A DNA stretch of 64,000 bases from a virus, in the IMG/VR virus record IMGVR_UViG_3300022074_000006, positions 62,001-126,000 of that record. One strand, 5' to 3'. Of this stretch, positions 1 through 64,000 are shown piece by piece (positions within the stretch are counted from its first letter, which is position 1; each line of letters begins with the position of its first letter). The notes beneath the pieces were generated by a model. The model did not search any database. It was not told the DNA's origin and was given only the letters and a program-made list of their open reading frames with translations. The position numbers were made by a program, and so were the translations under genes.

Positions 1-2769
1 GATCAAGTTAATCGACCCGACGGGGGTGCTTTAGAGGCCCCTGATCCTGCTGTTGCTGCAGACGGTTCCATAACAGTTGACAATTCTAGCCCTACAATAA
101 CTAACGGCACCACCATCACCATGTCTTCAACAGATCAGACAGAGATCGTGTACGTGATAGACACGGGCCAGTCAAACACAGGACACAAAAACGGGTTAGG
201 ACAGGTCGTGATTGGATTGAACGGTGGTCCTAACGCAAATGCAATAGCATCAAAAATCCAAAAAGCAATACTGTCAGGCAATGGGCACAATGGAAAGATA
301 AGAGCAGAATTAAGCAACAACGTAGTGACGTTGACTCAGCAAGCAAAGGGTGCAGCAGGCAATGGATCGATTGTAATTGCAGGAGATACTGACAGCCTTC
401 TGACTCCGTCTAATTTTACTAACGGTTTTACAGGAGAAGATGTTGTCATACTCCACAAGAAGAAGTCTGATGCGTCTTTCAAAGAAATCTACAGAATAGA
501 CATTGCAACTCTTAAGACGCCCAATCAGAATGAGTGGAAAAAGGTTGAGTTTGATATATCGGGTGATCTTATTGACGAAGACTATGAGGTTAAAATAGCA
601 CAGTCTGCACCTTCCAGTGACAATCATGATCATCTTATTGTTCATGACGCTAAAATTACTCTAGAAACATTGCCTGAAGACTCTACTGTCAAACTTCCCT
701 ATGCATACTCTCCTAGAGAAGATTTCACTATGTCATTCTGGATAAAGCCTAAAATAGTAGGCAGAGACAAAAATGGAGGATATAAGGCAGGCACAGTTTT
801 GCACTTGTCCAGCTCTTACGCAATATCAGTCCTGTCAGGAAGCTCAGTCGACGGTTTCGGCAGATCAGATAAGTTTAGATTGATGTTCCAGTTTGATACG
901 AGTGCCAACATTGCACCTTCTAAAGTCCCTCTTAAAAAGTACGCTAGAAGCGATTCTGAGCATGATCCTGCTTTGTGGAGTGTAGGAAGTAACTTTAAAA
1001 ACGGTGAGTATCCAAGGGACGGAAGAGTTATCACGAACTCTTTAGTTTGGAAAGATGATGCCGATCTTATATTCTTGTCGTCTGACAATGCACTTTCCGG
1101 AGATACGTGGCATCACGTCGCCGTAAGATGGTCTGCCCACAAGAACAATAGGTCAGGATCGATCTATATAGACGGAGAGCTGGATTCTACTTTTCACATA
1201 AACTCTGGCTCCGCAATGCCGAGGTCAATGCCCGATTCGAGAGGCGATCCATCTGTTCTTTTTGTTGGTAACTACTTTGACGGCAGGAATGACGGTGACG
1301 AAGGCATGCTCATGAGTCAGTTTTTCAACGGGAATGCATCGTACCAGGAAGGGCTACCGCTTGCTTTCAAAGCAGTGGAAAACGCCATTCCAAACTATCA
1401 GATTGACAACTTTTTGTATAGAGACCCAAGTGACAGCCTTTATGAGCTGGATCATCCTCTCAAGGCTGAAATTCATGAGGTCAAGCTATACAATAAGTTT
1501 AAAAATCAGCTAGAAATTAAATCAGGAATGTCAAAACAGATTGATTTCCCAGATCAGGGTTTGATATTTTATCTTCCTGTGTTTTTTACACCTGAGACTC
1601 CAACTAGAGATATCATGCAAACCCCGTTCCAAACGTTCAGGTCTACGACAAACGATCCGTTCAACGTAGCACTATCATTTGGAGTAGGAGGAAAAACAAT
1701 GAACTTGCCTAACTTCTTAAGAGAGCACGTTCAAAAGAATTATCCGAGACTCTTAAATTTGACTGCTAGTGCTATTACCACAACAGACACTAAGTCTAGG
1801 ACAGCAGATGAATGGTTAGGATCAGTTCCAGCTCATAGAAAAGGTAACTACACAATACTTCCATGTGACAATGGACTTTTTCGTCCGACGTATTCCTCCA
1901 TAATAACCGGCTCTCAAACTACTAAAGTACGGACTGGATCGATCAACTACGTCTATAGAGACGACAACAATTATCTTAGAAACGGCTTGATTAGCTTGAG
2001 ATCGATGGTATCGACTGCTTCCCTTCCAATGAATCCAGGACATTTGCTTCAAGATTTAAATGCAGTTCCCGGCGGAAAAATTACGTCAGGAATGTCAGAA
2101 CAAGAAGTCGTAGATGCCCTCAACGAAAGAGAAAAGTTTATATTTAATCAGCTTGAAGGGGCAACGCCTGAAGATCCCGGAGTTGCACCAGGCTCTATTC
2201 TATCTATTCTTAATAGAACTAGAGACCCTGACTCTAATGAAGTTGTATTTTTTGACATATCAAATATGTTTTATGGGAATAGACTTAACCCAAATACAAT
2301 TAGCATAAAGGATATAGGAATGTCCGGGACACACGGGTCGGTTTCCATAACACTCAAAGATGACGGATACGGAAATATATATCGTCACGATTGTGTTTCA
2401 CCTCCTGCAAAATGGAGTAATGTAGGAGATGTGGTTTATGATGAGGGTATTATAGCAATAAAAAATCCGGTACTTTCTCACTTTGGAAGAAAGCAATTTG
2501 ACATAGAGTTTAGAGGAGAGCAAAAGGTTCCAGTCTTAGAAGTAACAGTTCCCTGTGAAAAGAATACCATAAATTCTTCTTCTAACCCCAACTATCTTCC
2601 CCTCAAGCCTTCTGGTGATGCAAATGAATATGCAGAAGACTTTGTGTATGTCACAGGGGTCAACTTACACGATGAGAACTTTAATATAGTAGGAAAAGCA
2701 ACATTTGCTCAGCCGTTAGTCAAAAGAAAATCCGATACATTTCTTGTGAAGCTTAAGATGGATTTTTAG
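1..2769 (+). CDS. LamG-containing virion protein, 5' truncated by window edge
   Basis: The frame is open from base 1, so the gene starts outside the window and the ATG at 121 is internal; 922 residues are visible. Residues about 61-150 form a small repeat-like module (pattern AxxIxxAI...GHNGKI...VTLTQ...GAAGN...FTGE) that recurs in the first tail sheath protein (25320-28913). Residues about 230-430 look like a LamG/concanavalin-A-like jelly roll: FTMSFWIKP near the start, DTWHHVAVRW in the middle, and GSIYIDGELD followed by FVGNYFDG, the usual LamG landmarks. Such domains bind carbohydrate or act as structural beta-sandwiches in phage fibres. The rest is unrecognised. It ends 1 nt into the next gene. 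Most likely a tail- or fibre-associated virion protein that contacts host glycans. The domain is fairly sure, the role is inferred. Confidence 0.7.
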   Translation, partial: DQVNRPDGGALEAPDPAVAADGSITVDNSSPTITNGTTITMSSTDQTEIVYVIDTGQSNTGHKNGLGQVVIGLNGGPNANAIASKIQKAILSGNGHNGKIRAELSNNVVTLTQQAKGAAGNGSIVIAGDTDSLLTPSNFTNGFTGEDVVILHKKKSDASFKEIYRIDIATLKTPNQNEWKKVEFDISGDLIDEDYEVKIAQSAPSSDNHDHLIVHDAKITLETLPEDSTVKLPYAYSPREDFTMSFWIKPKIVGRDKNGGYKAGTVLHLSSSYAISVLSGSSVDGFGRSDKFRLMFQFDTSANIAPSKVPLKKYARSDSEHDPALWSVGSNFKNGEYPRDGRVITNSLVWKDDADLIFLSSDNALSGDTWHHVAVRWSAHKNNRSGSIYIDGELDSTFHINSGSAMPRSMPDSRGDPSVLFVGNYFDGRNDGDEGMLMSQFFNGNASYQEGLPLAFKAVENAIPNYQIDNFLYRDPSDSLYELDHPLKAEIHEVKLYNKFKNQLEIKSGMSKQIDFPDQGLIFYLPVFFTPETPTRDIMQTPFQTFRSTTNDPFNVALSFGVGGKTMNLPNFLREHVQKNYPRLLNLTASAITTTDTKSRTADEWLGSVPAHRKGNYTILPCDNGLFRPTYSSIITGSQTTKVRTGSINYVYRDDNNYLRNGLISLRSMVSTASLPMNPGHLLQDLNAVPGGKITSGMSEQEVVDALNEREKFIFNQLEGATPEDPGVAPGSILSILNRTRDPDSNEVVFFDISNMFYGNRLNPNTISIKDIGMSGTHGSVSITLKDDGYGNIYRHDCVSPPAKWSNVGDVVYDEGIIAIKNPVLSHFGRKQFDIEFRGEQKVPVLEVTVPCEKNTINSSSNPNYLPLKPSGDANEYAEDFVYVTGVNLHDENFNIVGKATFAQPLVKRKSDTFLVKLKMDF

Positions 2770-3341
2770 TGAACATACTTGGCCTAGACGTATCAACATC
2801 AACCACAGGATGGTGTTTAACAAAATCAAAAAATAGTCAGATCTCCCTTTCACTTGCCGGATTTATACATCACAAAGGCAAGATCTCGCTCCATGAAAAA
2901 GCTCAGCAAGTCAGAAACATGATTGAAGAGGTCAACAAAACCCAAAAAATAGACTTGATCTGTATAGAAGAAAACTTACAATCATTTAGGACGGGTTTAA
3001 GCTCTGCAAGGACTTTAATGACGTTGTCTAGGTATAACGGCATAGTGTCACACGAATGCTGGCTAGCAACTGGAATCGTACCTCTTTATTATAATGTCAA
3101 CAGTGCCAGAAAGATGCTGGGAATAGATACAACAAAAAAAGCCAGGCTTCCCGGCGAAAAAGCAAAAGATGTAGTTCATAGATGGGTGAAAGCCCACCCG
3201 ATAATGAAGGACTTTGAGTGGCCAACTCGCGTCCCTACCCGAGGTATCAATAAGGGGAAGACAATAGAAGATCCTGGCTGTCTAGACCTCTCTGATGCAC
3301 TTGTCATGTCTCTGTGCGGCCAAATTGAACACTGCAAGTAG
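2769..3341 (+). CDS. RuvC-like Holliday junction resolvase
   Basis: 190 residues with a GTG start overlapping the previous stop by 1 nt. The RNase H-fold signature of RuvC-family resolvases is present: N-terminal GLDVSTSTTGW with D7, a second acidic site in CIEENLQSF (E67/E68), and a C-terminal DLSDALVMS with D173 and D176. These acidic residues would bind the two metal ions that cut four-way junctions. T4 uses the unrelated endonuclease VII (gp49), so this is a functional replacement. It heads a recombination/replication block with primase and the Mre11-Rad50 fusion. Likely role: resolving branched replicative DNA before packaging by the terminase encoded 5 kb downstream. Family assignment is strong; substrate range is inferred. 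Confidence 0.85.
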   Translation: MNILGLDVSTSTTGWCLTKSKNSQISLSLAGFIHHKGKISLHEKAQQVRNMIEEVNKTQKIDLICIEENLQSFRTGLSSARTLMTLSRYNGIVSHECWLATGIVPLYYNVNSARKMLGIDTTKKARLPGEKAKDVVHRWVKAHPIMKDFEWPTRVPTRGINKGKTIEDPGCLDLSDALVMSLCGQIEHCK

Positions 3342-3359
3342 AGCACGTAAAATAAATGT

Positions 3360-4334
3360 ATGGCTTATGTTGGCGAAAAGCTTAGTTTAATTAGGAGAGC
3401 TTTCGGAAAGTCTTTAGTCGAAAAAGACGGAGTCAATGTCAACATAAAGTGCCCGAAGTGTGGCAAGCCGGGATCTGACAAGAAAAAACTAGCGATTCAG
3501 GTAGAGACAGAACAGTTTCACTGCTGGGTTTGTGGGCTTAAGGGTTCGAGTGTTGTATATCTTTTCAGAAAATATAGGCCTTCTTTTTTAGATGAAGCTT
3601 GCAAGGTATTCAACAAGAAGAAGTTCAGCAATTTTGAAGGAAAAGCTCTAGAAGAGCCTAAAAAAGATTTAGTTAAAGACTTAGAAGGGTTCGTCATGTT
3701 AGGTGATGTTAACAACATGTCAGATCCGGATCTAAAGGACGTAGCCAGGTATGCGAAGAAGAGAGGCATAACTACATCGATGATGTGGAAGTATAGGCTT
3801 GGAGCGTGTGCTGAAGGAAGAATGAGAAGAAGGCTTCTGATACCCTCTTTTGATGTAGACGGTGAGTTAAACTATTACTCTGCAAGAGAAATAGATGGTT
3901 CTTCCAGAATGAAATATATAAACGCACCAGTTCCAAAAAAAGAGGTCATCTTTAATGAACATCTTATGGACTGGTCACTTCCTGTGACTTTAGTTGAGGG
4001 CCCTGTTGATTCTATCGTTGGAGGTGAAAACACTTTGTGTCTTCTAGGCTCACACCTTTCAACTGACTCTGAAGTTTTTAAGAAAATTGTTAAAAATAAG
4101 ACAGATGTTTACTTGGCTCTAGACTTAGATGCCCAAGATAAGGCACAGAAAATTGCAAAAGATCTTTCTTCTTTTGGTATAAATGTATACGTGATTGAAT
4201 TTAAAGATGACAAGGATGTTGCTGATATCGGAGCTGCAGCCCTTAAAGAATTAAAGAAGTCCGCGTCTAGGTGGACTTCTACGGACCGGTTACTAAAAAT
4301 GATCTCAGGAATGAGGTCTGGATCTATGATTTAG
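3360..4334 (+). CDS. DnaG-like DNA primase (zinc ribbon plus TOPRIM)
   Basis: 324 residues. A zinc-binding domain at the N-terminus carries C31-x2-C34 and C55-x2-C58 (CPKC...HCWVC), as in CHC2-type primases. A TOPRIM-type catalytic region follows, with the conserved glutamate in VEGPVDS (E213) and the DxD motif in ALDLDAQD (D255, D257). It should make RNA primers for lagging-strand synthesis with the DnaB-like helicase encoded at 51577-52959, about 48 kb away, so primase and helicase are neither fused (as in T7) nor adjacent (as in T4 61/41). The ATG at 3360 follows an AT-rich stretch with no clear Shine-Dalgarno sequence. The assignment rests on both domains and is firm; length is short compared with bacterial DnaG (about 580 aa). 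Confidence 0.88.
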   Translation: MAYVGEKLSLIRRAFGKSLVEKDGVNVNIKCPKCGKPGSDKKKLAIQVETEQFHCWVCGLKGSSVVYLFRKYRPSFLDEACKVFNKKKFSNFEGKALEEPKKDLVKDLEGFVMLGDVNNMSDPDLKDVARYAKKRGITTSMMWKYRLGACAEGRMRRRLLIPSFDVDGELNYYSAREIDGSSRMKYINAPVPKKEVIFNEHLMDWSLPVTLVEGPVDSIVGGENTLCLLGSHLSTDSEVFKKIVKNKTDVYLALDLDAQDKAQKIAKDLSSFGINVYVIEFKDDKDVADIGAAALKELKKSASRWTSTDRLLKMISGMRSGSMI

Positions 4335-4343
4335 GAGCAAAGT

Positions 4344-7300
4344 TTGAGTTTAAAATGCATTCATTTAAGTGATGTACACTGGAGAGGATTAACTCGACAC
4401 GACGAGTATAAGCGTGCTTTCGAGAAGTTTTTTAAAAAAGCAAAGTCTCTCAAGCCAAACGCGATTTTTATTGGAGGAGATATTGTTCACTCAAAGACTC
4501 AAGGGATATCTCCTGAATTGATTGACTCTCTAGTGTGGTGGTTTGGAGAAATGGCAAAAATTGCTCCGACTCACGTAATATTAGGTAACCACGATGGATT
4601 GATTCTAAACAAGGATAGACAAGACGCGATAACTCCTATTGTTAACAGCATGAACAACAAGAACATTTTCCTATATAAGAAGTCAGGTAATTATGACATC
4701 AATATTGATGGATACAAGCTGTGTGTTTTTTCTTGTTTTGATGAAGAAAACTGGGGGTTAGTCAAGCCTACTGAAGGCTACGTAAACATTGCTGCTTTTC
4801 ATGGCGGTGTGATGGGATCTGTTACAGACATAGACTGGACAATAGAGGCGGACGCTCAACTCGAGATGTTTGATAGATTTGACTTTACTTTCTTGGGTGA
4901 CATTCACAAGCTTCAATATCTAGGAAAAGAAAAGAGAATCGCTTATCCAGGAAGTACAATTCAGCAAAACTATGGCGAAGACCCAGGTAAAGGATTTTTG
5001 TTTTGGGAAATAGAAGACAGAGATAATTTTAAGTCAACCTTTTATGAAGTTCCTCATGATAGACCTTTCATGACTCTCGAGTGGTCTGGAAGCCTAGAAG
5101 AAACTTTGAAAGAAGCATCAAGCTTTCCAGAGAAGTCTAGGGTCAGAGTCAAGACAAAAATACCAATTTCACAAGGAGAAATAAAGCACCTTCACAGCGC
5201 ACTTCAGGAAAAAATGAAAGCGTCAGAGATAGTTTTCAAGCACGAATATTCTATGCCTGAATCATCTGAGTGGGAAGGATCTGAGACTATTGGAAAGAAC
5301 TTGAGAGATATCAAGACTCATCAAGAACTTTTTTCAAAGTCATTGTCCAACTCCAGCCTGGATGACAAGACTAAGGATGAAGTTAATCTTCTGCTTCACA
5401 AGTATTTCTCCCAAGCAGCTAGAGGTTCTTCTCCGAGAAACGTTTCCTGGTCGATACAAGAAATAAAATTTGATAATATGTTTACGTACGGCAAAGGAAA
5501 CCAGATAGACTTTGGGAAGCTGACGGGAATTACAGGAATATTCGGAAAGAACAGGTCCGGGAAATCTTCAATTCCTGGAACGATTATGTTTGCCCTTTTT
5601 AACGGAACAGATCGTGGAGCAATAAAGAATCTACATGTCATAAACATGAGAAAGGGATACTGCTTAGTGTCTGCTAAGATTACTGCAAACGGCAGAAATT
5701 ATCTGATTGAAAGACAAGCAGTAAGAAAAACGGCAAGAGACGGGTCGGAGAATGCAACGACTCACTTAAATATAAGCGAGATTGATTCTGACGGTAACAT
5801 TCTCAAGGACTTGAATGGTGAACAAAGAAGAGAAACAGAAAAGATCTTACGTAAAATCGTAGGAGGTCCAGAAGATTTTCTGATGACATCTTTGGCATCT
5901 CAAGGAGACATGTCGACATTCATAAAAATGAAATCGACTCAGAGAAGATCTATTTTGGCCAAGTTTCTAGACTTGAATATCTTTGAAGATATGCACAGCC
6001 TAGCAAGAACAGACTCTCTTGAACTGAAAGGAAAACTATCTGCTGTTCCTGATAGGAATTGGACAGAAGTTATCGAAGAGAAGAAAGCGCTTGTTGTCGA
6101 AAACTTAGAAAAAAGAAAAACGTTAGAGGAAAAACTTAAGAAAAAGAGAGAAAGCCTAGATGAAGTAAAAATAACTTTTGCGACTTTTGCTGATAAAGAC
6201 CTTGTAACACCTGAAGAACTTAGTTCGTTTGAAGAAAAGCTTGAAAACTTAGAGGTAGAAAGAACTGAGACAACTCATGACGTTGAAAAGCATGAGAGCG
6301 AAATAAGTGTAATAGCTAAAAAGCTTGAAGTAATCGAAAGAATTAAGAGTCAGTTTCCCATACAAAACATCACTGACGCACTTAAAGATCAGCAGTCAAC
6401 AGAAGGACAAATAATTGCAGTTGAAGCAAAGCTTGACAAAGAAAAGTCCATGGCTAAGCGGAAAGAAAAATCGATTAAGATACTCGACGATGTTCCGTGC
6501 GGAGATCAATTTCCAACTTGTAAGTTTATAAAAGAATCTCATTTAGACAAAAAGAGAATAGAGAAGCAAAAAAAATTGATCGAAGAAGTCAAGGAAGAAT
6601 TGAAAGCTCTGAGGTCTTCCCTAAGATCACTTAGAAAGAGAGGCCTTGAGGAGAAGATAGAAAAATACAATGAGATCATGCTTCAAGAGACTTCCCTAGA
6701 GAGAGAAATGGGTGAGAAGAAAGTTTCCCTTAATAATTCTCAAAACCTCAAGGACTCTCTAGAGTACAGAACTACTACTTTAAAATCTGACATTCAAAAT
6801 ATGAAACTAAGAGTGTCAAACACAGACGAAGCCAATCGGGTCAAAAGATGCAGAGAAACTATCCTCTCTTTAGAAGAAGAGATCTCTAGAATTGACGCTG
6901 AGAGAATAAGCTGTGCTGAAAGAATATCCCGAGAAGAGTCTGACATAGAAAAACTCAAGGAAGAAAAAGAAAAATATTCTGGGCTCATAAGAGACTGGCG
7001 TGCATATGATTTCTTCACAACATCAGTTTCCAATAAGGGAATACCGATGGCAATTATTGCTGATAGGTTGCCGATCATCAACAACGAAATTGCAAAAATA
7101 CTTCAGGGAGTCACAGGATTCACTGTTGAGCTAGATGCACCTGAAGGCTCAAATGCGATGGAGGTATATATTAACTATGGAGATTCTCGCAGAATAATAG
7201 AGTGTGCTAGCGGTATGGAGAAGCTAATGGCTTCTTTGGCAATTAGAGTCGCCTTGATCAACATAAGTAGTTTACCGAAAACAAACATGTTGATTATAGA

Positions 7301-7481
7301 TGAAGGTTTCGGAGCTTTGGATGACATGAACGTCGAATCATGCAGTCGACTTCTAGAGTCTTTGAAAAAGTGGTTTAAGAATATTATAATAATATCGCAT
7401 GTTGATGCTGTCAAAGATGTGGCTGACAACACGCTAGAGATTGTTAAAAACGGTAAAGACTCGTTAGTGAAAAATGTCTAA
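4344..7481 (+). CDS. Fused Mre11-Rad50 (gp47-gp46/SbcD-SbcC) recombination nuclease-ATPase
   Basis: 1045 residues from a TTG start with GGAG at 4334-4337. The N-terminal third is a Mre11/SbcD metallophosphoesterase: D10-x-H12 (SDVHW), D46 (GGDIVHS), N82-H83-D84 (GNHDG), H153 (FHGG) and D186-x-H188 (GDIHK). From about residue 375 it becomes a Rad50/SbcC ATPase: Walker A at 401-408 (GKNRSGKS), long Lys/Glu-rich coiled coils at about 560-900, an apex with C719-x6-C726 in place of the usual CxxC zinc hook, ABC signature at S956-G957, Walker B at D986-E987 and an H-loop (ISHVD). In T4 and bacteria these are two polypeptides. It would resect DNA ends for UvsX-driven recombination-dependent replication. 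No frameshift is needed to join the halves; the frame is continuous. Confidence 0.93.
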   Translation: MSLKCIHLSDVHWRGLTRHDEYKRAFEKFFKKAKSLKPNAIFIGGDIVHSKTQGISPELIDSLVWWFGEMAKIAPTHVILGNHDGLILNKDRQDAITPIVNSMNNKNIFLYKKSGNYDINIDGYKLCVFSCFDEENWGLVKPTEGYVNIAAFHGGVMGSVTDIDWTIEADAQLEMFDRFDFTFLGDIHKLQYLGKEKRIAYPGSTIQQNYGEDPGKGFLFWEIEDRDNFKSTFYEVPHDRPFMTLEWSGSLEETLKEASSFPEKSRVRVKTKIPISQGEIKHLHSALQEKMKASEIVFKHEYSMPESSEWEGSETIGKNLRDIKTHQELFSKSLSNSSLDDKTKDEVNLLLHKYFSQAARGSSPRNVSWSIQEIKFDNMFTYGKGNQIDFGKLTGITGIFGKNRSGKSSIPGTIMFALFNGTDRGAIKNLHVINMRKGYCLVSAKITANGRNYLIERQAVRKTARDGSENATTHLNISEIDSDGNILKDLNGEQRRETEKILRKIVGGPEDFLMTSLASQGDMSTFIKMKSTQRRSILAKFLDLNIFEDMHSLARTDSLELKGKLSAVPDRNWTEVIEEKKALVVENLEKRKTLEEKLKKKRESLDEVKITFATFADKDLVTPEELSSFEEKLENLEVERTETTHDVEKHESEISVIAKKLEVIERIKSQFPIQNITDALKDQQSTEGQIIAVEAKLDKEKSMAKRKEKSIKILDDVPCGDQFPTCKFIKESHLDKKRIEKQKKLIEEVKEELKALRSSLRSLRKRGLEEKIEKYNEIMLQETSLEREMGEKKVSLNNSQNLKDSLEYRTTTLKSDIQNMKLRVSNTDEANRVKRCRETILSLEEEISRIDAERISCAERISREESDIEKLKEEKEKYSGLIRDWRAYDFFTTSVSNKGIPMAIIADRLPIINNEIAKILQGVTGFTVELDAPEGSNAMEVYINYGDSRRIIECASGMEKLMASLAIRVALINISSLPKTNMLIIDEGFGALDDMNVESCSRLLESLKKWFKNIIIISHVDAVKDVADNTLEIVKNGKDSLVKNV

Positions 7482-7647
7482 GAAGATGAGAATAATAGTG
7501 GTCAGAAGCTCTGATCTAGAAATGATTGATTGCCCAAGGTGTGGATTTGCAGTTAGAGATCTCGAGGACATGAATGAGTGCAGAAGGTCAGGAATGTGCT
7601 CAGACTGTAAAATGAATCCAACAAATACAAAAAAAGATAATAATTAG
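7474..7647 (+). CDS. Small zinc-ribbon protein (57 aa)
   Basis: A 57-residue frame starting at the ATG that overlaps the end of the Mre11-Rad50 gene by 8 nt and ending TAG at 7645-7647. It has two cysteine pairs, C20-x2-C23 (DCPRCGF) and C42-x2-C45 (MCSDCK), spaced like a rubredoxin-type zinc ribbon, with C36 between them. The overlap suggests translational coupling to the fusion gene. Small ribbons like this in phages often bind nucleic acid or host proteins, but nothing here shows which. The cysteine spacing and tight packing make it a real gene; its function is unknown. Confidence 0.65.
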   Translation: MSKKMRIIVVRSSDLEMIDCPRCGFAVRDLEDMNECRRSGMCSDCKMNPTNTKKDNN

Positions 7648-7664
7648 TTTATAGGAGAAAAACC

Positions 7665-8045
7665 ATGTTGTCAGTAGAAGAAGTAAATGCACTAGGAAAT
7701 ATCTTGAACTCCACTTTTGGTAAAAGTGGTAATAGAGGAGAAACAAGATCTTTGACAGGATCGATAGAGGGAAACACACTAATCTTAAAATTCCTGTCAG
7801 TAGTTCAGTTTGCTTCTGAGTCAAGCCTGCGTGAACAAACAGATAGAATTGCAGAAGAAAGCGTAAAGCTTCTCGCCGAGGCTGTCACCAACATCAAGAA
7901 GCAATTCAAGGAAGCAACAGGAAAAACTTTGAAAGTCAAAGAGGACGGCTCTTCTGATAGTGTAGAAGTAGTTTCAGGATCCGTGCATTCACCAAGAAAA
8001 ATTGCATACTACAGGAGAACACACACACTTTCTATAAAAGAGTAG
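7665..8045 (+). CDS. Conserved-looking hypothetical protein upstream of terminase
   Basis: 126 residues with a good ribosome binding site (AGGAG at about 7652) before ATG 7665. The sequence is soluble and mixed alpha/beta: an N-terminal helix (VEEVNALGNIL), a Ser/Gly/Arg-rich loop, a strand-like GNTLILKFLSVVQF, a long helix of about 40 residues (residues 50-90) and a basic C-terminus (KIAYYRRTHTL). No catalytic motif or membrane segment is visible. It lies directly before the large terminase gene with only 4 nt between, the place where T4-like phages put the small terminase subunit gp16. It does not show the long central coiled coil I would expect of gp16, so I only note the position. Confidence 0.6.
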   Translation: MLSVEEVNALGNILNSTFGKSGNRGETRSLTGSIEGNTLILKFLSVVQFASESSLREQTDRIAEESVKLLAEAVTNIKKQFKEATGKTLKVKEDGSSDSVEVVSGSVHSPRKIAYYRRTHTLSIKE

Positions 8046-8049
8046 TTCT

Positions 8050-9642
8050 GTGTCATTAACTTCCAAGCGTGCCCAAGTAAAAGAAATAGTTCGGTGTGGA
8101 AAAGATCCTGTCTATTTTTTCAACAGATATCTGAAAATACAGCATCCAACCAAAGGGTCAATACCTTTTAAGACATTCCCGTTTCAAGATGACTGTGTGA
8201 GTGACTTTGTAGACCACCGTTTTAACATAATTTTGAAATCTAGACAGCTAGGCATATCTACAATAACAGCAGCTTATGCAGTCTGGCTAGCATGTTTCTA
8301 CAAGGACAAGAACATACTGGTCATAGCAACTAAATTAGCTGTTGCTCAAAACTTTATCAAAAAAGTTAAGACAGCTATTAGAAGCATGCCTGAATGGCTC
8401 TTGATGTCAGAGATTATTGGCAACAACAAACAGACTGTCGAGTTTAGTAATGGATCTACAATAAAGGCAGTTCCTACTTCCGACGATGCCGGTAGATCTG
8501 AGGCACTTTCTCTTTTGATAGTAGACGAAGCCGCGTTTATTAGAAATTTTGATGAACTTTGGACTTCTTTGTATCCTACACTTTCAACTGGTGGTCGTGC
8601 AATAGTTCTTTCAACACCAAACGGAGTCGGAGGACAATATCATGACCTCTGGTTGAAGGCAGAGTCTGGTGAAAGTCTTTTTAATGCCATAAAGCTGCCT
8701 TGGGACGTACATCCTGATCATGACCAGGAATGGTTTGAAAAGGAATGTAAAAATTTCTCCAGAAAGCAGATAGCTCAAGAGCTTTTGTGCGACTTTGCAG
8801 CTTCGGGTGAGACATTCTTAAATCATTCCGACATTGAACACATTGGTGCAAGAATCAAGACACCTATAGAGAAGTGGGGACCAGGCATGGGCGTGTGGAC
8901 TTGGAAGTACCCCCTGACAGAGCACAAATATATTGTAAGTGCTGACGTCGCGAGAGGAGATGCAGCAGACTATTCAGCTTTTCATGTAATTGACGTTGAT
9001 GAGTCAGAAATTGTAGCTGAGTTTAAAGGAAAAATTCCACCTGATGAATTTGCAATTCTTTTAAACGAAGTGGGAAGAAGATACTCAGACGCACTTCTAT
9101 GCCCTGAAAACAACACGTATGGATATGCACTAGTAATGAAACTCTGTGAACTCGGTTATAAAAATTTGTACTACCAGAATCCTAAGGATAAGATTTCTGC
9201 TATGTACGGTCTAAGCGATGTTCCAATAAGCAAGATAGGATTTACAACGTCAGGCCAGTCAAGAAATCAGATTCTTACAAAACTAGAACAGGTAATCAGA
9301 AACAAGGAAATTACAATATACTCTAGTCGATTATACGAAGAACTAAAGACGTTCATGTGGAAAGGTAATAAAGCTCAGGCACAAAAAGGAAAAAACGATG
9401 ACTTAGTAATGTCTTTAGCAATTGGAGTGTGGCTTTATGAGACTTCACCTGTTGCAAGTAGATCGACTCATGATCTCAACAAGGAAATGCTAAAGGCATT
9501 TGGTGTCAACGGTTCTAATGCAAAGGATACCAGCCTTTCTCCTTTTCATCACAAGGCTTACAACCCGTTCAAAAGGTACAAAAGCGAAGCTGTTCCGTTT
9601 GCTAGTGGGTCTGCAATGTCAGATTTTGGATGGCTTATTTAA
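8050..9642 (+). CDS. Terminase large subunit (gp17-like)
   Basis: 530 residues from a GTG start. The ATPase half has the deviant Walker A of T4-type terminases, KSRQLGIST at residues 63-71, and Walker B LLIVDEAA with D159-E160. The C-terminal RNase H-like nuclease has acidic residues D299 (SADVARGD), E353 (CPENNTYG) and D450/D451 (KNDDLVMSL). The protein docks on the portal encoded just downstream, pumps DNA into the prohead and cuts the concatemer. In T4 the motif reads SRQLGKT; here the lysine position is Ile and an upstream lysine (K63) is available, a variant common in terminases of this type. T4 gp17 is 610 aa, so this is a shorter form. Confidence 0.93.
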   Translation: MSLTSKRAQVKEIVRCGKDPVYFFNRYLKIQHPTKGSIPFKTFPFQDDCVSDFVDHRFNIILKSRQLGISTITAAYAVWLACFYKDKNILVIATKLAVAQNFIKKVKTAIRSMPEWLLMSEIIGNNKQTVEFSNGSTIKAVPTSDDAGRSEALSLLIVDEAAFIRNFDELWTSLYPTLSTGGRAIVLSTPNGVGGQYHDLWLKAESGESLFNAIKLPWDVHPDHDQEWFEKECKNFSRKQIAQELLCDFAASGETFLNHSDIEHIGARIKTPIEKWGPGMGVWTWKYPLTEHKYIVSADVARGDAADYSAFHVIDVDESEIVAEFKGKIPPDEFAILLNEVGRRYSDALLCPENNTYGYALVMKLCELGYKNLYYQNPKDKISAMYGLSDVPISKIGFTTSGQSRNQILTKLEQVIRNKEITIYSSRLYEELKTFMWKGNKAQAQKGKNDDLVMSLAIGVWLYETSPVASRSTHDLNKEMLKAFGVNGSNAKDTSLSPFHHKAYNPFKRYKSEAVPFASGSAMSDFGWLI

Positions 9643-9659
9643 TATAGACATCGACTAGA

Positions 9660-9665
9660 TATAAT
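9660..9665 (+). promoter_or_regulatory. Possible -10 box (TATAAT) before the portal gene
   Basis: A perfect TATAAT lies in the 46-nt gap between terminase and portal genes, 24 nt before the portal start and upstream of its ribosome binding site (GGGAG at about 9678). No convincing -35 box is seen, so the call is weak. Confidence 0.3.
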
Positions 9666-9688
9666 TAGTATGTATTGGGAGACATCAC

Positions 9689-11692
9689 ATGTCAGATAAT
9701 AATAAAGTACCAGGTCTTTTCAACAGATTGACATCACTCTTTAGGGGAGGCCCTACTGTTCGCAGAAGAATAAGAGCAACACAAGACAATCAAGAAAAAG
9801 GATTGACAACTGGTCAACTTCTTTTTAGAAGGTCAAACAGCGATACCTATAACGCAACTTTGTCCTCTTATGGGTCTTTCGATAGGATGTCACGATATAG
9901 CGACTTTGGTGAAATGGAATCGACACCTGAGATCGCATCTGCTCTAGACATATACGCGGAAGAGTCTGTTTCACCCGACGTTTCTGGTAGAATTCTTCAT
10001 ATTCACTCTGACAATAGAAAAATTCAAGAAATTTTAGAGACACTATTTTTTGACACCTTGAATCTAGACTTTAATCTTCCGATGTGGGTAAGGAATCTCT
10101 GCAAGTATGGTGACTTCTTTTTGTTTAACGACGTTTCGACAGAATACGGAGTTGTGAATGCATATCCCATACCCATCTCAGAAATAGAAAGAGAAGAGGG
10201 TTTTGACGGGACCGACCCTAACGCTGTCCGTTTTAGATGGTTAACTCAGGGGAACAAAGTTCTAGAAAACTGGCAAGTTTCACACTTTAGACTTTTAGGC
10301 AACGATGCATTTTTACCATACGGATCTTCCGTTTTGGAATCGGCCAGAAGAATCTGGAGGCAGCTTATTCTGATCGAAGATGCAATGCTCGTTTATAGAG
10401 TGATTAGGTCGCCTGAAAGAAGAGTGTTCTACATAGACGTCGGCAACGTCCCTCCAGAAGAGATTAGCAACTACGTGGAGCAGGCAAAAACTGCCCTGAA
10501 GCGAAATCAAATAGTTGATTCAGCAACTGGAAGAGTTGACATTAGATACAATCCGATGAGTGTCGACGAAGATTACTTCATACCTGTTCGAGGAGGAGAA
10601 TCCGGAACCCGGGTTGAATCTATTGCAGGCGGTACTAATACATCAGCAATAGAAGATGTTGAGTACATTCAGAAGAAGCTTTTCGCTGCTCTAAAGATAC
10701 CCAAAGCCTATCTCGGCTATGATGAAGATGTTGGAGCAAAAGCAACCCTGGCCCAAGAAGATATCAGGTTTAGTAGAACTATTCACAGAGTTCAAAAGAC
10801 GGTCATTGCTGAGCTTAACAAAATAGCAATGATTCATTTGTTCTCCCACGGATATCAAAGTGAAGACTTGTTAGACTTTGACCTTAAGCTAGCAAATCCG
10901 TCGTCAATAGCACAACAGCAAAAGCTTGAACTGATACGATCGAAGTTCGAGATAGCAGGAACTGCTCCTGAAGGGCTAGTTGATAGATCATGGATTAGAA
11001 AAAACGTCTTAGAATTAAATGATGATCAAATTGAGACTATAGAGCGAGGGAAAATAGAGGACAAAAAGACAGATCTAGCTCTAGAGGCTGTTACGTCTGA
11101 AGAGCCTGATGAGGCTGCCGCAGGAGATGAAGGCGGTGCCGAAGAAGAGCCTGCAGCTGAAGAAGGGGGAGATGATGAAGATCTCTTTTCGTCAGACAAG
11201 GTCGATGGCGACGTTCTAGACGGTCTTCCGGTTCACGCTCAAAAAAATTCCAAAGCAAATAAAGACAAAAAAGGTGAAGAAGGCCTGGATAAGCTTTCGA
11301 TAGATGACGAAGATGCTCCCATCAAAGCAACTAATGTCATAAAAAATGCTTTTGGAGAACCCATCAATAATCCAAAGAGGTATCGGACTAGTGACTTACA
11401 CATGCCAGACTTTGGAAAGATGGTGTCTGTGTCAAAGTCTAAAGCAAGGCCGCAAGATTCTATGCTCAAGCCGTATGGTCCTGACGATGTTCTAGAAGGG
11501 CCTTTTGATAGATGGGAAAGAAAGATTGAAAAGTCTTCCATGATGACTCCTGACATGAAGCAAGCCCTCAAACAAATGAATAGAGCTATGGATATACCGA
11601 GAGAAAGCATACTTACAGAAGGAGAGGGCCCTATATCTATAGTTGAAGTCCTGCTAGGGGATGAAATTGTTGAAAATGGTGACGAAGATTAA
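9689..11692 (+). CDS. Portal vertex protein (gp20-like)
   Basis: 667 residues, ATG preceded by GGGAG. Features of T4-type portals are present: a Ser/Arg-rich N-terminus, the EMESTPEIASALDIYAEE helix at about residues 75-92, the clip/stem region, and KLFAALKIPKAYLGYDED near residue 340, a block typical of myoviral portals. It forms the dodecameric ring through which DNA enters and the neck attaches. It is longer than T4 gp20 (524 aa). The extra length is a C-terminal acidic, low-complexity stretch (about 470-500, rich in Glu, Ala, Gly and Asp) followed by a charged tail. Position between terminase and prohead protease supports the call. Confidence 0.88.
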   Translation: MSDNNKVPGLFNRLTSLFRGGPTVRRRIRATQDNQEKGLTTGQLLFRRSNSDTYNATLSSYGSFDRMSRYSDFGEMESTPEIASALDIYAEESVSPDVSGRILHIHSDNRKIQEILETLFFDTLNLDFNLPMWVRNLCKYGDFFLFNDVSTEYGVVNAYPIPISEIEREEGFDGTDPNAVRFRWLTQGNKVLENWQVSHFRLLGNDAFLPYGSSVLESARRIWRQLILIEDAMLVYRVIRSPERRVFYIDVGNVPPEEISNYVEQAKTALKRNQIVDSATGRVDIRYNPMSVDEDYFIPVRGGESGTRVESIAGGTNTSAIEDVEYIQKKLFAALKIPKAYLGYDEDVGAKATLAQEDIRFSRTIHRVQKTVIAELNKIAMIHLFSHGYQSEDLLDFDLKLANPSSIAQQQKLELIRSKFEIAGTAPEGLVDRSWIRKNVLELNDDQIETIERGKIEDKKTDLALEAVTSEEPDEAAAGDEGGAEEEPAAEEGGDDEDLFSSDKVDGDVLDGLPVHAQKNSKANKDKKGEEGLDKLSIDDEDAPIKATNVIKNAFGEPINNPKRYRTSDLHMPDFGKMVSVSKSKARPQDSMLKPYGPDDVLEGPFDRWERKIEKSSMMTPDMKQALKQMNRAMDIPRESILTEGEGPISIVEVLLGDEIVENGDED

Positions 11693-11695
11693 AAA

Positions 11696-12532
11696 ATGAC
11701 AAAAAGAACTCATAATAAAAAAAGAAACGTAGGTATCTTATACGAACTCCTGGTCAGAAAAGTTTCTGAATCGCTTATTGAAGGTGATGAAAGAAAGTCA
11801 GACCAAGCAATCGGGATTATTGAAGAATTTTTTTGCAAAGAAAGTGTGCTTCTAAAAGAGTATAGACTTTTTTCTGCTCTAACAAAAACCTACGTTGAAT
11901 CAGATCACATCGCATCAAAACTACTTGCTGAAGCTCGAAAGGGAGCACAAGATTTTGACCACAACAAGCTTGAACATGAAAAGTCTAGGCTGATCAAAAA
12001 AATCAACAAGACTTTCGATGATGATAGCTTCTTTAACAGCAAGATTCCAGAGTACAAAAAGTTTGCATCGATTCAAACGGTCCTAAATGCCTGGAGAGAA
12101 CCTGAGAAGTTTGGGCTAGGTAGGATTGCAGAATCAGAAGAGAGAGTGGTCGCTATACTAAAAGAAAAGAATCAGATAGAAGATCTTGCTGATCTAAAGA
12201 CAAAAGAAGTCAATCCACTCACGTCAAAGCTGATGCTTGAAAAATTTAACAAAAAGTTTCAAAAACTTTCAGGTTCTCAAAAAAGAATAGTTGAAACAGT
12301 TCTTTCTAAGAATTCCGAAAACTTGAAATCTGTTCTTGTCGATGAAAAAGCACAAGCTTTTCGATCACTCAAAGAACTTCAGAAAGAGGATGCTAGTGAA
12401 TGGGTGGCGAAAAAAATAGAAAAGGTTCGACCTTTGATAGAATCCTTAAACCCAGAAGACACTACAGATTCTAATATACAAAAATTTATGACAGTCGCTC
12501 ACATGACTGCATTGATCGAGGAGGAAAGTTAA
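11696..12532 (+). CDS. Helical hypothetical protein between portal and prohead protease
   Basis: 278 residues starting 3 nt after the portal stop. The sequence is highly charged, Lys/Glu-rich and predicted almost entirely helical, with no Cys-rich motif, signal or membrane segment. The N-terminus is strongly basic (MTKRTHNKKRN). No recognisable family. In T4 the same interval between genes 20 and 21 holds the prohead core proteins gp67 and gp68, which are small, charged and helical. A core-assembly role is therefore plausible by position, though this protein is much longer than either. It ends 1 nt before the protease gene, so it is almost certainly co-translated with it. Confidence 0.6.
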   Translation: MTKRTHNKKRNVGILYELLVRKVSESLIEGDERKSDQAIGIIEEFFCKESVLLKEYRLFSALTKTYVESDHIASKLLAEARKGAQDFDHNKLEHEKSRLIKKINKTFDDDSFFNSKIPEYKKFASIQTVLNAWREPEKFGLGRIAESEERVVAILKEKNQIEDLADLKTKEVNPLTSKLMLEKFNKKFQKLSGSQKRIVETVLSKNSENLKSVLVDEKAQAFRSLKELQKEDASEWVAKKIEKVRPLIESLNPEDTTDSNIQKFMTVAHMTALIEEES

Positions 12533-12533
12533 A

Positions 12534-13133
12534 ATGAAGCTATTGACTGAATGGTCACCTTTTGAATACTCCAATGACATGATTAACGAGTCAAAAGAGC
12601 GAAACGACGGAAAAATTATCATGAAGGGGGTTTTGCAAAAAGCAGACACTCTAAATCAGAACAAGAGAATATACCCGCAAGCCATCTTAGAAAGAGAGGT
12701 CAGAAACTATCAGAAGTTCATAGCAGAAAATAGAGCTTTGGGAGAATGTGATCACCCCCAGACATCAGTCGTTGAGCTTAAAAATGCATCTCATATAATC
12801 AGAGAGGCTCACATGGAAGGCGGGGTTGTCTACGGAACTGTTGAGCTTCTCAACACACCTGCAGGCAAAATATTGCAAAGTTTAGTCGAGTCTGGCGTCA
12901 CCCTTGGAATATCTTCTAGAGGTGTGGGATCAACTAGAAGAGACGGCGACTACGATGTTGTCCAAGATGATTTTCAACTAATCTGCTGGGACTTTGTTTC
13001 AGAGCCTAGTACTCCTGGTGCTTTTATGATGTCAGAGGGAAAGTCAGTATCTTCTGAAGATCTTAATAGACACTTTAACAAGACAGACAAGATAGATAGA
13101 GTTTTTAATGAAATTCTAGATTGGGAGAAATAA
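12534..13133 (+). CDS. Prohead maturation protease (gp21-like)
   Basis: 199 residues, ATG preceded by GAGGAGG. It matches the T4 gp21 serine-protease fold: RIYPQAILEREV (about 45-56), the catalytic histidine in GECDHP (H74), and the GISSRGVGS block with the catalytic serine (S127 or S128). T4 gp21 assembles inside the prohead core and cuts head proteins after (L/I)xE motifs before DNA entry. The substrates would be the scaffold (15533) and major capsid protein (17221), which has a suitable L-K-E site at residues 57-59. Length is close to T4 gp21 (212 aa). A confident assignment. Confidence 0.9.
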   Translation: MKLLTEWSPFEYSNDMINESKERNDGKIIMKGVLQKADTLNQNKRIYPQAILEREVRNYQKFIAENRALGECDHPQTSVVELKNASHIIREAHMEGGVVYGTVELLNTPAGKILQSLVESGVTLGISSRGVGSTRRDGDYDVVQDDFQLICWDFVSEPSTPGAFMMSEGKSVSSEDLNRHFNKTDKIDRVFNEILDWEK

Positions 13134-13136
13134 GAG

Positions 13137-13598
13137 ATGGGCTATCTTCAAAATGCTAAACCGGGCATCGGAGCTGTGGGCGAATATCAAGCCGCAGGTC
13201 GTCCATGGGTGAGGTTAGTAACAGTACCGGCTGGAGCCGACTTAACAAATACAGCAGCGAACGCAGACGTCAACGAGTTTAAGGTGGAATTTCCGGCTGT
13301 CACAAGAAGAGTGATTGTTAGGAACACTTCCGGTGGTACGGCGAACGTTCATTTTGCCAGCTTGGCTACGACAGATGATGGTGCAGTAGCAGCAGGCAAC
13401 AACAGTGCTGTTAAAAAAGGAAAAAATTACATCCAGCTCACAACAGGAAAAGAAATCAGCATGGATATCAAGTGCAGGTTCATTTTCTTGTCAAAAGTTG
13501 GTGCAGACGCAATTGACGTTGAAGTTATTGCTGAGCTAACAAATATACAAGAACCTTATGATCTCAACAAGAGAGGTCTGGAGGGTATAACCAAATGA
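13137..13598 (+). CDS. Probable virion structural protein, beta-rich
   Basis: 153 residues, ATG 3 nt after the protease stop. Gly/Ala/Thr-rich with alternating hydrophobics suggesting an all-beta fold (RPWVRLVTVPAG, FPAVTRRVIVRNTSGG, ISMDIKCRFIFLSK). No enzyme motif. The composition resembles small capsid decoration or head structural proteins, and the gene lies inside the head module. The next gene starts at its stop codon (ATGA overlap). I do not recognise the family; decoration or vertex-associated protein is the best guess. Confidence 0.6.
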   Translation: MGYLQNAKPGIGAVGEYQAAGRPWVRLVTVPAGADLTNTAANADVNEFKVEFPAVTRRVIVRNTSGGTANVHFASLATTDDGAVAAGNNSAVKKGKNYIQLTTGKEISMDIKCRFIFLSKVGADAIDVEVIAELTNIQEPYDLNKRGLEGITK

Positions 13599-14032
13599 GC
13601 AAGCCTAAGATTTCTAGAAGTGCTCTCAAAGCTGTCATCAAAGAGTGCTTGGTTGAGATCCTTGCAGAAGGGATAGGCTCAGAAAAGGCTTCAAGTCAAC
13701 TCAAGAAAAGCCGAACATCTACAGTCTCGAGAAAGAAGCCCGTCAAAAATCAGGCAAGAAACCTTTCTGAGAGAAGAGAAGTTCAAAACGATTCTTTCGA
13801 CAGCGCTGTGAAAAGAACGGCTTCTTCATTGACGTCTGATCCAGTGATGGCAGCTATATTTGAAGAAACAGCAAGAACTACACTTCAAGAACAAAAAGAG
13901 AATGCACCTCCTGTAGTTGCTGACAACAGATCACCTTTGCAAGATAGCAATTCTGGGTCTGAGTTGACAGAAATGTTTGAAGGATCTTCCAACTGGGCAA
14001 CTCTTGCATTTACTGAAAAGAAAACTGTCTAA
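13595..14032 (+). CDS. Small basic prohead-associated protein with targeting-like N-terminus
   Basis: 145 residues, ATGA overlap with the previous gene. An amphipathic N-terminal helix, SALKAVIKECLVEILAEG, contains several (L/I)xE tripeptides of the kind gp21 cuts. The middle is basic and Ser/Arg/Lys-rich (about residues 30-70), the C-terminal half is acidic and polar. In T4, internal head proteins carry a short N-terminal capsid-targeting sequence removed by gp21 after an IxE or LxE site. The resemblance and the location between protease and scaffold suggest a core or internal head protein. No homologue recognised; function inferred. Confidence 0.55.
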   Translation: MSKPKISRSALKAVIKECLVEILAEGIGSEKASSQLKKSRTSTVSRKKPVKNQARNLSERREVQNDSFDSAVKRTASSLTSDPVMAAIFEETARTTLQEQKENAPPVVADNRSPLQDSNSGSELTEMFEGSSNWATLAFTEKKTV

Positions 14033-14043
14033 ATTTTAAGTTT

Positions 14044-14056
14044 CATCATATTTAAT
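14044..14056 (+). promoter_or_regulatory. Putative phage promoter motif (CATCATATTTAAT)
   Basis: A 13-nt string that recurs exactly at 15496-15508. Each copy lies about 25-35 nt before the ribosome binding site or start of a head gene. It contains ATATTTA, the core of a motif (ATAYTTA) seen before about ten genes in this window. Candidate late promoter; weak without transcript data. Confidence 0.4.
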
Positions 14057-14091
14057 CATTGATCCATAATTTTCCGACAAGGAGTGAAAAA

Positions 14092-14373
14092 ATGGCAAAA
14101 TTCAAAAAACTAACGCCTGCAATTCTTAAAAAGATCATTCTAGAAGAAAAAGAGGCACTAATAAACGAGTCTGATCCGATAGCACAGGGTGTTGAAGATC
14201 CTGCTAAGGTCGACGCAGAAGAGGTTGATGCTAGCGAGCAAGCTACTTCTTTGGAGAAAGACATTGACTTCATCAAAGCTCTCAAGATAGAAGAGCAGAA
14301 GACAACTCGTTATCTAAAGAAGATCCAGGAGGCGAAAACACTTATTTCAAATCGTCTTCTCACTAAGATTTAA
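14092..14373 (+). CDS. Small charged prohead-associated protein
   Basis: 93 residues. I place the start at ATG 14092, 5-7 nt after AAGGAG (14079-14084); a longer frame from TTG 14059 has no such site. The N-terminal helix (LTPAILKKIILEEKEALINES) is amphipathic and contains I-L-E and I-N-E tripeptides, resembling the N-termini of the proteins at 13595 and 48347. The rest is acidic, then helical with Lys/Glu. Likely a prohead core component by position between protease and scaffold; no family recognised. Confidence 0.6.
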   Translation: MAKFKKLTPAILKKIILEEKEALINESDPIAQGVEDPAKVDAEEVDASEQATSLEKDIDFIKALKIEEQKTTRYLKKIQEAKTLISNRLLTKI

Positions 14374-14396
14374 TCAGCTAAAGAAAGGAGAATAAG

Positions 14397-14867
14397 ATGG
14401 CTGTCAAAGGAACCAAGGACCCACAGATAGTTATAGGAGTCCCGAAGACTGTAAGGGACAAGGGATCTGCACCTAATGGTGTGTCTAAAAGTGACACTCA
14501 AACAATGCAATCAATTTACGGTAATTCTCCTATTCATGCAGAAAGAATTACTGACGAATCTGTCAAGGCCATGCTGCAAGAAGAGTTAAATAAGTTTACA
14601 TACACGGATGCACCTAGCTATGAAGATGTGCCTACAGGTGGCGGTGGTTTGCCAGCAAGCCCTTTCACCCCGAACCCATCATCTTCACCATCAGGCAAGC
14701 CTGAAGACCAGCCAGCTGCACCAGACGGATACGGATCTGAGCCAACGTCTGAAGGTTACGGTATCGGACCATCACACAATGGAACTTCTAGAAATCCGGG
14801 TACATCATCTACACGCGTAGCTAGAACTATCGGAGAATTGGTCAAGGGTGTAGGAAGCGCTGGATAA
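14397..14867 (+). CDS. Hypothetical Pro/Gly/Ser-rich head-module protein
   Basis: 156 residues, ATG preceded by AAAGGAG. The first 75 residues are of ordinary composition with a short helix (DESVKAMLQEELNKF). Residues about 78-140 are low-complexity and disordered, rich in Gly, Pro, Ser and Thr (TGGGGLPASPF, PSSSPSGKPED). The C-terminus returns to a short helix. It belongs to the run of small genes between prohead protease and scaffold. No recognisable family or catalytic motif; possibly a flexible virion or core protein. Confidence 0.55.
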   Translation: MAVKGTKDPQIVIGVPKTVRDKGSAPNGVSKSDTQTMQSIYGNSPIHAERITDESVKAMLQEELNKFTYTDAPSYEDVPTGGGGLPASPFTPNPSSSPSGKPEDQPAAPDGYGSEPTSEGYGIGPSHNGTSRNPGTSSTRVARTIGELVKGVGSAG

Positions 14868-14959
14868 TCCAGATCGCTAAACTCTTAAAGACTAAATTGT
14901 CATACTTCAAATTACCACGCCTCAATTTTGCACCACAAACAACGGGATCGGAAATTTAA

Positions 14960-15454
14960 ATGAGTTTTCGGTCCCTACCTTTCGATTCTATGTCCGACAA
15001 AGGATATGGAAACATGGGAAAGATTCAGAAGCAAAGAAATGCAGGGGATTCTTACCCATACCAAGAGCCCGTAAGTCATCACGAAGATGATGATTTAGAT
15101 CCTGAAATCAAAAAGAAAGTAAGAAAAAAGTCAGGTAACGGTACACAAAAGACTGACTTTTACGCTGATCTCGGTACTGATAAGTTTTACTTTGTCGGCG
15201 GAAATACTAAACTAATAGATTGTTTTATAAATCCAGGTGAAGTCTTGAAAGAAGTCGTGTCATATGCGAGAATGTTTGGATCAGTTCCAAAGATGTATAA
15301 AGGAAAGAAAGTTGCAGGAGGTGCCACATTCCCGGGCGGTGTAGGCAACTTTAGAGGCATCGGAATGAAGTCTGGGTTCGCTTCAGCGCCCCCTCCTTTT
15401 GATGAAGACTTTTTGCAAAGAAGTGAAGAAGAAGACGAAGAAGAACAAGACTAA
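14960..15454 (+). CDS. Hypothetical head-module protein with acidic tail
   Basis: 164 residues after a 92-nt gap in which I see no gene or hairpin. The N-terminal 55 residues are polar and disordered, then a basic patch (KKKVRKKSG) precedes a folded centre (KFYFVGGNTKLIDCFINPGEVLK, about residues 75-97, is the most structured part). A Gly-rich loop and a strongly acidic C-terminus (last 12 residues almost all Glu/Asp) follow. No family recognised. The acidic tail recalls prohead core proteins. Ribosome binding site is weak (CGGAAA). Confidence 0.5.
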   Translation: MSFRSLPFDSMSDKGYGNMGKIQKQRNAGDSYPYQEPVSHHEDDDLDPEIKKKVRKKSGNGTQKTDFYADLGTDKFYFVGGNTKLIDCFINPGEVLKEVVSYARMFGSVPKMYKGKKVAGGATFPGGVGNFRGIGMKSGFASAPPPFDEDFLQRSEEEDEEEQD

Positions 15455-15495
15455 GTTTAAAAACCGGGAAAAGGGTGCAGAAAACTGTAATTTTG

Positions 15496-15508
15496 CATCA
15501 TATTTAAT
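15496..15508 (+). promoter_or_regulatory. Putative phage promoter motif (second CATCATATTTAAT)
   Basis: Exact 13-nt repeat of the element at 14044-14056, placed 25 nt before ATG 15533 of the scaffold gene and upstream of its AAGGTGG ribosome binding site. See the note on the ATAYTTA motif. Confidence 0.4.
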
Positions 15509-15532
15509 TGTTGAACTCTAGAAGGTGGTGAA

Positions 15533-17176
15533 ATGTCTAATACCTTATATAACGAAGCCATTGCAGACGCAAAGCAGCTTAAGCAGATGGCAGAAGAAGA
15601 TGCTAAGAACAGAATCATAGACGCAATCACTCCACGAATCAGACATCTTATCGAAAGCAAAATTCTAGGAGAATCTTTGCCCGAAGAGATAGAAGTAGAA
15701 GATGGAGAAGAAAAGTCTGAACCTGAACTTGACTTGGATCTAGGAAGCCTTAGCAGTGAACCTGCTCCGGCTCCGGAGATGAGTCATGGCAGTGAGGAAA
15801 AACCAAAGGTCAAAATAGATCCTGAGGGACCTGTTTCTGTAGACTTAGGTGATTTTGAGATAGAATTTAACACTTCTGAAGAAGATGAGATGGTTTTAGA
15901 CCAGGATATGGCTGAGGTTTTGAAAAGAGCAACGGGACTGACAGCTGATCTTTCTGAGTCTTTGGACTCGCTAGAAGAGAGGCTCGGGCTTGTTAAGAAA
16001 GCTCTGGGCATAGCAAAAACATCAGGAACACCTTCACAGAAGCAAAAAGTATCAAATTTAGTTGAAAACGTAGCTAAAGAAGCTGCAAGTGTTGTAAAAC
16101 AGCTGAGTCTAGCAAATCAGTTAGGCTCGGATAATGCCCCGGAGAGGGCTAGAATCGATGTCATTATTAAGGAGTTAAAAACCATGACAGATCGCAAGGG
16201 AAGAAATATTTTTGATTTCCTCTTCGAGGCAGAAGAAGCTGTAAGTGAACTTTCGCTTAAAGAAGAAGAGGAAGGAGAGGCAGAAGAGGGGGAGGAAGCT
16301 GAAGAGGCTGCTGGCGAAGAATTAAGCCCAGAAGTTGAAGATGCTTTCAAGAGCCTTGGTGATGCACTTGGACTCGAGGTCGAAGACGAAGGCGCCGACG
16401 AAGGCGACGAAGACGAAGACGAAGACGAAGATGAAGATGAAATGGATCTAGATGAGACCTCTCACATGGATGAGATGGACCCTAAGATGGAAATGGATCC
16501 TAAAATGGAAATGGAAGAGGTTTACGAGATTGACGAGAACGTTCTTGCTCGTGAGCTTATGAGACTTCGCAATCTTCGCGAAGAAACATCAGGTGTTGAA
16601 GATCCTTCAAAGACCGCTGACGCTTTCGGTGGCGGAGACGTTGAAGACGAAATGTTCGTAGACGTTTCAGAAGAGCAACTTCTCAATGCACTTGATGATG
16701 AGCTTGGGTCTGTTTCTGAGTCTGTTAAGCAGGAAATCGTCCGAAGAGCCAAGAGAGCTTCCTTGCGCGAGTCACGTGCACACAGAAGAAACACAAGAAG
16801 AGCTCGACGCACCGTTGATACCGGAGCAGAGAGAAAGATTGCGAATCTTCAAGAGCAGCTCAACGAAATGAACGTTTTTAATGCTAAGCTTCTTTACGCA
16901 AACAAGCTTATGCAGAATAGAAATTTATCAACTAAGCAGCAAAGAGCTATTGTCGAGGCTATGGATAGTGCTAAGACGGTTCGCGAAGCTAAGTTGCTTT
17001 ACAGTAGCCTAACGGCTTCTATGAAGAAGGGCAAGAAGGGAACCCTTGCTGAGAGCGCGACCAAAGGTCAAATTCTCGGAGCGTCCTCCAGATCAACCCG
17101 GTCGGCATCTCCGGCCAATAGTGGAGTTGGGGTGGACAGATGGTCAATACTTGCTGGACTAAAGAAGGACAGCTAA
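15533..17176 (+). CDS. Prohead core scaffold protein (gp22-like), highly acidic
   Basis: 547 residues. The N-terminus (YNEAIADAKQLKQMAEEDA) and the overall extremely acidic helical make-up fit a T4 gp22-type scaffold, and it sits directly before the capsid gene as in T4. It contains a run of alternating Asp/Glu at about residues 290-305 encoded by a gacgaa hexanucleotide repeat (about 16402-16440), and a short MDPKMEM tandem repeat at about 317-328. The C-terminal third is basic (RRAKRASLRESRAHRRNTRRA). The scaffold nucleates the capsid shell and is degraded by gp21; many (L/I)xE sites are present. T4 gp22 is 269 aa, so this one is twice as long. Confidence 0.75.
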   Translation: MSNTLYNEAIADAKQLKQMAEEDAKNRIIDAITPRIRHLIESKILGESLPEEIEVEDGEEKSEPELDLDLGSLSSEPAPAPEMSHGSEEKPKVKIDPEGPVSVDLGDFEIEFNTSEEDEMVLDQDMAEVLKRATGLTADLSESLDSLEERLGLVKKALGIAKTSGTPSQKQKVSNLVENVAKEAASVVKQLSLANQLGSDNAPERARIDVIIKELKTMTDRKGRNIFDFLFEAEEAVSELSLKEEEEGEAEEGEEAEEAAGEELSPEVEDAFKSLGDALGLEVEDEGADEGDEDEDEDEDEDEMDLDETSHMDEMDPKMEMDPKMEMEEVYEIDENVLARELMRLRNLREETSGVEDPSKTADAFGGGDVEDEMFVDVSEEQLLNALDDELGSVSESVKQEIVRRAKRASLRESRAHRRNTRRARRTVDTGAERKIANLQEQLNEMNVFNAKLLYANKLMQNRNLSTKQQRAIVEAMDSAKTVREAKLLYSSLTASMKKGKKGTLAESATKGQILGASSRSTRSASPANSGVGVDRWSILAGLKKDS

Positions 17177-17220
17177 GTCCATTTAACACACAACGACATT
17201 AACATTAAGGAGTTTTTAAA

Positions 17221-19095
17221 ATGTCATTTACACTTAATCAGTTGACGGAAGGAATTCAGAAGAGACATCTGGGTTCTCAGAACCGTCTTCTCGTCGAAAA
17301 GTGGACTCGCACAGGTCTTCTCCGAGGAATGGAGAATACCAACCGCGAGAACATGGCTCGACTTTTGGAAAACCAGGCTTCACAGCTTCTCAAAGAGGCT
17401 TCTGATCTTGGTGGATCTACAACAGGCGGCGACATCCGCGGTTTTAGCAACATTGCTTTCCCGATCGTTCGACGCGTATTCGGTTCATTGATTGCCAATG
17501 AGCTTGTTTCAATCCAGCCGATGAGCCTTCCTTCTGGTCTGCTCTTCTACTTGGATTACACGTACGGAACTGCAGTTGGTGCAGGTAACGACGCTTCCCG
17601 CGGCACTGAGGCTTACTCAGTAGGCGATTCAATCTACAACAACCCAGTTGGTCGTGGCGTAAGATCTGGCTCATTGAGCGCAGGTGGACAGTATGACCTT
17701 GCAGGAACTGGTTACAGCCGGGCACGCCACACGGCAAACCTTACTGAGGTTCCAACAGAGAACCTCGCGTTCAGATTCGCAGGTGCAGCAGCAGCTACCG
17801 CAGGTACTGGTTTGCATGCAACTGGAACTGACGGAAAGCTTTTGCAGTTTGATCCTCAGATCACACGACAGATCGAAGAGGGAGCGGTAAACTATCAGTT
17901 CCTTGCAGTTCCTCTTGCAACAATCGAAGACAACAACGCTCCTACAGTTGATAGAGCATCAGTTAGAGAAATTGCACTTGTTGACGACGACACTGCCGGC
18001 GACATCGCAACCCTCGCATTGATCCCGGGTTCAATCCAGTCAGGTCGATGCTTCAATGTTCGTCGTCTTAACCAGTTGGTTTCAATCACTGACGACGGCG
18101 GAAGAGTTACTGGTGTTACTGTTGACCCACTGGGTGGCGATCACGTACTCATGGTTGTTCGAGGAACACTTAATAATGTTGACGATCAATTGCTAGCAGT
18201 CAGCTACGTTGTTGATCCTTCACTTAGCGCAGGAGCCGACGGTTCAACCCTCGTTTCACCTGCTTTCGAGTCAGCTTTCAGCTCTAACGAGCCAGGTGCT
18301 GCTCCAGCTATTCCTGAGATCGACATCAAGATTGAGTCAATCGCAGTTACAGCTGTTACTCGTAAGTTGAAGGCTCGTTGGTCACCAGAGCTTGCTCAGG
18401 ATCTTAACGCATACCACAGCCTTGACGCTGAGGTTGAGTTGACCCAGATCCTCTCTGAGCAGGTTGCTCTTGAGATCGACAGAGAGATCCTTGGAGACCT
18501 TCTCCACGGTGCTAACGCTGCTAACCTCTACTGGTCACGTGCTCCTGGTAAGTTTGTGAACAAGCAGAGCGGTGCGGTTGTTACTCTTGACAGCTCACTG
18601 AACCCAGGACCTCAGTTCACGGGTACAGTACGTGAATGGTACGAGACACTCGTTGAGACAATCATCGACGTTGCAAACCAGATCCACAGAAAGACACTTC
18701 GCGGTTCAGCTAACTTCATCGTTGTTAGCCCAGACATCGCGACCCTCCTCGAGGCTTCAGTCTTCTACCGACCACAACTTTCAATCGATGGTGACGGACA
18801 GGTTGGATCACCAATGACAATCGGTGCTGAGAAGGTTGGTACCCTTTCAAATCGTTTCACGGTTTACAAGGACCCTTACTTCCCACGCAACAAGATTCTT
18901 GTTGGATTCAAGGGCGGAAGCTACTTGGAGTCTGGATACGTCTACGCTCCATACGTACCATTGATCGTTACACCTACGATCTTCGCGCCAGAGGATTTCA
19001 CCCCACGTAAGGGTGTTATGACTCGTTACGGCAAGAAGATGGTTCGAAGTGACTTCTTCGGTACTGTTACCGTTATGGACTTGGACATTATCTAA
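17221..19095 (+). CDS. Major capsid protein (gp23-like)
   Basis: 624 residues with a strong AAGGAG site. HK97-fold T4-type capsid features: GFSNIAFPIVRRVFGSLIANELVSIQPM (in two parts, about 74-101) as in gp23, LKARWSPELAQDLNAYHSLDAEVEL (about 385-409), and near the end the block VYKDPYFPRNKILVGFKGG followed by YVYAPYVPL. A gp21-type site, L57-K58-E59 before A60, lies where T4 gp23 is cut (E65/A66), so the mature protein would start at A60. Longer than T4 gp23 (521 aa). Codon use differs from its neighbours: arginine is often CGN rather than AGA and glutamate often GAG, as expected for the most highly expressed gene. Confidence 0.95.
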   Translation: MSFTLNQLTEGIQKRHLGSQNRLLVEKWTRTGLLRGMENTNRENMARLLENQASQLLKEASDLGGSTTGGDIRGFSNIAFPIVRRVFGSLIANELVSIQPMSLPSGLLFYLDYTYGTAVGAGNDASRGTEAYSVGDSIYNNPVGRGVRSGSLSAGGQYDLAGTGYSRARHTANLTEVPTENLAFRFAGAAAATAGTGLHATGTDGKLLQFDPQITRQIEEGAVNYQFLAVPLATIEDNNAPTVDRASVREIALVDDDTAGDIATLALIPGSIQSGRCFNVRRLNQLVSITDDGGRVTGVTVDPLGGDHVLMVVRGTLNNVDDQLLAVSYVVDPSLSAGADGSTLVSPAFESAFSSNEPGAAPAIPEIDIKIESIAVTAVTRKLKARWSPELAQDLNAYHSLDAEVELTQILSEQVALEIDREILGDLLHGANAANLYWSRAPGKFVNKQSGAVVTLDSSLNPGPQFTGTVREWYETLVETIIDVANQIHRKTLRGSANFIVVSPDIATLLEASVFYRPQLSIDGDGQVGSPMTIGAEKVGTLSNRFTVYKDPYFPRNKILVGFKGGSYLESGYVYAPYVPLIVTPTIFAPEDFTPRKGVMTRYGKKMVRSDFFGTVTVMDLDII

Positions 19096-19122
19096 GTTCA
19101 AAGATCTTAAAGATCAAAATTT

Positions 19123-19150
19123 GGGGCAGCTTCGGCTGCCCCTTTTTTTT
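19123..19150 (+). terminator. Strong rho-independent terminator after the capsid gene
   Basis: Perfect 8-bp stem GGGGCAGC / GCTGCCCC with a TTCG tetraloop followed by eight T. It lies 28 nt after the capsid stop codon and ends the head transcription unit. Confidence 0.95.
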
Positions 19151-19171
19151 TATATTTGTTCTTTTGCGTTA

Positions 19172-19178
19172 ATATTTA
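19172..19178 (+). promoter_or_regulatory. Putative promoter motif (ATATTTA)
   Basis: Copy of the recurring ATAYTTA motif, 22 nt downstream of the terminator and 18 nt before ATG 19196. A promoter is expected here because the preceding terminator isolates the next gene. Confidence 0.35.
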
Positions 19179-19195
19179 AAGACCAGGAGGTTAAC

Positions 19196-20134
19196 ATGGA
19201 CTTATTTGAGGCTTTTGGCCTGGAGAGAAAAGTAAAAAAACTAGATGAAGCTCAGGCTAGAGAGCTCATAAATCTGATTGCTGAAAAGGCAAAGCCGGAA
19301 AAAGTAGACCCAGAAAGATTTCCGCTTAAGCTGTCCGACGCAAAACAAGATCCGAATCCTGAGTCAAAAGTGACGGGCGGGACTAAAGACGGAGATCCAG
19401 ACGAAGATAAGATCGACGCGACACCGGGCACACGACCCGTCAAATCTCTTAAACCGTCTCAGAGTTCTATGAACATCAAGAAGGCGTGCAACTTCTTTAT
19501 TGCAGCTCTAAGAAATGTCAAGCCTTTTGAGCAAGGTCCAGGAGGAGACTTGGGCGCAATAATAACAAGTGACGACCACATCATGGACGGGCATCATAGG
19601 TGGATCGCCACAGGTATGGTGGACCCTACTGCGGATGTAGGCGGGTTTATAGTAGATTTTCCTGCAAAGCAAATGATTGCGGCTCTCAATATGATTACAG
19701 CCTCTTTGGGCAAGGAAGGCAAAGAAGGCACCGGAGGTTTTGATCAATTCAATGAGAATGGCGTGGGAGCTATGCTAAACAAGTTTGCTACAGAAGGGAC
19801 ATGGTCGGGAACTCAAGAAGAAGTAATTGCAGCTCTTAAAGAATTTGCTCAGACTGATTCTAGTGACAAGGACGAAGTTGTTTCAGCCGCTGCTAAGAAA
19901 GTTGCCGAAAACCTATCACAGCTCACGCTATCAGTTCCAGGGGGATTTCCGGCAAGGCCAGATATGCCAGTCATTAGTGCAAAGGAAGGCCACTTAGCTA
20001 AGGCTATAGAACTTCTTAAGAAAGGCGCTGTCGATCTCAATCCTCCTTATGCCGAAGAGAAAAACGAGTCTTCCAGCGCAGAAGGCAATGTTCTTTTGGA
20101 GCGTTGGGAACAGATCGCGGGATTAATCAAGTAA
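19196..20134 (+). CDS. ParB/sulfiredoxin-like DGHHRW-motif protein
   Basis: 312 residues. I start it at ATG 19196, right after CCAGGAGG; a longer frame from 19049 would run through the terminator and overlap the capsid gene. The centre (about residues 85-150) has the motif ITSDDHIMDGHHRWIA with D131-G132-H133-H134-R135-W136, the nucleotide-binding signature of the ParB/sulfiredoxin-like fold. The N-terminal 85 residues are charged and Pro/Asp-rich, the C-terminal half is helical. Members of this fold bind or hydrolyse nucleotides (CTP in ParB) or cut DNA. It has no T4 counterpart and is isolated between a terminator and a structured intergenic region. Exact activity unknown. Confidence 0.65.
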   Translation: MDLFEAFGLERKVKKLDEAQARELINLIAEKAKPEKVDPERFPLKLSDAKQDPNPESKVTGGTKDGDPDEDKIDATPGTRPVKSLKPSQSSMNIKKACNFFIAALRNVKPFEQGPGGDLGAIITSDDHIMDGHHRWIATGMVDPTADVGGFIVDFPAKQMIAALNMITASLGKEGKEGTGGFDQFNENGVGAMLNKFATEGTWSGTQEEVIAALKEFAQTDSSDKDEVVSAAAKKVAENLSQLTLSVPGGFPARPDMPVISAKEGHLAKAIELLKKGAVDLNPPYAEEKNESSSAEGNVLLERWEQIAGLIK

Positions 20135-20152
20135 TACTTTCTCACCTATAGG

Positions 20153-20228
20153 ATTTGCATCTGTGATCATTGTTTTACAGATATGAATGGTAACTTAAAA
20201 AAGCACCCCTAATATCACCGATGCAAAT
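20153..20228 (+). other. Structured intergenic element with two alternative pairings
   Basis: An imperfect 15-bp inverted repeat joins 20153-20167 (ATTTGCATC-T-GTGAT) with 20214-20228 (ATCAC-C-GATGCAAAT). Only the central T/C is unpaired. A second possible hairpin, ATCTGT (20159-20164) with ACAGAT (20177-20182), uses part of the same left arm, so the two pairings exclude each other. It fills most of the 150-nt gap between the DGHHRW gene and the next gene, whose ribosome binding site (AGGAGG, about 20271) lies 43 nt downstream. Possible regulatory leader or small RNA; no T-run follows, so it is not a standard terminator. Confidence 0.4.
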
Positions 20229-20284
20229 TCTACGTTTACCTCTTAAGCTAATCAATTAAGATATAGATCTAGGAGGTAGAAGAC

Positions 20285-20620
20285 ATGGCAACTGCTACTA
20301 CACAAACATCTAAGACACGTAAAACACCCCCGGTTGGTAACACAACATCAAAAAGAAAGTCAACCAAGACAGTCACAATCAAGAAGGACGTCACTAAGAC
20401 AGCCTCGTCGTCTAGGTCAGATACAAAGACATCAAAAACAACTCCGAGATCTTCAAAGACTCTTTCTACAGAAAAATTAGAAAAGAGAGTTGATGAACTT
20501 GAAGCAACTCTCACTAATCTTATAAAAGTTTTAAACGAAGAATTTCGCTCCGAAATGCTGCAGGGTCCACGTGGTGTGTCACGTAGCCTGTCCAAAGCAG
20601 GATTGCTCAAAGATATCTAA
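20285..20620 (+). CDS. Basic Lys/Thr/Ser-rich protein with C-terminal coiled coil
   Basis: 111 residues with a strong AGGAGG site. The first 65 residues are low-complexity and strongly basic, built from Lys, Thr, Ser and Arg with almost no hydrophobics, like histone H1-type tails. Residues 66-92 form a heptad-like helix (LEKRVDELEATLTNLIKVL), and the end is GVSRSLSKAGLLKDI. The design suggests an oligomer with flexible DNA- or RNA-binding tails, for example a DNA-condensing protein or an internal head protein, but no family is recognised. It lies downstream of the structured element at 20153-20228. Confidence 0.55.
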   Translation: MATATTQTSKTRKTPPVGNTTSKRKSTKTVTIKKDVTKTASSSRSDTKTSKTTPRSSKTLSTEKLEKRVDELEATLTNLIKVLNEEFRSEMLQGPRGVSRSLSKAGLLKDI

Positions 20621-20639
20621 GATCTTAGAAAATTTTCTC

Positions 20640-20649
20640 CATATTTAAC
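20640..20649 (+). promoter_or_regulatory. Putative promoter motif (CATATTTAAC)
   Basis: Copy of the recurring ATATTTA motif in a 105-nt gap, 77 nt before ATG 20726. A 10-nt palindrome (CCACCGGTGG, 20682-20691) lies between the motif and the gene. Confidence 0.35.
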
Positions 20650-20725
20650 ACATAGGTCCCCACCCTCTTGATCAGCCGAACCCACCGGTGGTGTGGAAGC
20701 ATGTGGACAAAAAAGGAGAAAGATC

Positions 20726-21136
20726 ATGCCAAAAGTAATTATCAACGACGCAAAAGGCCTAGTCCAGCAGGCAGGCTCTGGCGTCGATTTCAAATCTGCC
20801 CTTCGATTGGACATTCAATCAGTAACTGCAACAGACGATGGAACCGGAACAGGCGTTATTGCAGCATCACCTTCAATGGTTGTCGTCGACGCTGACGGCG
20901 ACGCGACTCACATTGTCACCCTTCCAGCTCCTGTTGCTGGAACAATGCTGACAATCTACGTTGGAGCGACCGGCTGTGAGCTGCGGTCTTCAGCCCCAGC
21001 AACAGTCGGCATAAACGGTGTGACCGGTGCGGGCGTTGAGTTAGCGATTCCTGCACAAGGAATAGTTCAGTGCGTTTGCACTAGCGCTACTAACTGGGCA
21101 GCTCAGCTCGGTGCAACTGCAACTCCGGGTGCTTAA
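20726..21136 (+). CDS. Possible capsid decoration protein
   Basis: 136 residues. The start at ATG 20726 follows AAAAGGAG; a longer frame from 20693 lacks such a site. The protein is Gly/Ala/Val/Thr-rich with strand-like stretches (THIVTLPAPVAGTMLTIYVG, GVELAIPAQGIVQCVC), which suggests a small beta-sandwich. It has its own putative promoter and a strong terminator 22 nt after its stop, so it forms a single-gene unit near the capsid gene. Codon use is also more GC-rich than its neighbours. These traits fit a high-copy virion protein such as a decoration protein, but the family is not recognised. Confidence 0.55.
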   Translation: MPKVIINDAKGLVQQAGSGVDFKSALRLDIQSVTATDDGTGTGVIAASPSMVVVDADGDATHIVTLPAPVAGTMLTIYVGATGCELRSSAPATVGINGVTGAGVELAIPAQGIVQCVCTSATNWAAQLGATATPGA

Positions 21137-21157
21137 TAGTAACGGTTAGTTTTCTTA

Positions 21158-21184
21158 CCCCTCCCTTCGGGGAGGGGGATTTTT
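21158..21184 (+). terminator. Strong rho-independent terminator
   Basis: Perfect 8-bp stem CCCCTCCC / GGGAGGGG with a TTCG tetraloop, followed by GA and five T. Sits 22 nt after the stop of the 20726 gene. Confidence 0.93.
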
Positions 21185-21197
21185 CTAAAGGATTGTG

Positions 21198-21731
21198 ATG
21201 TTAAAAGAATCATTGATAAAACTAAGGTCACTTGTTGACAATTTAGAAGATAGAGATAAGTGCATCAAGCAAGATCACAATCTTTTTGCAAAATTTTTTG
21301 AAAATTTTCCTACAGCTGTGTCTATGTGGTCAATAAACGCAGAAGGCAAAGTTCTTTCCTGCAAAGGAAATGATTTTTTGAATGACCGTGCAGCTACATA
21401 TGAGAACCTCTTTGTATCAGAAGAAGTTCGAAAAAAAGTAGACAAAGCAATGTCTATAGACGGAGAAGTAGTTGAGCTTTTTCTTGAAACTGAGCAAAAG
21501 ACTTACTATGCTAAGATATTAAAAAGAATTGAAGACGAAGAACAAGTAGGAACCATGGGTATGGCATGGGACGTTTCTTCTAACATCACCTTGCTTGGGT
21601 CGCTAGTAAGAATTAAAGATCTAGTAGAGACCGGGGGTGATATTGAGGAAATAAAGAAATGGGCTCAAAACGGCATCGACGCAAGCCGAATGAGGATTCT
21701 AATTGAAAGGTTGACTGGTAATGGCGGGTGA
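21198..21731 (+). CDS. PAS-like domain protein
   Basis: 177 residues. ATG 21198 has AAGGA at the right distance; the adjacent in-frame GTG 21195 is too close to it. After an N-terminal helix (residues 1-30) the sequence follows a PAS-like pattern over about residues 33-130: FFENFPTAVSMWSINAEGKVLSCKGNDF (the usual opening of a PAS fold, in two parts), a variable helical centre, and the closing strands TYYAKILKRIEDEEQVGTMGMAWDVS. A C-terminal helical tail follows. No kinase, HTH or cyclase domain is attached. PAS domains bind small ligands or mediate dimers. The gene overlaps the next (membrane) gene by 11 nt, so the two may work together. Assignment by pattern only. Confidence 0.5.
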   Translation: MLKESLIKLRSLVDNLEDRDKCIKQDHNLFAKFFENFPTAVSMWSINAEGKVLSCKGNDFLNDRAATYENLFVSEEVRKKVDKAMSIDGEVVELFLETEQKTYYAKILKRIEDEEQVGTMGMAWDVSSNITLLGSLVRIKDLVETGGDIEEIKKWAQNGIDASRMRILIERLTGNGG

Positions 21732-22056
21732 ATCACAAAACGGATGGAACGAATATTCAAGACTAGTCCTGAAAGAGCTTGAAACCTTGGCAGAAGGAAT
21801 CGAAGGAGTCCGAACAGAAATGCAGGACATAAAGCAGGAGCTAGCACTTCAAAAAGTAAAAGAAGACAAAGTTGCTGAGCTAAGAGCTTGGAAAGAAAGA
21901 GTTGACGAAGTTGTTTCTCCCACACAGCTTAAGACATTAGTCTCAGAAGTCGATAGTCTAAGAGCGTTCAAGACAAAAGCAGTCACAGCCTTTATAGTGG
22001 TTCAGACTCTCATGGGATTTGTCATGTGGGCACAGAAATTTTTTGGCGCAGGCTGA
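21721..22056 (+). CDS. Coiled-coil protein with C-terminal membrane segment (XhlA-like layout)
   Basis: 111 residues overlapping the PAS-like gene by 11 nt. Residues about 12-80 are a charged heptad-like helix (VLKELETLAEGIEGVRTEM and on), and residues about 84-105 are one hydrophobic segment (AVTAFIVVQTLMGFVMWAQ). This layout is that of phage XhlA-type membrane proteins, which act with holins in lysis, or of small membrane-tethered phage regulators. No lysin gene is visible nearby, so a lysis role is only a possibility. Real gene status is supported by tight packing and composition. Confidence 0.6.
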   Translation: MAGESQNGWNEYSRLVLKELETLAEGIEGVRTEMQDIKQELALQKVKEDKVAELRAWKERVDEVVSPTQLKTLVSEVDSLRAFKTKAVTAFIVVQTLMGFVMWAQKFFGAG

Positions 22057-22067
22057 GGAAATAAAAT

Positions 22068-23240
22068 ATGACAACATTTGCACAGACACTTAGACCTACT
22101 CCATTTGGCTTGTTTGATGACGATCTAAACTTTCAGAGAGAAGCCGACTCTATGACTACGTTTGTCAAGCGAAAACTAGGGGACGATATCCTGAGCGTCG
22201 AGCTGACAAAAAAGCAAATCTGGGCATGCTTCGAAGAATCTCTGATGGAGTATAGTGCTATTATCAATGAAAATCAGGCAAAGTCTCAAATCAGCAACCT
22301 GTTAGGCATTCCGACTGGTTCACTCCTTTCAGGGTCAGAGCAAAAATTTCCTAGAGAAACAGTTGAGTTTATGCTTAGAAGAGCTGAACCTTACTCAGTC
22401 GAAGCTGGATTGGGTGGTGTGTACACCCAAATGTCAGGATCTATAGACTTACAAGTTGGACAACAAGACTATGACATCTATACGACGCTGAAAGATGAAG
22501 CAGGAAACCTCTTAGTGGATAACCCTGCCAATTCACCAAAAGGGAAACTAAAGGTCATGGAGGTGTTTCATTTCGAACCTCAAGCAGCATACAGATTCTT
22601 TGATACAAACTCTGCTCTAAATTATCTCAATAATGAGTTTTCTTTTGAATCATTTACACCCGAAACCATCTTCTATGTACTACCGGTTTTTGAAGACGTA
22701 TTGAGAGCAGGTCAGCTAAACTTAAGCTACAAGGTGAGAAGGTCAAACTATACCTACAGGATTGCAGGAACTAAATTAAGAGTCTATCCCATACCGACTT
22801 CGGACACTGCAAAAAAACTGTGGGTAAGCGTCCAGTTTCCTGCTGACCCTCTCAATCCACCAATAACAGACGAAACCATTCATGGGGTATCCAACTTATC
22901 GAACATACCTTATGGGGAGCTTCGATTCGATAGGATCAATTCTATCGGAAGACAGTGGATACGTCAGTATACACTTGCGCTTGCAAAAGAACTTTTAGGC
23001 CACATAAGATCTAAATTTTCTTCTGTGCCAATACCGGGTTCTGATCTCACACTCAACGGAACTGATCTTGTTGCACAGGGAAGAGAAGACAAGAACTCTC
23101 TTAGAGACAAGTTGAACGAGCTTTTGAGCTCACTTACTTATACCAAGATGCTTGAAGACGAAGCGTCTGCAGCTGAAAGCCTGAGAAACATCTTAAAAGG
23201 AATTCCTGTGCCTCTAGGCAAGGCAATTGTGATGGGTTAA
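22068..23240 (+). CDS. Neck protein (gp13-like)
   Basis: 390 residues, ATG after GAGGAAAT. It begins the head-tail connector block: position directly before a gp14-like and a gp15-like gene matches T4 order 13-14-15. Sequence features include KRKLGDDILSVELTKKQIW and CFEESLMEYS (about 35-65), a pattern of T4-type gp13 N-termini, and a beta-rich middle (VGQQDYDIYTTL). In T4, gp13 and gp14 form the rings that seal the filled head and receive the tail. T4 gp13 is 309 aa, so this form is longer. Assigned by synteny and pattern. Confidence 0.7.
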   Translation: MTTFAQTLRPTPFGLFDDDLNFQREADSMTTFVKRKLGDDILSVELTKKQIWACFEESLMEYSAIINENQAKSQISNLLGIPTGSLLSGSEQKFPRETVEFMLRRAEPYSVEAGLGGVYTQMSGSIDLQVGQQDYDIYTTLKDEAGNLLVDNPANSPKGKLKVMEVFHFEPQAAYRFFDTNSALNYLNNEFSFESFTPETIFYVLPVFEDVLRAGQLNLSYKVRRSNYTYRIAGTKLRVYPIPTSDTAKKLWVSVQFPADPLNPPITDETIHGVSNLSNIPYGELRFDRINSIGRQWIRQYTLALAKELLGHIRSKFSSVPIPGSDLTLNGTDLVAQGREDKNSLRDKLNELLSSLTYTKMLEDEASAAESLRNILKGIPVPLGKAIVMG

Positions 23241-23245
23241 TTTAA

Positions 23246-23914
23246 GTGGCAAGATTATTTGTAACGCCTCGAGAAATAGACTTTATTTCAGACCTGACAA
23301 AAGAAATAACTAAAGACGTTCGAGGACAAAAGATTTATTACTATCGAATTAGAGAAGATCTGTCTAATGTTCACGATATCTATGAAGAAGCTGTAGAAAA
23401 AGTTTTTGATCCTCCTGTTGAGATTGAGGCAATGGTCGAGTGGGAACCTGAAATGGTTCGAACTAATCGGTTCGGTTCAGAAGAATACTATAGCATAACA
23501 GTTTACTTGCATGCTAGAGACCTGTTACACAGAGATATTAACGTTAGAGAGGGAGACTTTTTTAGTTACGGATCAACTTTCTTTGAAATTACTTCAGCTG
23601 TAGGAGACAAGCAAGTGTACGGTCAAATAGAGCATCTTGTTGGTTTTAAGATAGCAGGAAAACAAGCAAGAAAAGGATTGTTCAGCGCTAAACCAATCGG
23701 TCCAACTGGAGAAAATAAGACAGAACCGGATGCTGTTCAGAAAGATTTTGTTCAGCAGAGAGGCCTAGAAGAAAACAGGCTAGGCCCCACAGGTGACAAG
23801 AGGGATTTGATTGAGAGTGGTAAGATCGACCCGCCCGAAGCACCTGCAGAAGTTACCAACAAAGAAGAGGACAGAAATGTTTCTTCTTCTTTTTATGACG
23901 AGCCAGAATTATGA
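23246..23914 (+). CDS. Neck protein (gp14-like)
   Basis: 222 residues with a GTG start and weak ribosome binding site, probably translationally coupled. Segments align by eye with T4 gp14: GQKIYYYRIREDLSNVHDIY with the gp14 stretch around CYYVPREYVSPDLIFGED, and the strand pair REGDFFSYGSTFFEIT with EGDLIYFPMDNSLFEI. The C-terminal 70 residues are polar and disordered. T4 gp14 (256 aa) joins gp13 to form the neck that binds the tail terminus. It overlaps the next gene by 4 nt. Confidence 0.75.
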   Translation: MARLFVTPREIDFISDLTKEITKDVRGQKIYYYRIREDLSNVHDIYEEAVEKVFDPPVEIEAMVEWEPEMVRTNRFGSEEYYSITVYLHARDLLHRDINVREGDFFSYGSTFFEITSAVGDKQVYGQIEHLVGFKIAGKQARKGLFSAKPIGPTGENKTEPDAVQKDFVQQRGLEENRLGPTGDKRDLIESGKIDPPEAPAEVTNKEEDRNVSSSFYDEPEL

Positions 23915-25236
23915 GTACAAAAGAAGATAAAAAAATATCACACCCGGGTGCTCTAGACATGGGGCTTGAGGGCAGCGATTTTCCACTGGATATCGAAATA
24001 CCACCATGCACAGTCGAAGATGTCGACCGGTCTTTGTTTAATCTCTTGAACGAAAGTCTTCCGTTTCAGTTTGAGGATAAAGGGGCACAAAAGAGAGTTC
24101 CTGTTATATTTGCAACAGGAGAAAGATTTGCTGTCTTGAGAAGAAACGAGCCCCTAAGGGACAAAGCTGGTGCCTTGATTCTTCCCTTGATATCACTTAT
24201 GAGAACGGGAATCAACCAAGATCCTTCACCTTCAGTTGGCCCTCATCATCGTGGGCCTGTTAAGATTAGAAGAAAAATAGACAAGTCAAGTGCCCTGTAC
24301 AAAAGACTAGTGAATTCAGAAGGGTTTAGAAATTCTAGAGATCATGCCCATCCTTCTGCTGGCCTAGGCCCCAAAGGTACCGAGCCGGGAAGGGTAGTTC
24401 AGCGAGGTGTCAAAGAAAAGTCAAACCCTAATGGCATCAAGGGAATGCCAACCTTTGATTTGGCAGACAACGTCTATGAGACGATAGTGATGCCGGCAGT
24501 AAAATATTTTACAGCTTCTTATGACGTGACCTTCTGGTGCCAGTATACAGTTCAAATGAACGACATGATTTCAGCTCTCATTTCAATGTATCAGGACAAC
24601 AACAAAAGAACATTCAAACTTGAAACAGATAAGGGCTACTGGTTTGTTGCTTATGTGGGTGCTGAGCTTAGCCCTCAAGAAAACTTTGATGATTTTTCTG
24701 ATGAAGAGAGGCTTGTGAAGTACACCTTCACAGTAGCAGTTAACGGATATCAGATCAGCCCAGACTATCCGGGTGCTCCAGTTTTTTTGAGAAGACATGT
24801 ATCAGCTTCCCAGATAAGCTTTGAACTAGAAGAAGATCCCGGGGTCGCTGTTCCAACAACTGGACTTTCCGGAGATCCTAGCTCTTTTATTTTAGAAGAC
24901 CTTGCAACTGTTAATGACCCACTTCCAGGACAGTCTGTAGCAGGCTCCGGAGTTGATTCTTCTAGAAGTGTGATAGGTGATATCGTGGCCGCTGGAGCCT
25001 ACGCTGGGTCGGGAACAGGCATGCCGGGACACCCAGCGAACCTCCCGGGAAATACATCGGTCGGAGGAACAGGTGCAGGTCAGACAAATAACGTAATAAT
25101 GAAACATGAAAGACACCCCGTCACAGGAGAAGAGAGGCCTGTCTATACTAAACGGGTGTCTAGGAACTCTAGAAAAGGTGAGACGGTTCACAAGATGGTG
25201 AACCCTAAGGCACTCGGCAATATCGACAATGGTTAG
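23911..25236 (+). CDS. Tail completion and sheath-stabiliser protein (gp15-like)
   Basis: 441 residues, ATGA overlap. The conserved core of T4 gp15 can be followed by eye: RVPVIFATGERFAV near residue 65 (gp15 RVPITYASKEHF), ASYDVTFWCQYTVQMNDMI at about 203-221 (gp15 ELSIFTRYEDDMFQIV), and LVKYTFTVAVNGYQISP at about 269-285 (gp15 RIEWSLTFEVNGWMYPP). gp15 caps the tail tube and sheath and binds the neck. T4 gp15 is 272 aa. Here the extra length is a Gly/Ser-rich insertion and a polar C-terminal tail (from about residue 300). Confidence 0.78.
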   Translation: MSTKEDKKISHPGALDMGLEGSDFPLDIEIPPCTVEDVDRSLFNLLNESLPFQFEDKGAQKRVPVIFATGERFAVLRRNEPLRDKAGALILPLISLMRTGINQDPSPSVGPHHRGPVKIRRKIDKSSALYKRLVNSEGFRNSRDHAHPSAGLGPKGTEPGRVVQRGVKEKSNPNGIKGMPTFDLADNVYETIVMPAVKYFTASYDVTFWCQYTVQMNDMISALISMYQDNNKRTFKLETDKGYWFVAYVGAELSPQENFDDFSDEERLVKYTFTVAVNGYQISPDYPGAPVFLRRHVSASQISFELEEDPGVAVPTTGLSGDPSSFILEDLATVNDPLPGQSVAGSGVDSSRSVIGDIVAAGAYAGSGTGMPGHPANLPGNTSVGGTGAGQTNNVIMKHERHPVTGEERPVYTKRVSRNSRKGETVHKMVNPKALGNIDNG

Positions 25237-25276
25237 CCGTTATTAATAATGTGAAAGAATTTTGACTATGGAAACG

Positions 25277-25283
25277 ATACTTA
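25277..25283 (+). promoter_or_regulatory. Putative promoter motif (ATACTTA)
   Basis: Copy of the ATAYTTA motif in the 83-nt gap before the first tail sheath gene, 37 nt before ATG 25320. TTGACT at 25262-25267 resembles a -35 box but the spacing to any -10-like hexamer is wrong. Confidence 0.35.
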
Positions 25284-25319
25284 ATGTAGGAAGATTAGAT
25301 CCCCGAGGAGATTTGTATT

Positions 25320-28300
25320 ATGGCTGAACAGACTTTTCGCTCTCCAGGATTTTTCGAAAACGAAATTGACCTGGCAGCAAGAGACGCCGCACCTCAAGGC
25401 GTACCAGCAGGAATCATAGGGACTGCTGAGAAGGGACCTGCATTTGTCCCAGTGACTTTGGGAAGTGTCCCCGACTTTACAACAAGGTTTGGTTCTCTTT
25501 CACCAGAGCGCTTTGGACCCTACGCAGTAAATGAATGGTTTAAGAGCAGAGGTGCATTGACTTACATGCGTGTGTTGGGCGCCGGCGCTAACTCGAGCCA
25601 GACACACTTTTCTGACACCAAGAACTTTGGAATAGTCAAGAACGCTGGATTTGTCATACCGGGTGCTTTGCCTCCCGGTGCTACAGGTGGTAATGCTAAA
25701 GCACACGAACATGTTGTGCAGTTTATCACAGCGAGACACAACTTGGCCAACACCGATGGCGGAGAAATGTTTGGCTACCCAATGTTTACTGATAACGATA
25801 GTTTTGCTGAAGAAGTCTCAGACAAGGTAAATCTCGTTCGTGGTGTTCTCTTTACAACTACAGGTTCTAGATTTGAACTCTTAAGCAACGGTGTTGCAGC
25901 TTCAACTTCCATTGTGTTCACTGGACAATCTGCCGCCAATGCAACGATCATCATCAACGATGGGTTTGGAAAATCCAGGACATATTTGGCTGCGGGTGGC
26001 AACGATGCAGGTAGCCTTCAGTTCGATAGAACTGCGGGCGCTCAAGCTGCTGGTCTCAAGCTTGCTATTGACAACACCGCCGGTCATGGAGGTGACATTA
26101 TAACAAGTGTTGATGGAAACACAATCACTTTGACAAATAGGCGGGTTGGAACAGCCGGAAATCAGAACGTAGGTGGTGTAAACCAGTCGAATATGACGAT
26201 AGCGAACAGCGGTAAGTTTGCTGGCGGAATAAACACTTTCTTTGAATACGACGTTCACAAGCATACTTTTACGACCCCGAGTGATTTTTTGAACGCCGCT
26301 AGCAGCAGGTACAAAGATGCACAATCTTACTTCAAGCTTGTTCTTTCAACTTCAGCAGGCGAGACTTTCGGTAAGGACGAAGGAAACCCGGGCGTTAGAA
26401 TACTGACTGCTTCTCTAGAGCCTACCGATCCTTACTACATCGGCAGAATTTTAAACACGGATCCTAAAAAGTTCTATCAAGAGCGTCACTTGCTCTACTT
26501 GGACTTTGCTGTTGAAAGTGAAATGGCAAAGGTTGATACAGCAGCGGGATCGATCGCACTCATGTCAGGATCAGCAAACTCTCCAGGCGATATTAGTCCT
26601 AAGTCTTTTGCCAATAGAACCTTAGACGCGACTTTCATGGAGCTGTTTGGACGATTTGACACCAGGTACACGACACCCAAGACACCTAACATCATCTCTC
26701 AGCCGTTTGGCACAAAAGAGCACGATCTCTTTCACTTTGAGACAGTGTCAGATGGTGAGTGGGGCAACTCTAAGTTCAAGGTATCAATAGCTAATGTACG
26801 TGCCTCTACAGATCCTAGAAACCCCTACGGAACTTTTGAAGTACAGCTAAGAAACTTCAATGATACCGATAAGTCACCTCAAATCTTGGAGGCCTTTCCA
26901 AACTGTACACTCAATCCTCACGACGATAGATACGTTGCAAAACAAATCGGGGATTACAAGGTTCGATGGAACCACGATGCAGAAAACCCGGCAGAACGTC
27001 GTCTGGTTGTGAAGGGGAAGCATCCTAATAGATCACACAGATTTAGAATTGTAATGAACCAGGGAATCGAGGACGGAAACGTTCCTAAGAACGCACTTCC
27101 TTTTGGGTTTAGAGGAATGGAAGTACTCAGGACTTCTGACTCTCTTACAGACAAGATTGATACAAATCTATTCTTCCGAAACGGAGCTAAGGCAGGTGTT
27201 CTTGCAGCAGACGGAGGTGTGGTAAGAATCGATGGAGATCTAGGAGGTCATCAGATACACAAAGCTTCGATCATTCCGCCCTTACCTTTTAGATTTAAAG
27301 TAACAAAGGACGCAGTTGAAAATGTTGGTGTTGGAGCCGACGCCGGGAAGAATTTCATCCCGTCAAATGATAAGTACGTCGGTCGTCCAGGCCAAAATGA
27401 GAGAGTAGACTCTCGATTCTACTGGGGTGTTAAGACAACTCGTTTACCCATAACAGCTTCTTTGCCAGCCGGAGAGATGTCTAACGCTGTCTTGAGGTCA
27501 AATGACAGCAGCAATCTTAACCCTCTTGTCAAGGCTTACACAAAGATGCACGGCATCGGCAAGATGGGAACTTTGATTACCGGATCTGCAGCGGATGAAT
27601 TTAATGACAACAAGTTTACTTTAGCCCGAGTAGCTTTGGAGAATAGCCTAGGAGGTAATAAGCTGGAGACAGTTGTGACAGGAACATCTAGGCAGCACAT
27701 GCTCCAAGCAGTTTACGTTAGAAACGGCCACCCTAATTCTACTAACTACACGATCACAGATCGAAGCAGTTTTAAGACTGATAGAATTACAATGGCAACC
27801 CTTGTAAATTCTTCTTCGGTAATCTTCAATAGGTTTACTGAATACTGCAAGTTTACAACCGTATTCCAGGGTGGCTTTGATGGAACCAATATCCTAAGCC
27901 GAGATGGCTATTACATGACTGACAAGGCTGCATCAAGTGACCCCGGTGGGCATGCCCTTGACGTCCCGGGCGGAGATTGCTACCAAGGGCTTGCACATCT
28001 AGTTGCAGGCGCTGGAGGTAGAAACAGTGTTGTTAGCTCATTTAAGACAGCAACCCGGATCATGACCGATCCAACAACTGTCAGGCTTAACCTGCTTGCA
28101 ATCCCGGGAATGAGAGACCCTGACATCGTTAATGATGCACAGGAAAGAGTCAAGGATTACGGGTTGGCAATGTATGTCATGGACTTGAGAAACTACGACC
28201 AGGACACTAAGCGCCTCTATGACGACTCCAAAAAGAAGCCAGATGTTAGAATCACAGCTGAGCAATTCGAAGGAGAGGCAATCGACAACAATTACAGCGC

Positions 28301-28913
28301 GACTTACTTCCCCGATGTATACATTCGAGACGAAGCGAATAATCGACCTGTAAAGGTTCCAGCTTCCGTGGCTGCGATTTCCGCGCTAGGATTTAACGAT
28401 AGAGTCGGATTCCCATGGTTTGCGCCTGCAGGCTTCAATAGAGGATCTCTTGCTTCTGTGACCAACGTTCACACGCGTCTTTCTTCTGCAGATAGGGACG
28501 AACTCTACGATGTTCGAATTAATCCAATTGCAGTTTTCCCAACAGGAAGATTTGTGATATTCGGTCAAAAGACGCTGCAGCAGGCTAAGTCTGCACTTGA
28601 TCGTGTAAACGTTCGAAGGCTTCTCCTAGAAGTCAAGAGAAGAGTTTCCGGCGTTGCAAGAAAGCTTCTTTTTGAGGCAAACGACGCGCAGACACGTGCA
28701 AGGTTCGTAGGTGAAGTTGCACCACAGCTTGCAACAATTCAGGCTCAAGCAGGAGTCGAAAGATTTGCAGTTGTCTGTGACGGAACAAACAACACATCGG
28801 TTGACGAAGAAGAAAACCGAATGAACGGTAGGATAGTAATAGTTCCGACGCTTGCTGTAGAGTTCATTGCACTGGACTTTATTGTTACAAGTGCTGGTGT
28901 ATCCTTCGAGTAA
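25320..28913 (+). CDS. Tail sheath protein 1 (gp18-like), very long
   Basis: 1197 residues. The N-terminus (FRSPGFFENEIDLAAR, then GVPAGIIGTAEKGPAFVPVTLGS in part) and the C-terminal domain (SALDRVNVRRLLLEVKRRV, then IQAQAGVERFAVVCD) are the conserved sheath core that forms the contractile helix. A large variable middle makes it almost twice T4 gp18 (659 aa). Residues about 193-305 contain a module (LKLAIDN...GHGGDI...ITLTN...GTAGN...FAGG) also found in the protein at 1-2769 and not evident in the next sheath gene. A paralogue follows directly at 28964. Well-supported sheath family; the role of the insertions (surface decoration of the tail) is inferred. Confidence 0.92.
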   Translation: MAEQTFRSPGFFENEIDLAARDAAPQGVPAGIIGTAEKGPAFVPVTLGSVPDFTTRFGSLSPERFGPYAVNEWFKSRGALTYMRVLGAGANSSQTHFSDTKNFGIVKNAGFVIPGALPPGATGGNAKAHEHVVQFITARHNLANTDGGEMFGYPMFTDNDSFAEEVSDKVNLVRGVLFTTTGSRFELLSNGVAASTSIVFTGQSAANATIIINDGFGKSRTYLAAGGNDAGSLQFDRTAGAQAAGLKLAIDNTAGHGGDIITSVDGNTITLTNRRVGTAGNQNVGGVNQSNMTIANSGKFAGGINTFFEYDVHKHTFTTPSDFLNAASSRYKDAQSYFKLVLSTSAGETFGKDEGNPGVRILTASLEPTDPYYIGRILNTDPKKFYQERHLLYLDFAVESEMAKVDTAAGSIALMSGSANSPGDISPKSFANRTLDATFMELFGRFDTRYTTPKTPNIISQPFGTKEHDLFHFETVSDGEWGNSKFKVSIANVRASTDPRNPYGTFEVQLRNFNDTDKSPQILEAFPNCTLNPHDDRYVAKQIGDYKVRWNHDAENPAERRLVVKGKHPNRSHRFRIVMNQGIEDGNVPKNALPFGFRGMEVLRTSDSLTDKIDTNLFFRNGAKAGVLAADGGVVRIDGDLGGHQIHKASIIPPLPFRFKVTKDAVENVGVGADAGKNFIPSNDKYVGRPGQNERVDSRFYWGVKTTRLPITASLPAGEMSNAVLRSNDSSNLNPLVKAYTKMHGIGKMGTLITGSAADEFNDNKFTLARVALENSLGGNKLETVVTGTSRQHMLQAVYVRNGHPNSTNYTITDRSSFKTDRITMATLVNSSSVIFNRFTEYCKFTTVFQGGFDGTNILSRDGYYMTDKAASSDPGGHALDVPGGDCYQGLAHLVAGAGGRNSVVSSFKTATRIMTDPTTVRLNLLAIPGMRDPDIVNDAQERVKDYGLAMYVMDLRNYDQDTKRLYDDSKKKPDVRITAEQFEGEAIDNNYSATYFPDVYIRDEANNRPVKVPASVAAISALGFNDRVGFPWFAPAGFNRGSLASVTNVHTRLSSADRDELYDVRINPIAVFPTGRFVIFGQKTLQQAKSALDRVNVRRLLLEVKRRVSGVARKLLFEANDAQTRARFVGEVAPQLATIQAQAGVERFAVVCDGTNNTSVDEEENRMNGRIVIVPTLAVEFIALDFIVTSAGVSFE

Positions 28914-28922
28914 GAAAATATG

Positions 28923-28928
28923 TATACT
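28923..28928 (+). promoter_or_regulatory. Possible -10 box (TATACT) before sheath 2
   Basis: TATACT in the 50-nt gap between the two sheath genes, 35 nt before ATG 28964, could allow separate expression of the second sheath. No -35 box is convincing. Confidence 0.25.
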
Positions 28929-28963
28929 AGTGAAACAAAATTAAATTTCAGGAGCGAAATGAA

Positions 28964-31900
28964 ATGACAGAATCAACTTCACAAGCCGCAGGCGTAAGAT
29001 CTGCAGAATTAGATCTCAGCGGCCCAACATCAGTTCAGCCTTCTGGTGTGCCAGCAGCTGTTGTTGGGACTTCCACCAAGGGGCGAGCATTTTTACCGAT
29101 GACTTTTGCAACAGTCCAGGACTTTGAAAGAGAGTTCGGAAAAGCTGATGGCAAGCACTTTGGCCCGTTGGCAGTTCATGAATGGATGAGAAATGCTCGA
29201 GCTGGTACGTTTGTTAGAGTCCTAGGTGTAGGCGACGGTAAACAAAGAAGTTCTGTCAATGGTACTGTCAACAAAGCTGGATTCGTTGTCGGAAACGAAC
29301 AAATTCAGCTCTCTACAACGCTAGTAGGACCTAATCTTTCAGCATATGGTGGAACAGATGCCAGACAGGGACTTTCTGGTCGAACTTATTTTCTAGGTGC
29401 ATATATGGAGCCGGCGGGCAGTACATTTACTGATGCAGGCATCACCGCTGTTGGCGTTGACAAGCACGAGCCGATTCTAAGAGGTGTTTTGATGGTGCCG
29501 TCCGGCGTCGTTCCTACGTTGAGTAGTAGTTTTAGAACCCACGGTCAGAATGATACTCCTCTCGGAGCCGTCATACCAAGGATTGCTAACAAAAACAACA
29601 CGTTCCTTAACGATCAAACTGTTACCGGCGTTAAAGGCGGCGCTTTTGGCGATATCAGTGCAGCCGGAGAATTCGTTTTGCTCCTAAACGGATTCAAAGC
29701 CACAGCTGAAAACCCGGGAATCATATCAGCGTCTTTTGACAGATCAGCAGGTAAAACCTTTCTTGGTAAAGCACTCAATACAGACCCAACAAAAATAGAA
29801 AAGTTAGGCCACTATCTTTACACCTACTATGACATTCATCCATCGATTGCCAAGGTTACGACCGATGTGACAAAGATTAAAGATCTAGGCGCTGCAGCAG
29901 ATCAGGCAGCTGGTGCTGGATTTACTGCAAAGTGTTTCATACTTTCAGGCGCTGGAGATTCGAACTCTTTTAATGCAGGAGGAACTAGGCCTAACTATGA
30001 AAATTTTGAGGAAAGATTCCAGACAGCTAAGTCACCTTTCGTGATATCGCAAAAGTTTGGCTCTTCACCTAAAAACCTGTTTAGGTTTCACCAGCTTGAT
30101 GACGGCGCTCTCAATGAACTCGATCGGGTCAAGATCACCATAGAGAACATTAAGGCATCAACAGCAACATACGATGACTTCGGAACATTTGATGTCCTGG
30201 TCAGAAAAATGGCTGATATAGACACAGATCGAAAGGTGATCGAAAGATACACAGCATGTAACTTAGATCCTACTTCTGACGACTATATCGCAAGAAAGAT
30301 TGGTGATTTTCACTTGTTCTACGACTTCGACAGAAGAGAAGGATCACAGAGAATACGTCACGAAGGGCTGTATCCGAATGTTTCAGCGAGAATAAGAGTT
30401 GAAATGCATCCTGACGTTGAGAACGAAGTCATCGAAAAGCGAGCAATACCTTGCGGATTTAGAGGAGCACCTCACTTGCTCACAAGAATGGATGACCCAA
30501 ATAAGCCAGTCTTGCTCAACGCGGTCGGAGGAGACGCCGCCGACGCGACTGCCACTGACACCCACGGCGTGGAAGCTCGTGAGATCGGAGCAGGCGGAGC
30601 ACTCGGAGCGACTGATGCACTTCGAAGTGTAGGACTAACTCGAATGATCGAGCTTCCTATTCCAATGAGAGAGAACCTTCTCAAAGACGACTTAAAGACT
30701 GTCAATTCAAGTTTCACATGGGGCATGCAGTTTGAAAGAAAGGTCAACGTCTCTAAGCCGAACTCTGGTAAAACAATGGACGACACGTGGAACAGCTTTG
30801 TAAAGTTCTTTCCACAAGACACGCTTAGAAATCCTGGATTTCAGGTCTTCGATAACGAGGGAACTGCGAAGAAAGACGGAGTCGAATACGATTGTGACGT
30901 CTTCAACAACAATCTGTTTACTCTAGAGAGAGTCCAGGTTGTCACAGGTGCCTTTGATTTGCCAGATGTCAACAAATGGGACGCGGCAGTCTATAGAAGA
31001 AACGGTGTCAAGACTATTCTTACAGACAAAGACGGAAAAACCCACTCAGCTGCAGACACAAGATTTTTAGATCCATCTAAGGACTTTAAACCGGGTGATA
31101 ATTCCACTCAATACCTTGGATTTACTATGACACTTTTTGGTGGATTTGATGGAAACAACATTTTCAACAAAGAGCGGGCTAAAATGACAGACTACGCTGC
31201 ACGTCTTGAGATGGAAAATCCAAGCATGGCAGGAAATTCTGAGAACACTATTGCTTCTTTCAAGAAAGCGATTGATGTACTGACAGAAAGATCAGATTCC
31301 GATATTCAGCTTTTGGCAATACCTGGCATGAGACACCCAGCGATCACCAACCATGGTATCGACGCTGTTGAAAATAGATTTGACGCGATGTACATAATAG
31401 ACATTGAGGAAATGGATCTAGACAACGTAGTTCTAACTGGGTCTAACATCGACACAGAAGGTCAGCTAATTTCAGTCGAAAACACGGTGAGAAGGCTTCG
31501 AAACAGAAATCTTGATACATCATTCGCGGCAGCTTACTTTCCTGACGTGACGATTGAAAAGCCAGGGTCAACGCAGACTGTCGACGTTCCCCCATCAGTA
31601 GTTGTTCTTGGAGGATTCTCCTTGAATGACTCAGTTGCTCATCCTTGGTTCGCTCCTGCAGGTTTTGCCAGAGGTAGGTTGACAACAACAGTTCGTGGTA
31701 ACGTCAATCTCAACACAGAAAACTTAGATATTCTGTACGATTCTGACATAAACCCATTGAGGCCACATCCTCAGCATGTTGAAGACGGAGTCGTTATGTG
31801 GGGACAGAAGACATTGCTTCAGGCATCTTCTGCTCTAGATAGAGTAAACGTTAGAAGATTGTTGATTGACATCAGACGCAAGGTGAAAGCAGTTGCTTTT

Positions 31901-32149
31901 AACTTCCTGTTCGAACCAAATAGAGAAGATACCCTCGCGTCCTTCTCAGCGCTTGTTACGCCTATACTTAGCAACGTCCAGGCTCAAAGAGGTGTGTCTC
32001 GATTCAAGGTCCAAATAGACACCTCTACGACTACCCAGGCGGATGTCGAGAACAACACAATTAGAGGAAAGATATTCTTGCAGCCAATCAGATCGCTTGA
32101 GTTCGTTGAGCTCACTTTCGTTGTTGCAAATCAGGGAGCTGAAATTTAA
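28964..32149 (+). CDS. Tail sheath protein 2 (gp18-like paralogue)
   Basis: 1061 residues, ATG after CAGGAG. It repeats the architecture of the preceding gene: N-terminal GVPAAVVGTSTKGRAFLPMTF (cf. GVPAGIIGTAEKGPAF), FGPLAVHEWMRNARAGTFVRVLG (cf. FGPYAVNEWFKSRGALTYMRVLG), the HPWFAPAGFARG block, and C-terminal SSALDRVNVRRLLIDIRRKV and NVQAQRGVSRFKVQ. It lacks the roughly 110-residue module found in sheath 1. It appears intact, with the core regions conserved, so both copies are probably made. It may co-assemble with sheath 1, or one copy may form a distinct region of the tail. Confidence 0.9.
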   Translation: MTESTSQAAGVRSAELDLSGPTSVQPSGVPAAVVGTSTKGRAFLPMTFATVQDFEREFGKADGKHFGPLAVHEWMRNARAGTFVRVLGVGDGKQRSSVNGTVNKAGFVVGNEQIQLSTTLVGPNLSAYGGTDARQGLSGRTYFLGAYMEPAGSTFTDAGITAVGVDKHEPILRGVLMVPSGVVPTLSSSFRTHGQNDTPLGAVIPRIANKNNTFLNDQTVTGVKGGAFGDISAAGEFVLLLNGFKATAENPGIISASFDRSAGKTFLGKALNTDPTKIEKLGHYLYTYYDIHPSIAKVTTDVTKIKDLGAAADQAAGAGFTAKCFILSGAGDSNSFNAGGTRPNYENFEERFQTAKSPFVISQKFGSSPKNLFRFHQLDDGALNELDRVKITIENIKASTATYDDFGTFDVLVRKMADIDTDRKVIERYTACNLDPTSDDYIARKIGDFHLFYDFDRREGSQRIRHEGLYPNVSARIRVEMHPDVENEVIEKRAIPCGFRGAPHLLTRMDDPNKPVLLNAVGGDAADATATDTHGVEAREIGAGGALGATDALRSVGLTRMIELPIPMRENLLKDDLKTVNSSFTWGMQFERKVNVSKPNSGKTMDDTWNSFVKFFPQDTLRNPGFQVFDNEGTAKKDGVEYDCDVFNNNLFTLERVQVVTGAFDLPDVNKWDAAVYRRNGVKTILTDKDGKTHSAADTRFLDPSKDFKPGDNSTQYLGFTMTLFGGFDGNNIFNKERAKMTDYAARLEMENPSMAGNSENTIASFKKAIDVLTERSDSDIQLLAIPGMRHPAITNHGIDAVENRFDAMYIIDIEEMDLDNVVLTGSNIDTEGQLISVENTVRRLRNRNLDTSFAAAYFPDVTIEKPGSTQTVDVPPSVVVLGGFSLNDSVAHPWFAPAGFARGRLTTTVRGNVNLNTENLDILYDSDINPLRPHPQHVEDGVVMWGQKTLLQASSALDRVNVRRLLIDIRRKVKAVAFNFLFEPNREDTLASFSALVTPILSNVQAQRGVSRFKVQIDTSTTTQADVENNTIRGKIFLQPIRSLEFVELTFVVANQGAEI

Positions 32150-32156
32150 TTCAGCT
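32137..32156 (+). other. Hairpin across the stop codon of sheath 2
   Basis: Perfect 7-bp inverted repeat AGCTGAA / TTCAGCT with a 6-nt loop containing the TAA stop. No T-run follows, so it is not a standard terminator. It might stabilise the mRNA 3' end or damp readthrough. Confidence 0.35.
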
Positions 32157-32158
32157 GC

Positions 32159-32165
32159 ATACTTA
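32159..32165 (+). promoter_or_regulatory. Putative promoter motif (ATACTTA)
   Basis: Copy of the ATAYTTA motif, 38 nt before ATG 32203 of the tail tube gene, immediately after the hairpin at 32137-32156. Confidence 0.35.
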
Positions 32166-32202
32166 TTAAATGCCCAGAACGATTTTTAAGGAGTAAAAAC
32201 AA

Positions 32203-32691
32203 ATGGCAGATACATTAAACGTCTCGGAGATGTTACCCAACAAGTTCGAGCCCAAGAGAAAGTTTCGTTGGGTTTTCGCTATCGAGGGTATTGACAGCTT
32301 TCTGTTAAAGACGGCAGCGAGACCTGCCGTAACCACTGCAGAAATTGAAGTTCCGTTCATCAACGCGACACGATACATTGCAGGCAAAACAAAGTTTGAG
32401 CAAATCAACTTGACGCTTCACGATCCGATCGCACCATCTGGAGCGCAGCAGGTCATGGAGTGGGTAAGAACTCACTATGAGTCAGTTTCAGGCCGGTCTG
32501 GATACGCTGATTTCTATAAGAGAGATTGTCAGCTTAAGATGTTGGACCCAGTAGGTACTGTTGTTGAGCTTTGGGACATGAAGGGGTGCTTCATAACAAG
32601 CGCTAACTTCAACGATCTTGACTACGCAGCAGACGATGCAGTTGAGATTTCACTCACCCTCCGATACGACAACTGCATCCTCCAGTACTAA
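32203..32691 (+). CDS. Tail tube protein (gp19-like)
   Basis: 162 residues, ATG after TAAGGAG. Length and pattern match T4 gp19 (163 aa): an N-terminal KRKFRWVFAIEGIDSFLLKT strand pair, EVPFINATRYIAGKTKFEQI (about 47-66), INLTLHDPI and the C-terminal beta strands (DAVEISLTLRYDNC). It polymerises into the inner tube around which the sheath contracts. It follows the sheath genes as in T4 (18-19) and is closed by a terminator at 32717. One tube protein for two sheath proteins is notable. Confidence 0.92.
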   Translation: MADTLNVSEMLPNKFEPKRKFRWVFAIEGIDSFLLKTAARPAVTTAEIEVPFINATRYIAGKTKFEQINLTLHDPIAPSGAQQVMEWVRTHYESVSGRSGYADFYKRDCQLKMLDPVGTVVELWDMKGCFITSANFNDLDYAADDAVEISLTLRYDNCILQY

Positions 32692-32716
32692 TATCTTACA
32701 ACGTTCTGGAAAAGAT

Positions 32717-32740
32717 AAAGGGCGCCTTGTGCGCCCTTTT
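32717..32740 (+). terminator. Rho-independent terminator after tail tube gene
   Basis: 9-bp stem AAAGGGCGC / GCGCCCTTT with a CTTGT loop; the 3' side runs into four T and then CT. Ends the neck-sheath-tube unit. Confidence 0.85.
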
Positions 32741-32828
32741 CTGTGTCAAAAAATAGTTTACTCTTAACAAAAGCGGTATTTATTTAAATGTACTTGACTG
32801 TATTCACACATAGGAGGACTCGAGTTTA

Positions 32829-33683
32829 ATGAGCGACGAAAGACAGACAAAGAACGAAGTATTTACGGCGTCGGACGCCCAAAGGCAGGGAATACAAACT
32901 AGAAACGTGGCGGCAGAAGACTTCGGTCTAGAGATTCCTGTTGAAACTGTTCCCCTCCCGTCTGGAGGCAAGACTTATCCTGAAGGCACAAACTTGCATA
33001 ATGCAACAACCGTTCAGATAAAGGCAATGACAGCTCGCGAAGAAGATATTCTCACTTCAAGAGCACTGATCAAGAAGGGCACAGTTATTGAAACTCTCGT
33101 CAAGTCATGCATGATAGATAAGTCATTTGATGTTGGTGACATGTTGTCCGGCGATAGAAATGGAATTATGACAGCTATTAGGATCACTGGTTATGGTGCA
33201 GAATACACTGTCGATGTTGAGTGTCCAGAATGTGGAGAAAAAAGCAAGCAAGATTTTAACCTTGCCGACTTGCCTATCAACACACTAAACATTGATCCCT
33301 TGATAAGCGGTGAAAACATCTTTGAGTTTCAGCTCCCAATCACCAAGAAAAAAGTTCACTTTAAGTTCTTGACAGGAAAAGACGAACAAGAAATCACTAC
33401 CATCGCAGAGAGAAAGAAAAAGAAGGGAATCCTAAACGAGAACTCAGTGACTACTCGGCTTAGACATTCTATCATGTCTATAGACGGTGTTACAGACAAG
33501 AATAAGATCGGGCTTTTTGTAGGGAATATGCCTGCCAGAGATTCTCTCGCTCTTAGAAAGTTTATCGACAAGAACGAGCCGGGAATTGACATGAAGTCTT
33601 GGATGGAATGCCCACACTGCTCAGAACACTCGGAGGTGCGCCTTCCCATGGGCGCCTCGTTTTTTTGGCCTGACACCGAGTGA
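32829..33683 (+). CDS. Zinc-binding baseplate-hub assembly / tail-assembly chaperone-like protein
   Basis: 284 residues, AGGAGG about 12 nt before the ATG. Two cysteine pairs, C132-x2-C135 (ECPECGEKS) and C261-x2-C264 (ECPHCSEHS), could bind one zinc. The N-terminal part has VPLPSGGKTYPEG and the helix MTAREEDILTSRALIKKG, a pattern I associate with T4 gp26/gp51-type baseplate assembly proteins. It ends GASFFWPDTE. The gene lies between tail tube and tape measure, the place of tail-assembly chaperones in other phages. A seven-T run at 33660-33666 near its end, and an open coding frame continuing in the +1 frame, suggest a frameshifted longer product of about 360 residues. Confidence 0.7.
   Translation: MSDERQTKNEVFTASDAQRQGIQTRNVAAEDFGLEIPVETVPLPSGGKTYPEGTNLHNATTVQIKAMTAREEDILTSRALIKKGTVIETLVKSCMIDKSFDVGDMLSGDRNGIMTAIRITGYGAEYTVDVECPECGEKSKQDFNLADLPINTLNIDPLISGENIFEFQLPITKKKVHFKFLTGKDEQEITTIAERKKKKGILNENSVTTRLRHSIMSIDGVTDKNKIGLFVGNMPARDSLALRKFIDKNEPGIDMKSWMECPHCSEHSEVRLPMGASFFWPDTE
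33660..33666 (+). promoter_or_regulatory. Candidate programmed frameshift site (T7 run)
   Basis: The 0 frame reads TCG TTT TTT TGG. A +1 or -2 slip on the T run leads into a frame that reads on without a stop from GGC 33667 to 33915. The peptide right after the slip (GLTPSDKEIYLEPIFIL) looks coding well before the first ATG of that frame at 33718. Alternatively the run contains a sequencing or assembly length error. Confidence 0.5.
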
Positions 33684-33717
33684 TAAAGAAATCTACTTAG
33701 AGCCTATTTTTATACTC

Positions 33718-33915
33718 ATGTATTATTTGGGCTTTACGTACGACAATGCTTATAACCTTCCTGTCTGGAAGCGGGCTTGGTTCCTAGAGCGATTGATGAA
33801 AGAAATTACCAGGAACCAAGTGACCAAAGAAACCGTCAATGATCCGATGCATGCATCGATGGTCGGAAAACAAAGAACAGATCGAGCACCTGCCAGGCTG
33901 AGACGCTTCACTTAG
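33718..33915 (+). CDS. Downstream frame of the tail chaperone-like gene (possible frameshift extension)
   Basis: If translated alone from ATG 33718 it gives 65 residues (MYYLGFTYDNAYNLPVWKRA and on), but no ribosome binding site precedes this ATG. The same frame is open back past 33667 and looks coding there, overlapping the end of the 284-residue gene. The likely product is therefore a C-terminal extension of about 82 residues joined by a +1 (or -2) ribosomal shift at 33660-33666. This resembles the G-GT arrangement of lambda and the analogous chaperone pairs known in many tailed phages just before the tape measure gene. The content (YNLPVWKRAWFLERLMKEI) is helical and conserved-looking. Confidence 0.6.
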   Translation: MYYLGFTYDNAYNLPVWKRAWFLERLMKEITRNQVTKETVNDPMHASMVGKQRTDRAPARLRRFT

Positions 33916-33918
33916 GTA

Positions 33919-33925
33919 ATACTTA
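33919..33925 (+). promoter_or_regulatory. Putative promoter motif (ATACTTA)
   Basis: Copy of the ATAYTTA motif, 28 nt before ATG 33953 and just after the chaperone-like frame ends. Confidence 0.3.
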
Positions 33926-33952
33926 TATTAGTATGTTAATGTGGAGTACAAA

Positions 33953-34198
33953 ATGTCGTTACGGGGCACGCTCAGAAAATACACAGCTGAGTTCCTTGAA
34001 GGCAAAAGAAGCCTTAACGAATGTTTTGTGCCTGAAGTTAGCTGGGCAATTCTTCGAAGAGTTTTGCTTACAGAAAAGATGTCTCGGGCAGCAACTTTTG
34101 AAAAAAGAAATCCGTGCAGAGCGGAAAAGAAAAGAGCAGAAGCTAGATTCTGGCTATCAACCGGAATTAAGTGGTCTGATATCGTGAAGGGTGTGTAA
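33953..34198 (+). CDS. Small hypothetical protein before the tape measure gene
   Basis: 81 residues. I prefer ATG 33953, 7 nt after GGAG, over the in-frame GTG 33941. A mixed helical basic protein: FLEGKRSLNECFVPEVSWAI (residues 13-32), then RVLLTEKMSRAATFEKR and the end FWLSTGIKWSDIVKGV. No recognised motif. It lies between the chaperone-like gene and the tape measure and overlaps neither; the tape measure starts at the next base after its stop. Probably a tail-assembly factor by position. Confidence 0.55.
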   Translation: MSLRGTLRKYTAEFLEGKRSLNECFVPEVSWAILRRVLLTEKMSRAATFEKRNPCRAEKKRAEARFWLSTGIKWSDIVKGV

Positions 34199-37100
34199 GT
34201 GGCAAACACTGAAGATCTAAAAGGCCAACTAGAGATTACTAACGCACTTAACGCTGCGCTAGAACGCCAGATCTCTCTTCAGAACAAGTTGGTTTCTGGG
34301 ATGAGCCGCCAGCATTCGATGATGAAAGATATCTGTGCAGCCGGACAAAAATCTTGTGGACAGCTTGACAAGCAAAAGAAGGGCCAGAGAGATCTTACTA
34401 AAGAACTCGAGAACACAAAAGAAGCTCAAAAAGATTTAATGACTGCTATGGGACAAGGCGGTTCTGCTGCCCTTAAAGGGACGCAGGGGATAAAGAAAGC
34501 CTTCGGTGGCCTCAAGAACTTTTTGTTTTCCTGGAAAGGGATGGTTGTCGGTCTTTTCGGAGGATTAATCGCCGGCGTTGGAAAAATATTCTCAGGGCTT
34601 ACAGGGATTGTCAAGGGAGTTTTCTCTGCCATAACCAGCATCGTCAAGGTCGGAATGGGTGTCATCAAGGGTCTGATCATGGCACCGTTTAAGCTCATAG
34701 GTTCGTTCAACAACATAGCAAATGAGCTGCGTAGAATTTCCGTCGTGATTAACGGAGCGCGCCAATCTGTCAACGGAATGATCGGAGATCATAAGTCGCT
34801 GGGCAGTGTGACCTCTGAAGCCTACAAGAAAGCGCGTCAAGCAGTGAGCACACTTCCGGGTGGAGTATTTGGGCCGAGAGAGCAAGGTGCTGCAGAAAGA
34901 ATAAAGCTCGCCGGGGAACTTGTCAAAGCATTCGGACCGTATCAATCTTCTCTAGCCAAGCTCAGCAATGCAGGAGCTAAGTTTGCGATACAGATGAAGA
35001 AAAACCTAGGGTTTACTGACGAACAGTTTCAGCAGATCACAAAAACGTCTAAGGCGTTCGGATCAGACCTCAATCAAGACTTCAAGGAAATCACACTAGG
35101 AATTCAGTCTGTTTCGAAAGAAGCAGGTTTGAACATAAAGACAATGAGCCAAGATTTCATGATATTCCATGGAAAACTCAAGCCCTTGACTAACATGACC
35201 AATAAGCAGCTGCTCACGATGACCGCCACGTTTGGAAGACTGGGGATATCGGGTGACAAAGCAATGTCCATGTTTGATAAGTTTGAAACTCTAGAAGGGG
35301 GTGCTGAGGTTGTCACTCGAATGCAAAGGTCCCTCGGAATATCCTTAAGTCAGACAGACATGATCATGTCTCGAGGCGACCCACTCAAGCAAATGAAGTT
35401 GGTTCAGGAAGCTATGAAGCGATCTGGAAGAGCTTTCGAAGATCTTTCTTATGATGGCAAGAAGATGATCACCGAAATGTTTGGTGGTGATTCAAATGCT
35501 GCAATGTCAGCTTTTAGCCGTGCTGGAATGGAGACCACTGACTCTATTGAGAAAGCAGCCAAAGCCGCGCAAAAAGCGAAAGACGCTAGAGACGTTCCGA
35601 AGTTGCTTCAGAAGCTGAACAAGAGCATTGAGGGAGTTGCTGACAGTTTCGGTAAAATCATGAAGCCGTTCGAAGCTTTCATGAAGGGCATGACTTACGG
35701 TCTTGGGGGTACGAAAATCTCTAAGGGAATGATGGAAATCTCTAGGATCTTTGAAAAGATGGGCAAAGCTTTTGGTACAATGTTGGGCGACAGAAAGGTT
35801 TTTGACAAGCTCATCGACTCGTCTGTTGCCTTTGCTGAAAAGCTCAAAAACATTATGCCGCTTGTTGGGGATCTCATTGATGCCATGTTTTTTGACTCAA
35901 AAGAATCAGTATTTTCTGTTCTAAGTAAGCTGGGTGGTGAGATCTTAGGGAGCTATGGGGCTTTCTATAACGGTATAATCCCCATGTTGATTAAAGGCGT
36001 AGGGCTCGTTGTTCCCATGTTCATTAAAGCATTTGCTTTTGTGACCAACGCTTTTAACGAAATGCTCTTGTCTGTCATGGATCCGAATAGTCCTTCTTTG
36101 GGTAAAAGACTTAAAGAGATGAGCTCAGGAATATTTGACAGCATGGAATTGGACACTCCCGGAATGGCTTCAGCTGCTCAAGAAGCTGGAAAGAGAATCG
36201 GTGATTCTTTCGAAAACGAATTCGAGTCAAAGAAGATGAGAAAAATTTTCGACAAAAAGAAAGGGAAGTTTATTACAAAGTCCATGAGTCTAGGGGCAGC
36301 ATTCGGAGAAAACATCTTGGAAGGCCTTAGGCGTGTAGGAAATGCTCTCGCTAAGTTTTTCGGTGAAGTTTTTAAGCGCGGCATGGCTTACCTCTGGCAG
36401 GAGTACAAGTTTTGGATCATAGGGTACTTGAGCTTGAGAGTCTTTGGTCCTTCCTTGGTAAAAGCATTTATGACAAGTGGCGCAGCGAGTGGTTTTCTTA
36501 GCATGATGAAGGCCGGAGGCCTTGCGCTGGTGGGCGCAGCAAAGTCAGGCTTAGCCGCTCTAGGAGCCACTGGGGCCGGCGCATCTGCTGGTGCCGCTTT
36601 CGGGGTCAGTGGTGGTGTAGCCGCTGGTGCAGCCTTAGGAGGATCTGTCCTGGCAGCAGGAGCTGGCGGCTACATGGCAGGGAAAGCATTAGACAATCAT
36701 TTCAAGCTTTCCACCAGGATTGCAGACTACTTTTCGGGGCTAGGCTGGAGATCGAGAGAAGAGCTTAAAGCAGAAGAGAAGAAAAACGCAGATTATTTCA
36801 GCGCTCGCCGCGCCAGACTTGAAAAGATGAAGTTTGAGACCGACGCAGAAAAGCAGTTTGACGAAATTGTCAAGATGACATCATCGGTGACAACTCCGGA
36901 GCAGATCAAGCTCTTGCAAAAAAGAGTGGAACTCGACCAGCAGATGACAATCAGAGAGCGAGAACACATCCAGACACTCGTTGAAAAGAGAGCGGCCGAA
37001 ATTGAAAGTCAAAGAATCACAGCAGAGGGAGCCAACAAGGCAGAAGCTGCCATAGGAGGAAAATCAGGAGCGAAAGCGCTTTTGAAGGCTGCAGGAATAA

Positions 37101-38422
37101 CATCCGGCATAGGAACCCGAAGAACCGATTCGGGCGGATTTCAGCTCGCATCTGTTGACGAAAATGAAAGTAGTCAACTTGCCATCCTCGAATCTGCCGC
37201 GTCCCAGATAGCATTATCCCTTCAGACGCAGCAGCAAGCGTCTGAAGCGATGCAGAAGAGCAACGCCGACTTCCAATCCGGAAAAAAGACCCTGGACGAG
37301 CACAGAGCATTCGCCGCTAGTTACGCTACAACGTACGATACCGCTAATGATCTCATAAAAAGTGCAGCTGAAACGGCCGGAATAACCTCCAAAGAGCAAC
37401 AGGCAGCTTTCGTGAACATGGTAAAAGTTTCTCAGGACGCACTTGAGAAAAGAGGTGACTACAACGTGTTCAAGAAAGATCCAAAGACAGGGAAGGTCAT
37501 TGGGAGGCAGACAGTGGATCCGATGGCAGCCGCCGCCGCCTCAAATGTGCTCATGAACCTCCGTAATGCCTCAGAACGAGTTGACCCTACTACAATGGCA
37601 GCCATCAACGCTGCACTTAAGCTTTCTGCAGCTCCATCAAGCAGAGAAGCTCTTAGTGCTGTTGCTGAACTAAGGCTCTCTGAGGCAAAGCTTAAAGAAT
37701 TGCAGCTTGAAAAATTCATACCTCAGATTAAAAAAGTCGAATCAACGCTGAAGCAGACACAGGTAGTGAGAGGCCAGACATCAGACAATGTCCAGGCAGC
37801 CGCCGCGACTGCATCAAAAGGTGGCAAATCTGGACCAGGAGGTATCAAAGTTCCCGAAGGTCCTGCTTCTCTAGATCCAAAAAAGCTGAAAGTCCAAGGT
37901 CAGAAAGCAGGCAAAAAAGCCTCAATAAGAGTACAAAAACTAAAAGCTGCAGAAAGGCTGAGCAGGCTTCCTACAACAGTTTTGCGACTTCTAGCTAGCA
38001 AGTCAAAGACCAAGATGATGCTCGACGGGGGGCTACAGATGACAACAGTGCTTCAGAACATGATGCCCGCAGCCGATGGAGTTACTAAGTCTCTTAACAC
38101 TGCTGCGATTCCTGCTCTACAAAACACAGCTACAGCAGCCCGCACTGCAACGGCTGCTCTAGGAACTACAGTTATCATGCTCGACCACGTTCGTGACAGA
38201 ATGAATCAGATTCAGATAATCTACGCTAAGATCGCTACTGCAGTCGCCAAGGTGAGGCGAGACGGCAGCTATATGCTTAAAGGAAAGCACAAGGTCGCTA
38301 TCGGAGCAGAAGGAACTAATAAGTTTACACTAAACGTGAATGTCACGATGGATTCCAAGGAACTCGCGATAGCAGCGAGAAAGACGTCCATCGTTGCTGA
38401 TTTACCAGTAGGGACACCATGA
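34199..38422 (+). CDS. Tail tape measure protein (gp29 role)
   Basis: 1407 residues, GTG start immediately after the previous stop. It has the make-up of a tape measure: long helical stretches (N-terminal 100 residues with heptads), a hydrophobic glycine-rich region at about 104-168 (MVVGLFGGLIAGVGKIF), a second at about 759-830 very rich in Ala/Gly, and a Lys/Ala-rich C-terminal third. The gene follows tube and chaperone-like genes. Tape measures set tail length and may form the membrane channel during DNA ejection. At 1407 residues it is 2.4 times T4 gp29 (590 aa), which predicts a tail roughly twice as long as T4's or longer. Identification is by size, composition and order, not by close sequence match. 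Confidence 0.8.
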   Translation: MANTEDLKGQLEITNALNAALERQISLQNKLVSGMSRQHSMMKDICAAGQKSCGQLDKQKKGQRDLTKELENTKEAQKDLMTAMGQGGSAALKGTQGIKKAFGGLKNFLFSWKGMVVGLFGGLIAGVGKIFSGLTGIVKGVFSAITSIVKVGMGVIKGLIMAPFKLIGSFNNIANELRRISVVINGARQSVNGMIGDHKSLGSVTSEAYKKARQAVSTLPGGVFGPREQGAAERIKLAGELVKAFGPYQSSLAKLSNAGAKFAIQMKKNLGFTDEQFQQITKTSKAFGSDLNQDFKEITLGIQSVSKEAGLNIKTMSQDFMIFHGKLKPLTNMTNKQLLTMTATFGRLGISGDKAMSMFDKFETLEGGAEVVTRMQRSLGISLSQTDMIMSRGDPLKQMKLVQEAMKRSGRAFEDLSYDGKKMITEMFGGDSNAAMSAFSRAGMETTDSIEKAAKAAQKAKDARDVPKLLQKLNKSIEGVADSFGKIMKPFEAFMKGMTYGLGGTKISKGMMEISRIFEKMGKAFGTMLGDRKVFDKLIDSSVAFAEKLKNIMPLVGDLIDAMFFDSKESVFSVLSKLGGEILGSYGAFYNGIIPMLIKGVGLVVPMFIKAFAFVTNAFNEMLLSVMDPNSPSLGKRLKEMSSGIFDSMELDTPGMASAAQEAGKRIGDSFENEFESKKMRKIFDKKKGKFITKSMSLGAAFGENILEGLRRVGNALAKFFGEVFKRGMAYLWQEYKFWIIGYLSLRVFGPSLVKAFMTSGAASGFLSMMKAGGLALVGAAKSGLAALGATGAGASAGAAFGVSGGVAAGAALGGSVLAAGAGGYMAGKALDNHFKLSTRIADYFSGLGWRSREELKAEEKKNADYFSARRARLEKMKFETDAEKQFDEIVKMTSSVTTPEQIKLLQKRVELDQQMTIREREHIQTLVEKRAAEIESQRITAEGANKAEAAIGGKSGAKALLKAAGITSGIGTRRTDSGGFQLASVDENESSQLAILESAASQIALSLQTQQQASEAMQKSNADFQSGKKTLDEHRAFAASYATTYDTANDLIKSAAETAGITSKEQQAAFVNMVKVSQDALEKRGDYNVFKKDPKTGKVIGRQTVDPMAAAAASNVLMNLRNASERVDPTTMAAINAALKLSAAPSSREALSAVAELRLSEAKLKELQLEKFIPQIKKVESTLKQTQVVRGQTSDNVQAAAATASKGGKSGPGGIKVPEGPASLDPKKLKVQGQKAGKKASIRVQKLKAAERLSRLPTTVLRLLASKSKTKMMLDGGLQMTTVLQNMMPAADGVTKSLNTAAIPALQNTATAARTATAALGTTVIMLDHVRDRMNQIQIIYAKIATAVAKVRRDGSYMLKGKHKVAIGAEGTNKFTLNVNVTMDSKELAIAARKTSIVADLPVGTP

Positions 38423-38742
38423 TGAGCAAAGAAGAAAAAAGAGCAGGGTTCGGGGTATTTAAAGGATTGACACCGGAAGAAATGAAAGCTTCTGACAACA
38501 TAGTCTTGGACACTCTAAAGGCCGCTGCTAAAGAAGACTCTATTGGTGGAAAATTGATTGCACATGGATTGCAAATGACAGGATCTGAAGGCGAAGCGTT
38601 TAAGGTGGCTGTTGAGGCATATTCGTCTGCGTGCAATCCAATCTTTGAAAAAGTGTTGGAGCACATGTCCGACGAAAATTTTAGAAGTCAGGTTCAAGCT
38701 CGATTGATGCAGATTCATGGAATAAAAAAGAAAGGGTCTTAA
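38419..38742 (+). CDS. Small hypothetical tail-module protein
   Basis: 107 residues, ATG overlapping the tape measure stop by 4 nt (a second ATG follows immediately). Helical throughout, without Cys; ends in a basic patch (HGIKKKGS). The middle (GKLIAHGLQMTGSEGEAFKVA) is the most distinctive region. The gene is directly followed by the next large virion gene without a gap. No family recognised; a small tail or baseplate assembly protein is likely by position. Confidence 0.6.
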   Translation: MMSKEEKRAGFGVFKGLTPEEMKASDNIVLDTLKAAAKEDSIGGKLIAHGLQMTGSEGEAFKVAVEAYSSACNPIFEKVLEHMSDENFRSQVQARLMQIHGIKKKGS

Positions 38743-41700
38743 ATGTCGTCAGGAGGAAACAGAAGGCTAAACGCTCAGGATGAGAACGTGTACGTTCCCG
38801 GAGACGTTTATGTACCGAATCATGAAGAGACACAAGACCTGTCGGAGAGTAACAAACTCACCCTAAGAAATTACATGAGAGCAGTCACTGATGGGAATGG
38901 ACCCCAGTCGACTCCGGAGAGGCCTGTCGCAGGAAATACCCAACCTGTGCCAGGTGAAGGAGAGAACACTGCAGGAGTCACCGGTGCAGGAACACCCAAT
39001 GAGAGCATAGACAATCAGCGTACGTCTCACGCTCTCGCGAACGAGGCAAAGATAAGTGAAAGAATCTCTTCAGAGAACGGCAGAGACAAATGGGTCGTTG
39101 GCAAAGACCACGTCCCAAGAACTCCATTCGAAAATCTGCTCTCTAATCTTAAGGCCGCGTATCCGCTTGGAAAATATGTTTCTGCTAAAGGTTTGGAAGT
39201 TACCCGACCCGGGACAGTGGCTTCAAGTTTGACAATAGGAGGTGCTCATGAAAGAGCCGCCTCTATCGGAGGACCTAATCCTCACCAGACCCCTAGAACT
39301 GCTGCAACAGACGAGCCCGGTGAGACTTATACAGAGCTAAGCAACGCCGTGTCACACGCTCTGTCATTTAACAGGTTTAGTCCGACAAAAGGATCACCTT
39401 TAGTTGTCGATGGGGCAAAAACAAAACTAGGATGGACTTTGCAATTTGGCAACCTTGGATCTTACAATCCAGATGCAGAAGAAATACCGGGTTCATCGCT
39501 TGCGGGTGTAGGTAGATCATTGCTAAGCGGCCAGACAGGTCATGGAGTCGGTCCTGATTTATCTGCCGAAACGGCGATAAGTCCAACTCAAAATCAGCTA
39601 GGTTTAGGGACTTCGATAAGCCTGAGTGACCTACACAACGTCCAGAGACTTATCGGTGCAGCCAGAAGAGATGTGTACACTCTTTTGGACCCTAACATCA
39701 ATGATGATATAGGCGACGATCGAGCAACGAGAACCACTCTAGGGACTTCAATGTCAATCGCTGGCGATCAAACTTACGGGGTTCTTAATTCTCACAGAGA
39801 GCCATTTGAAGGAAGCTTTAGTTTGGTGCTAATAGTAATACTTCAGTTTGTTGGTGTTGCTGTTGCTGGAACCTTGATCGATCTTATTATGTTTGACTTT
39901 TTAAATCCTGACGTTAGGACTTTCGATCATAGGAATAGAAAAGGAAGTGAGCTTATTCCTGGAAAGTCTAAACCTAAAAAGTCTGGATTCTCTCCTGACA
40001 CTGGCGCTCTTGAGTTTTTTCAAACTTTATTCGGCGTGCCTCAAAATCTTCAGCATGACTTCAGTAATTCTTTCTACGAAGGACTCAAAGGTTTTTACGG
40101 TGCAGATCCAGACGGTATAGGAAGTGATCCTATCGGATTTTTTAAGAGTGCCTTTGATTCTTCGGGATACTATGCAACTATCGTAAGACTTGTATCAAAT
40201 GACATGTTTGACTATCCTGAAATTTTTGATCTATACAACAAGCAAGATCCACTCAGTGCTACGGTCAAGATGTTTGGTGTGATGAGAAACTCTCACACTT
40301 TAAGGTTCATAATGACCCTTGTAGCAACAGGAGATCAGATACTCCAGATTCAAGATGGAACCAGAATAAACAACGCAAAAGAATCTTTTTCGAGATTACC
40401 CCAGGCTGTTTCAATGGGGGCAGGAGGATCTGGGATGATGATGCTTGGCTCTGTTGCTCTAAAAAATCTATCCAGCAGGTTTGGGAAACAAAAGCACAAC
40501 GTCTACGGCAATATTATAGCACCTTCTACAACTCAAATGGACGCCACCAAACCTCTGGGAGGAAAACAGTTTTACAAGAACTATCTGGGGCCGGCAAATG
40601 GCGGGATATACCGGCATAAAGCAGATTCCTTCATACCTGATGATGTGAGAACCAAATTTGAAGATATCTTAGACGCAACGTATTGTCCGTTTTATTTTCA
40701 CGATCTTAGGACGAACGAGATCGTTTCTTTTCATGCTTTCTTGACAAACCTAAACGACTCTTATCAAGCAAACTATGACGAAGTCTCTGGGTATGGAAGA
40801 GTTGAAACTGGAAAGATTTATAAGAACACTCAAAGAACTCTTTCGATTACTTTCAAGGTGTGTGCAGTGTCACCGCAAGACATGGACACGATGTATCTTA
40901 AACTTAATCGACTTCTTGCAATGGTGTACCCACAATACACAGCAGGTAGAGGAGTGGACATTGACGGAAAGCTTGCCCGAGCTCCGTTTTCTCAAATTCC
41001 TGCCTCTACTCCACTCCTAAGAGTAAAGGTGGGCGATGTTATAGGGTCCAACGCGTCTCAGCTTGCTGTCGCTAGGCTTTACGGGTCTCTTGAAGGAGAA
41101 AAGTCACTTGGTGATGCTGACGCCGCGAGCGATATATCTGTAAATTCAGGTCGGTTAAGTTTAGGAGGCCAAAGCGGCAAAGATGAGTCTGAGAAAGTCG
41201 CAGCCTCCGATGCAGTGCTAATAAGGGGTCACGAAAGGATTTTTATAAGCGACGGCACCACAGCACACAGTACACCTTTCACGATGCAAGAAGGCGTTAA
41301 TCACGCAATAAATTTAAAAGAAGGAGGAGATCCCCCTGTGTTCCCTCTCCAAGCCAAGATGGAGTCAGGCACGACAACTCATGAGGGTCTTCATGTTCTT
41401 AAGCTTAAAACGATTCTTGATGCCAACGGGACAGATGTGACTGAACTTTTTAATACGCATTTTTACGAAATATTGTCAGGACGCAAAAAGAAAGAATCAG
41501 GTCTGGACGGAAAAAGAATATCAGGTGATAGAGATTTCGATCCTGGAGGTTCTGAGCGAAGCAGGGCAGCAGGATCTCTCAAGCTTAAGTTTGGCATTAT
41601 TGATGAAGACACAGATGCGAGTCTATGTGTTCCTGTTACAGACATCTTAAGCGGCCCGGGCGGATCATTTTCTTATTACGACTCTTCAAACACCAAAAAG

Positions 41701-42018
41701 GCTCATCCGTTTATCGCCGCTCGCAGCACAGATGATGGATTACATTTTACTGGTGACAAAGTAGGATCTGTTGTAAAAGCTTTTCAAGATTCTGGGGGGC
41801 AAGGAGTGCCAGGTGTAATTACCTCTATTGACTTTGGCAACATGGTTGAGAACACTTGGGGCATTGATGATGGCTATAGGGCGCCGATCACTTTAGACGT
41901 CACAATTTCGTATGCAGTTGTTCACGATATACCGCCAGGTCTGGACTCGCACGGACTTATGAACAGTGCAATTTACGGTGTGGGCGCAGCTAGATCTTAC
42001 AACAAAGGGAAGTTGTAG
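38743..42018 (+). CDS. Large tail/baseplate virion protein
   Basis: 1091 residues, ATG directly after the previous stop. The N-terminal 350 residues are polar and Gly/Ser-rich. One very hydrophobic stretch lies at about 358-385 (LVLIVILQFVGVAVAGTLIDLI). A block around residues 640-735 (CPFYFHDLRTNEIVSFHAFL, then YGRVETGKIYKNTQRTLSITF and MYLKLNRLLAMVYPQY) is of a type I have seen in structural proteins of large myoviruses. The C-terminus is beta-rich (ITLDVTISYAVVHDIPPGLD). It lies between tape measure and the LysM-like protein, where baseplate hub or tube-initiator proteins (gp48/gp54 in T4) are encoded. The exact equivalent is uncertain. The hydrophobic segment is unusual for a baseplate protein. 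Confidence 0.6.
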   Translation: MSSGGNRRLNAQDENVYVPGDVYVPNHEETQDLSESNKLTLRNYMRAVTDGNGPQSTPERPVAGNTQPVPGEGENTAGVTGAGTPNESIDNQRTSHALANEAKISERISSENGRDKWVVGKDHVPRTPFENLLSNLKAAYPLGKYVSAKGLEVTRPGTVASSLTIGGAHERAASIGGPNPHQTPRTAATDEPGETYTELSNAVSHALSFNRFSPTKGSPLVVDGAKTKLGWTLQFGNLGSYNPDAEEIPGSSLAGVGRSLLSGQTGHGVGPDLSAETAISPTQNQLGLGTSISLSDLHNVQRLIGAARRDVYTLLDPNINDDIGDDRATRTTLGTSMSIAGDQTYGVLNSHREPFEGSFSLVLIVILQFVGVAVAGTLIDLIMFDFLNPDVRTFDHRNRKGSELIPGKSKPKKSGFSPDTGALEFFQTLFGVPQNLQHDFSNSFYEGLKGFYGADPDGIGSDPIGFFKSAFDSSGYYATIVRLVSNDMFDYPEIFDLYNKQDPLSATVKMFGVMRNSHTLRFIMTLVATGDQILQIQDGTRINNAKESFSRLPQAVSMGAGGSGMMMLGSVALKNLSSRFGKQKHNVYGNIIAPSTTQMDATKPLGGKQFYKNYLGPANGGIYRHKADSFIPDDVRTKFEDILDATYCPFYFHDLRTNEIVSFHAFLTNLNDSYQANYDEVSGYGRVETGKIYKNTQRTLSITFKVCAVSPQDMDTMYLKLNRLLAMVYPQYTAGRGVDIDGKLARAPFSQIPASTPLLRVKVGDVIGSNASQLAVARLYGSLEGEKSLGDADAASDISVNSGRLSLGGQSGKDESEKVAASDAVLIRGHERIFISDGTTAHSTPFTMQEGVNHAINLKEGGDPPVFPLQAKMESGTTTHEGLHVLKLKTILDANGTDVTELFNTHFYEILSGRKKKESGLDGKRISGDRDFDPGGSERSRAAGSLKLKFGIIDEDTDASLCVPVTDILSGPGGSFSYYDSSNTKKAHPFIAARSTDDGLHFTGDKVGSVVKAFQDSGGQGVPGVITSIDFGNMVENTWGIDDGYRAPITLDVTISYAVVHDIPPGLDSHGLMNSAIYGVGAARSYNKGKL

Positions 42019-42302
42019 TGGGAAGATATACAGAAGATCCGCTAGTAGGAGGAATAAGATTTGGGACCTCTGAGGCGATAGACAAAATTAGAAGTGCAGC
42101 AGCATCCGGACAAATAAGCACTGCAGTCTTGACTCTAACAGAAGGCCATCGGTTGGATACAGTTGCAGGTCTTTTGCTGGGTGATGGAAGATTGTGGTGG
42201 GTCATCGCAGCTCTTTCTGGCATAGGATGGGGTCTTCAAGTTCCTCCCGGAACTAGAATAGTGTATCCAACTGATGCTAGGCAGCTTGAGATCTTGTCGT
42301 GA
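42018..42302 (+). CDS. LysM-like baseplate protein (gp53/gpX-like)
   Basis: 94 residues, GTG start sharing 1 nt with the previous stop. The last 60 residues follow the short LysM-type pattern of tail protein X and T4 gp53: LTEGHRLDTVAGLLLGDGRLWWVIAALSG (in two parts) and GWGLQVPPGTRIVYP. Such domains bind peptidoglycan or lock baseplate parts together. The next gene begins 4 nt before its end (GTGA overlap), so it is co-translated with the hub-like protein. Assignment by pattern, reasonably secure. Confidence 0.7.
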   Translation: MGRYTEDPLVGGIRFGTSEAIDKIRSAAASGQISTAVLTLTEGHRLDTVAGLLLGDGRLWWVIAALSGIGWGLQVPPGTRIVYPTDARQLEILS

Positions 42303-45300
42303 GCAAAGAATATCTAGACAGAAGAAAGCGTCGATGGGCCTATAGGCATCTGATCGGAGAGCTAGGACTCGCACCGCCGGCGACAGACAGATCAGCAGGA
42401 GATTGGAATCCTGGGCAAGTTGCAGAAAAAAGTATCAAAACTTTAAAAGATCTTGGAGTTCCTGGAGGTGTAGGAGATCAAAACTGGATAATAGCTCCAG
42501 CAACAATCAAGCCCGACTCTGCAATAGCATCTACAGCAGTAGAGGTGCTTGTCAACTTTTTAGAAACAAACCAGACAGTCTCGAGCCTCTTTAAAGATCT
42601 TGAGACTTATTATAAAAGCACTGATGGGGAAGCCATTTCCGATCTTGTAGTTCGAGTCGGAAGGTCTCTAGGGAATCCTACAGTAGAGTCCAACCAAAAG
42701 TCTTTTATTGAAATTCTAGGCATAGAAAAGGCAGCGGATGTAGGCAAAAATCTGTTTTTAAAACAGGCATCAAAGTTTACAAGAAATGTAGGCTCTAGGT
42801 CCAAAGCCGCAATATTGCAAAATATGCTGGAGTCTGAAAATCTCAAGGTTTGCAATCCTGACTACAAATACACGCCGGATTCTCCTGTAAACTGTGCCGT
42901 TCACACGCTTTTCATAAACGGCACAACAAGTACAGAAATTCTAGGAGGAACTGACACAACTCTTTTCATGAACTATATACCTAACTCTATTTTGTCTAGA
43001 GCAGTTCCGTTCTTAGAGATAAGCATGACAATGGGAAATAAAGGTAGAAAAAGACTATTTCAGTCCATGGGGCCTAGCTTGATTCTAGGAGACCCGCTCG
43101 GGTCTAAAAAGAACCCAGCCTTTGACGCAAGGTTTGCTACGAGAATATCTGACAAGTTTCCTTCTCCGCAACCAATGATCACAAATGACACGTTTAATCT
43201 TCCACAAACGCTAGGTTCGTCTAGAAAGCAAACTGCAGCTTTTCACAACTATCCAGATCCTGTTCCTCGAGATCAGTTTGCTCCTTTCGTCACGATACAG
43301 GACTTTAGTCTTAACTTTGACGGATCAAACTTAAGTGACTTGATGGAATCAGCCGGGCTGGTAAAAGGAAACTTAAAGCTTTTCTTTCCTGACAAAACAA
43401 AGATGACAAACGTTGATCAACTTATCTTATCATCAAACAACGAGCTTAAGCTTGAGCTTCACTTTGGCTGGTCTATATCACCGAATGAAATAGGTGACGC
43501 CAGATCAGCTATAATATCATACATGAATAGCCAAAGAATAAAGATTATGACTTCCACTACGATGGGAAGTATTAGATTTACTCAGTCCGGAGGGGCTGAA
43601 GTTGATTTGCTTCTATACGGAACCGGTGATGAAAAAGATCCAACTGTCAATATGAGCAATGCTGATATTTCTTCTCATATTGAAATATTTGGCAGAACTC
43701 AAACAAGATATCTAAGGTTTGCTGAAAATTATCTAGGCCGAACTTCATCTCAGAATCAAGATATTCTAGACTTAGCGCTTCCTGACGACACGTCCAGAGT
43801 CATTAGAAAGGTACAACCTGCTAGGAAAAAGTCTCTTAATAGAAAGAGCAGAGCGTCAATCTCTCAAGGAAACAAAAATAGAGCAGTTAGGCATTATTCT
43901 TTAGCCGGTCTTAAAAAAATCAAGGGAAGCCTAAATAAGTTTAAAGACGCTGACCTCATTGCAGAAAAAATTTCCACCCTAGCAGATGCAGATGACTCTG
44001 AGAAGCAAGAGTCTTACTTGTCATTTGACGCAACATCTGGCGTTTTCTATGATTACCTTACAGCTATCATAGAGGCAGCTGAGCACAAACACTACAATAT
44101 CAACAGAAGAAACAAAAAGGACCGAACAAAGCATGCTCTTCTTAAAAAGGCTGTAACTGTAAAGACAATGAAGGTAACTGCACCAAAAGCAAAAGCACTG
44201 CAGGAAAATTATCAGGCAGTCCGAAATGCAGCGGAGTCTTTATACAACTCAATCGACAAGAAATTTAAGAACAATAAAAAACACAAGAGTGCACCTGAGT
44301 TTATTAAACTTGTAAAAGCTAAAAAAGTATTGACGGCTACTTTGCGAACAGGGTGTGATATCTTGCTGACAGCAAACTTAAACGCCAGACCTATCATGAA
44401 TTTTATTCAAAGCAAAGGCTTAAACACCCCTTTCCCACCTACCCAAGATGTAATAAACAAAAATCGGGAAACACTAGTCAATGTAAAGGCGTCGGCGGTA
44501 CCTTTTGCTAATTTTACTGTGACTAAAGGCCCACTTCCCAAGTCTGTTTTGAGGCCTAGGACTGATGCCCAGCTTAAGCAAAGAAATGCTTTGCAAAAAA
44601 AGATGAAGGAAATCTCATCTCTTGACGAGTCATCGCTGACTAACACAAGATTTGTCTTTATGCATTTTCCAAGAAGGTTCATGTTGTCTAACGGTATAGT
44701 AGTAGACAGAAACCCTAAAAGTCCTAAGCACTTGATGTCTACAGGAAGGCCAATTCCAGGGGATCTACAAACTTCTATCAAAAGCAATAATCATATAGCA
44801 TCGTTTTGGATGCAAGAAGGAACGAAGAAAAGATCTCCACCCGCCTATAGATATTTGACACTAAGCTATGTAGTTCACACAACTCTAGTTCAATCTCTGT
44901 ATGCTTCGGGAGATTACGAGGAAATTCAGGTGATTTACTTTAAATACAACTCAAAGTGTGCCCGGTTTTCTAATCAAAACATTGGAGATACTCCTATACA
45001 TATAGACACCATAAAGAGTAAGTGGCAGGGGAGCGAGGGAGATCCATATGCGTTCATAGGACAGCTGTTAGGTGAAATCAATAACTCAAATTCCAGTGGT
45101 GTTCCTCACGGATTTAGAAGAAAACCTGGCACGAGCAGAAAGAAAGGAGAGCTCTACGAAGATCAGGTTGTTCCAAAAGTGGAAAGAATTAACAGAATGC
45201 TATCAGCAAAACACCCTCAAAAAGGAAAAGAAAACGTTTTGGTGAAAATTCTTAGGATAGCTTTTGTTGATAGGACATCCACGTCAGACTCGGGTGCTGG

Positions 45301-45973
45301 AGAAAGAATTATGAACTCTATGCGAGACGATGGAAGAACTCCTGCTGTATCTCCTCCCAAGGGAGGCCTTAACGCCAAAAACACAGAGGTGATTAGAGAA
45401 AAGATGCTAGTTAAAGCACTACAAGCGTCAAAAGCTCTGAGCCCACCTATTGCAGGACAAAATGGTGCAAGAACGATCAAGATAGGCCCTAAAACATACC
45501 CAATCATAAAAGCTGCTGTCAAATCTGTGCATCCACACATCAACTATGGAGTTACAGGAGGCGCAATAAAAGGTGCATCAGTCTCAGGTGAGCTTACTGG
45601 TATTGAGAAAATGGCTGCGTTTGTGAAAGCAAGAAGGCAGTTCGAAGAAAGAACTGCCAACCCAAAGCATACTGAAAGTACAGCAGGTGCTCCAGGAGTT
45701 CCGCTTACTACCGTGACGGGAGCAAACACTTCTATAACACTGGACTTGATAGGGTGCCCTTCACTTCAGATAGGGGCAATGTATTTTATTGATTTCTATA
45801 CTAATACAGACATAGACAATTTCTATATTGTCAACAAGATTGAACATAAGATTACCGGCAATTCATTTACGACTTCTGCTACACTGACGTTGTGGGACAG
45901 CAGCAACAAGCACACAGTGCCTGGAGATATTGATGGAATCAATAGGCTCCTGGAGACAGAAGATAAACAATAG
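42299..45973 (+). CDS. Large baseplate hub-like protein
   Basis: 1224 residues, GTG start overlapping the LysM-like gene by 4 nt. Lys-rich, mostly soluble. The C-terminal 90 residues (CPSLQIGAMYFIDFYTNTDI, then IDNFYIVNKIEHKITGNSF and TSATLTLWDS) match the final beta-barrel pattern of phage hub/late-control proteins (gp27/gpD type), which form the base of the tail tube. Position after the LysM-like gene is also typical (X followed by D in P2-like phages). It is much longer than T4 gp27 (391 aa). The middle (about residues 500-1000) has no recognised domain. A hub role is plausible but not certain. Confidence 0.6.
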   Translation: MSKEYLDRRKRRWAYRHLIGELGLAPPATDRSAGDWNPGQVAEKSIKTLKDLGVPGGVGDQNWIIAPATIKPDSAIASTAVEVLVNFLETNQTVSSLFKDLETYYKSTDGEAISDLVVRVGRSLGNPTVESNQKSFIEILGIEKAADVGKNLFLKQASKFTRNVGSRSKAAILQNMLESENLKVCNPDYKYTPDSPVNCAVHTLFINGTTSTEILGGTDTTLFMNYIPNSILSRAVPFLEISMTMGNKGRKRLFQSMGPSLILGDPLGSKKNPAFDARFATRISDKFPSPQPMITNDTFNLPQTLGSSRKQTAAFHNYPDPVPRDQFAPFVTIQDFSLNFDGSNLSDLMESAGLVKGNLKLFFPDKTKMTNVDQLILSSNNELKLELHFGWSISPNEIGDARSAIISYMNSQRIKIMTSTTMGSIRFTQSGGAEVDLLLYGTGDEKDPTVNMSNADISSHIEIFGRTQTRYLRFAENYLGRTSSQNQDILDLALPDDTSRVIRKVQPARKKSLNRKSRASISQGNKNRAVRHYSLAGLKKIKGSLNKFKDADLIAEKISTLADADDSEKQESYLSFDATSGVFYDYLTAIIEAAEHKHYNINRRNKKDRTKHALLKKAVTVKTMKVTAPKAKALQENYQAVRNAAESLYNSIDKKFKNNKKHKSAPEFIKLVKAKKVLTATLRTGCDILLTANLNARPIMNFIQSKGLNTPFPPTQDVINKNRETLVNVKASAVPFANFTVTKGPLPKSVLRPRTDAQLKQRNALQKKMKEISSLDESSLTNTRFVFMHFPRRFMLSNGIVVDRNPKSPKHLMSTGRPIPGDLQTSIKSNNHIASFWMQEGTKKRSPPAYRYLTLSYVVHTTLVQSLYASGDYEEIQVIYFKYNSKCARFSNQNIGDTPIHIDTIKSKWQGSEGDPYAFIGQLLGEINNSNSSGVPHGFRRKPGTSRKKGELYEDQVVPKVERINRMLSAKHPQKGKENVLVKILRIAFVDRTSTSDSGAGERIMNSMRDDGRTPAVSPPKGGLNAKNTEVIREKMLVKALQASKALSPPIAGQNGARTIKIGPKTYPIIKAAVKSVHPHINYGVTGGAIKGASVSGELTGIEKMAAFVKARRQFEERTANPKHTESTAGAPGVPLTTVTGANTSITLDLIGCPSLQIGAMYFIDFYTNTDIDNFYIVNKIEHKITGNSFTTSATLTLWDSSNKHTVPGDIDGINRLLETEDKQ

Positions 45974-46023
45974 AAAGTCACAAGTCTTGAACATTTATAT
46001 TGACGCGTCTACATTTTATACCT

Positions 46024-47202
46024 ATGAAGATCTGCATACCTGGTTCTACTTTAGGAAGAAAAGAGAGTATACTGGTTCAGCATGACGATGTCCGCATTGT
46101 TGATCAGATTCCAAAAGATGCTTGGGTTATAGGCAACCATCCTGGCTTCTTGTCACCCAGCGAAATTTTAGACATATTCAATATAGAGAATATAATCACC
46201 TGCCTGTATACAGACTCTGAAGCAAAATCTTTTGAGATTCTAGGCAAAGACCCGAAAAAAGTGCCTTGGTATCATGTTCTCGGATCAAGTGAAATAAAGT
46301 CCAGGATTGGAAAGATTTCTAGTGCACTAAACAAAGCTTTTGAGAGACCAGACCTCAAATCTTATAAAGATATATATGTCGGGACGAAAAGTCTCTTAGA
46401 CAGTCTTTCTCCAGCTCTTATCAACATCGAAGAACTTAAGTCTTCTTTGAAAAAAGAAAAAAATCCGAGCATAAAGACTACACTTAGGTCGTTTATTCCC
46501 ACTTCGAGAGAAGAATCGCTTCCTCCACTATATAGCCAAACCTCAACGTCTACAGGGCGCCTAACAGTAAAGTCCGGACCTTCTATCTTGACCCTCCCGT
46601 CAAAGCACAGGAAAATATTAAGATCTCGGTACGAAAACGGATCAATAGTGTGCGTGGATTTTAAGTCTCTGGAGCCTAGAGTTGCACTTTCTGTAATAGG
46701 CAAAGAGGCACCTGAAGATATATACACGTTCATATCGTCTAACATACTAGAAAAAAAGTCTGAAAGATCTGTAGCAAAAATTGCTACCATTGCTGCACTT
46801 TACGGAATATCTTTTAGAAAATTCCAGGAAATGTCTGGATGCAAAGACAGGTACGTGCTGGAAAAAGTAAAAGAGTACTTTGAGGTCAAGCGACTTTCTA
46901 AGCAACTTGAAGGTAACAATTTTTTAAATTACTTTGGAAGAATGCTTGATAGTCAAACACTCCCTCATGTGAGAGTGAGCCATTTTGTCCAGTCTACATC
47001 TTGTGACGTTGTTAATATTGCTTTTTGGAATCTCATCAAAGATATGAAGAGTAGATCATTAAAGATCGATCCGATCTACGTTTTGCACGACGCTCTAATA
47101 TTAGATTCTAGCAGGGAAGACCTTTCCGAACTAAAAGGCATGTGCTACAATGGTCTAGAAACACTGCTAGGAAAATTTCCTGTAGAGGTCAGCAAGTTCT
47201 AA
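46024..47202 (+). CDS. Family A DNA polymerase palm domain, stand-alone
   Basis: 392 residues from ATG 46024 (an in-frame TTG at 46000 is possible; neither has a ribosome binding site). All three polymerase-A motifs are present. Motif A is VDFKSLEPR with D212 and E217. Motif B has exact spacing R248-x3-K252-x3-I256-x3-Y260-G261. Motif C is LHDALILD with H355-D356 followed by A357. Relative to E. coli Pol I, the O-helix Phe762 is Ile and the motif C glutamate is Ala. No 3'-5' exonuclease domain is seen, and a separate 5'-3' exonuclease is encoded at 50606. T4 uses a family B polymerase, so this is a different replication enzyme or a repair polymerase. It starts the second replication cluster. 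Confidence 0.82.
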   Translation: MKICIPGSTLGRKESILVQHDDVRIVDQIPKDAWVIGNHPGFLSPSEILDIFNIENIITCLYTDSEAKSFEILGKDPKKVPWYHVLGSSEIKSRIGKISSALNKAFERPDLKSYKDIYVGTKSLLDSLSPALINIEELKSSLKKEKNPSIKTTLRSFIPTSREESLPPLYSQTSTSTGRLTVKSGPSILTLPSKHRKILRSRYENGSIVCVDFKSLEPRVALSVIGKEAPEDIYTFISSNILEKKSERSVAKIATIAALYGISFRKFQEMSGCKDRYVLEKVKEYFEVKRLSKQLEGNNFLNYFGRMLDSQTLPHVRVSHFVQSTSCDVVNIAFWNLIKDMKSRSLKIDPIYVLHDALILDSSREDLSELKGMCYNGLETLLGKFPVEVSKF

Positions 47203-47203
47203 A

Positions 47204-47210
47204 ATATTTA
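47204..47210 (+). promoter_or_regulatory. Putative promoter motif (ATATTTA)
   Basis: Copy of the ATAYTTA motif directly after the polymerase stop codon and 21 nt before the preferred start of the next gene (47232). Confidence 0.3.
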
Positions 47211-47231
47211 CTTATGAATGGAGATCCACTT

Positions 47232-47726
47232 ATGAACATCGATGAGATTATCTATAGAGCGATTAGTGATATCAATGAAGAGACTAAAAAGTCTGAAAAG
47301 CCTAAGGCGATAAGGGCAAAAGTAGGCAGAGGAAACATCAAAAAATACATAAGAGAAGGAAAAGCAAGAGCTGAAAACGACCCAGAAAACCTCCTGAAAG
47401 ACTTAGGCGTAAACACATCGTCCCTTCGGGACGACACAAAGTCAGGGTCAGGATTTCGTGATAAGATCGCTTACATTGTTGGCAGATCAATTCAAATAAA
47501 CGAAGCCATGGCTGTTGCCTTTACAGGAATGAGATATGAAGATGGTTCAGATACAATTGTTGTCCGAACTGATTCAAATCTGGTAAACTCTAGAGATGGA
47601 GCCCTTTATATGAACAACGTTCTAAAGGCTGCTCAGAATTCTGAATCGATTTCCGTAGAAGAGGACATCGACATAATGCCTGCAGGCACTGATTCTGTTG
47701 ACATTAAATTTATACCTTTGGACTAG
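47232..47726 (+). CDS. Hypothetical protein of the replication cluster
   Basis: 164 residues. I choose ATG 47232, 9 nt after GGAG; ATG 47214 is an alternative and a longer frame from 47142 overlaps the polymerase gene. The N-terminal 70 residues are basic and helical (NIKKYIREGKARAEN); a beta-rich C-terminus follows (SDTIVVRTDSNLVNS, SVDIKFIPLD). No catalytic motif. The region 47418-47434 contains a GC hairpin inside the coding sequence without a T-run. Function unknown; neighbours point to DNA replication. Confidence 0.55.
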   Translation: MNIDEIIYRAISDINEETKKSEKPKAIRAKVGRGNIKKYIREGKARAENDPENLLKDLGVNTSSLRDDTKSGSGFRDKIAYIVGRSIQINEAMAVAFTGMRYEDGSDTIVVRTDSNLVNSRDGALYMNNVLKAAQNSESISVEEDIDIMPAGTDSVDIKFIPLD

Positions 47727-47731
47727 TCTCA

Positions 47732-47737
47732 TATAAT
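47732..47737 (+). promoter_or_regulatory. Possible -10 box (TATAAT) at a leaderless start
   Basis: Perfect TATAAT ending 6 nt before ATG 47744. Transcription would begin at or beside the ATG, and no ribosome binding site exists, so the mRNA may be leaderless. TTGACA at 47698-47703 is 28 nt away, too far for a standard -35. Confidence 0.4.
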
Positions 47738-47743
47738 TTATTT

Positions 47744-48322
47744 ATGAATAAAACAGAAAACTTAGAAGAAATTTGGAGCAAGTACTCTTCTCTGTTCGTC
47801 AAGGCATTTGGAGACTCTGAAGGAGTTTCTGACTTTCTAGACGTGCTAGGAGAAAGAATTGTAATGTGCCCTGGAGCTCACAAAGCAGACATGAAGTATT
47901 GTGAACCAGGTGGTCTCATGAAGATGTCTATAGACACAGCGATCACTATGAAAAAAATAGCAGAGTCGCTTTCTCTAAATGTTGAGTCGGCATCGATACT
48001 GAGGGTAGCTCTTTCTCATGAACTGGGAAAAATCGGATCTTTAGAAGAACCTTACTTTCTGGATCAAGACTCCGATTGGCACAGAGAAAAACTAGGTGCA
48101 CATTACAAATTTAATGAAAAGCTGGAAAGAACTCCAGTTTCTCACATGTCTTGCTTTCTTTTAAACACGTTCGGCCTGAAGCTTAACTGGGAAGAAACCA
48201 GAGCTTTAATGACATCAGGTGGACCAGGACGAGAAGAAAACAAGCCCTATGGATACACAAACTCACCTTTGCAATCACTAGTCCAGGCTGCTAAATTATT
48301 TACTGTCAACATGTCATCATAG
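47744..48322 (+). CDS. Degenerate HD-domain-like protein
   Basis: 192 residues, ATG without ribosome binding site right after a TATAAT. The layout follows HD-superfamily phosphohydrolases of the YhaM type: a CPGAHKADMKYCEPGGLMKMS block, then ASILRVALSHELGKIG (the family's HDxGK written HELGK), and a C-terminal PLQSLVQAAKLF where helices close the site. Several metal ligands appear altered: the HD aspartate is Glu, the histidine expected after PGGL is absent, and the second HxxxH-like site is not obvious. It may be an inactive or altered nucleotide/RNA hydrolase. Fold assignment moderate, activity uncertain. Confidence 0.5.
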   Translation: MNKTENLEEIWSKYSSLFVKAFGDSEGVSDFLDVLGERIVMCPGAHKADMKYCEPGGLMKMSIDTAITMKKIAESLSLNVESASILRVALSHELGKIGSLEEPYFLDQDSDWHREKLGAHYKFNEKLERTPVSHMSCFLLNTFGLKLNWEETRALMTSGGPGREENKPYGYTNSPLQSLVQAAKLFTVNMSS

Positions 48323-48334
48323 ATCTCAACACAT

Positions 48335-48341
48335 ATACTTA
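48335..48341 (+). promoter_or_regulatory. Putative promoter motif (ATACTTA, overlaps TATACT)
   Basis: ATAYTTA copy whose TATACT (48334-48339) ends 7 nt before ATG 48347, again without a ribosome binding site, the same leaderless arrangement as at 47732. Confidence 0.35.
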
Positions 48342-48346
48342 GAGAT

Positions 48347-48532
48347 ATGCAAGCTAAGACACTAAGAGAAATCATTCGACTTTACATCCTAGAAGTCAGC
48401 AAGAAGAAAAAAGATTTAATCACAGAGCCTCAGACGCACGAAGAACAAGAAGACGAACAAAAGAATGAGTTTTCCGCCGGCGGAGTCGCTGGTGCACCTT
48501 CTGTTCGTAGAAAAAAACCTAAATACAAATAA
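48347..48532 (+). CDS. Small protein with targeting-like N-terminus
   Basis: 61 residues. The N-terminus KTLREIIRLYILEV is an amphipathic helix with I-L-E, similar to the starts of the head-module proteins at 13595 and 14092. The middle is Glu/Gln-rich, then FSAGGVAGAPSVRRKK and a basic end. The GGVAG string is of a kind I associate with small marine-phage proteins, but I cannot verify that. It may be a capsid-targeted or membrane-interacting peptide. It lies between the HD-like and SSB genes. Confidence 0.5.
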   Translation: MQAKTLREIIRLYILEVSKKKKDLITEPQTHEEQEDEQKNEFSAGGVAGAPSVRRKKPKYK

Positions 48533-48621
48533 AACAAACATTTTGAACATTTAACTTAGTTGCTGTATTGTACAGATACACAACATTCAATTTAGACAAT
48601 TGAAATTTTAAAGGAGAAAAC

Positions 48622-49416
48622 ATGGCTATCGATTTCGATGCAATTCGCAAGAAACTGTCCCAGCTTTCGGGAACAAACAACAAAAAGTCAATGACGTGGC
48701 GACCAACAGAAGGTGAAGACGCCACGATTCGACTCCTGTCATTTCAGGACAATGACGGCCAACCTTTTCAGGAGCGCTGGTTTTACTACAACATCGGCAA
48801 CAACCCCGGCCTTTTGGCACCGTATCAGTTTAACAAGCCTGACCCGATCCAAGAGTTGATTACAAAGCTTAGAGACGATGGTGCTAAGGAATCATACGAG
48901 CTCGCAAAAAAGCTATACCCAAAGATGCGGTGTTATGCACCTGTAGTCGTCCGAGGGGAAGAAGAAAAGGGTGTGAGGATCTGGTCGTTTGGTAAGACAG
49001 TGTATCAGTCACTCTTGAACATTATGCTTGATGAAGATTATGGTGATATCACAGACCCAACTGAAGGTAGAGATGTCAAGGTGATTTGCACAAAAGCACC
49101 CGGCAGGATGTGGGCAACAACTGAAGTTCGACCTCGCGGAAAAGCGTCTCCCTTGTCGACAGACAAGAATCAGACGCAAACTTGGACAAACAACATCCCA
49201 GACCTTTCCACTATGTTTGAGCTTAAGTCATATGACGAGCTGGAAAAGATTGTAAATGACTGGATTAACGGTGAGTCGGATGAAGACGACCTGGGAACAA
49301 CTGGAAATGCAGGCCCAAGTCAAACAAAGACACAGACGACGTCTACAGGAGGCAGCGGGGACTCTAAGTCTTATAAGTCCCTTGATGAAGCATTTGCAGA
49401 TCTAGACAGTTTCTAA
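48622..49416 (+). CDS. Single-stranded DNA-binding protein (gp32-like)
   Basis: 264 residues, ATG after AAGGAG. T4 gp32-type organisation: an N-terminal basic/helical cooperativity segment (FDAIRKKLSQLSG), an OB-fold core with aromatic strands (FQERWFYYNIGNN, RIWSFGKTVYQSLLNIML, DYGDITDPTEGRDVKV), and a disordered Gly/Ser/Thr linker ending in an acidic tail (SLDEAFADLDSF). The zinc-binding Cys/His set of T4 gp32 is not seen; only C110 and C157 or so are present. The protein coats ssDNA and loads UvsX and helicase, which are encoded immediately downstream. T4 gp32 is 301 aa. Confidence 0.85.
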   Translation: MAIDFDAIRKKLSQLSGTNNKKSMTWRPTEGEDATIRLLSFQDNDGQPFQERWFYYNIGNNPGLLAPYQFNKPDPIQELITKLRDDGAKESYELAKKLYPKMRCYAPVVVRGEEEKGVRIWSFGKTVYQSLLNIMLDEDYGDITDPTEGRDVKVICTKAPGRMWATTEVRPRGKASPLSTDKNQTQTWTNNIPDLSTMFELKSYDELEKIVNDWINGESDEDDLGTTGNAGPSQTKTQTTSTGGSGDSKSYKSLDEAFADLDSF

Positions 49417-49430
49417 GGAGTAGGATCTAA

Positions 49431-50609
49431 ATGGGTTCCAAGAAGTCACAGACACAAGACTTTGCTTCTGACTTAATAAAGTCTCTCAATAAAGAACATG
49501 GTAGTAAAGTTGCTTACAATCTAGCGTATGATGAGTCGCCGACACACGTCAAAAGGTGGGTTTCAACAGGCTCGCGTCAGCTAGATTATATTGTTTCAAA
49601 TAGGTCAGAAGGCGGTTTACCAGAAGGGCGGATTGTAGAGATTTTTGGTCCGCCCTCTATCGGAAAATCACACATTGCAATTCAGATTGCTAGATCCACC
49701 CAATCTATGGGTGGTATCGTGGTATACATAGATACAGAAAATGCTACTAGTGTAGAAAATCTGTCTTTGTTGGGTGTGGATATCAGCAAGAGGTTTGTGT
49801 ACATCGATACACACTGTACCGAAGAAGTTTTGGGAATTGCTGAGTCTACCATCCTAAAGGCACGATCTATGGAGAAAGACGTTCCGATAACAATTATTTG
49901 GGACAGTGTTGCAGCGTCTTCCCCCAAGGCGGAGCTTACTGGAGATTATGATCAAAACTCTATAGGGCTTCAAGCACGTGCTATATCTAAGGGTATGAGA
50001 AAGATTACGGGCGTGATTGGGCAAACCAACGCACTCTTCATATGCCTAAACCAGATTCGAACGAACATTGGTGTCATGTACGGAGATCCAACGACAACAC
50101 CGGGTGGAAAAGCTATTCCTTTCCACTCTTCTGTGAGGATTAAGCTCGGAGCAGGTCAGCAGATTACCAACAAGGACAAGGAAGTCATTGGCATAAATGT
50201 TTCAGCAAAAACTATTAAGAACAAAGTATCAGCACCGTTCAGGACTTGCAATTTCGAGATTCATTTTGGAAAAGGTATTGCTGAACATGAACAGCTTTTT
50301 GATGTTTTAAGAAAGCATGGCAAGGTTGAGACAGCAACTCATGCAATTGAAGTAGGCGGCACGGGGTCATGGAAGACCTTTATGGTGTCTGATAGAAAGA
50401 CCGGTGAAATCTTAATTGAAAAGAAGTTCTACAAGGCTGATTTCAATGACCTCCTAGCAGACGAAAAGTTTAAGCCCTATTTGGATCAGCTTATAGAAGG
50501 TGTCTTTATAAGAGGTATTGAAAATCCAGTTGAGATGGAGATTGACACTGAGTCTTATGAAGAAGTAAGATCCATAGCTTTAGAAATTGAAGATGATCTA
50601 ATTTCATGA
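49431..50609 (+). CDS. UvsX/RecA-like recombinase
   Basis: 392 residues, ATG after AAGGAG. Walker A at residues 73-81 (GPPSIGKSH), VVYIDTENA, Walker B ITIIWDSVAA with D158, and the Q-loop block FICLNQIRTNIGVMYGDP then TTTPGGKAIPF are diagnostic of RecA/UvsX. It forms filaments on gp32-coated ssDNA and starts strand invasion for recombination-dependent replication, matching the Mre11-Rad50 fusion as end-resecting partner. Length equals T4 UvsX (391 aa). The next gene overlaps its stop by 4 nt. Confidence 0.93.
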   Translation: MGSKKSQTQDFASDLIKSLNKEHGSKVAYNLAYDESPTHVKRWVSTGSRQLDYIVSNRSEGGLPEGRIVEIFGPPSIGKSHIAIQIARSTQSMGGIVVYIDTENATSVENLSLLGVDISKRFVYIDTHCTEEVLGIAESTILKARSMEKDVPITIIWDSVAASSPKAELTGDYDQNSIGLQARAISKGMRKITGVIGQTNALFICLNQIRTNIGVMYGDPTTTPGGKAIPFHSSVRIKLGAGQQITNKDKEVIGINVSAKTIKNKVSAPFRTCNFEIHFGKGIAEHEQLFDVLRKHGKVETATHAIEVGGTGSWKTFMVSDRKTGEILIEKKFYKADFNDLLADEKFKPYLDQLIEGVFIRGIENPVEMEIDTESYEEVRSIALEIEDDLIS

Positions 50610-51562
50610 ACGATAAGCCAGTAATTCTGATAGATGGCTTAAATATATTTACACGGCACTACGTTGCTAACCCCACAATGTCATTCGATGGAAGTCATGT
50701 CGGAGGCCTTGTGGGGTTTCTTAAGAACATACGACTTCTATGTGAAAAATTCAATCCTCGGGCTGTATGTGTTGCATGGGAAGGCGGTGGGTCTCAAAGA
50801 AGAAGAGCCGTTAGAAAGTCATATAAAGGCAAAAGAAGACCTGTAAAGCTAAATCGGTTTTACGAAGATCTACCTAACACTTATCAAAATAGAGATAGAC
50901 AACTTGTTGACCTCATAAGCTTTCTTAAAAAGTTGCCAATCATACAAGTTTACGTCCCTGACTGTGAAGGGGATGATATTGTTGCACACTTAGCAGAAAA
51001 CACCTTTAGAAGCGACCGATGCCTAATAATATCTTCTGACAAAGACCTGTATCAGTGTATTAACGAGCGGGTAAGCCAATGGTCTCCAGGAAGAAAGAAA
51101 ATTATGACACCCGACAGCGTTCTGGAAGAGTTTGGAGTATGTGCTTCTAACTTTGCACTAACCAGATCTTTTGTAGGAGATCCATCAGATGGCATCAAAG
51201 GCGTAAAGGGCGCTGGTTTCAAAACAATGGCTAAAAGATTTACAGTTCTTTCTGATCATGAAGACGTCCTTGCAGAGGATATTTTTGAAATTGCCAAAAA
51301 TAATAGTGTAAAAAAGTCTCCTGAAATCTATACTCGTATAGTACAAAACAAAGATCTGGTGATAGAGAACATGAGGCTGATGATGTTGGGTGGAAAAAAC
51401 ATATCGGGTGAACAACGCTTAAAGATAAACTCAATTGTCGAGAACTATGAGTTTACCCCCAACAAGTTAGAACTGTTCAGAATGTTCATGAAGAGAGAAA
51501 TAAAGAACTTCGATATCGACGCTCTTTGGCTATCAGTAAAACATCTCAATATTGCTACTTAA
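50606..51562 (+). CDS. 5'-3' exonuclease / flap nuclease (Pol I N-domain-like)
   Basis: 318 residues, ATGA overlap with UvsX. PIN/FEN-type signature: D10 in VILIDGLNIFTRHY, the CVAWEGGGSQRRRAVRKSYK arch region, acidic DCEGDDIVAH (about 124-133) and SSDKDLYQC (about 148-156), then a helix-hairpin-helix in SFVGDPSDGIKGVKGAG. It would remove RNA primers and 5' flaps. It is encoded separately from the PolA palm domain at 46024; together they would supply the polymerase and 5' nuclease functions that cellular Pol I combines. Comparable to T4 RNase H (305 aa). Confidence 0.88.
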   Translation: MNDKPVILIDGLNIFTRHYVANPTMSFDGSHVGGLVGFLKNIRLLCEKFNPRAVCVAWEGGGSQRRRAVRKSYKGKRRPVKLNRFYEDLPNTYQNRDRQLVDLISFLKKLPIIQVYVPDCEGDDIVAHLAENTFRSDRCLIISSDKDLYQCINERVSQWSPGRKKIMTPDSVLEEFGVCASNFALTRSFVGDPSDGIKGVKGAGFKTMAKRFTVLSDHEDVLAEDIFEIAKNNSVKKSPEIYTRIVQNKDLVIENMRLMMLGGKNISGEQRLKINSIVENYEFTPNKLELFRMFMKREIKNFDIDALWLSVKHLNIAT

Positions 51563-51576
51563 GAAAGATAAATTTG

Positions 51577-52959
51577 ATGATTGAAAATGACAATGGCTAT
51601 TCCCATTTTGCTCAATACGGAAAACAGTTTCAGGAAACCATATTTCAAGGTCTGATTTCTGACTTACATTGGGCTCAGCAGATGGTCGAAGTAATGACAC
51701 CTCACCACTTCGATCTAAAGTACCTAGAGTTCTTGACATCAAAATATTTTTCATATTTTGAAAAGTACAAGTGTTTTCCTACGATGACTCTATTAATACA
51801 GATAGTCAAGGATGAATTAACAGAGTCAGGTGACACAGTCCTTAGGGACCAAGTAGTTGAGTTTTTGCATCGTCTCAAGGCATCTCCCAACATATCTGAC
51901 GTCAAATATGTCAAGGATAAGTCTCTAGACTTTTGCAAGCGACAGGCATTCAAAGAAGCACTTGAAAAGTCTGTCGAACTTATCTCTACAGATAAGTTCG
52001 AATCTGTTGTAGACCTAATGAAAGAAGCAGTTGCAATTGGAATGCCACACTCAGTGGGGCACGACTTTTTCAATGATGCTGAAGCGAGGTTTGTAAAGAT
52101 CAACAGGAATGTTTGCCCAACTGGTCTAAAAAGAATTGATCAAAAAGATATACTTCAGGGAGGATTGGGACGAGGAGAGCTCGGAGTCGTCACAGCCAAT
52201 ACAGGCGTCGGTAAAAGTCATTTTCTTGTCGCGCTAGGCGCAAATGCTTTGAAGGCAGGCAAAAACGTTCTTCACTATACGTTTGAGCTGACTGAGCACG
52301 CAGTTGGACTACGATATGATTCTAATTTGTGTGAAATAGACAGTAATCAAGTTCAAGACAATAAAGATTTTGTTCTTAAGAAATACGAAGACATGGACTT
52401 AGGAAGGCTCATAATTAAAGAATACCCGACAGGATCAGCATCTGTCGTGACCATTAGGAACCACATTGAAAAATTGGCTCTTAAGAACTTTAAGCCCAGC
52501 ATAATCATGATAGACTATGCTGACGTAATGAGATCAACTAGGTCTTATGATTCGCTTAGGCATGAGCTTAAGTTAATTTACGAGGAACTAAGAAACTTGG
52601 CAATGGAGTTGAACATTCCAATCTGGACAGCGTCACAAGCGAACAGAGACTCAGCAAAGTCAGACATCGTCGGACTTGAAAATATGTCTGAGGCATACGG
52701 CAAAGCAATGGTCGCAGACGTTGTTTTGTCTCTGTCCAGAAAGCCGATGGAAAAATCAACAAATGAAGGTCGGCTTTTTATAGCAAAAAATCGAGCCGGA
52801 CGAGACGGGCTTGTATTTCCTATTCACATTGACACGGCACAGTCTAGGATTGACGTGTTAGATCAGGAACACTTGACTCTATCTGAGGCGACGAAGCAAG
52901 ACAATGCTTCTATGAAGAACTTATTAAAAGAAAAATGGAAAGAGGTTAGCGGACAATGA
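51577..52959 (+). CDS. DnaB-like replicative helicase (gp41-like)
   Basis: 460 residues. I start at ATG 51577, just after the exonuclease gene ends; a frame from 51526 overlaps that gene. The N-terminal domain is helical (about 1-170); the RecA-type motor follows with Walker A at 209-214 (TGVGKS), VLHYTFELTEH, Walker B IIMIDYADVM with D313, and IWTASQANRDSAK. It unwinds the fork with the primase encoded at 3360. Length near T4 gp41 (475 aa). The next gene overlaps its stop by 4 nt. Confidence 0.9.
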   Translation: MIENDNGYSHFAQYGKQFQETIFQGLISDLHWAQQMVEVMTPHHFDLKYLEFLTSKYFSYFEKYKCFPTMTLLIQIVKDELTESGDTVLRDQVVEFLHRLKASPNISDVKYVKDKSLDFCKRQAFKEALEKSVELISTDKFESVVDLMKEAVAIGMPHSVGHDFFNDAEARFVKINRNVCPTGLKRIDQKDILQGGLGRGELGVVTANTGVGKSHFLVALGANALKAGKNVLHYTFELTEHAVGLRYDSNLCEIDSNQVQDNKDFVLKKYEDMDLGRLIIKEYPTGSASVVTIRNHIEKLALKNFKPSIIMIDYADVMRSTRSYDSLRHELKLIYEELRNLAMELNIPIWTASQANRDSAKSDIVGLENMSEAYGKAMVADVVLSLSRKPMEKSTNEGRLFIAKNRAGRDGLVFPIHIDTAQSRIDVLDQEHLTLSEATKQDNASMKNLLKEKWKEVSGQ

Positions 52960-55439
52960 CAGGAAAAACTTACACTTTTGATCAAGCAATTGCTGACTCC
53001 ACAAAATACTTTGGAGGAGACGAATTAGCTGCCAGTGTTTTTGTGACAAAGTATGCACTTTCTGACGGGAATGGACAACTAGTTGAATCAAGCCCGGATC
53101 AGATGCATAGGAGGCTCGCGAAAGAATTTGCAAGAATAGAAGCAAACTATCCAAACTCTCTTACAGAGGATGAGATTTACAGCATGCTGGCTAATTTTAA
53201 GTACATTGTGCCGCAAGGTTCACCTATGTCAGGAATTGGCAACAAGCAACAGTTTCAGTCTCTCTCAAACTGTTTTGTTATTGATTCTCCTAGTGACTCC
53301 TATGGCGGCATCTTAAAAGCTGATCAAGAGCAAGTTCAAATTATGAAACGACGCGGCGGCGTTGGATTCGATATCTCTTCTATTAGACCGAAAGGCTTGG
53401 CTACTTCAAACGCTGCAAAGACAACTGACGGTATCGGTGTGTTCATGGAAAGATTTTCCAACAGCTGTCGTGAGGTAGCTCAAGGAGGACGTCGAGGTGC
53501 ACTGATGCTAACGATCAGCGTTCACCACCCAGACATTGAAACTTTCATCAATATTAAAAGAGACTTGTCTAAGGTGACAGGGGCTAACATTTCAATTCGA
53601 TTGACCGATGAGTTCATGAATGCTGTCAAGAATGACGAAGATTTTGAGCTAAGGTTTCCTGTTGACAAAAGCGCTGAACACACAGTCAAGAGAACAGCAT
53701 CGGCATCGGAGATATGGGATTCTATTATAGAGTCAGCACATGCATCCGCAGAGCCCGGTTTGCTATTTTGGGACAACGTCCTGAAGTATACACCCGCTCA
53801 AGCTTACGCAGATGTTGGGTTCGATACAATCAGTACAAATCCATGCAGTGAGATCACACTGTCAGCATATGACAGCTGTCGACTTCTTTTGCTTAATTTG
53901 ACTTCTTTTGTTGATAATTCATTCACTGCTACAGCAAAGTTTAACTACGAAAAGTTTGATGACTATACTCAGAAAGCTCAAAGACTCATGGACGATTTAA
54001 TTGACCTGGAGATTGAGTGCGTTGATAAAATAATCAAAAAGATCAAAGATGACCCGGAGCCAGAAGAGGTAAAGTCTGCTGAACTTTCCATGTGGAAAAG
54101 AATCAAGAAGGCAGCACTCGATGGAAGACGAACCGGACTAGGGGTTACAGGCCTAGGAGATACTCTAGCGATGCTAAACCTGACTTATGGGTCAGAAGAA
54201 AGTGTTGAAGAGACAGAGACAATCTACAAAGCGCTGGCAAGATCAGCATATAGATCTTCATGTAATCTTGCTGAGGAAAGAGGAGCTTTTCCTGTTTACG
54301 ACTTTGAGAAAGAGCAGTCTCACCCCTTTGTTCAGCGTCTCTTCGAGACAGATCCAGAGCTTCAGGTTTTGCACCAGACACACGGAAGGCGCAACATTGC
54401 ATTAACAACAACCGCACCTTGCGGAAGTGTCTCTATGTTAACCCAGACCACATCTGGCATTGAGCCTGCTTTCATGCTCAAGTACACTAGAAGAAAAAAG
54501 ATTAACCCGAATGATCCGGATGCACAAGTTGATTTTGTGGACGATCTCGGAGATAAGTGGCAAAACTTTACTGTTTATCATCACGGGTTCAAGGAGTGGA
54601 TGAACCAGACCGGATTAGTTGAAATTGAAGACAGCCCATACCACTTGGCAACTGCAAATGAGATCAATTGGGAATCTGCAGTTGATGTGCAGGCAGCGGC
54701 ACAAAAATGGGTGTGTCACGCAATTAGCAAAACAATCAACCTTCCAAATGATGTCTCTATTGACGACGTCAAAAAAGTTTACTGGAGAGGATGGCAAAAA
54801 GGCCTTAAGGGCGTGACTGTATATAGGGACGGGTCTAGATCAGGTGTTCTGGTAAGCACTGAAGACTCCGAAAACAGATCAGATTCAGAGTTTTCAGAGA
54901 GAGTAGCTCCAAAGAGGCCCGAAGTTTTGGAATGTGATATCCACCAAGCAACAATAAAAGGCAACAGATGGACCATACTTGTAGGTCTTTTGGACGGCAA
55001 GCCTTATGAAGTTCTAGGTGGATTGTCCGACTTTGTTGAAATATCGAAGAAGTATTCCAAAGGAAAAATAGTAAAGAGGCCTAGAAAGACCACAAACTCT
55101 CTGTATGATCTTTATTTTGGTGACTCTGATGACGAGACAGCCATTAAGGATCTTGTGAGAGTATTTGACAATCCAAACTACGCAGGATTTACAAGGACTA
55201 TCTCACTTGCTTTGCGACATGGAGCACCTGTCCAGTATCTGGTAGAACAGCTTCAGAAAGACAAAGACTCAGATATGTTCAGTTTTTCTAGGGTAGTTGC
55301 AAGAACTCTTAAGAAGTATATTGCAGATGGCACAAAGTACGGTTCCAAGACGTGCCCTGAGTGTGGTGCTGAAGATTCACTCGTTTATCAAGAAGGCTGC
55401 GTTTCATGTTTGAGCTGCGGTCATTCAAAGTGTAGTTAA
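52956..55439 (+). CDS. nrdJ: Class II (adenosylcobalamin-dependent) ribonucleotide reductase
   Basis: 827 residues, ATGA overlap. The ten-stranded barrel landmarks of NrdJ are visible: SLSNCFV with C106, RRGGVGFDIS, the active-site NPCSEI with C297 and E299, a downstream DSCRL with C308, GLGVTGLGDTLAML, and the loop TTAPCGSVSMLTQTTSGIEP. The C-terminus has CPECG...GCVSCLSCGHSKC, the redox-active cysteine tail of B12-type reductases. It makes dNDPs or dNTPs from ribonucleotides with vitamin B12 and needs no small subunit, unlike T4 NrdAB. Host or environment must supply cobalamin. A confident call. Confidence 0.93.
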   Translation: MTGKTYTFDQAIADSTKYFGGDELAASVFVTKYALSDGNGQLVESSPDQMHRRLAKEFARIEANYPNSLTEDEIYSMLANFKYIVPQGSPMSGIGNKQQFQSLSNCFVIDSPSDSYGGILKADQEQVQIMKRRGGVGFDISSIRPKGLATSNAAKTTDGIGVFMERFSNSCREVAQGGRRGALMLTISVHHPDIETFINIKRDLSKVTGANISIRLTDEFMNAVKNDEDFELRFPVDKSAEHTVKRTASASEIWDSIIESAHASAEPGLLFWDNVLKYTPAQAYADVGFDTISTNPCSEITLSAYDSCRLLLLNLTSFVDNSFTATAKFNYEKFDDYTQKAQRLMDDLIDLEIECVDKIIKKIKDDPEPEEVKSAELSMWKRIKKAALDGRRTGLGVTGLGDTLAMLNLTYGSEESVEETETIYKALARSAYRSSCNLAEERGAFPVYDFEKEQSHPFVQRLFETDPELQVLHQTHGRRNIALTTTAPCGSVSMLTQTTSGIEPAFMLKYTRRKKINPNDPDAQVDFVDDLGDKWQNFTVYHHGFKEWMNQTGLVEIEDSPYHLATANEINWESAVDVQAAAQKWVCHAISKTINLPNDVSIDDVKKVYWRGWQKGLKGVTVYRDGSRSGVLVSTEDSENRSDSEFSERVAPKRPEVLECDIHQATIKGNRWTILVGLLDGKPYEVLGGLSDFVEISKKYSKGKIVKRPRKTTNSLYDLYFGDSDDETAIKDLVRVFDNPNYAGFTRTISLALRHGAPVQYLVEQLQKDKDSDMFSFSRVVARTLKKYIADGTKYGSKTCPECGAEDSLVYQEGCVSCLSCGHSKCS

Positions 55440-55458
55440 GAAAGGACGCTGAGTTTAT

Positions 55459-56061
55459 ATGATACACAAAGTAACTGTTTCACCTCTCATCAAAGAAGTC
55501 GAACTTAGAAAAAATCCTGTCATCTCCAGAGTTAATGAGTTTACTGAAGACTCTGCCAAAAAATTTCATGCGGAGGTTGCACAGGCTCACAGTACAGGTC
55601 AGAAAGTTTTGCCTGTTGTTATTGACTCTTATGGAGGTCAAGTTTACAGTCTTATGTCCATGATAGGTGCAATCAAACATTCAGAAATCTCCGTTGCAAC
55701 CATCGTTGAAGGAAAAGCGATGAGTTGTGGGGCTATTCTGTTCTCTTTTGGTGAAGAAGGCTTGAGGTTCATGGATCCAAATGCAACAGTCATGATTCAC
55801 GACGTAAGTTCTATGGATTGGGGTAAGGTTGAGGAGCTAAAAGCAGGCGCTGCAGAAGCTGACCGGTTGAACAAGAAAATCTACACAATGATGGCTCGAA
55901 ATTGCGGCAAGAAAGATGACTACTTCATGAAGATTGTTGACAAGAAAAAGCACGCTGATTGGTTTCTTGATGCCGAAGAGGCAAAGAAGCACGACCTAGC
56001 AAACCAGCTTAGACTTCCTAAAATGACAATAGAAGTTGCTGTAGATATTGAACTAGAGTAA
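55459..56061 (+). CDS. ClpP-like serine protease
   Basis: 200 residues. The ClpP fold is clear: VVIDSYGGQVYSLMSMIGAI (about 53-72), the nucleophile block GKAMSCGAILFS with S89, NATVMIHDVS with H114, and WFLDAEEAKKHDLAN with D166 just before it as the likely triad aspartate. No ATPase partner gene is in view, so it may use the host ClpX/ClpA or act alone. The head-maturation role belongs to gp21 here, so this protease probably acts on host or fibre proteins. It lies between NrdJ and the fibre genes. AAAGGA is somewhat far from the ATG. Confidence 0.88.
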   Translation: MIHKVTVSPLIKEVELRKNPVISRVNEFTEDSAKKFHAEVAQAHSTGQKVLPVVIDSYGGQVYSLMSMIGAIKHSEISVATIVEGKAMSCGAILFSFGEEGLRFMDPNATVMIHDVSSMDWGKVEELKAGAAEADRLNKKIYTMMARNCGKKDDYFMKIVDKKKHADWFLDAEEAKKHDLANQLRLPKMTIEVAVDIELE

Positions 56062-56071
56062 AAGTCAGCAT

Positions 56072-56078
56072 ATATTTA
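56072..56078 (+). promoter_or_regulatory. Putative promoter motif (ATATTTA)
   Basis: Copy of the ATAYTTA motif in the 85-nt gap between the ClpP-like gene and the fibre genes, 69 nt before GTG 56147. The gap also holds a short GTTT repeat (56121-56132). Confidence 0.35.
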
Positions 56079-56146
56079 AAAAAGAGCTAGGTTAACGCAT
56101 CGCGCCACTAGTGTATATTTGTTTGTTTGTTTTAGTTGAGTGAAAT

Positions 56147-59100
56147 GTGACTGCTTTACGTGTAATAAGCCCGTCAGGGTCAAATGGTGCTATACAGTTC
56201 AAGAGTCAAGGCGACTTCGACGGTGACGAAAGATTTTCATTTGACGGAAGCATTAAGACCATGTATCTCACAGGGTCTGCGATAATCAACAGCGTATCAG
56301 GTTCTCTTACACAGCTTTCTAATGGCGATCCATACTTGCATGCCGGGGCAAACATTACACTTGCAACTGGGTCTGACGGTTCCGTGACTATAGCCTCAAC
56401 AGGAGGCGCAGGAGGAGGAATTGGGGCTGCTGAAGACGGAACCTACGAAGATGGTTTGTTTACCGACTTTGCGGCTGGAACACCCGTAGGGACTGCTGTA
56501 GATAGATTTAACGAAATCCTTAAGCTTCTGGTTCCAGCACCTGCACCTGACTTGGATGATATCGATGTAAATGTCGATGGGGTCGACGCCAAACTTTCTT
56601 TTGGAACAAGCAACGATCAAAGCTCAGAAACACCTGCATACGTAAGCGTAGCAGATTCAGCTGGAGTTGGAGCTGCTGTTGATGTAAACGGTGACTATGT
56701 TACAGCTTCTAGCAGCAACAACTTAAGAGCAGCAGTTTTTGATGGGTCGACTGATATAGTAGGAGATCTTAACGAAGACGTTGGCCAAAACTTAACGTCC
56801 CCTAGTAATCGCGTCAATTTTCCTGCAAATTCGTTTGGTAATGCCGAGCTTGGCTCTTTGATCCTGGAAGTTAACGGTGCTGATCTTTACACTTTAGACT
56901 TGACAGACAATGCTGCAGGTGTAGGAGACCCCGGGTCTGGAACTGGAAATCACGTCAACGGCAACGGATCCGGATTTATTAACGTATCGACTAAAAAAGA
57001 TGGTCAGTTTGACAGCGGCACTCTGTTTCCTACATTCCAACACAGGACAGGTCAATACAGGGTGGCTGCTGCTGATCAGCGCAATGGATGGAACTACGTA
57101 AGAGTAAAGCACAGCAGGGGCGGCAACACGGTCAATACAAATTATGTTGAGTGGGTAAATGACAACAATGCAGACGCTTTAACCGTTGCAAACAACACAC
57201 TGACAGTCACAGGCCAAGGAAGCACGCACTTGTCAGGAGTTGAATACTTTACGGCGGGTCAAGGAAGATACCAGGTTGACATAAGCAATGTCTACAAGTA
57301 CGTTTATGACGGTAACAACATTACGTTTACTACATCCGATGCAGGAACAACTCAAAACATAACATACAGTGCGATTCCTCTAGCAAAGCCAAGCATCGAT
57401 ACTGGGGCCGGCCAGACTCACACTAAGCAAATTCAAGTAGATCAGACTGACAATATCACAGGAGATTTTATCCTTGGTGGATCCATAACATGTGGGGTAA
57501 ACGTAACACATCCTCTTAAAGCTAACCTTGCAAATTCAGGTCAAGCGACTGCATCCGGAATACTGATGTATAATTTAGGAAATACTTCGACAGACACTAC
57601 CGAAACATTTCAGAGAGAAAACTTCCGTGTCCAGGCTGCCGCTTATCCAACTCAGGCTTCAGTCGTTGATGCATCGAACGTTTGGAGTTCTTCGACACAC
57701 ATGCTTGCAGGGCAAGCCGGCCATGACGACGGTTTGCAGTATTTTAACAAATCCCTGGTTTCACCCTTAAACACGATTCACTCCGGAGATTTTCGAGATG
57801 ATTCAGACGGTGGAACTCTGATCACCTCTCCTGCTTCTAATGTAAACTATTCCGTAATAGCAGGTGACAGAACTTTTTTTAGAAGATTTAGAAATACGAC
57901 AGGCGCAACAGCATATGACCTTAGCATAGACATGCAGGGCGCCGGAACAATAGTGGCGAATGACGCTGTCCTGGACGGCAATAAGCTTAGAGTTTTTATT
58001 AAGCTGCCTAAGACAACTCAGAACAATGAAACCGGTTTTCTTGATGTTTCCAGAGAGTTTGTATCGGGATCAATTGCAGACAACGATGGTGCTCATACAG
58101 CAAACGGAGCTCTTTCTTTTGATGATTCTTTGAATGCAACTAATTACGTTGTGTTAGGCACTGCTGCCATCCAAAACAATGACTATGTGGTGATGAAAGT
58201 TATTGCAAATTCATCGTGGACAGGAAACATAAGCAACATTAACGTCTCTTTTAACGCAGGAACAGGAGCTATTCTCGCTGTTCCTGATTTAGACGATATT
58301 GACTGCAATGACACAGGTGTTGAGGCAAATCTTTCATTTGGATCTTCTAAGTCAATAGCAGGCTACTCAGATTCTGGAGCAGGCACCGGGTTTGTTGCCG
58401 TTGACGTCAACGGAACATATAATGTGTCAGAAGCTGCAAACAATTTAAGACGTGCTGTTTTTGACAAGACTGCAATCATAGAAGGTGACTTGAACGAAGA
58501 CGTAGATGCAAATGCACCTGACTTTGTCGCAAATGCATTTTCAGATGCAAACAGAGGAACCTTGAAGCTCGAAGTCAATGGAGCAGTTATACATCAGCAG
58601 TCTCTAATCGGAGCCTTTAACGCTGTAGGGGCAGGAAACCCAGGTTCCGGAACAGGAACTTCTCTCAATGCAGATGGTTCTGGATTTATCAATTTGAGTG
58701 TGTGGAAGCCTGCCGAGTTTGACAATGAAATCCCGTTCTATCCTGAAATCTACAGGACAGGACAGTTTAGAGTCGCAGTTGCTAGTCAGCGTAATGGATG
58801 GAATTATGCCAGGGTGGTTCATACAGTCGACGGTGCAGATAGAAACACCAACTATGTCGAATGGGTAAACGATGGTAATTCAGATGCTCTGACCTCAAGC
58901 GCAACTGAAGCATTGGCGTCTTTCACAGATGATACTTTGAACTACCTGAGTGGAGTAAAATATTTCACACAGCCCAAAGCAGTGTATTCAGTCACAGTCT
59001 CTAATTTGTACAAGAACGTCTATTCAAATAGTGCGAGTGCTATCTCGTTTTCAAATCTTACAAATGTTACAGGAACAAGAATACAGCAGTCAGGAGTAGG

Positions 59101-60055
59101 ACTTTCAGGTGCTAAAGATACAGCGTCTGCTACAGATAGCTTGCAGACGCTTTCTACAAATGCCGATTCTCAAAACGAGACAATCACAGTGCAGGGAACA
59201 GTTCAGTTTTCCAGAGCGAAATCTTTGCCAGGGACATACACCAGCGCATTTAATGCATCAGGAGCCATGACTTTCATTCATCCTCTCAAGGCAAACCTAA
59301 CGACGAACACGCTCACAAAAACTAATCTTTTGGTGTATACAGTCTCTAATACATCAAATGAAAGCACCGATGAGCATTTCACTAGTGAGATCTATAGAGT
59401 TCAAGCAGCTTCATATGCGAATCAAGCAGCGACCACATCAGCAGGCAACGCTTGGAATTCGCAGACATCTGTAAATGACAACGCTGGAAATGCAGGACAT
59501 GCTACAGGTCTCATTCTGTACGATGGAATGCTTATAAGTCCATTAGACGGCGGCAACGCCGGAGATTTTAGAAATCATGATGACGGAGGTAACATTGCAG
59601 GACCTTCGAACAATGTCAATTACTCGGTTCTTACACATGCAACTAGAGATTTTTATCGAAGATTTCGTAACACTACTGTAAATGATCGCCCTAGCATCGG
59701 TGTTACAATCTATGGTGACGCAGTTATCGTCGGTAAGGCAGGTGATAATTCTGGAGTTTTGGGATCTAACAAGAACGTGTTCGTTGAATTAAAAATCCCG
59801 GGCAAGACAGGATTCTTGGATTTAGGAAGGCCAAGTGACGGCGGCGGAAACCTATCTGACGGTGATGGCTGCCTGAGCGGTGATTTAGACGCAACCATTG
59901 ACGGAAGTGGTGCTACAAATACATGTACATTTAACGGCTCGGGTGTGGACGGAGACCCTTCGGGCGATGGAAATGGTGAGTATATGATTGTGAAGATTTC
60001 AGCCCACAAAGATTGGGCAGGTTACATCAGCAGAATAAGCATAGCTTGGAGCTAA
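56147..60055 (+). CDS. Giant fibre-like virion protein with two 580-residue repeats
   Basis: 1302 residues, GTG start (the nearby ATG 56145 is out of frame). The N-terminal 134 residues carry virion-attachment-like sequence (SGSNGAIQFKSQGDFDGDE, HAGANITLATGSDGSVTIAS). Then two tandem copies of one large unit follow: residues 135-713 and 714-1302. Matching anchors are DLDDID, VDVNGxY, NNLRxAVFD, GDLNEDV, GxGNPGSGTG or GVGDPGSGTG, RxGQxRVAxAxQRNGWNY, NTNYVEWVND, SGVxYFT, HPLKANL and FYRRFRNTT or FFRRFRNTT. Beta-rich, Asn/Thr/Ser/Gly composition. Probably a tail fibre, tail spike or surface protein. Copies have diverged to clearly different sequences, so the duplication is old. Confidence 0.72.
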   Translation: MTALRVISPSGSNGAIQFKSQGDFDGDERFSFDGSIKTMYLTGSAIINSVSGSLTQLSNGDPYLHAGANITLATGSDGSVTIASTGGAGGGIGAAEDGTYEDGLFTDFAAGTPVGTAVDRFNEILKLLVPAPAPDLDDIDVNVDGVDAKLSFGTSNDQSSETPAYVSVADSAGVGAAVDVNGDYVTASSSNNLRAAVFDGSTDIVGDLNEDVGQNLTSPSNRVNFPANSFGNAELGSLILEVNGADLYTLDLTDNAAGVGDPGSGTGNHVNGNGSGFINVSTKKDGQFDSGTLFPTFQHRTGQYRVAAADQRNGWNYVRVKHSRGGNTVNTNYVEWVNDNNADALTVANNTLTVTGQGSTHLSGVEYFTAGQGRYQVDISNVYKYVYDGNNITFTTSDAGTTQNITYSAIPLAKPSIDTGAGQTHTKQIQVDQTDNITGDFILGGSITCGVNVTHPLKANLANSGQATASGILMYNLGNTSTDTTETFQRENFRVQAAAYPTQASVVDASNVWSSSTHMLAGQAGHDDGLQYFNKSLVSPLNTIHSGDFRDDSDGGTLITSPASNVNYSVIAGDRTFFRRFRNTTGATAYDLSIDMQGAGTIVANDAVLDGNKLRVFIKLPKTTQNNETGFLDVSREFVSGSIADNDGAHTANGALSFDDSLNATNYVVLGTAAIQNNDYVVMKVIANSSWTGNISNINVSFNAGTGAILAVPDLDDIDCNDTGVEANLSFGSSKSIAGYSDSGAGTGFVAVDVNGTYNVSEAANNLRRAVFDKTAIIEGDLNEDVDANAPDFVANAFSDANRGTLKLEVNGAVIHQQSLIGAFNAVGAGNPGSGTGTSLNADGSGFINLSVWKPAEFDNEIPFYPEIYRTGQFRVAVASQRNGWNYARVVHTVDGADRNTNYVEWVNDGNSDALTSSATEALASFTDDTLNYLSGVKYFTQPKAVYSVTVSNLYKNVYSNSASAISFSNLTNVTGTRIQQSGVGLSGAKDTASATDSLQTLSTNADSQNETITVQGTVQFSRAKSLPGTYTSAFNASGAMTFIHPLKANLTTNTLTKTNLLVYTVSNTSNESTDEHFTSEIYRVQAASYANQAATTSAGNAWNSQTSVNDNAGNAGHATGLILYDGMLISPLDGGNAGDFRNHDDGGNIAGPSNNVNYSVLTHATRDFYRRFRNTTVNDRPSIGVTIYGDAVIVGKAGDNSGVLGSNKNVFVELKIPGKTGFLDLGRPSDGGGNLSDGDGCLSGDLDATIDGSGATNTCTFNGSGVDGDPSGDGNGEYMIVKISAHKDWAGYISRISIAWS

Positions 60056-60056
60056 A

Positions 60057-63000
60057 ATGGCAGGTAAGAGTAATAGATCAGCAACATTTTTTGCTCAAAA
60101 GAAGCTTTTAGGAAAGTCACACACTTCAAACCTCAAGACAGATGGTGAAGAATTAATCGGGTCTAACATACAGTCTTCTACATCTCTGTTGTTCGGCCAA
60201 GACATACCGAATAATCCAGCACGTAATCTATATCAACTGCAAGGAACCCCTGCAACTGTCGAATATGTTCAATTCACTTTGGTTGCTATCGGAGGGACGA
60301 CATACGATGCAGATCAGTCAGACGGAGGCGGAGGATCAGACGCAGGAGAAGGATCACAATCGTCCGGACCTCACGCATACAAGTTTGTCATGGATAGCAA
60401 TTATACAGGCCAGTCAAGTAATCCTAAAGAGGGAAATGGGGTCTTTGACAACAGCAAGGTTGTACACGAAACCTTAGGCGCACTTCAGATTGTCCCTGGG
60501 TTCTATTCTCAAGCAGCACCCAACCCTTACATAGTAAAAATTTACAGAGACAACGGATCAGGCGGTGTAGGACAAGAGATTCCCTTGCTTGACAATATTG
60601 ATTGGAACGTCGACACGTACAACGGTATTCTTTTTGTGCAAGACTATGATGCATCAAAGATTCCTGCTCACGCACGTGCATTTATCTATGTCGGTGATAT
60701 GGCGAAGGATGTCGCAGGCGCAAACTTTACTGCTGGAGATGGCTTAGATTTAACAGGAACAGAGTTTAGTTTAGACCTAAAAGCCAATGGCGGCTTAAAA
60801 ATTGACGGCGGAGAGTTGACAGTTGAGCCTACAGATTTTGCAGGAACGGGCCTGGAAGACGACGGTGACACTTTAAGGATAGCAGCTGCCGCAGCCGGTG
60901 ATGGATTAGGTGGAGGAGCAGGATCAGCACTTTCAGTCAATGTAGACGACGCTACCGTTGAAATAAACGCAGACACAGTCAGGGTTAAAGATCTAGGAAT
61001 AGTAACGGCGAAGCTAGCTGACAATGCCGTAACGACTGCAAAAATAACAGATGCTAACGTCACAAACGCTAAACTGCAAAACAGTGCTGTTACAATTGGA
61101 GCCACCAGCGTAAGCTTAGGTGGTACTGCTAACGCACTGACCGGCCTAGGTTCGATCACTCTAACAACCGGGCCGACTAATGACTTGCATGTCGCGACCA
61201 AGCAATATGTAGATCAAACTGCTCAAGGCTTAAGCGTCAAAGGCTCAGTTAGGGCAGCTTCTACTGGGAATGTAAACATAGCCGACCTCGACGCAGGTCA
61301 AGCTTTAGACGGTGTGGCACTGGCGCAAGGTGACAGAGTTCTTCTCAAAAACCAGACCACTGCGTCTGAGAACGGCATATACATCATTAACGCAGATGGC
61401 AATCCAGCAACTAGAGCTCCTGACATGGCAGCTTCATCTGAAGCAGCTGGAATTTTTACTTTCGTAGAAGAAGGATCGACTCACGCTGACAGTGGCTTCA
61501 TATGCACAACTGACGATGCAACAGACACCGTAGGTACTCACAACCTGACGTTCGTTCAGTTTTCAGGTGCAGGCCAGATAGATGCAGGAGCTGCTCTTAC
61601 TAAAACAGGAAATCAGCTTAATGTAGCTGTAGACGACTCAACAATAGAAGTCTCTGGTGACGCTTTACGGATTAAGGCGTCGGGGGTTACGTCTAATGAG
61701 ATAGCAACAAATGCAGTAGGCTCAGATGAATTAGCTGACAATGCTGTGGATACTGCAGCAATAACAGATCTTAATGTCACGACTGGAAAGATTGCCGACA
61801 ACGCTGTTACTGCAGCTAAGCTAGCCGATGACGCAGTAGATACAGCTTCTATTGTGGATGCAAACGTAACGTTAGCGAAAATTCAAAATGTGTCTGCAAA
61901 TTCTTTGTTGGTTAGAGATGCAAATTCAGCAGGAGTGCTCACTGAGCTTGCACTTGCAAATACTCAGATAATGGTTGGTGACGGAGCGGGAATGAGTGCA
62001 GTCTCACTCAGTGGCGACGTCACGATGACAAATACAGGTGAAGTAACAATTGCTGCCGGTGCTGTAGAAAGTGGCATGATAGCAGCAGATGCTATAGATG
62101 GATCAAAGATTGCCGACGATGCAATTGGGGCCGAACACATATCAGCTAGCGCAGTTGGTTCTTCCGAAATAGCAGAAAATGCAGTCAACACTAGTGAAAT
62201 AGCTGACAATGCAGTTACAGCTGATCAGATAGCTGCAAACGCCGTCACAACTGCAAAAATACTTGACGACAATGTTACATTCTCGAAAATACAAGACATA
62301 GCTGCCAACTCGATGCTGGTTAGAGACGCCAACACAGCAGGAGCTGTCAGTGAGTTAACTGTTGGCGACACTCAAATAGCAATTGGCGACGGCAACGGAT
62401 TCACAGCAGCATCTCTGAGCGGGGACGTCACAATGACCAATGCAGCGGTTGTGACTGTTGCTAATTCTGCTATTACTACAGCAAAAATGGCAAACCTTGC
62501 TGACATGAAGGTTTTAGGTAATGTGTCAGGAGGAGCAGCGGCACCTTCTGCTGTGTCGATACTTGACGAGGATAATTTAGCTTCAGACAGCGACACAGCT
62601 CTTGCCACACAACAGTCAGTCAAGGCATACGTCGACGCACAAGTCACAGCTCAAGATCTAGACTTTCAAGGTGATGCAGGCGGAGCGCTTAGCATAGATC
62701 TGGATTCTGAGACTCTAACAATTGCAGGCGGGTCGGGGATAGATACAACCGGCGCAGACAATACGCTTACAGTTTCTATAGATTCTACAGTTGTTACCCT
62801 CACAGGAACTCAGACACTCACTAACAAAACTCTGACAACTCCTGTTATTGACGGCACTATAAGCGGCACTGCGATCAAAGACGAAGATGATATGACCAGC
62901 AACAGTGCAGCTCACCTTGCCACACAGCAGTCAATCAAGGCGTATGTGGATGCACAAATCACAGCACAGGATCTTGATTTTAGCACTGACTCCGGAGCAG

Positions 63001-64000
63001 GTGCTGTTGATCTGGACAGTCAAACGCTTGCCTTTACATCAGGCGAAGGCGTCAACATTACACATGCAGACCAAGCAGTCACTATTAGTGGAGAGGACGC
63101 TACTACCGTTAACAAAGGAATAGCCAGCTTCAGCTCCGATAATTTCGCTGTAAACTCTGGCGCCGTGACTATAAAGGACGGAGGCGTAGCAAACGCTGAG
63201 CTTGAAAACAGCTCTTTAACAATTGGGACTACTGCCATAAGCTTGGGAGGAACCTCGGCTACGTTGGCAGGTTTGACTTCTGTGACACTTACACAGAATC
63301 CGTCATCAAACCTACATGCGGCAACAAAACAGTACGTAGACCAGGTTTCTCAAGGTCTAGACATAAAAGAGTCGGTTCGAGCAGCTTCAACTGGCAATGT
63401 CAACTTAGCAGACCTCGATGCTGGTCAAGTTTTGGACGGCGTTACTTTGGCAGAAGGTGACAGGGTCTTGATAAAGGACCAGACTACCGGTTCGGAAAAC
63501 GGTATATACATTATCAATGCTGACGGAGTTGCAGCTTCGAGAGCACCTGATATGGCAGCTTCGTCTGAAGCTGCTGGAGTCTTTCTCTTTGTTGAGGAAG
63601 GAACAGCAAGCGCTGACAATGGGTTTGTTTGCACAACAAACGATTCAGCCGACACAGTAGGAACCCATGCCCTTACGTTCGTTCAGTTTTCAGGAGCAGG
63701 ACAAATAACTGCAGGAGCTGCGCTCACCAAAACAGGTAACACAATTGATGTCGCTGTAGACAATGCTACCTTAGAAGTTTCAGGTGATGCTCTTCGGGTC
63801 AAGGATGCCGGAGTCACAAATGCTAAACTTGAAAATAGTGGTATTACTTTTGCAAGAGTCGGAGGAAATTCAACAGTTGCGAACTTAGGAGGAACTGTTT
63901 CGTTTCAGGGATCAGCAGGTGAAGTCACTGTAGGGGAAAACGCCGGGGTGTTTACGATTGGCTTACCTTCTAGCGTAGCAATCGCAACAGGTCTCACAGT
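60057..64000 (+). CDS. Long tail-fibre protein, truncated at the right window edge
   Basis: The frame runs open from ATG 60057 to the last base, at least 1314 residues. The ATG follows the previous stop by 1 nt. It is built of repeats. Short IADNAVTxxKI-type units of about 10-15 residues dominate residues 320-360 and 545-760. Larger ones include a domain starting ATKQYVDQ at residue 381 and again at 1089 (both continuing SVRAASTGNVN, GDRVL, SENGIYIINADG, RAPDMAASSEAAG, FVQFSGAGQI, AALTKTGN), and a pair starting LATQQSVKAYVDAQ near 849 and LATQQSIKAYVDAQ near 954. Such patterns are typical of trimeric long tail fibres in large marine phages. The receptor-binding end is probably beyond the window. 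Confidence 0.75.
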   Translation, partial: MAGKSNRSATFFAQKKLLGKSHTSNLKTDGEELIGSNIQSSTSLLFGQDIPNNPARNLYQLQGTPATVEYVQFTLVAIGGTTYDADQSDGGGGSDAGEGSQSSGPHAYKFVMDSNYTGQSSNPKEGNGVFDNSKVVHETLGALQIVPGFYSQAAPNPYIVKIYRDNGSGGVGQEIPLLDNIDWNVDTYNGILFVQDYDASKIPAHARAFIYVGDMAKDVAGANFTAGDGLDLTGTEFSLDLKANGGLKIDGGELTVEPTDFAGTGLEDDGDTLRIAAAAAGDGLGGGAGSALSVNVDDATVEINADTVRVKDLGIVTAKLADNAVTTAKITDANVTNAKLQNSAVTIGATSVSLGGTANALTGLGSITLTTGPTNDLHVATKQYVDQTAQGLSVKGSVRAASTGNVNIADLDAGQALDGVALAQGDRVLLKNQTTASENGIYIINADGNPATRAPDMAASSEAAGIFTFVEEGSTHADSGFICTTDDATDTVGTHNLTFVQFSGAGQIDAGAALTKTGNQLNVAVDDSTIEVSGDALRIKASGVTSNEIATNAVGSDELADNAVDTAAITDLNVTTGKIADNAVTAAKLADDAVDTASIVDANVTLAKIQNVSANSLLVRDANSAGVLTELALANTQIMVGDGAGMSAVSLSGDVTMTNTGEVTIAAGAVESGMIAADAIDGSKIADDAIGAEHISASAVGSSEIAENAVNTSEIADNAVTADQIAANAVTTAKILDDNVTFSKIQDIAANSMLVRDANTAGAVSELTVGDTQIAIGDGNGFTAASLSGDVTMTNAAVVTVANSAITTAKMANLADMKVLGNVSGGAAAPSAVSILDEDNLASDSDTALATQQSVKAYVDAQVTAQDLDFQGDAGGALSIDLDSETLTIAGGSGIDTTGADNTLTVSIDSTVVTLTGTQTLTNKTLTTPVIDGTISGTAIKDEDDMTSNSAAHLATQQSIKAYVDAQITAQDLDFSTDSGAGAVDLDSQTLAFTSGEGVNITHADQAVTISGEDATTVNKGIASFSSDNFAVNSGAVTIKDGGVANAELENSSLTIGTTAISLGGTSATLAGLTSVTLTQNPSSNLHAATKQYVDQVSQGLDIKESVRAASTGNVNLADLDAGQVLDGVTLAEGDRVLIKDQTTGSENGIYIINADGVAASRAPDMAASSEAAGVFLFVEEGTASADNGFVCTTNDSADTVGTHALTFVQFSGAGQITAGAALTKTGNTIDVAVDNATLEVSGDALRVKDAGVTNAKLENSGITFARVGGNSTVANLGGTVSFQGSAGEVTVGENAGVFTIGLPSSVAIATGLT

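Follow-up and report, generated by a model that had tools for sequence, protein, structure and literature searches.

The window, the whole stretch of 64,000 nucleotides analysed here, carries a real fusion: one chain in which an Mre11/SbcD nuclease is followed by a complete Rad50/SbcC ATPase, encoded by a large, uncultured T4-like tailed phage. ORF analysis finds a single uninterrupted frame of 1045 codons at window 4344-7481 (plus strand, as are its domains, the neighbouring genes and the recombination genes placed below), with a TTG start and an AGGAG at 4333-4337, 6 nt ahead of it; the gene begins at base 66,344 of the virus record of 133,292 bases. From the frame, domains, conserved active residues, gene order and partner genes, all of them observed, we infer the activity, architecture and role of the product. 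With a probability of about 0.8, it is a functional single-chain Mre11-Rad50 (SbcDC) that forms M2R2 from two chains and serves the phage in a gp46/gp47-like role.

Domain searches recognize both halves of the protein. Pfam Metallophos lies at residues 4-155 (8.1e-10) and the SbcD-like phrog_100 at residues 1-288 (9.9e-26), and the SbcC-like phrog_77 extends across the remainder after residue 288 (5.1e-60); Pfam SMC_N and SbcC_Walker_B appear weakly, under their cut-offs. The solved structures matched by the sequence are Rad50/SbcC and Mre11/SbcD chains. These Pfam and PHROG domains, together with homologues sharing the same full frame, bear out the sequence-only reading, which had proposed a single-chain Mre11-Rad50. 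An AlphaFold2 model of the single chain (mean pLDDT 81.8) displays, in order, a nuclease, a capping domain, two helices, a linker and a Rad50 fold with coiled coil; with a pTM of 0.49 and a single-chain model only, the relative placement of the nuclease and ATPase halves is not fixed. Foldseek matches of the model in the PDB are Rad50, SbcC, Mre11, SbcD and other SMC-type chains.

The nuclease domain spans residues ~1-235 (4344-5048), as delineated by Metallophos, phrog_100, invariance and the model, and the Metallophos fold contains the metal-site motifs D-x-H, GD, GNH[D/E], H and a final x-H, all present and invariant. A capping domain is predicted at residues ~238-300 (5055-5243) from the AlphaFold2 secondary structure and from the folds of SbcD/Mre11 chains that have one. 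After a low-confidence stretch at residues 303-313, two predicted helices (323-334 and 341-358; 5310-5417) form the putative C-terminal Rad50-binding helix-loop-helix of Mre11, a role taken from PMC3175470. The model and the alignment place the linker at residues 359-368 (5418-5447). Its length of 10 residues, shared by 97 of the 100 distinct full-length fused proteins, is as expected from the gap of ~28 Å, or 9-12 residues, computed for the T. maritima complex (PMC3175470). An internal start that would release free Rad50 was considered and rejected: the linker has no start codon, and ATGs found at 379 and 415 fall within the ATPase domain.

Sequence, model and alignment define the Rad50/SbcC N-lobe (5448-5975), with Walker A GKNRSGKS at 401-408 and Q520. 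The modelled coiled coil (5976-7028) has arms at ~545-716 and ~727-895 and an apex at 717-726, followed by the C-lobe (7029-7478), where sequence and alignment show the signature SGMEK (956-960), Walker B LIIDE (983-987), D993 and H1019. Walker A, Q-loop, signature and Walker B are thus all present, and the two ABC lobes are parted by the coiled coil.

Homologues were gathered from protein scans and profile scans; counting the window and three phage records as well, the set comprised 131 loci. The complete fused frame is found in 117 of these, representing 100 distinct sequences, as some contigs were fetched twice. Ten of the remaining 14 end at contig ends (L049 and nine IMG/VR loci: L028, L034-L037, L039, L040, L042 and L095). 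L050, from a WOR-3 bacterium MAG, is interrupted by runs of N, lacks a complete frame and was left out, and L051, a Paenibacillus gene, matches part of the ATPase only. The last two, L003 and L106, are broken in the nuclease domain near residue 194, away from the fusion junction. In L003 (LR756508, a 484-kb phage) an insert at 2656-3573 splits the fused gene near residue 194-199 and has an ORF with a TnsA-like endonuclease domain; a search for an intron in this insertion gave no Rfam match at the gathering threshold, nor any credible one below it. L106 has a stop codon (897-899) at almost the same site, in an extra loop, dividing the frame into two ORFs. Matches from MAGs (Halobacteriovorax, Methylococcaceae and others) may stem from phage contigs placed in bacterial bins; one such locus, L044, coincides in extent and range with the viral contig of L029.

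T4, E. coli and a cyanophage all have the SbcD and SbcC genes as neighbours in one and the same order, so an artefactual join is conceivable, a lost stop, a base error or a chimeric contig wrongly merging two neighbours. We regard this as vanishingly improbable and reject it on independent homologues: the same frame recurs in 117 loci, the linker length is near-constant, and cultured phages annotate one single CDS. The worry over an assembly join, raised in the sequence-only reading, is thereby excluded, and homologues always split at the Mre11-Rad50 junction, which it had named as grounds against a fusion, did not appear, none of the 131 loci being split there.

All residues singled out by the sequence-only reading were found where it placed them. 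The eight metal-site positions of the nuclease (D10, H12, D46, N82, H83, H153, D186 and H188) show no variation in the 100 distinct full-length proteins; equally fixed in this set are Asn, Gly and Lys of Walker A, Ser, Gly and Glu of the signature and Asp-Glu of Walker B. Since the identity of these proteins to the window protein is only 21-76%, the invariance indicates that both halves are under strong constraint. The claim that all metal ligands are there holds for the presence and invariance of the eight positions; residue 186, however, is Asp instead of the His of G-H-x-H found in E. coli SbcD and in the majority of split SbcD proteins from phages. The last metal motif reads G-D-I-H in the window protein, with Asp at the equivalent position in 100/100 aligned full-length fused proteins, whereas the split comparators show G-H-x-H in nine cases out of ten. 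The claim of an altered hook also stands: C719-x6-C726, within the apex VPCGDQFPTC (6492-6521; sequence, model and alignment), replaces the canonical CxxC zinc hook. C-x6-C is kept in 96 of the 100 fused proteins, against three with CxxC and one with another apex; among split comparators, 9/10 have CxxC and 1/10 neither motif. The exchange of a metal-binding His for Asp, combined with the altered hook, suggests that activity and bridging could differ from those of SbcCD. We tentatively propose, at somewhat less than even odds, that the C-x6-C apex, conserved as it is, serves as a non-canonical hook, whether as a zinc site of different geometry or as a redox-sensitive disulfide joint, which would make the protein a differently regulated DNA-tethering single-chain Mre11-Rad50 in this lineage.

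A more drastic view would have the fused protein repurposed, the Asp and the C-x6-C apex marking mainly an ATP-driven DNA tether or an endonuclease rather than a resecting exonuclease. Asp at 186 throughout the fused set, the altered apex in 96/100 and the same Asp substitution in Mimivirus R555 (PMC3175470) fit such a change. Nevertheless, the remaining metal-site residues are all retained, some fused relatives keep the CxxC hook, and the substitution does not follow the fusion strictly, as the split phage protein of VspSw1 has G-D-L-H and the fused PAU protein G-H-I-H. Asp is, moreover, able to bind metal. On balance, repurposing seems unlikely.

The surroundings of the gene follow a conserved order of RuvC-like gene, primase, fusion, small ORF, terminase and portal. 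In the window these include a RuvC-like Holliday junction resolvase (2769-3341), a DNA primase (3360-4334), a small ORF with no assigned function (7665-8045) and a T4-type terminase large subunit (8050-9642). Among 111 distinct loci, 104 have the terminase downstream, 87 the primase upstream and 72 the RuvC-like gene upstream, many of these loci being too short to show every gene. Elsewhere the window holds a T4-style recombination set: a single-strand DNA-binding protein (SSB, 48622-49416), a UvsX-like recombinase (49431-50609), a 5'-3' exonuclease (50606-51562) and a DnaB-like replicative helicase (51526-52959). No second Metallophos or SbcC-like gene was found in the 133,292-base record, itself possibly a fragment, so that another copy elsewhere is conceivable. 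In 14 other fusion-bearing records, which may also be fragments, strong SbcC-type matches beyond the fused gene occur only in a 735-kb phage, which has a separate SbcC-like gene; several of these records have further small Metallophos proteins.

Several other genes of this phage were recorded alongside. At window 46000-47202 lies a 400-aa family-A DNA polymerase (Pfam DNA_pol_A, 3.4e-13) with motif C as LHDA; no exonuclease domain was detected in this ORF, and tblastn at 1e-5 gave no match to it in 50,697 phage records. Tandem tail-sheath genes occupy 25320-28913 and 28964-32149, each encoding more than 1000 aa, and a ClpP-like protease gene (55459-56061) is distinct from the T4-type prohead protease at 12534-13133. 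Beyond the window, a glycosyltransferase cluster with UDP-GlcNAc 2-epimerase and carbamoyltransferase is seen in L150 (G000 bases 1-20000).

The single chain, the lack of any locus split at the junction among those collected and the 10-residue linker in 97/100 make a two-chain M2R2 assembly plausible. Two chains would pair through their Mre11 domains and ATP-bound Rad50 heads, forming an M2R2 head of the usual kind; in each, the helix-loop-helix would dock in cis on the coiled-coil root of its own chain, the linker connecting it to the Rad50 N-lobe. Judging by genomic context, the most likely role in infection is end processing for recombination-dependent replication, as for T4 gp46/gp47: DNA ends would be cleared and resected, and the processed ends would let UvsX, SSB and the resolvase drive recombination-dependent replication and repair. 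Degradation of host DNA might be a further role, and the T4 record states that gp46/gp47 are needed for it as well as for recombination. That host breakdown is the main job, in place of replication and recombination of the phage genome, we find very improbable, given that the conserved site beside primase and RuvC-like genes, and the UvsX/SSB/helicase set elsewhere in the window, suit the latter; the two roles are in any case not exclusive.

Relatives of the gene are common in environmental tailed phages and rare in cultured ones, with at least 592 confirmed IMG/VR loci from the profile scan (of these at least 592 relatives, fused or not, the best 80 were read) against a handful of 50,697 phage records. 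In those records only Microcystis phage Mel-JY01 and the uncultured LR756508 match the window protein in both its halves; LR756501 and LR756503 give matches over 50% of its length. The fused protein of the 735-kb phage as query adds Tenacibaculum phages pT24, PTm1 and PTm5, Chryseobacterium phages MA9V-1 and MA9V-2 and Sphingomonas phage PAU; in pT24, PTm1, MA9V-1 and PAU the fused genes are single CDSs of ~1300 codons. The fusion is conserved across a broad phage lineage. With the divergent fused relative L027 as query, no full-length fused copy was found in plasmids, although PMC3175470 reports plasmid fusions. Two trees of 22 fused and 10 split proteins, one for the nuclease and one for the ATPase lobes, both place the fused set on one side of a branch, with support of 94/95 (nuclease, not starred) and 99/98 (ATPase lobes). 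Because the trees have few comparators and several long branches, and include neither R555 nor the other 2011 fusions, they leave standing the 2011 authors' view of several fusion events (PMC3175470). The best viral fold matches are giant-virus proteins, 970-1390 residues long and carrying annotations as DNA repair proteins or exonucleases; Tupanvirus (2.6e-54) comes ahead of pT24 (1.2e-42).

The fusion extends a kind first described in 2011 and is not a new kind. Yoshida, Claverie and Ogata reported Mimivirus R555 and twelve further Mre11/Rad50 fusions, from bacteria, plasmids, eukaryotes and Bacillus phage 0305phi8-36 besides Mimivirus, and their paper already gives the domain order, argues from the linker and notes the Asp substitution (PMC3175470). 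The earlier statement that T4 and cellular systems use two genes therefore applies to canonical systems, but not generally, in view of these published fusions and the full-length matches in giant-virus models and cultured phages. The 2011 authors also suggested that the abundant GOS and BIOME relatives are phage-borne, having phage-like primases on the same scaffolds (PMC3175470). Our loci add whole genes and flanks to that suggestion and support it for the environmental R555 relatives, the fused gene lying, in many contigs of tailed phages, within a conserved block of RuvC, primase, fusion and terminase. A natural single chain of 1045 residues fixes 1:1 stoichiometry and could ease structural and biochemical work, and the C-x6-C apex offers a natural hook variant for comparison with CxxC.

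E. coli SbcCD shares the folds and motifs of the window protein, and its chains are among the fold matches, but it is encoded by two genes, with a CPLC hook, G-H-x-H and a 1048-aa SbcC with a longer coiled coil. T4 gp47/gp46 and the SbcD/SbcC of a T4-like cyanophage correspond to both enzymes, are transcribed in the same order and belong to phages whose recombination is of the UvsX type; they differ in having two genes with small ORFs between, a CPTC hook, G-H-x-H and a shorter ATPase subunit (560 aa in T4). In pT24, PTm1, MA9V-1 and PAU, one CDS likewise encodes an Mre11-type and then a Rad50-type domain, and in each of the two trees the proteins join the clade of the window protein. Their annotations read metallo-phosphoesterase, DNA repair or gp288. 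They are unlike the window protein in their length (~1300 aa) and CxxC hook, and are just 23-24% identical to the 735-kb phage protein, the query that found them. The R555 type is also close. As in the fusions of PMC3175470, both domains lie in one chain, Mre11 first, with a linker within ~9-12 residues; R555 shares the domain order, the capping and helix-loop-helix regions, the short linker and Asp in place of the His equivalent to P. furiosus H206, and environmental relatives of its type abound in viral fractions and share their scaffolds with phage-like primases (PMC3175470). The C-x6-C apex may be a point of difference. In contrast to R555, which has 1351 aa, the window protein has 1045 aa, and its type is represented by full-length genes in contigs of tailed phages, together with terminase and portal genes of the T4 type.

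Follow-up and report, generated by a model that had tools for sequence, protein, structure and literature searches.

A strongly conserved +1 frameshift signal predicted in a phage tail assembly chaperone gene of the T4 gp26/gp51 type

Results

Sequence comparison indicates that a T4-type tail assembly chaperone gene carries a real and strongly conserved +1 programmed frameshift signal, and that other relatives obtain the same protein pair by a -1 slip or from two genes. From this one gene the phage very probably produces a tail helper protein in two versions, by a +1 slip at seven Ts. We hold the explanation as a whole, a T4-type chaperone gene whose +1 slip would add a long form of 361 residues to a short form of 284, with high confidence. 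That slippage occurs, its ribosomal direction, its rate and the chaperone role are what we infer from the sequences.

A second coding frame at the end of the gene

The gene lies in the window, the whole stretch of 64,000 nucleotides that was analysed, and is the sole PF12322 match in the 133,292-base IMG/VR virus record. A check of the window's ORFs recovered the zero-frame ORF (Table 1), with seven Ts at 33660-33666 near its 3' end. The +1 frame is uninterrupted from this run to a TAG at 33913-33915. Its earliest ATG, at 33718, lies 51 nt (17 codons) beyond the junction and, on inspection by eye, has no Shine-Dalgarno-like sequence immediately 5' of it. The open +1 frame before the junction contains no ATG, GTG or TTG in the window. 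A single +1 step would give a 361-residue fusion, ...LPMGASFF-GLTPSDKEIYLEP... The first-pass annotation had placed the gene end at 33683, the T run and the end of the +1 frame at these same positions, and all of its coordinates hold, as does its description of the ATG at 33718 as lacking a ribosome binding site (again by eye). Its estimate of about 360 residues for the shifted product is met by the computed 361.

The substitution pattern indicates that the +1 frame already codes for protein ahead of its first ATG, as had been proposed. Between 331 pairs of relatives, 58% of the differences in shifted-frame codons 5-16, which precede that ATG, fell in third positions, against an expectation of one third without coding. 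The same measure gave 58% for codons 17-40 of the shifted frame and 62% for the undisputed zero frame upstream.

Table 1. Coordinates of the gene, its predicted frameshift features and its neighbours in the window
Feature	Position	Strand	Basis or remark
Tail tube protein	32203..32691	+	phrog_4542, E=6.5e-33; Pfam gp19 slightly under cut-off
Zero-frame ORF, predicted short tail assembly chaperone	32829..33683	+	284 aa; PF12322 (T4 gp26/gp51 family)
Predicted frameshift fusion, long chaperone form, putative T4 gp51 counterpart	32829..33915	+	361 aa; hhalign, AF2
GGAGGTG, perfect Shine-Dalgarno-like heptamer inside the gene	33632..33638	+	25-31 nt before the slip codon; conserved with codon bias
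Predicted slip site TTT_TTT_TGG, then C	33660..33668	+	YTT_TGG conserved in +1 relatives
C-terminal T-like domain in the +1 frame, GLTPSDKEIYLEPIFILMYYLGF...	33667..33915	+	82 codons plus TAG; no start of its own before 33718
Small ORF between chaperone and tape measure	33941..34198	+	85 aa; no Pfam match
ORF in the tape measure place	34199..38422	+	1407 aa; position and size; no Pfam family

Genes around the locus

The order of tube, PF12322 gene, short ORF(s) and tape measure was alike in the window and in phage isolates. The locus had been described as lying between tail tube and tape measure, and this stands, with the tube identified by PHROG and the tape measure by position and size only. 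The equivalent of the 34199..38422 ORF is annotated as tape measure in two relatives (L002 and L169), and small ORFs occupy the place of the 85-residue ORF in L001 and L003. Two very long sheath-like genes stand in tandem upstream, at 25320-28913 (1197 aa) and 28964-32149 (1061 aa); PF17482, the sheath C-terminal domain, matches both, at E ~5e-6 in the first and ~7e-6 in the second, where the score is slightly under the cut-off. An Rfam scan of 32000-35000 returned nothing beyond a chance-level SraG (E=0.55). There are no tRNA genes in the window, so no window-borne tRNA accounts for the slip site.

Relatives with a second frame in +1 or -1

Loci were collected with the window's protein as query (80, from IMG/VR), with a profile of twelve relatives (80, on contigs partly shared with the first set), from bacterial and archaeal assemblies (19, probably of phage origin in many cases, where the MAG contigs are short) and with cyanophage gp26 as query (80). 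Queries with XacN1 gp26 found no match among viral contigs and those with SP-15 gp26 found one locus only, 100% identical. Six divergent phage records were also inspected: Microcystis Mel-JY01, Flavobacterium immuto, two huge-phage genomes, Bacillus SP-15 and Streptococcus GXN1. In all six the PF12322 ORF ends near a Phe-Phe or Phe-Leu motif where another frame continues, +1 in five and -1 in L004. A joined gene was annotated in none of the annotated divergent records, and later records were the same; the downstream piece was absent, named hypothetical or begun at an arbitrary codon.

The +1 frame was open for at least 187 nt beyond the zero-frame stop in 79 of the 80 loci found with the window's protein (L028 ends 12 nt after the stop). 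Of 79 loci that have a stop, all but three keep the +1 frame open over at least 133 nt; the exceptions are L136, which is -1, and the contig-edge loci L147 and L165. All 80 cyanophage-type loci have T_TTT_TTC, one codon and then a stop; the -1 frame continues for 173-200 nt in 78 of them, and the contig ends first in L222 and L245.

To classify the relatives, we made a profile of the C-terminal (T) domain from 80 +1 peptides and searched it against the peptides of the three frames that follow each gene. Even the unrefined profile recovered 35 -1 peptides at E<1e-3. Once iterated, it classed 280 ORFs as 180 +1, 91 -1 and 9 none, which clustering at 90% identity reduced to 229 (145 +1, 76 -1, 8 none) and clustering at 50% to 47 (28 +1, 13 -1, 6 none). 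Since classes were assigned by the domain behind the gene and not by the slip motif, the slip-site counts are non-circular except where stated. L132 and L194, with no stop within the contig, were dropped. L028, L147 and L222, ending 12, 23 and 43 nt after the stop, were counted as none; the profile also gave none for L174, L175, L192, L193, L282 and L284, where by eye L174 and L175 are -1 and L192 and L193 are +1. Across the window's wide clade, the short frame thus lies in the same relative frame behind the T run, the outcome looked for in homologues.

Slip sites of the two classes

The +1 junction is UUU or CUU followed by U or C in 145/145 relatives. At 90% clustering, YTT_TGG is exact in 136 of the 145, preceded and begun as TTT_TTT (114), TTT_CTT (17) or TTC_TTT (5). 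The next codon in the other nine is TAC (2), CGC (2), CTA, CAC, CGT, AGT (after TTT_TTT) or TTC. Elsewhere in the +1 and -1 ORFs, across 54,997 codons, YTT_TGG was absent and T_TTT_TTN occurred six times. The -1 class has T_TTT_TTN in 74/76 relatives, L136 having A_AAT_TTC and L198 no heptamer; a canonical in-phase -1 heptamer with its product in the -1 frame was thus found in 75/76. The window has no such arrangement, with G before its run and the domain in the +1 frame. It does have the prfB-type slip codon YUU_U, with UGG in the A site.

The two classes differ in the base that precedes the Phe codons. With the amino acids kept the same, T would be expected there at 56.7 of the 136 +1 sites and G or C at 45.9; the observed counts are 3 and 125. 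The base is T in 80/80 cyanophage-type loci, which were listed regardless of heptamer, against a background of about 65%. Nominal p-values for these biases are inflated by relatedness; 50% clusters keep 18 G/C, 2 T and 2 A among 22 +1 sites. Since this base lies outside the shifted reading, its bias reads as avoidance of -1 slippage, with G or C before the +1 run apparently keeping the heptamer T_TTT_TTT from forming.

Possible starts and an upstream Shine-Dalgarno-like motif

Alternatively, the T domain could be a small gene of its own, reached by translational coupling or through a weak start within the last part of the gp26-like gene. Annotators drew it so in relatives, and some ATG, GTG or TTG lies upstream in the +1 frame in 71/145 +1 relatives. 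However, only 22 of these relatives have an ATG there (123/145 have none), 74/145 lack all three codons in the open +1 frame, as does the window, and in 127/145 no candidate start is accompanied by an SD-like sequence. Downstream, the first start lies at a median of codon 17. Even when CTG, ATT, ATC and ATA were added to ATG, GTG and TTG, 53 of the 136 YTT_TGG loci had no possible start upstream in the open +1 frame. In the -1 class 73/74 lack an upstream start, a weaker test as the median first downstream start there is codon 4.

Codon choice in the +1 class is strongly biased towards TCG_GAG_GTG at -33 to -25, where GAG is used for 81/98 Glu, against 40%, and GTG for 45/94 Val, against 14%. 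SD-like 8-mers peak at starts of -34 to -31, and there is no peak at prfB spacing; a prfB-type Shine-Dalgarno 3 nt upstream of the slip is absent. The distance matches neither prfB nor dnaX. We considered the motif as an internal initiation signal for the T domain and rejected this, as it is kept at loci without any possible start (45/53) as commonly as at those with ATG, GTG or TTG (56/67). The -1 class favours an SD-like GAG_GGN in codons -15 to -10 (GAG for 44/66 Glu, against a 31% background), at about the spacing of dnaX. Downstream RNA structure, in at most 40 loci per class, was weak in the +1 class (z -0.55, against -0.17 in the control) and somewhat stronger in the -1 class (z -1.41, against -0.58).

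Apparently separate arrangements were nevertheless seen in some relatives, and they count towards a separate gene. L198 (Pseudomonas phage Cygsa01) and L284 (Vibrio phage D495) have a T-like ORF at a TAATG overlap, around 3309 and 3172 respectively, and L282 (Kuttervirus SP1), around 3325, has no ATG and only an ATT overlapping the stop. None of the three has a -1 heptamer, and they possibly represent a third, coupled arrangement with a separate ORF at the stop codon. L283, L285 and L286 combine a stop/start overlap with a -1 heptamer. ORFs named 'baseplate hub assembly catalyst' in L195 (3232-3369), L285 (3214-3375) and L286 (3193-3372) correspond to the C-terminal domain of the frameshift product and begin at an internal ATG or a stop/start overlap. 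The first-pass annotation had named in-frame or separate versions as what would speak against a shift. Such versions exist in distant relatives, T4 gp51 being an in-frame fusion that nonetheless adjoins gp26, and do not point to a sequencing error in the window. For the window's gene a separate start would leave the near-invariant YTT_TGG site without a reason, and given the conservation of the +1 and -1 sites across relatives we regard it as very unlikely.

Direction and nature of the slip

A -2 shift would enter the same frame as +1 with one extra residue; the predicted junction peptides are LPMGASFFGLTPSDK for +1 and LPMGASFFFGLTPSDK for -2. Shifts of -2 occur in phage tail genes, for example in phage Mu, and a seven-T run permits re-pairing both ways. 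The broken-run variants do not: TTT_CTT_TGG and TTC_TTT_TGG, found at 22/136 sites, allow re-pairing one base forward on UUU but not two back, and the same holds for TTT_CGC, TTT_CAC and TTT_CGT in distant relatives. UUU_CGU is described as a proven +1 site in another system (PMC3498833). Of the two directions left by the first-pass annotation, +1 is therefore favoured over -2, and we give -2 slightly less credence than the separate start.

Seven Ts is short for transcriptional slippage, which would generate mRNAs of differing length from the run. Although A or T runs are described as classic sites of it (PMC3711429), TTT_CTT_T and TTC_TTT_T interrupt the run and keep the shifted frame, making this explanation more improbable still. 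A homopolymer length error, the alternative raised at the outset, would be plausible in an error-prone run where six Ts in place of seven give one long ORF, but it is excluded by the same frame relation in 145/229 non-redundant loci from many metagenomes and isolates, independent assemblies having the same seven Ts and several a broken run or no long run.

Family membership and homology to T4 gp26 and gp51

The zero-frame protein matched Pfam T4_baseplate (PF12322; E=7e-19, 68.8 bits against a cut-off of 24.5) and phrog_150 (E=6e-22), and the 361-aa fusion scored 66.6 bits against PF12322. T4 gp26 (E=8.8e-64) and gp51 (E=3.9e-52, residues 1-201 of 249) both belong to this family, gp51 carrying about 48 extra C-terminal residues beyond the PF12322 part. 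PHROG 634 takes in both the cyanophage T peptide (E=9.1e-30) and the C-terminal part of gp51 (1.2e-23).

Profile comparison with hhalign, in which five reversed controls gave prob 0.1-0.4, aligned the T domains of the +1 and -1 classes with each other (prob 97.6, E=4.6e-12), indicating that they are homologous. The -1 T domain aligned with the gp51 C-terminus (prob 97.1, E=6.6e-11) and the -1 fusions with the gp51 family over 244 columns (prob 99.3, E=3.9e-20). The match of the +1 fusions to the gp51 family was weaker (prob 59.6, E=8.9e-5). Compared directly with the gp51 C-terminus, the +1 T domain gave an insignificant result (prob 2.1), so its link to gp51 goes via the -1 class. From the hhalign and PHROG matches, gp51 appears to be the counterpart of the long form and gp26 of the short, with end-to-end similarity clear for the -1 class and weak for +1. 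PRFect cites Vladimirov et al. 2022 in terms that fit this correspondence, for which we claim no priority. The earlier proposal of a frameshift in a tail-assembly gene is supported by a conserved site, frame and domain in what is probably a gp26/gp51-type chaperone gene.

An AlphaFold2 model of the fusion had a mean pLDDT of 80, with values of about 90 across most of the gp26 part. The T domain, modelled without aligned relatives, showed helices at 283-299, 304-308 and 312-336 with pLDDT mostly 50-72, and lower values beyond. Among viral models, 60 matched the fusion at E<=0.001, and gp26-type proteins, that of SP-15 for example, ranked close to the top. Foldseek against the PDB found none at this threshold, the HK97 chaperone 2ob9 scoring E=3.2 (prob 0.15), and hence no significant match to the fold of classic chaperones. 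The T domain (33667-33912) weakly matches DUF6760 (PF20546), below the cut-off (E=0.0086 for the peptide, 0.083 for the fusion). DUF6760 presumably belongs to contractile injection systems, and a link to these is possible.

Switches of direction within the family

On a quick tree of 56 gp26-type proteins, taken without a root, the +1 and -1 labels need at least four changes; L174, L175 and L192 were labelled by eye and L198 (-1 by profile) was set to separate. Strongly supported branches force at least two changes for +1 and at least three for -1, each against all other rows including the three separate records. Long branches make the deep placements on this tree unsure. One switch is local. 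The -1 relative L136 is nested in a supported +1 group, indicating a change of direction there. At about 3455-3690 its Phe-Phe is TTC_TTC, with no open +1 frame, the heptamer A_AAT_TTC and the T domain in -1.

Discussion

In the explanation we favour, most ribosomes would stay in the zero frame as far as the stop codon ending at 33683 and so produce the short form of 284 residues, which resembles T4 gp26. A smaller share would slip one base forward at TTT_TTT_TGG. With tRNA-Phe on UUU in the P site and UGG, the zero-frame A-site codon, waiting, the tRNA would re-pair with the overlapping UUU one base downstream, after which GGC would be read next. The resulting long form, of 361 residues, would resemble T4 gp51 in carrying an additional helical domain at its C-terminus. 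If lambda gpG/gpGT is a guide, the tape measure may be coated by many short and few long forms, which would also bring in tail tube subunits.

The kind of system is known. As reported by PRFect (PMC10885494), Vladimirov, Gautam and Davidson 2022 (Virology 566:9-15) described one short and one longer, fused gene in T4-like phages. The title of that paper refers to a mechanism other than frameshifting in T4-like phages, and the Adele paper (PMC12846349) refers to it on the subject of poly-T signals for -1 slips in T4-like chaperone genes. The two-gene arrangement of T4 is already published. T4 gp26 and gp51 belong to the same PF12322 family, as a short form without and a long form with the C-terminal domain; T4 uses two genes, whereas the window's phage would use one gene with a predicted +1 slip. 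The +1 variant, its near-invariant site, the repeated direction switches and the conserved SD-like motif were not found in the open-access literature searched, in which Vladimirov 2022 was represented by citing papers.

Other systems share parts of this arrangement. Lambda gpG/gpGT, described in a 2016 review (PMC5009743), likewise lies before the tape measure gene and yields short and long forms from one gene, with the C-terminal domain in the other frame, but slips -1 at a different site, the opposite direction to the window. The haloarchaeal myovirus HSTV-2, from a different virus group, has a tail frameshift at the equivalent place that is called 'very likely +1' (PMC5009743). At the prfB site CUU_UGA_C (consensus YTT_TRA_C, PMC3711429), YUU is followed by U, the P-site tRNA re-pairs to UUU, the A-site codon is slow and a C follows. 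The window's site differs in having the sense codon UGG and not a stop, in lacking the Shine-Dalgarno 3 nt upstream and in being structural, not autoregulatory. In Bacillus phage 0305phi8-36, gp143/gp144 were proposed as a two-gene chaperone equivalent to lambda G/GT without a frameshift, like T4 (PMC2147016).

Taken further, the data would describe a new bacterial +1 signal, made up of YUU_UGG_C at a sense codon, a G/C guard and the upstream SD-like sequence, together with several direction switches in one family; we put this forward tentatively, as doubtful but possible. The guard base would then block -1 slippage, and the SD-like sequence, about one ribosome footprint upstream, may pause or queue ribosomes, unlike the prfB mechanism.

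The 2016 review calls tail-gene frameshifting widespread 'except T4' (PMC5009743). Across the broader gp26/gp51 family, the sampled loci indicate that frameshifting is the rule, in both directions, and with its two genes T4 appears to answer the same requirement in another way. In current annotations the long form is truncated, or its C-terminal part is entered as 'baseplate hub assembly catalyst' or 'hypothetical protein'; the site motifs are a simple means of correcting this. Relatives of opposite direction differ at so few bases near the site that the family lends itself to testing what determines the direction of the slip.
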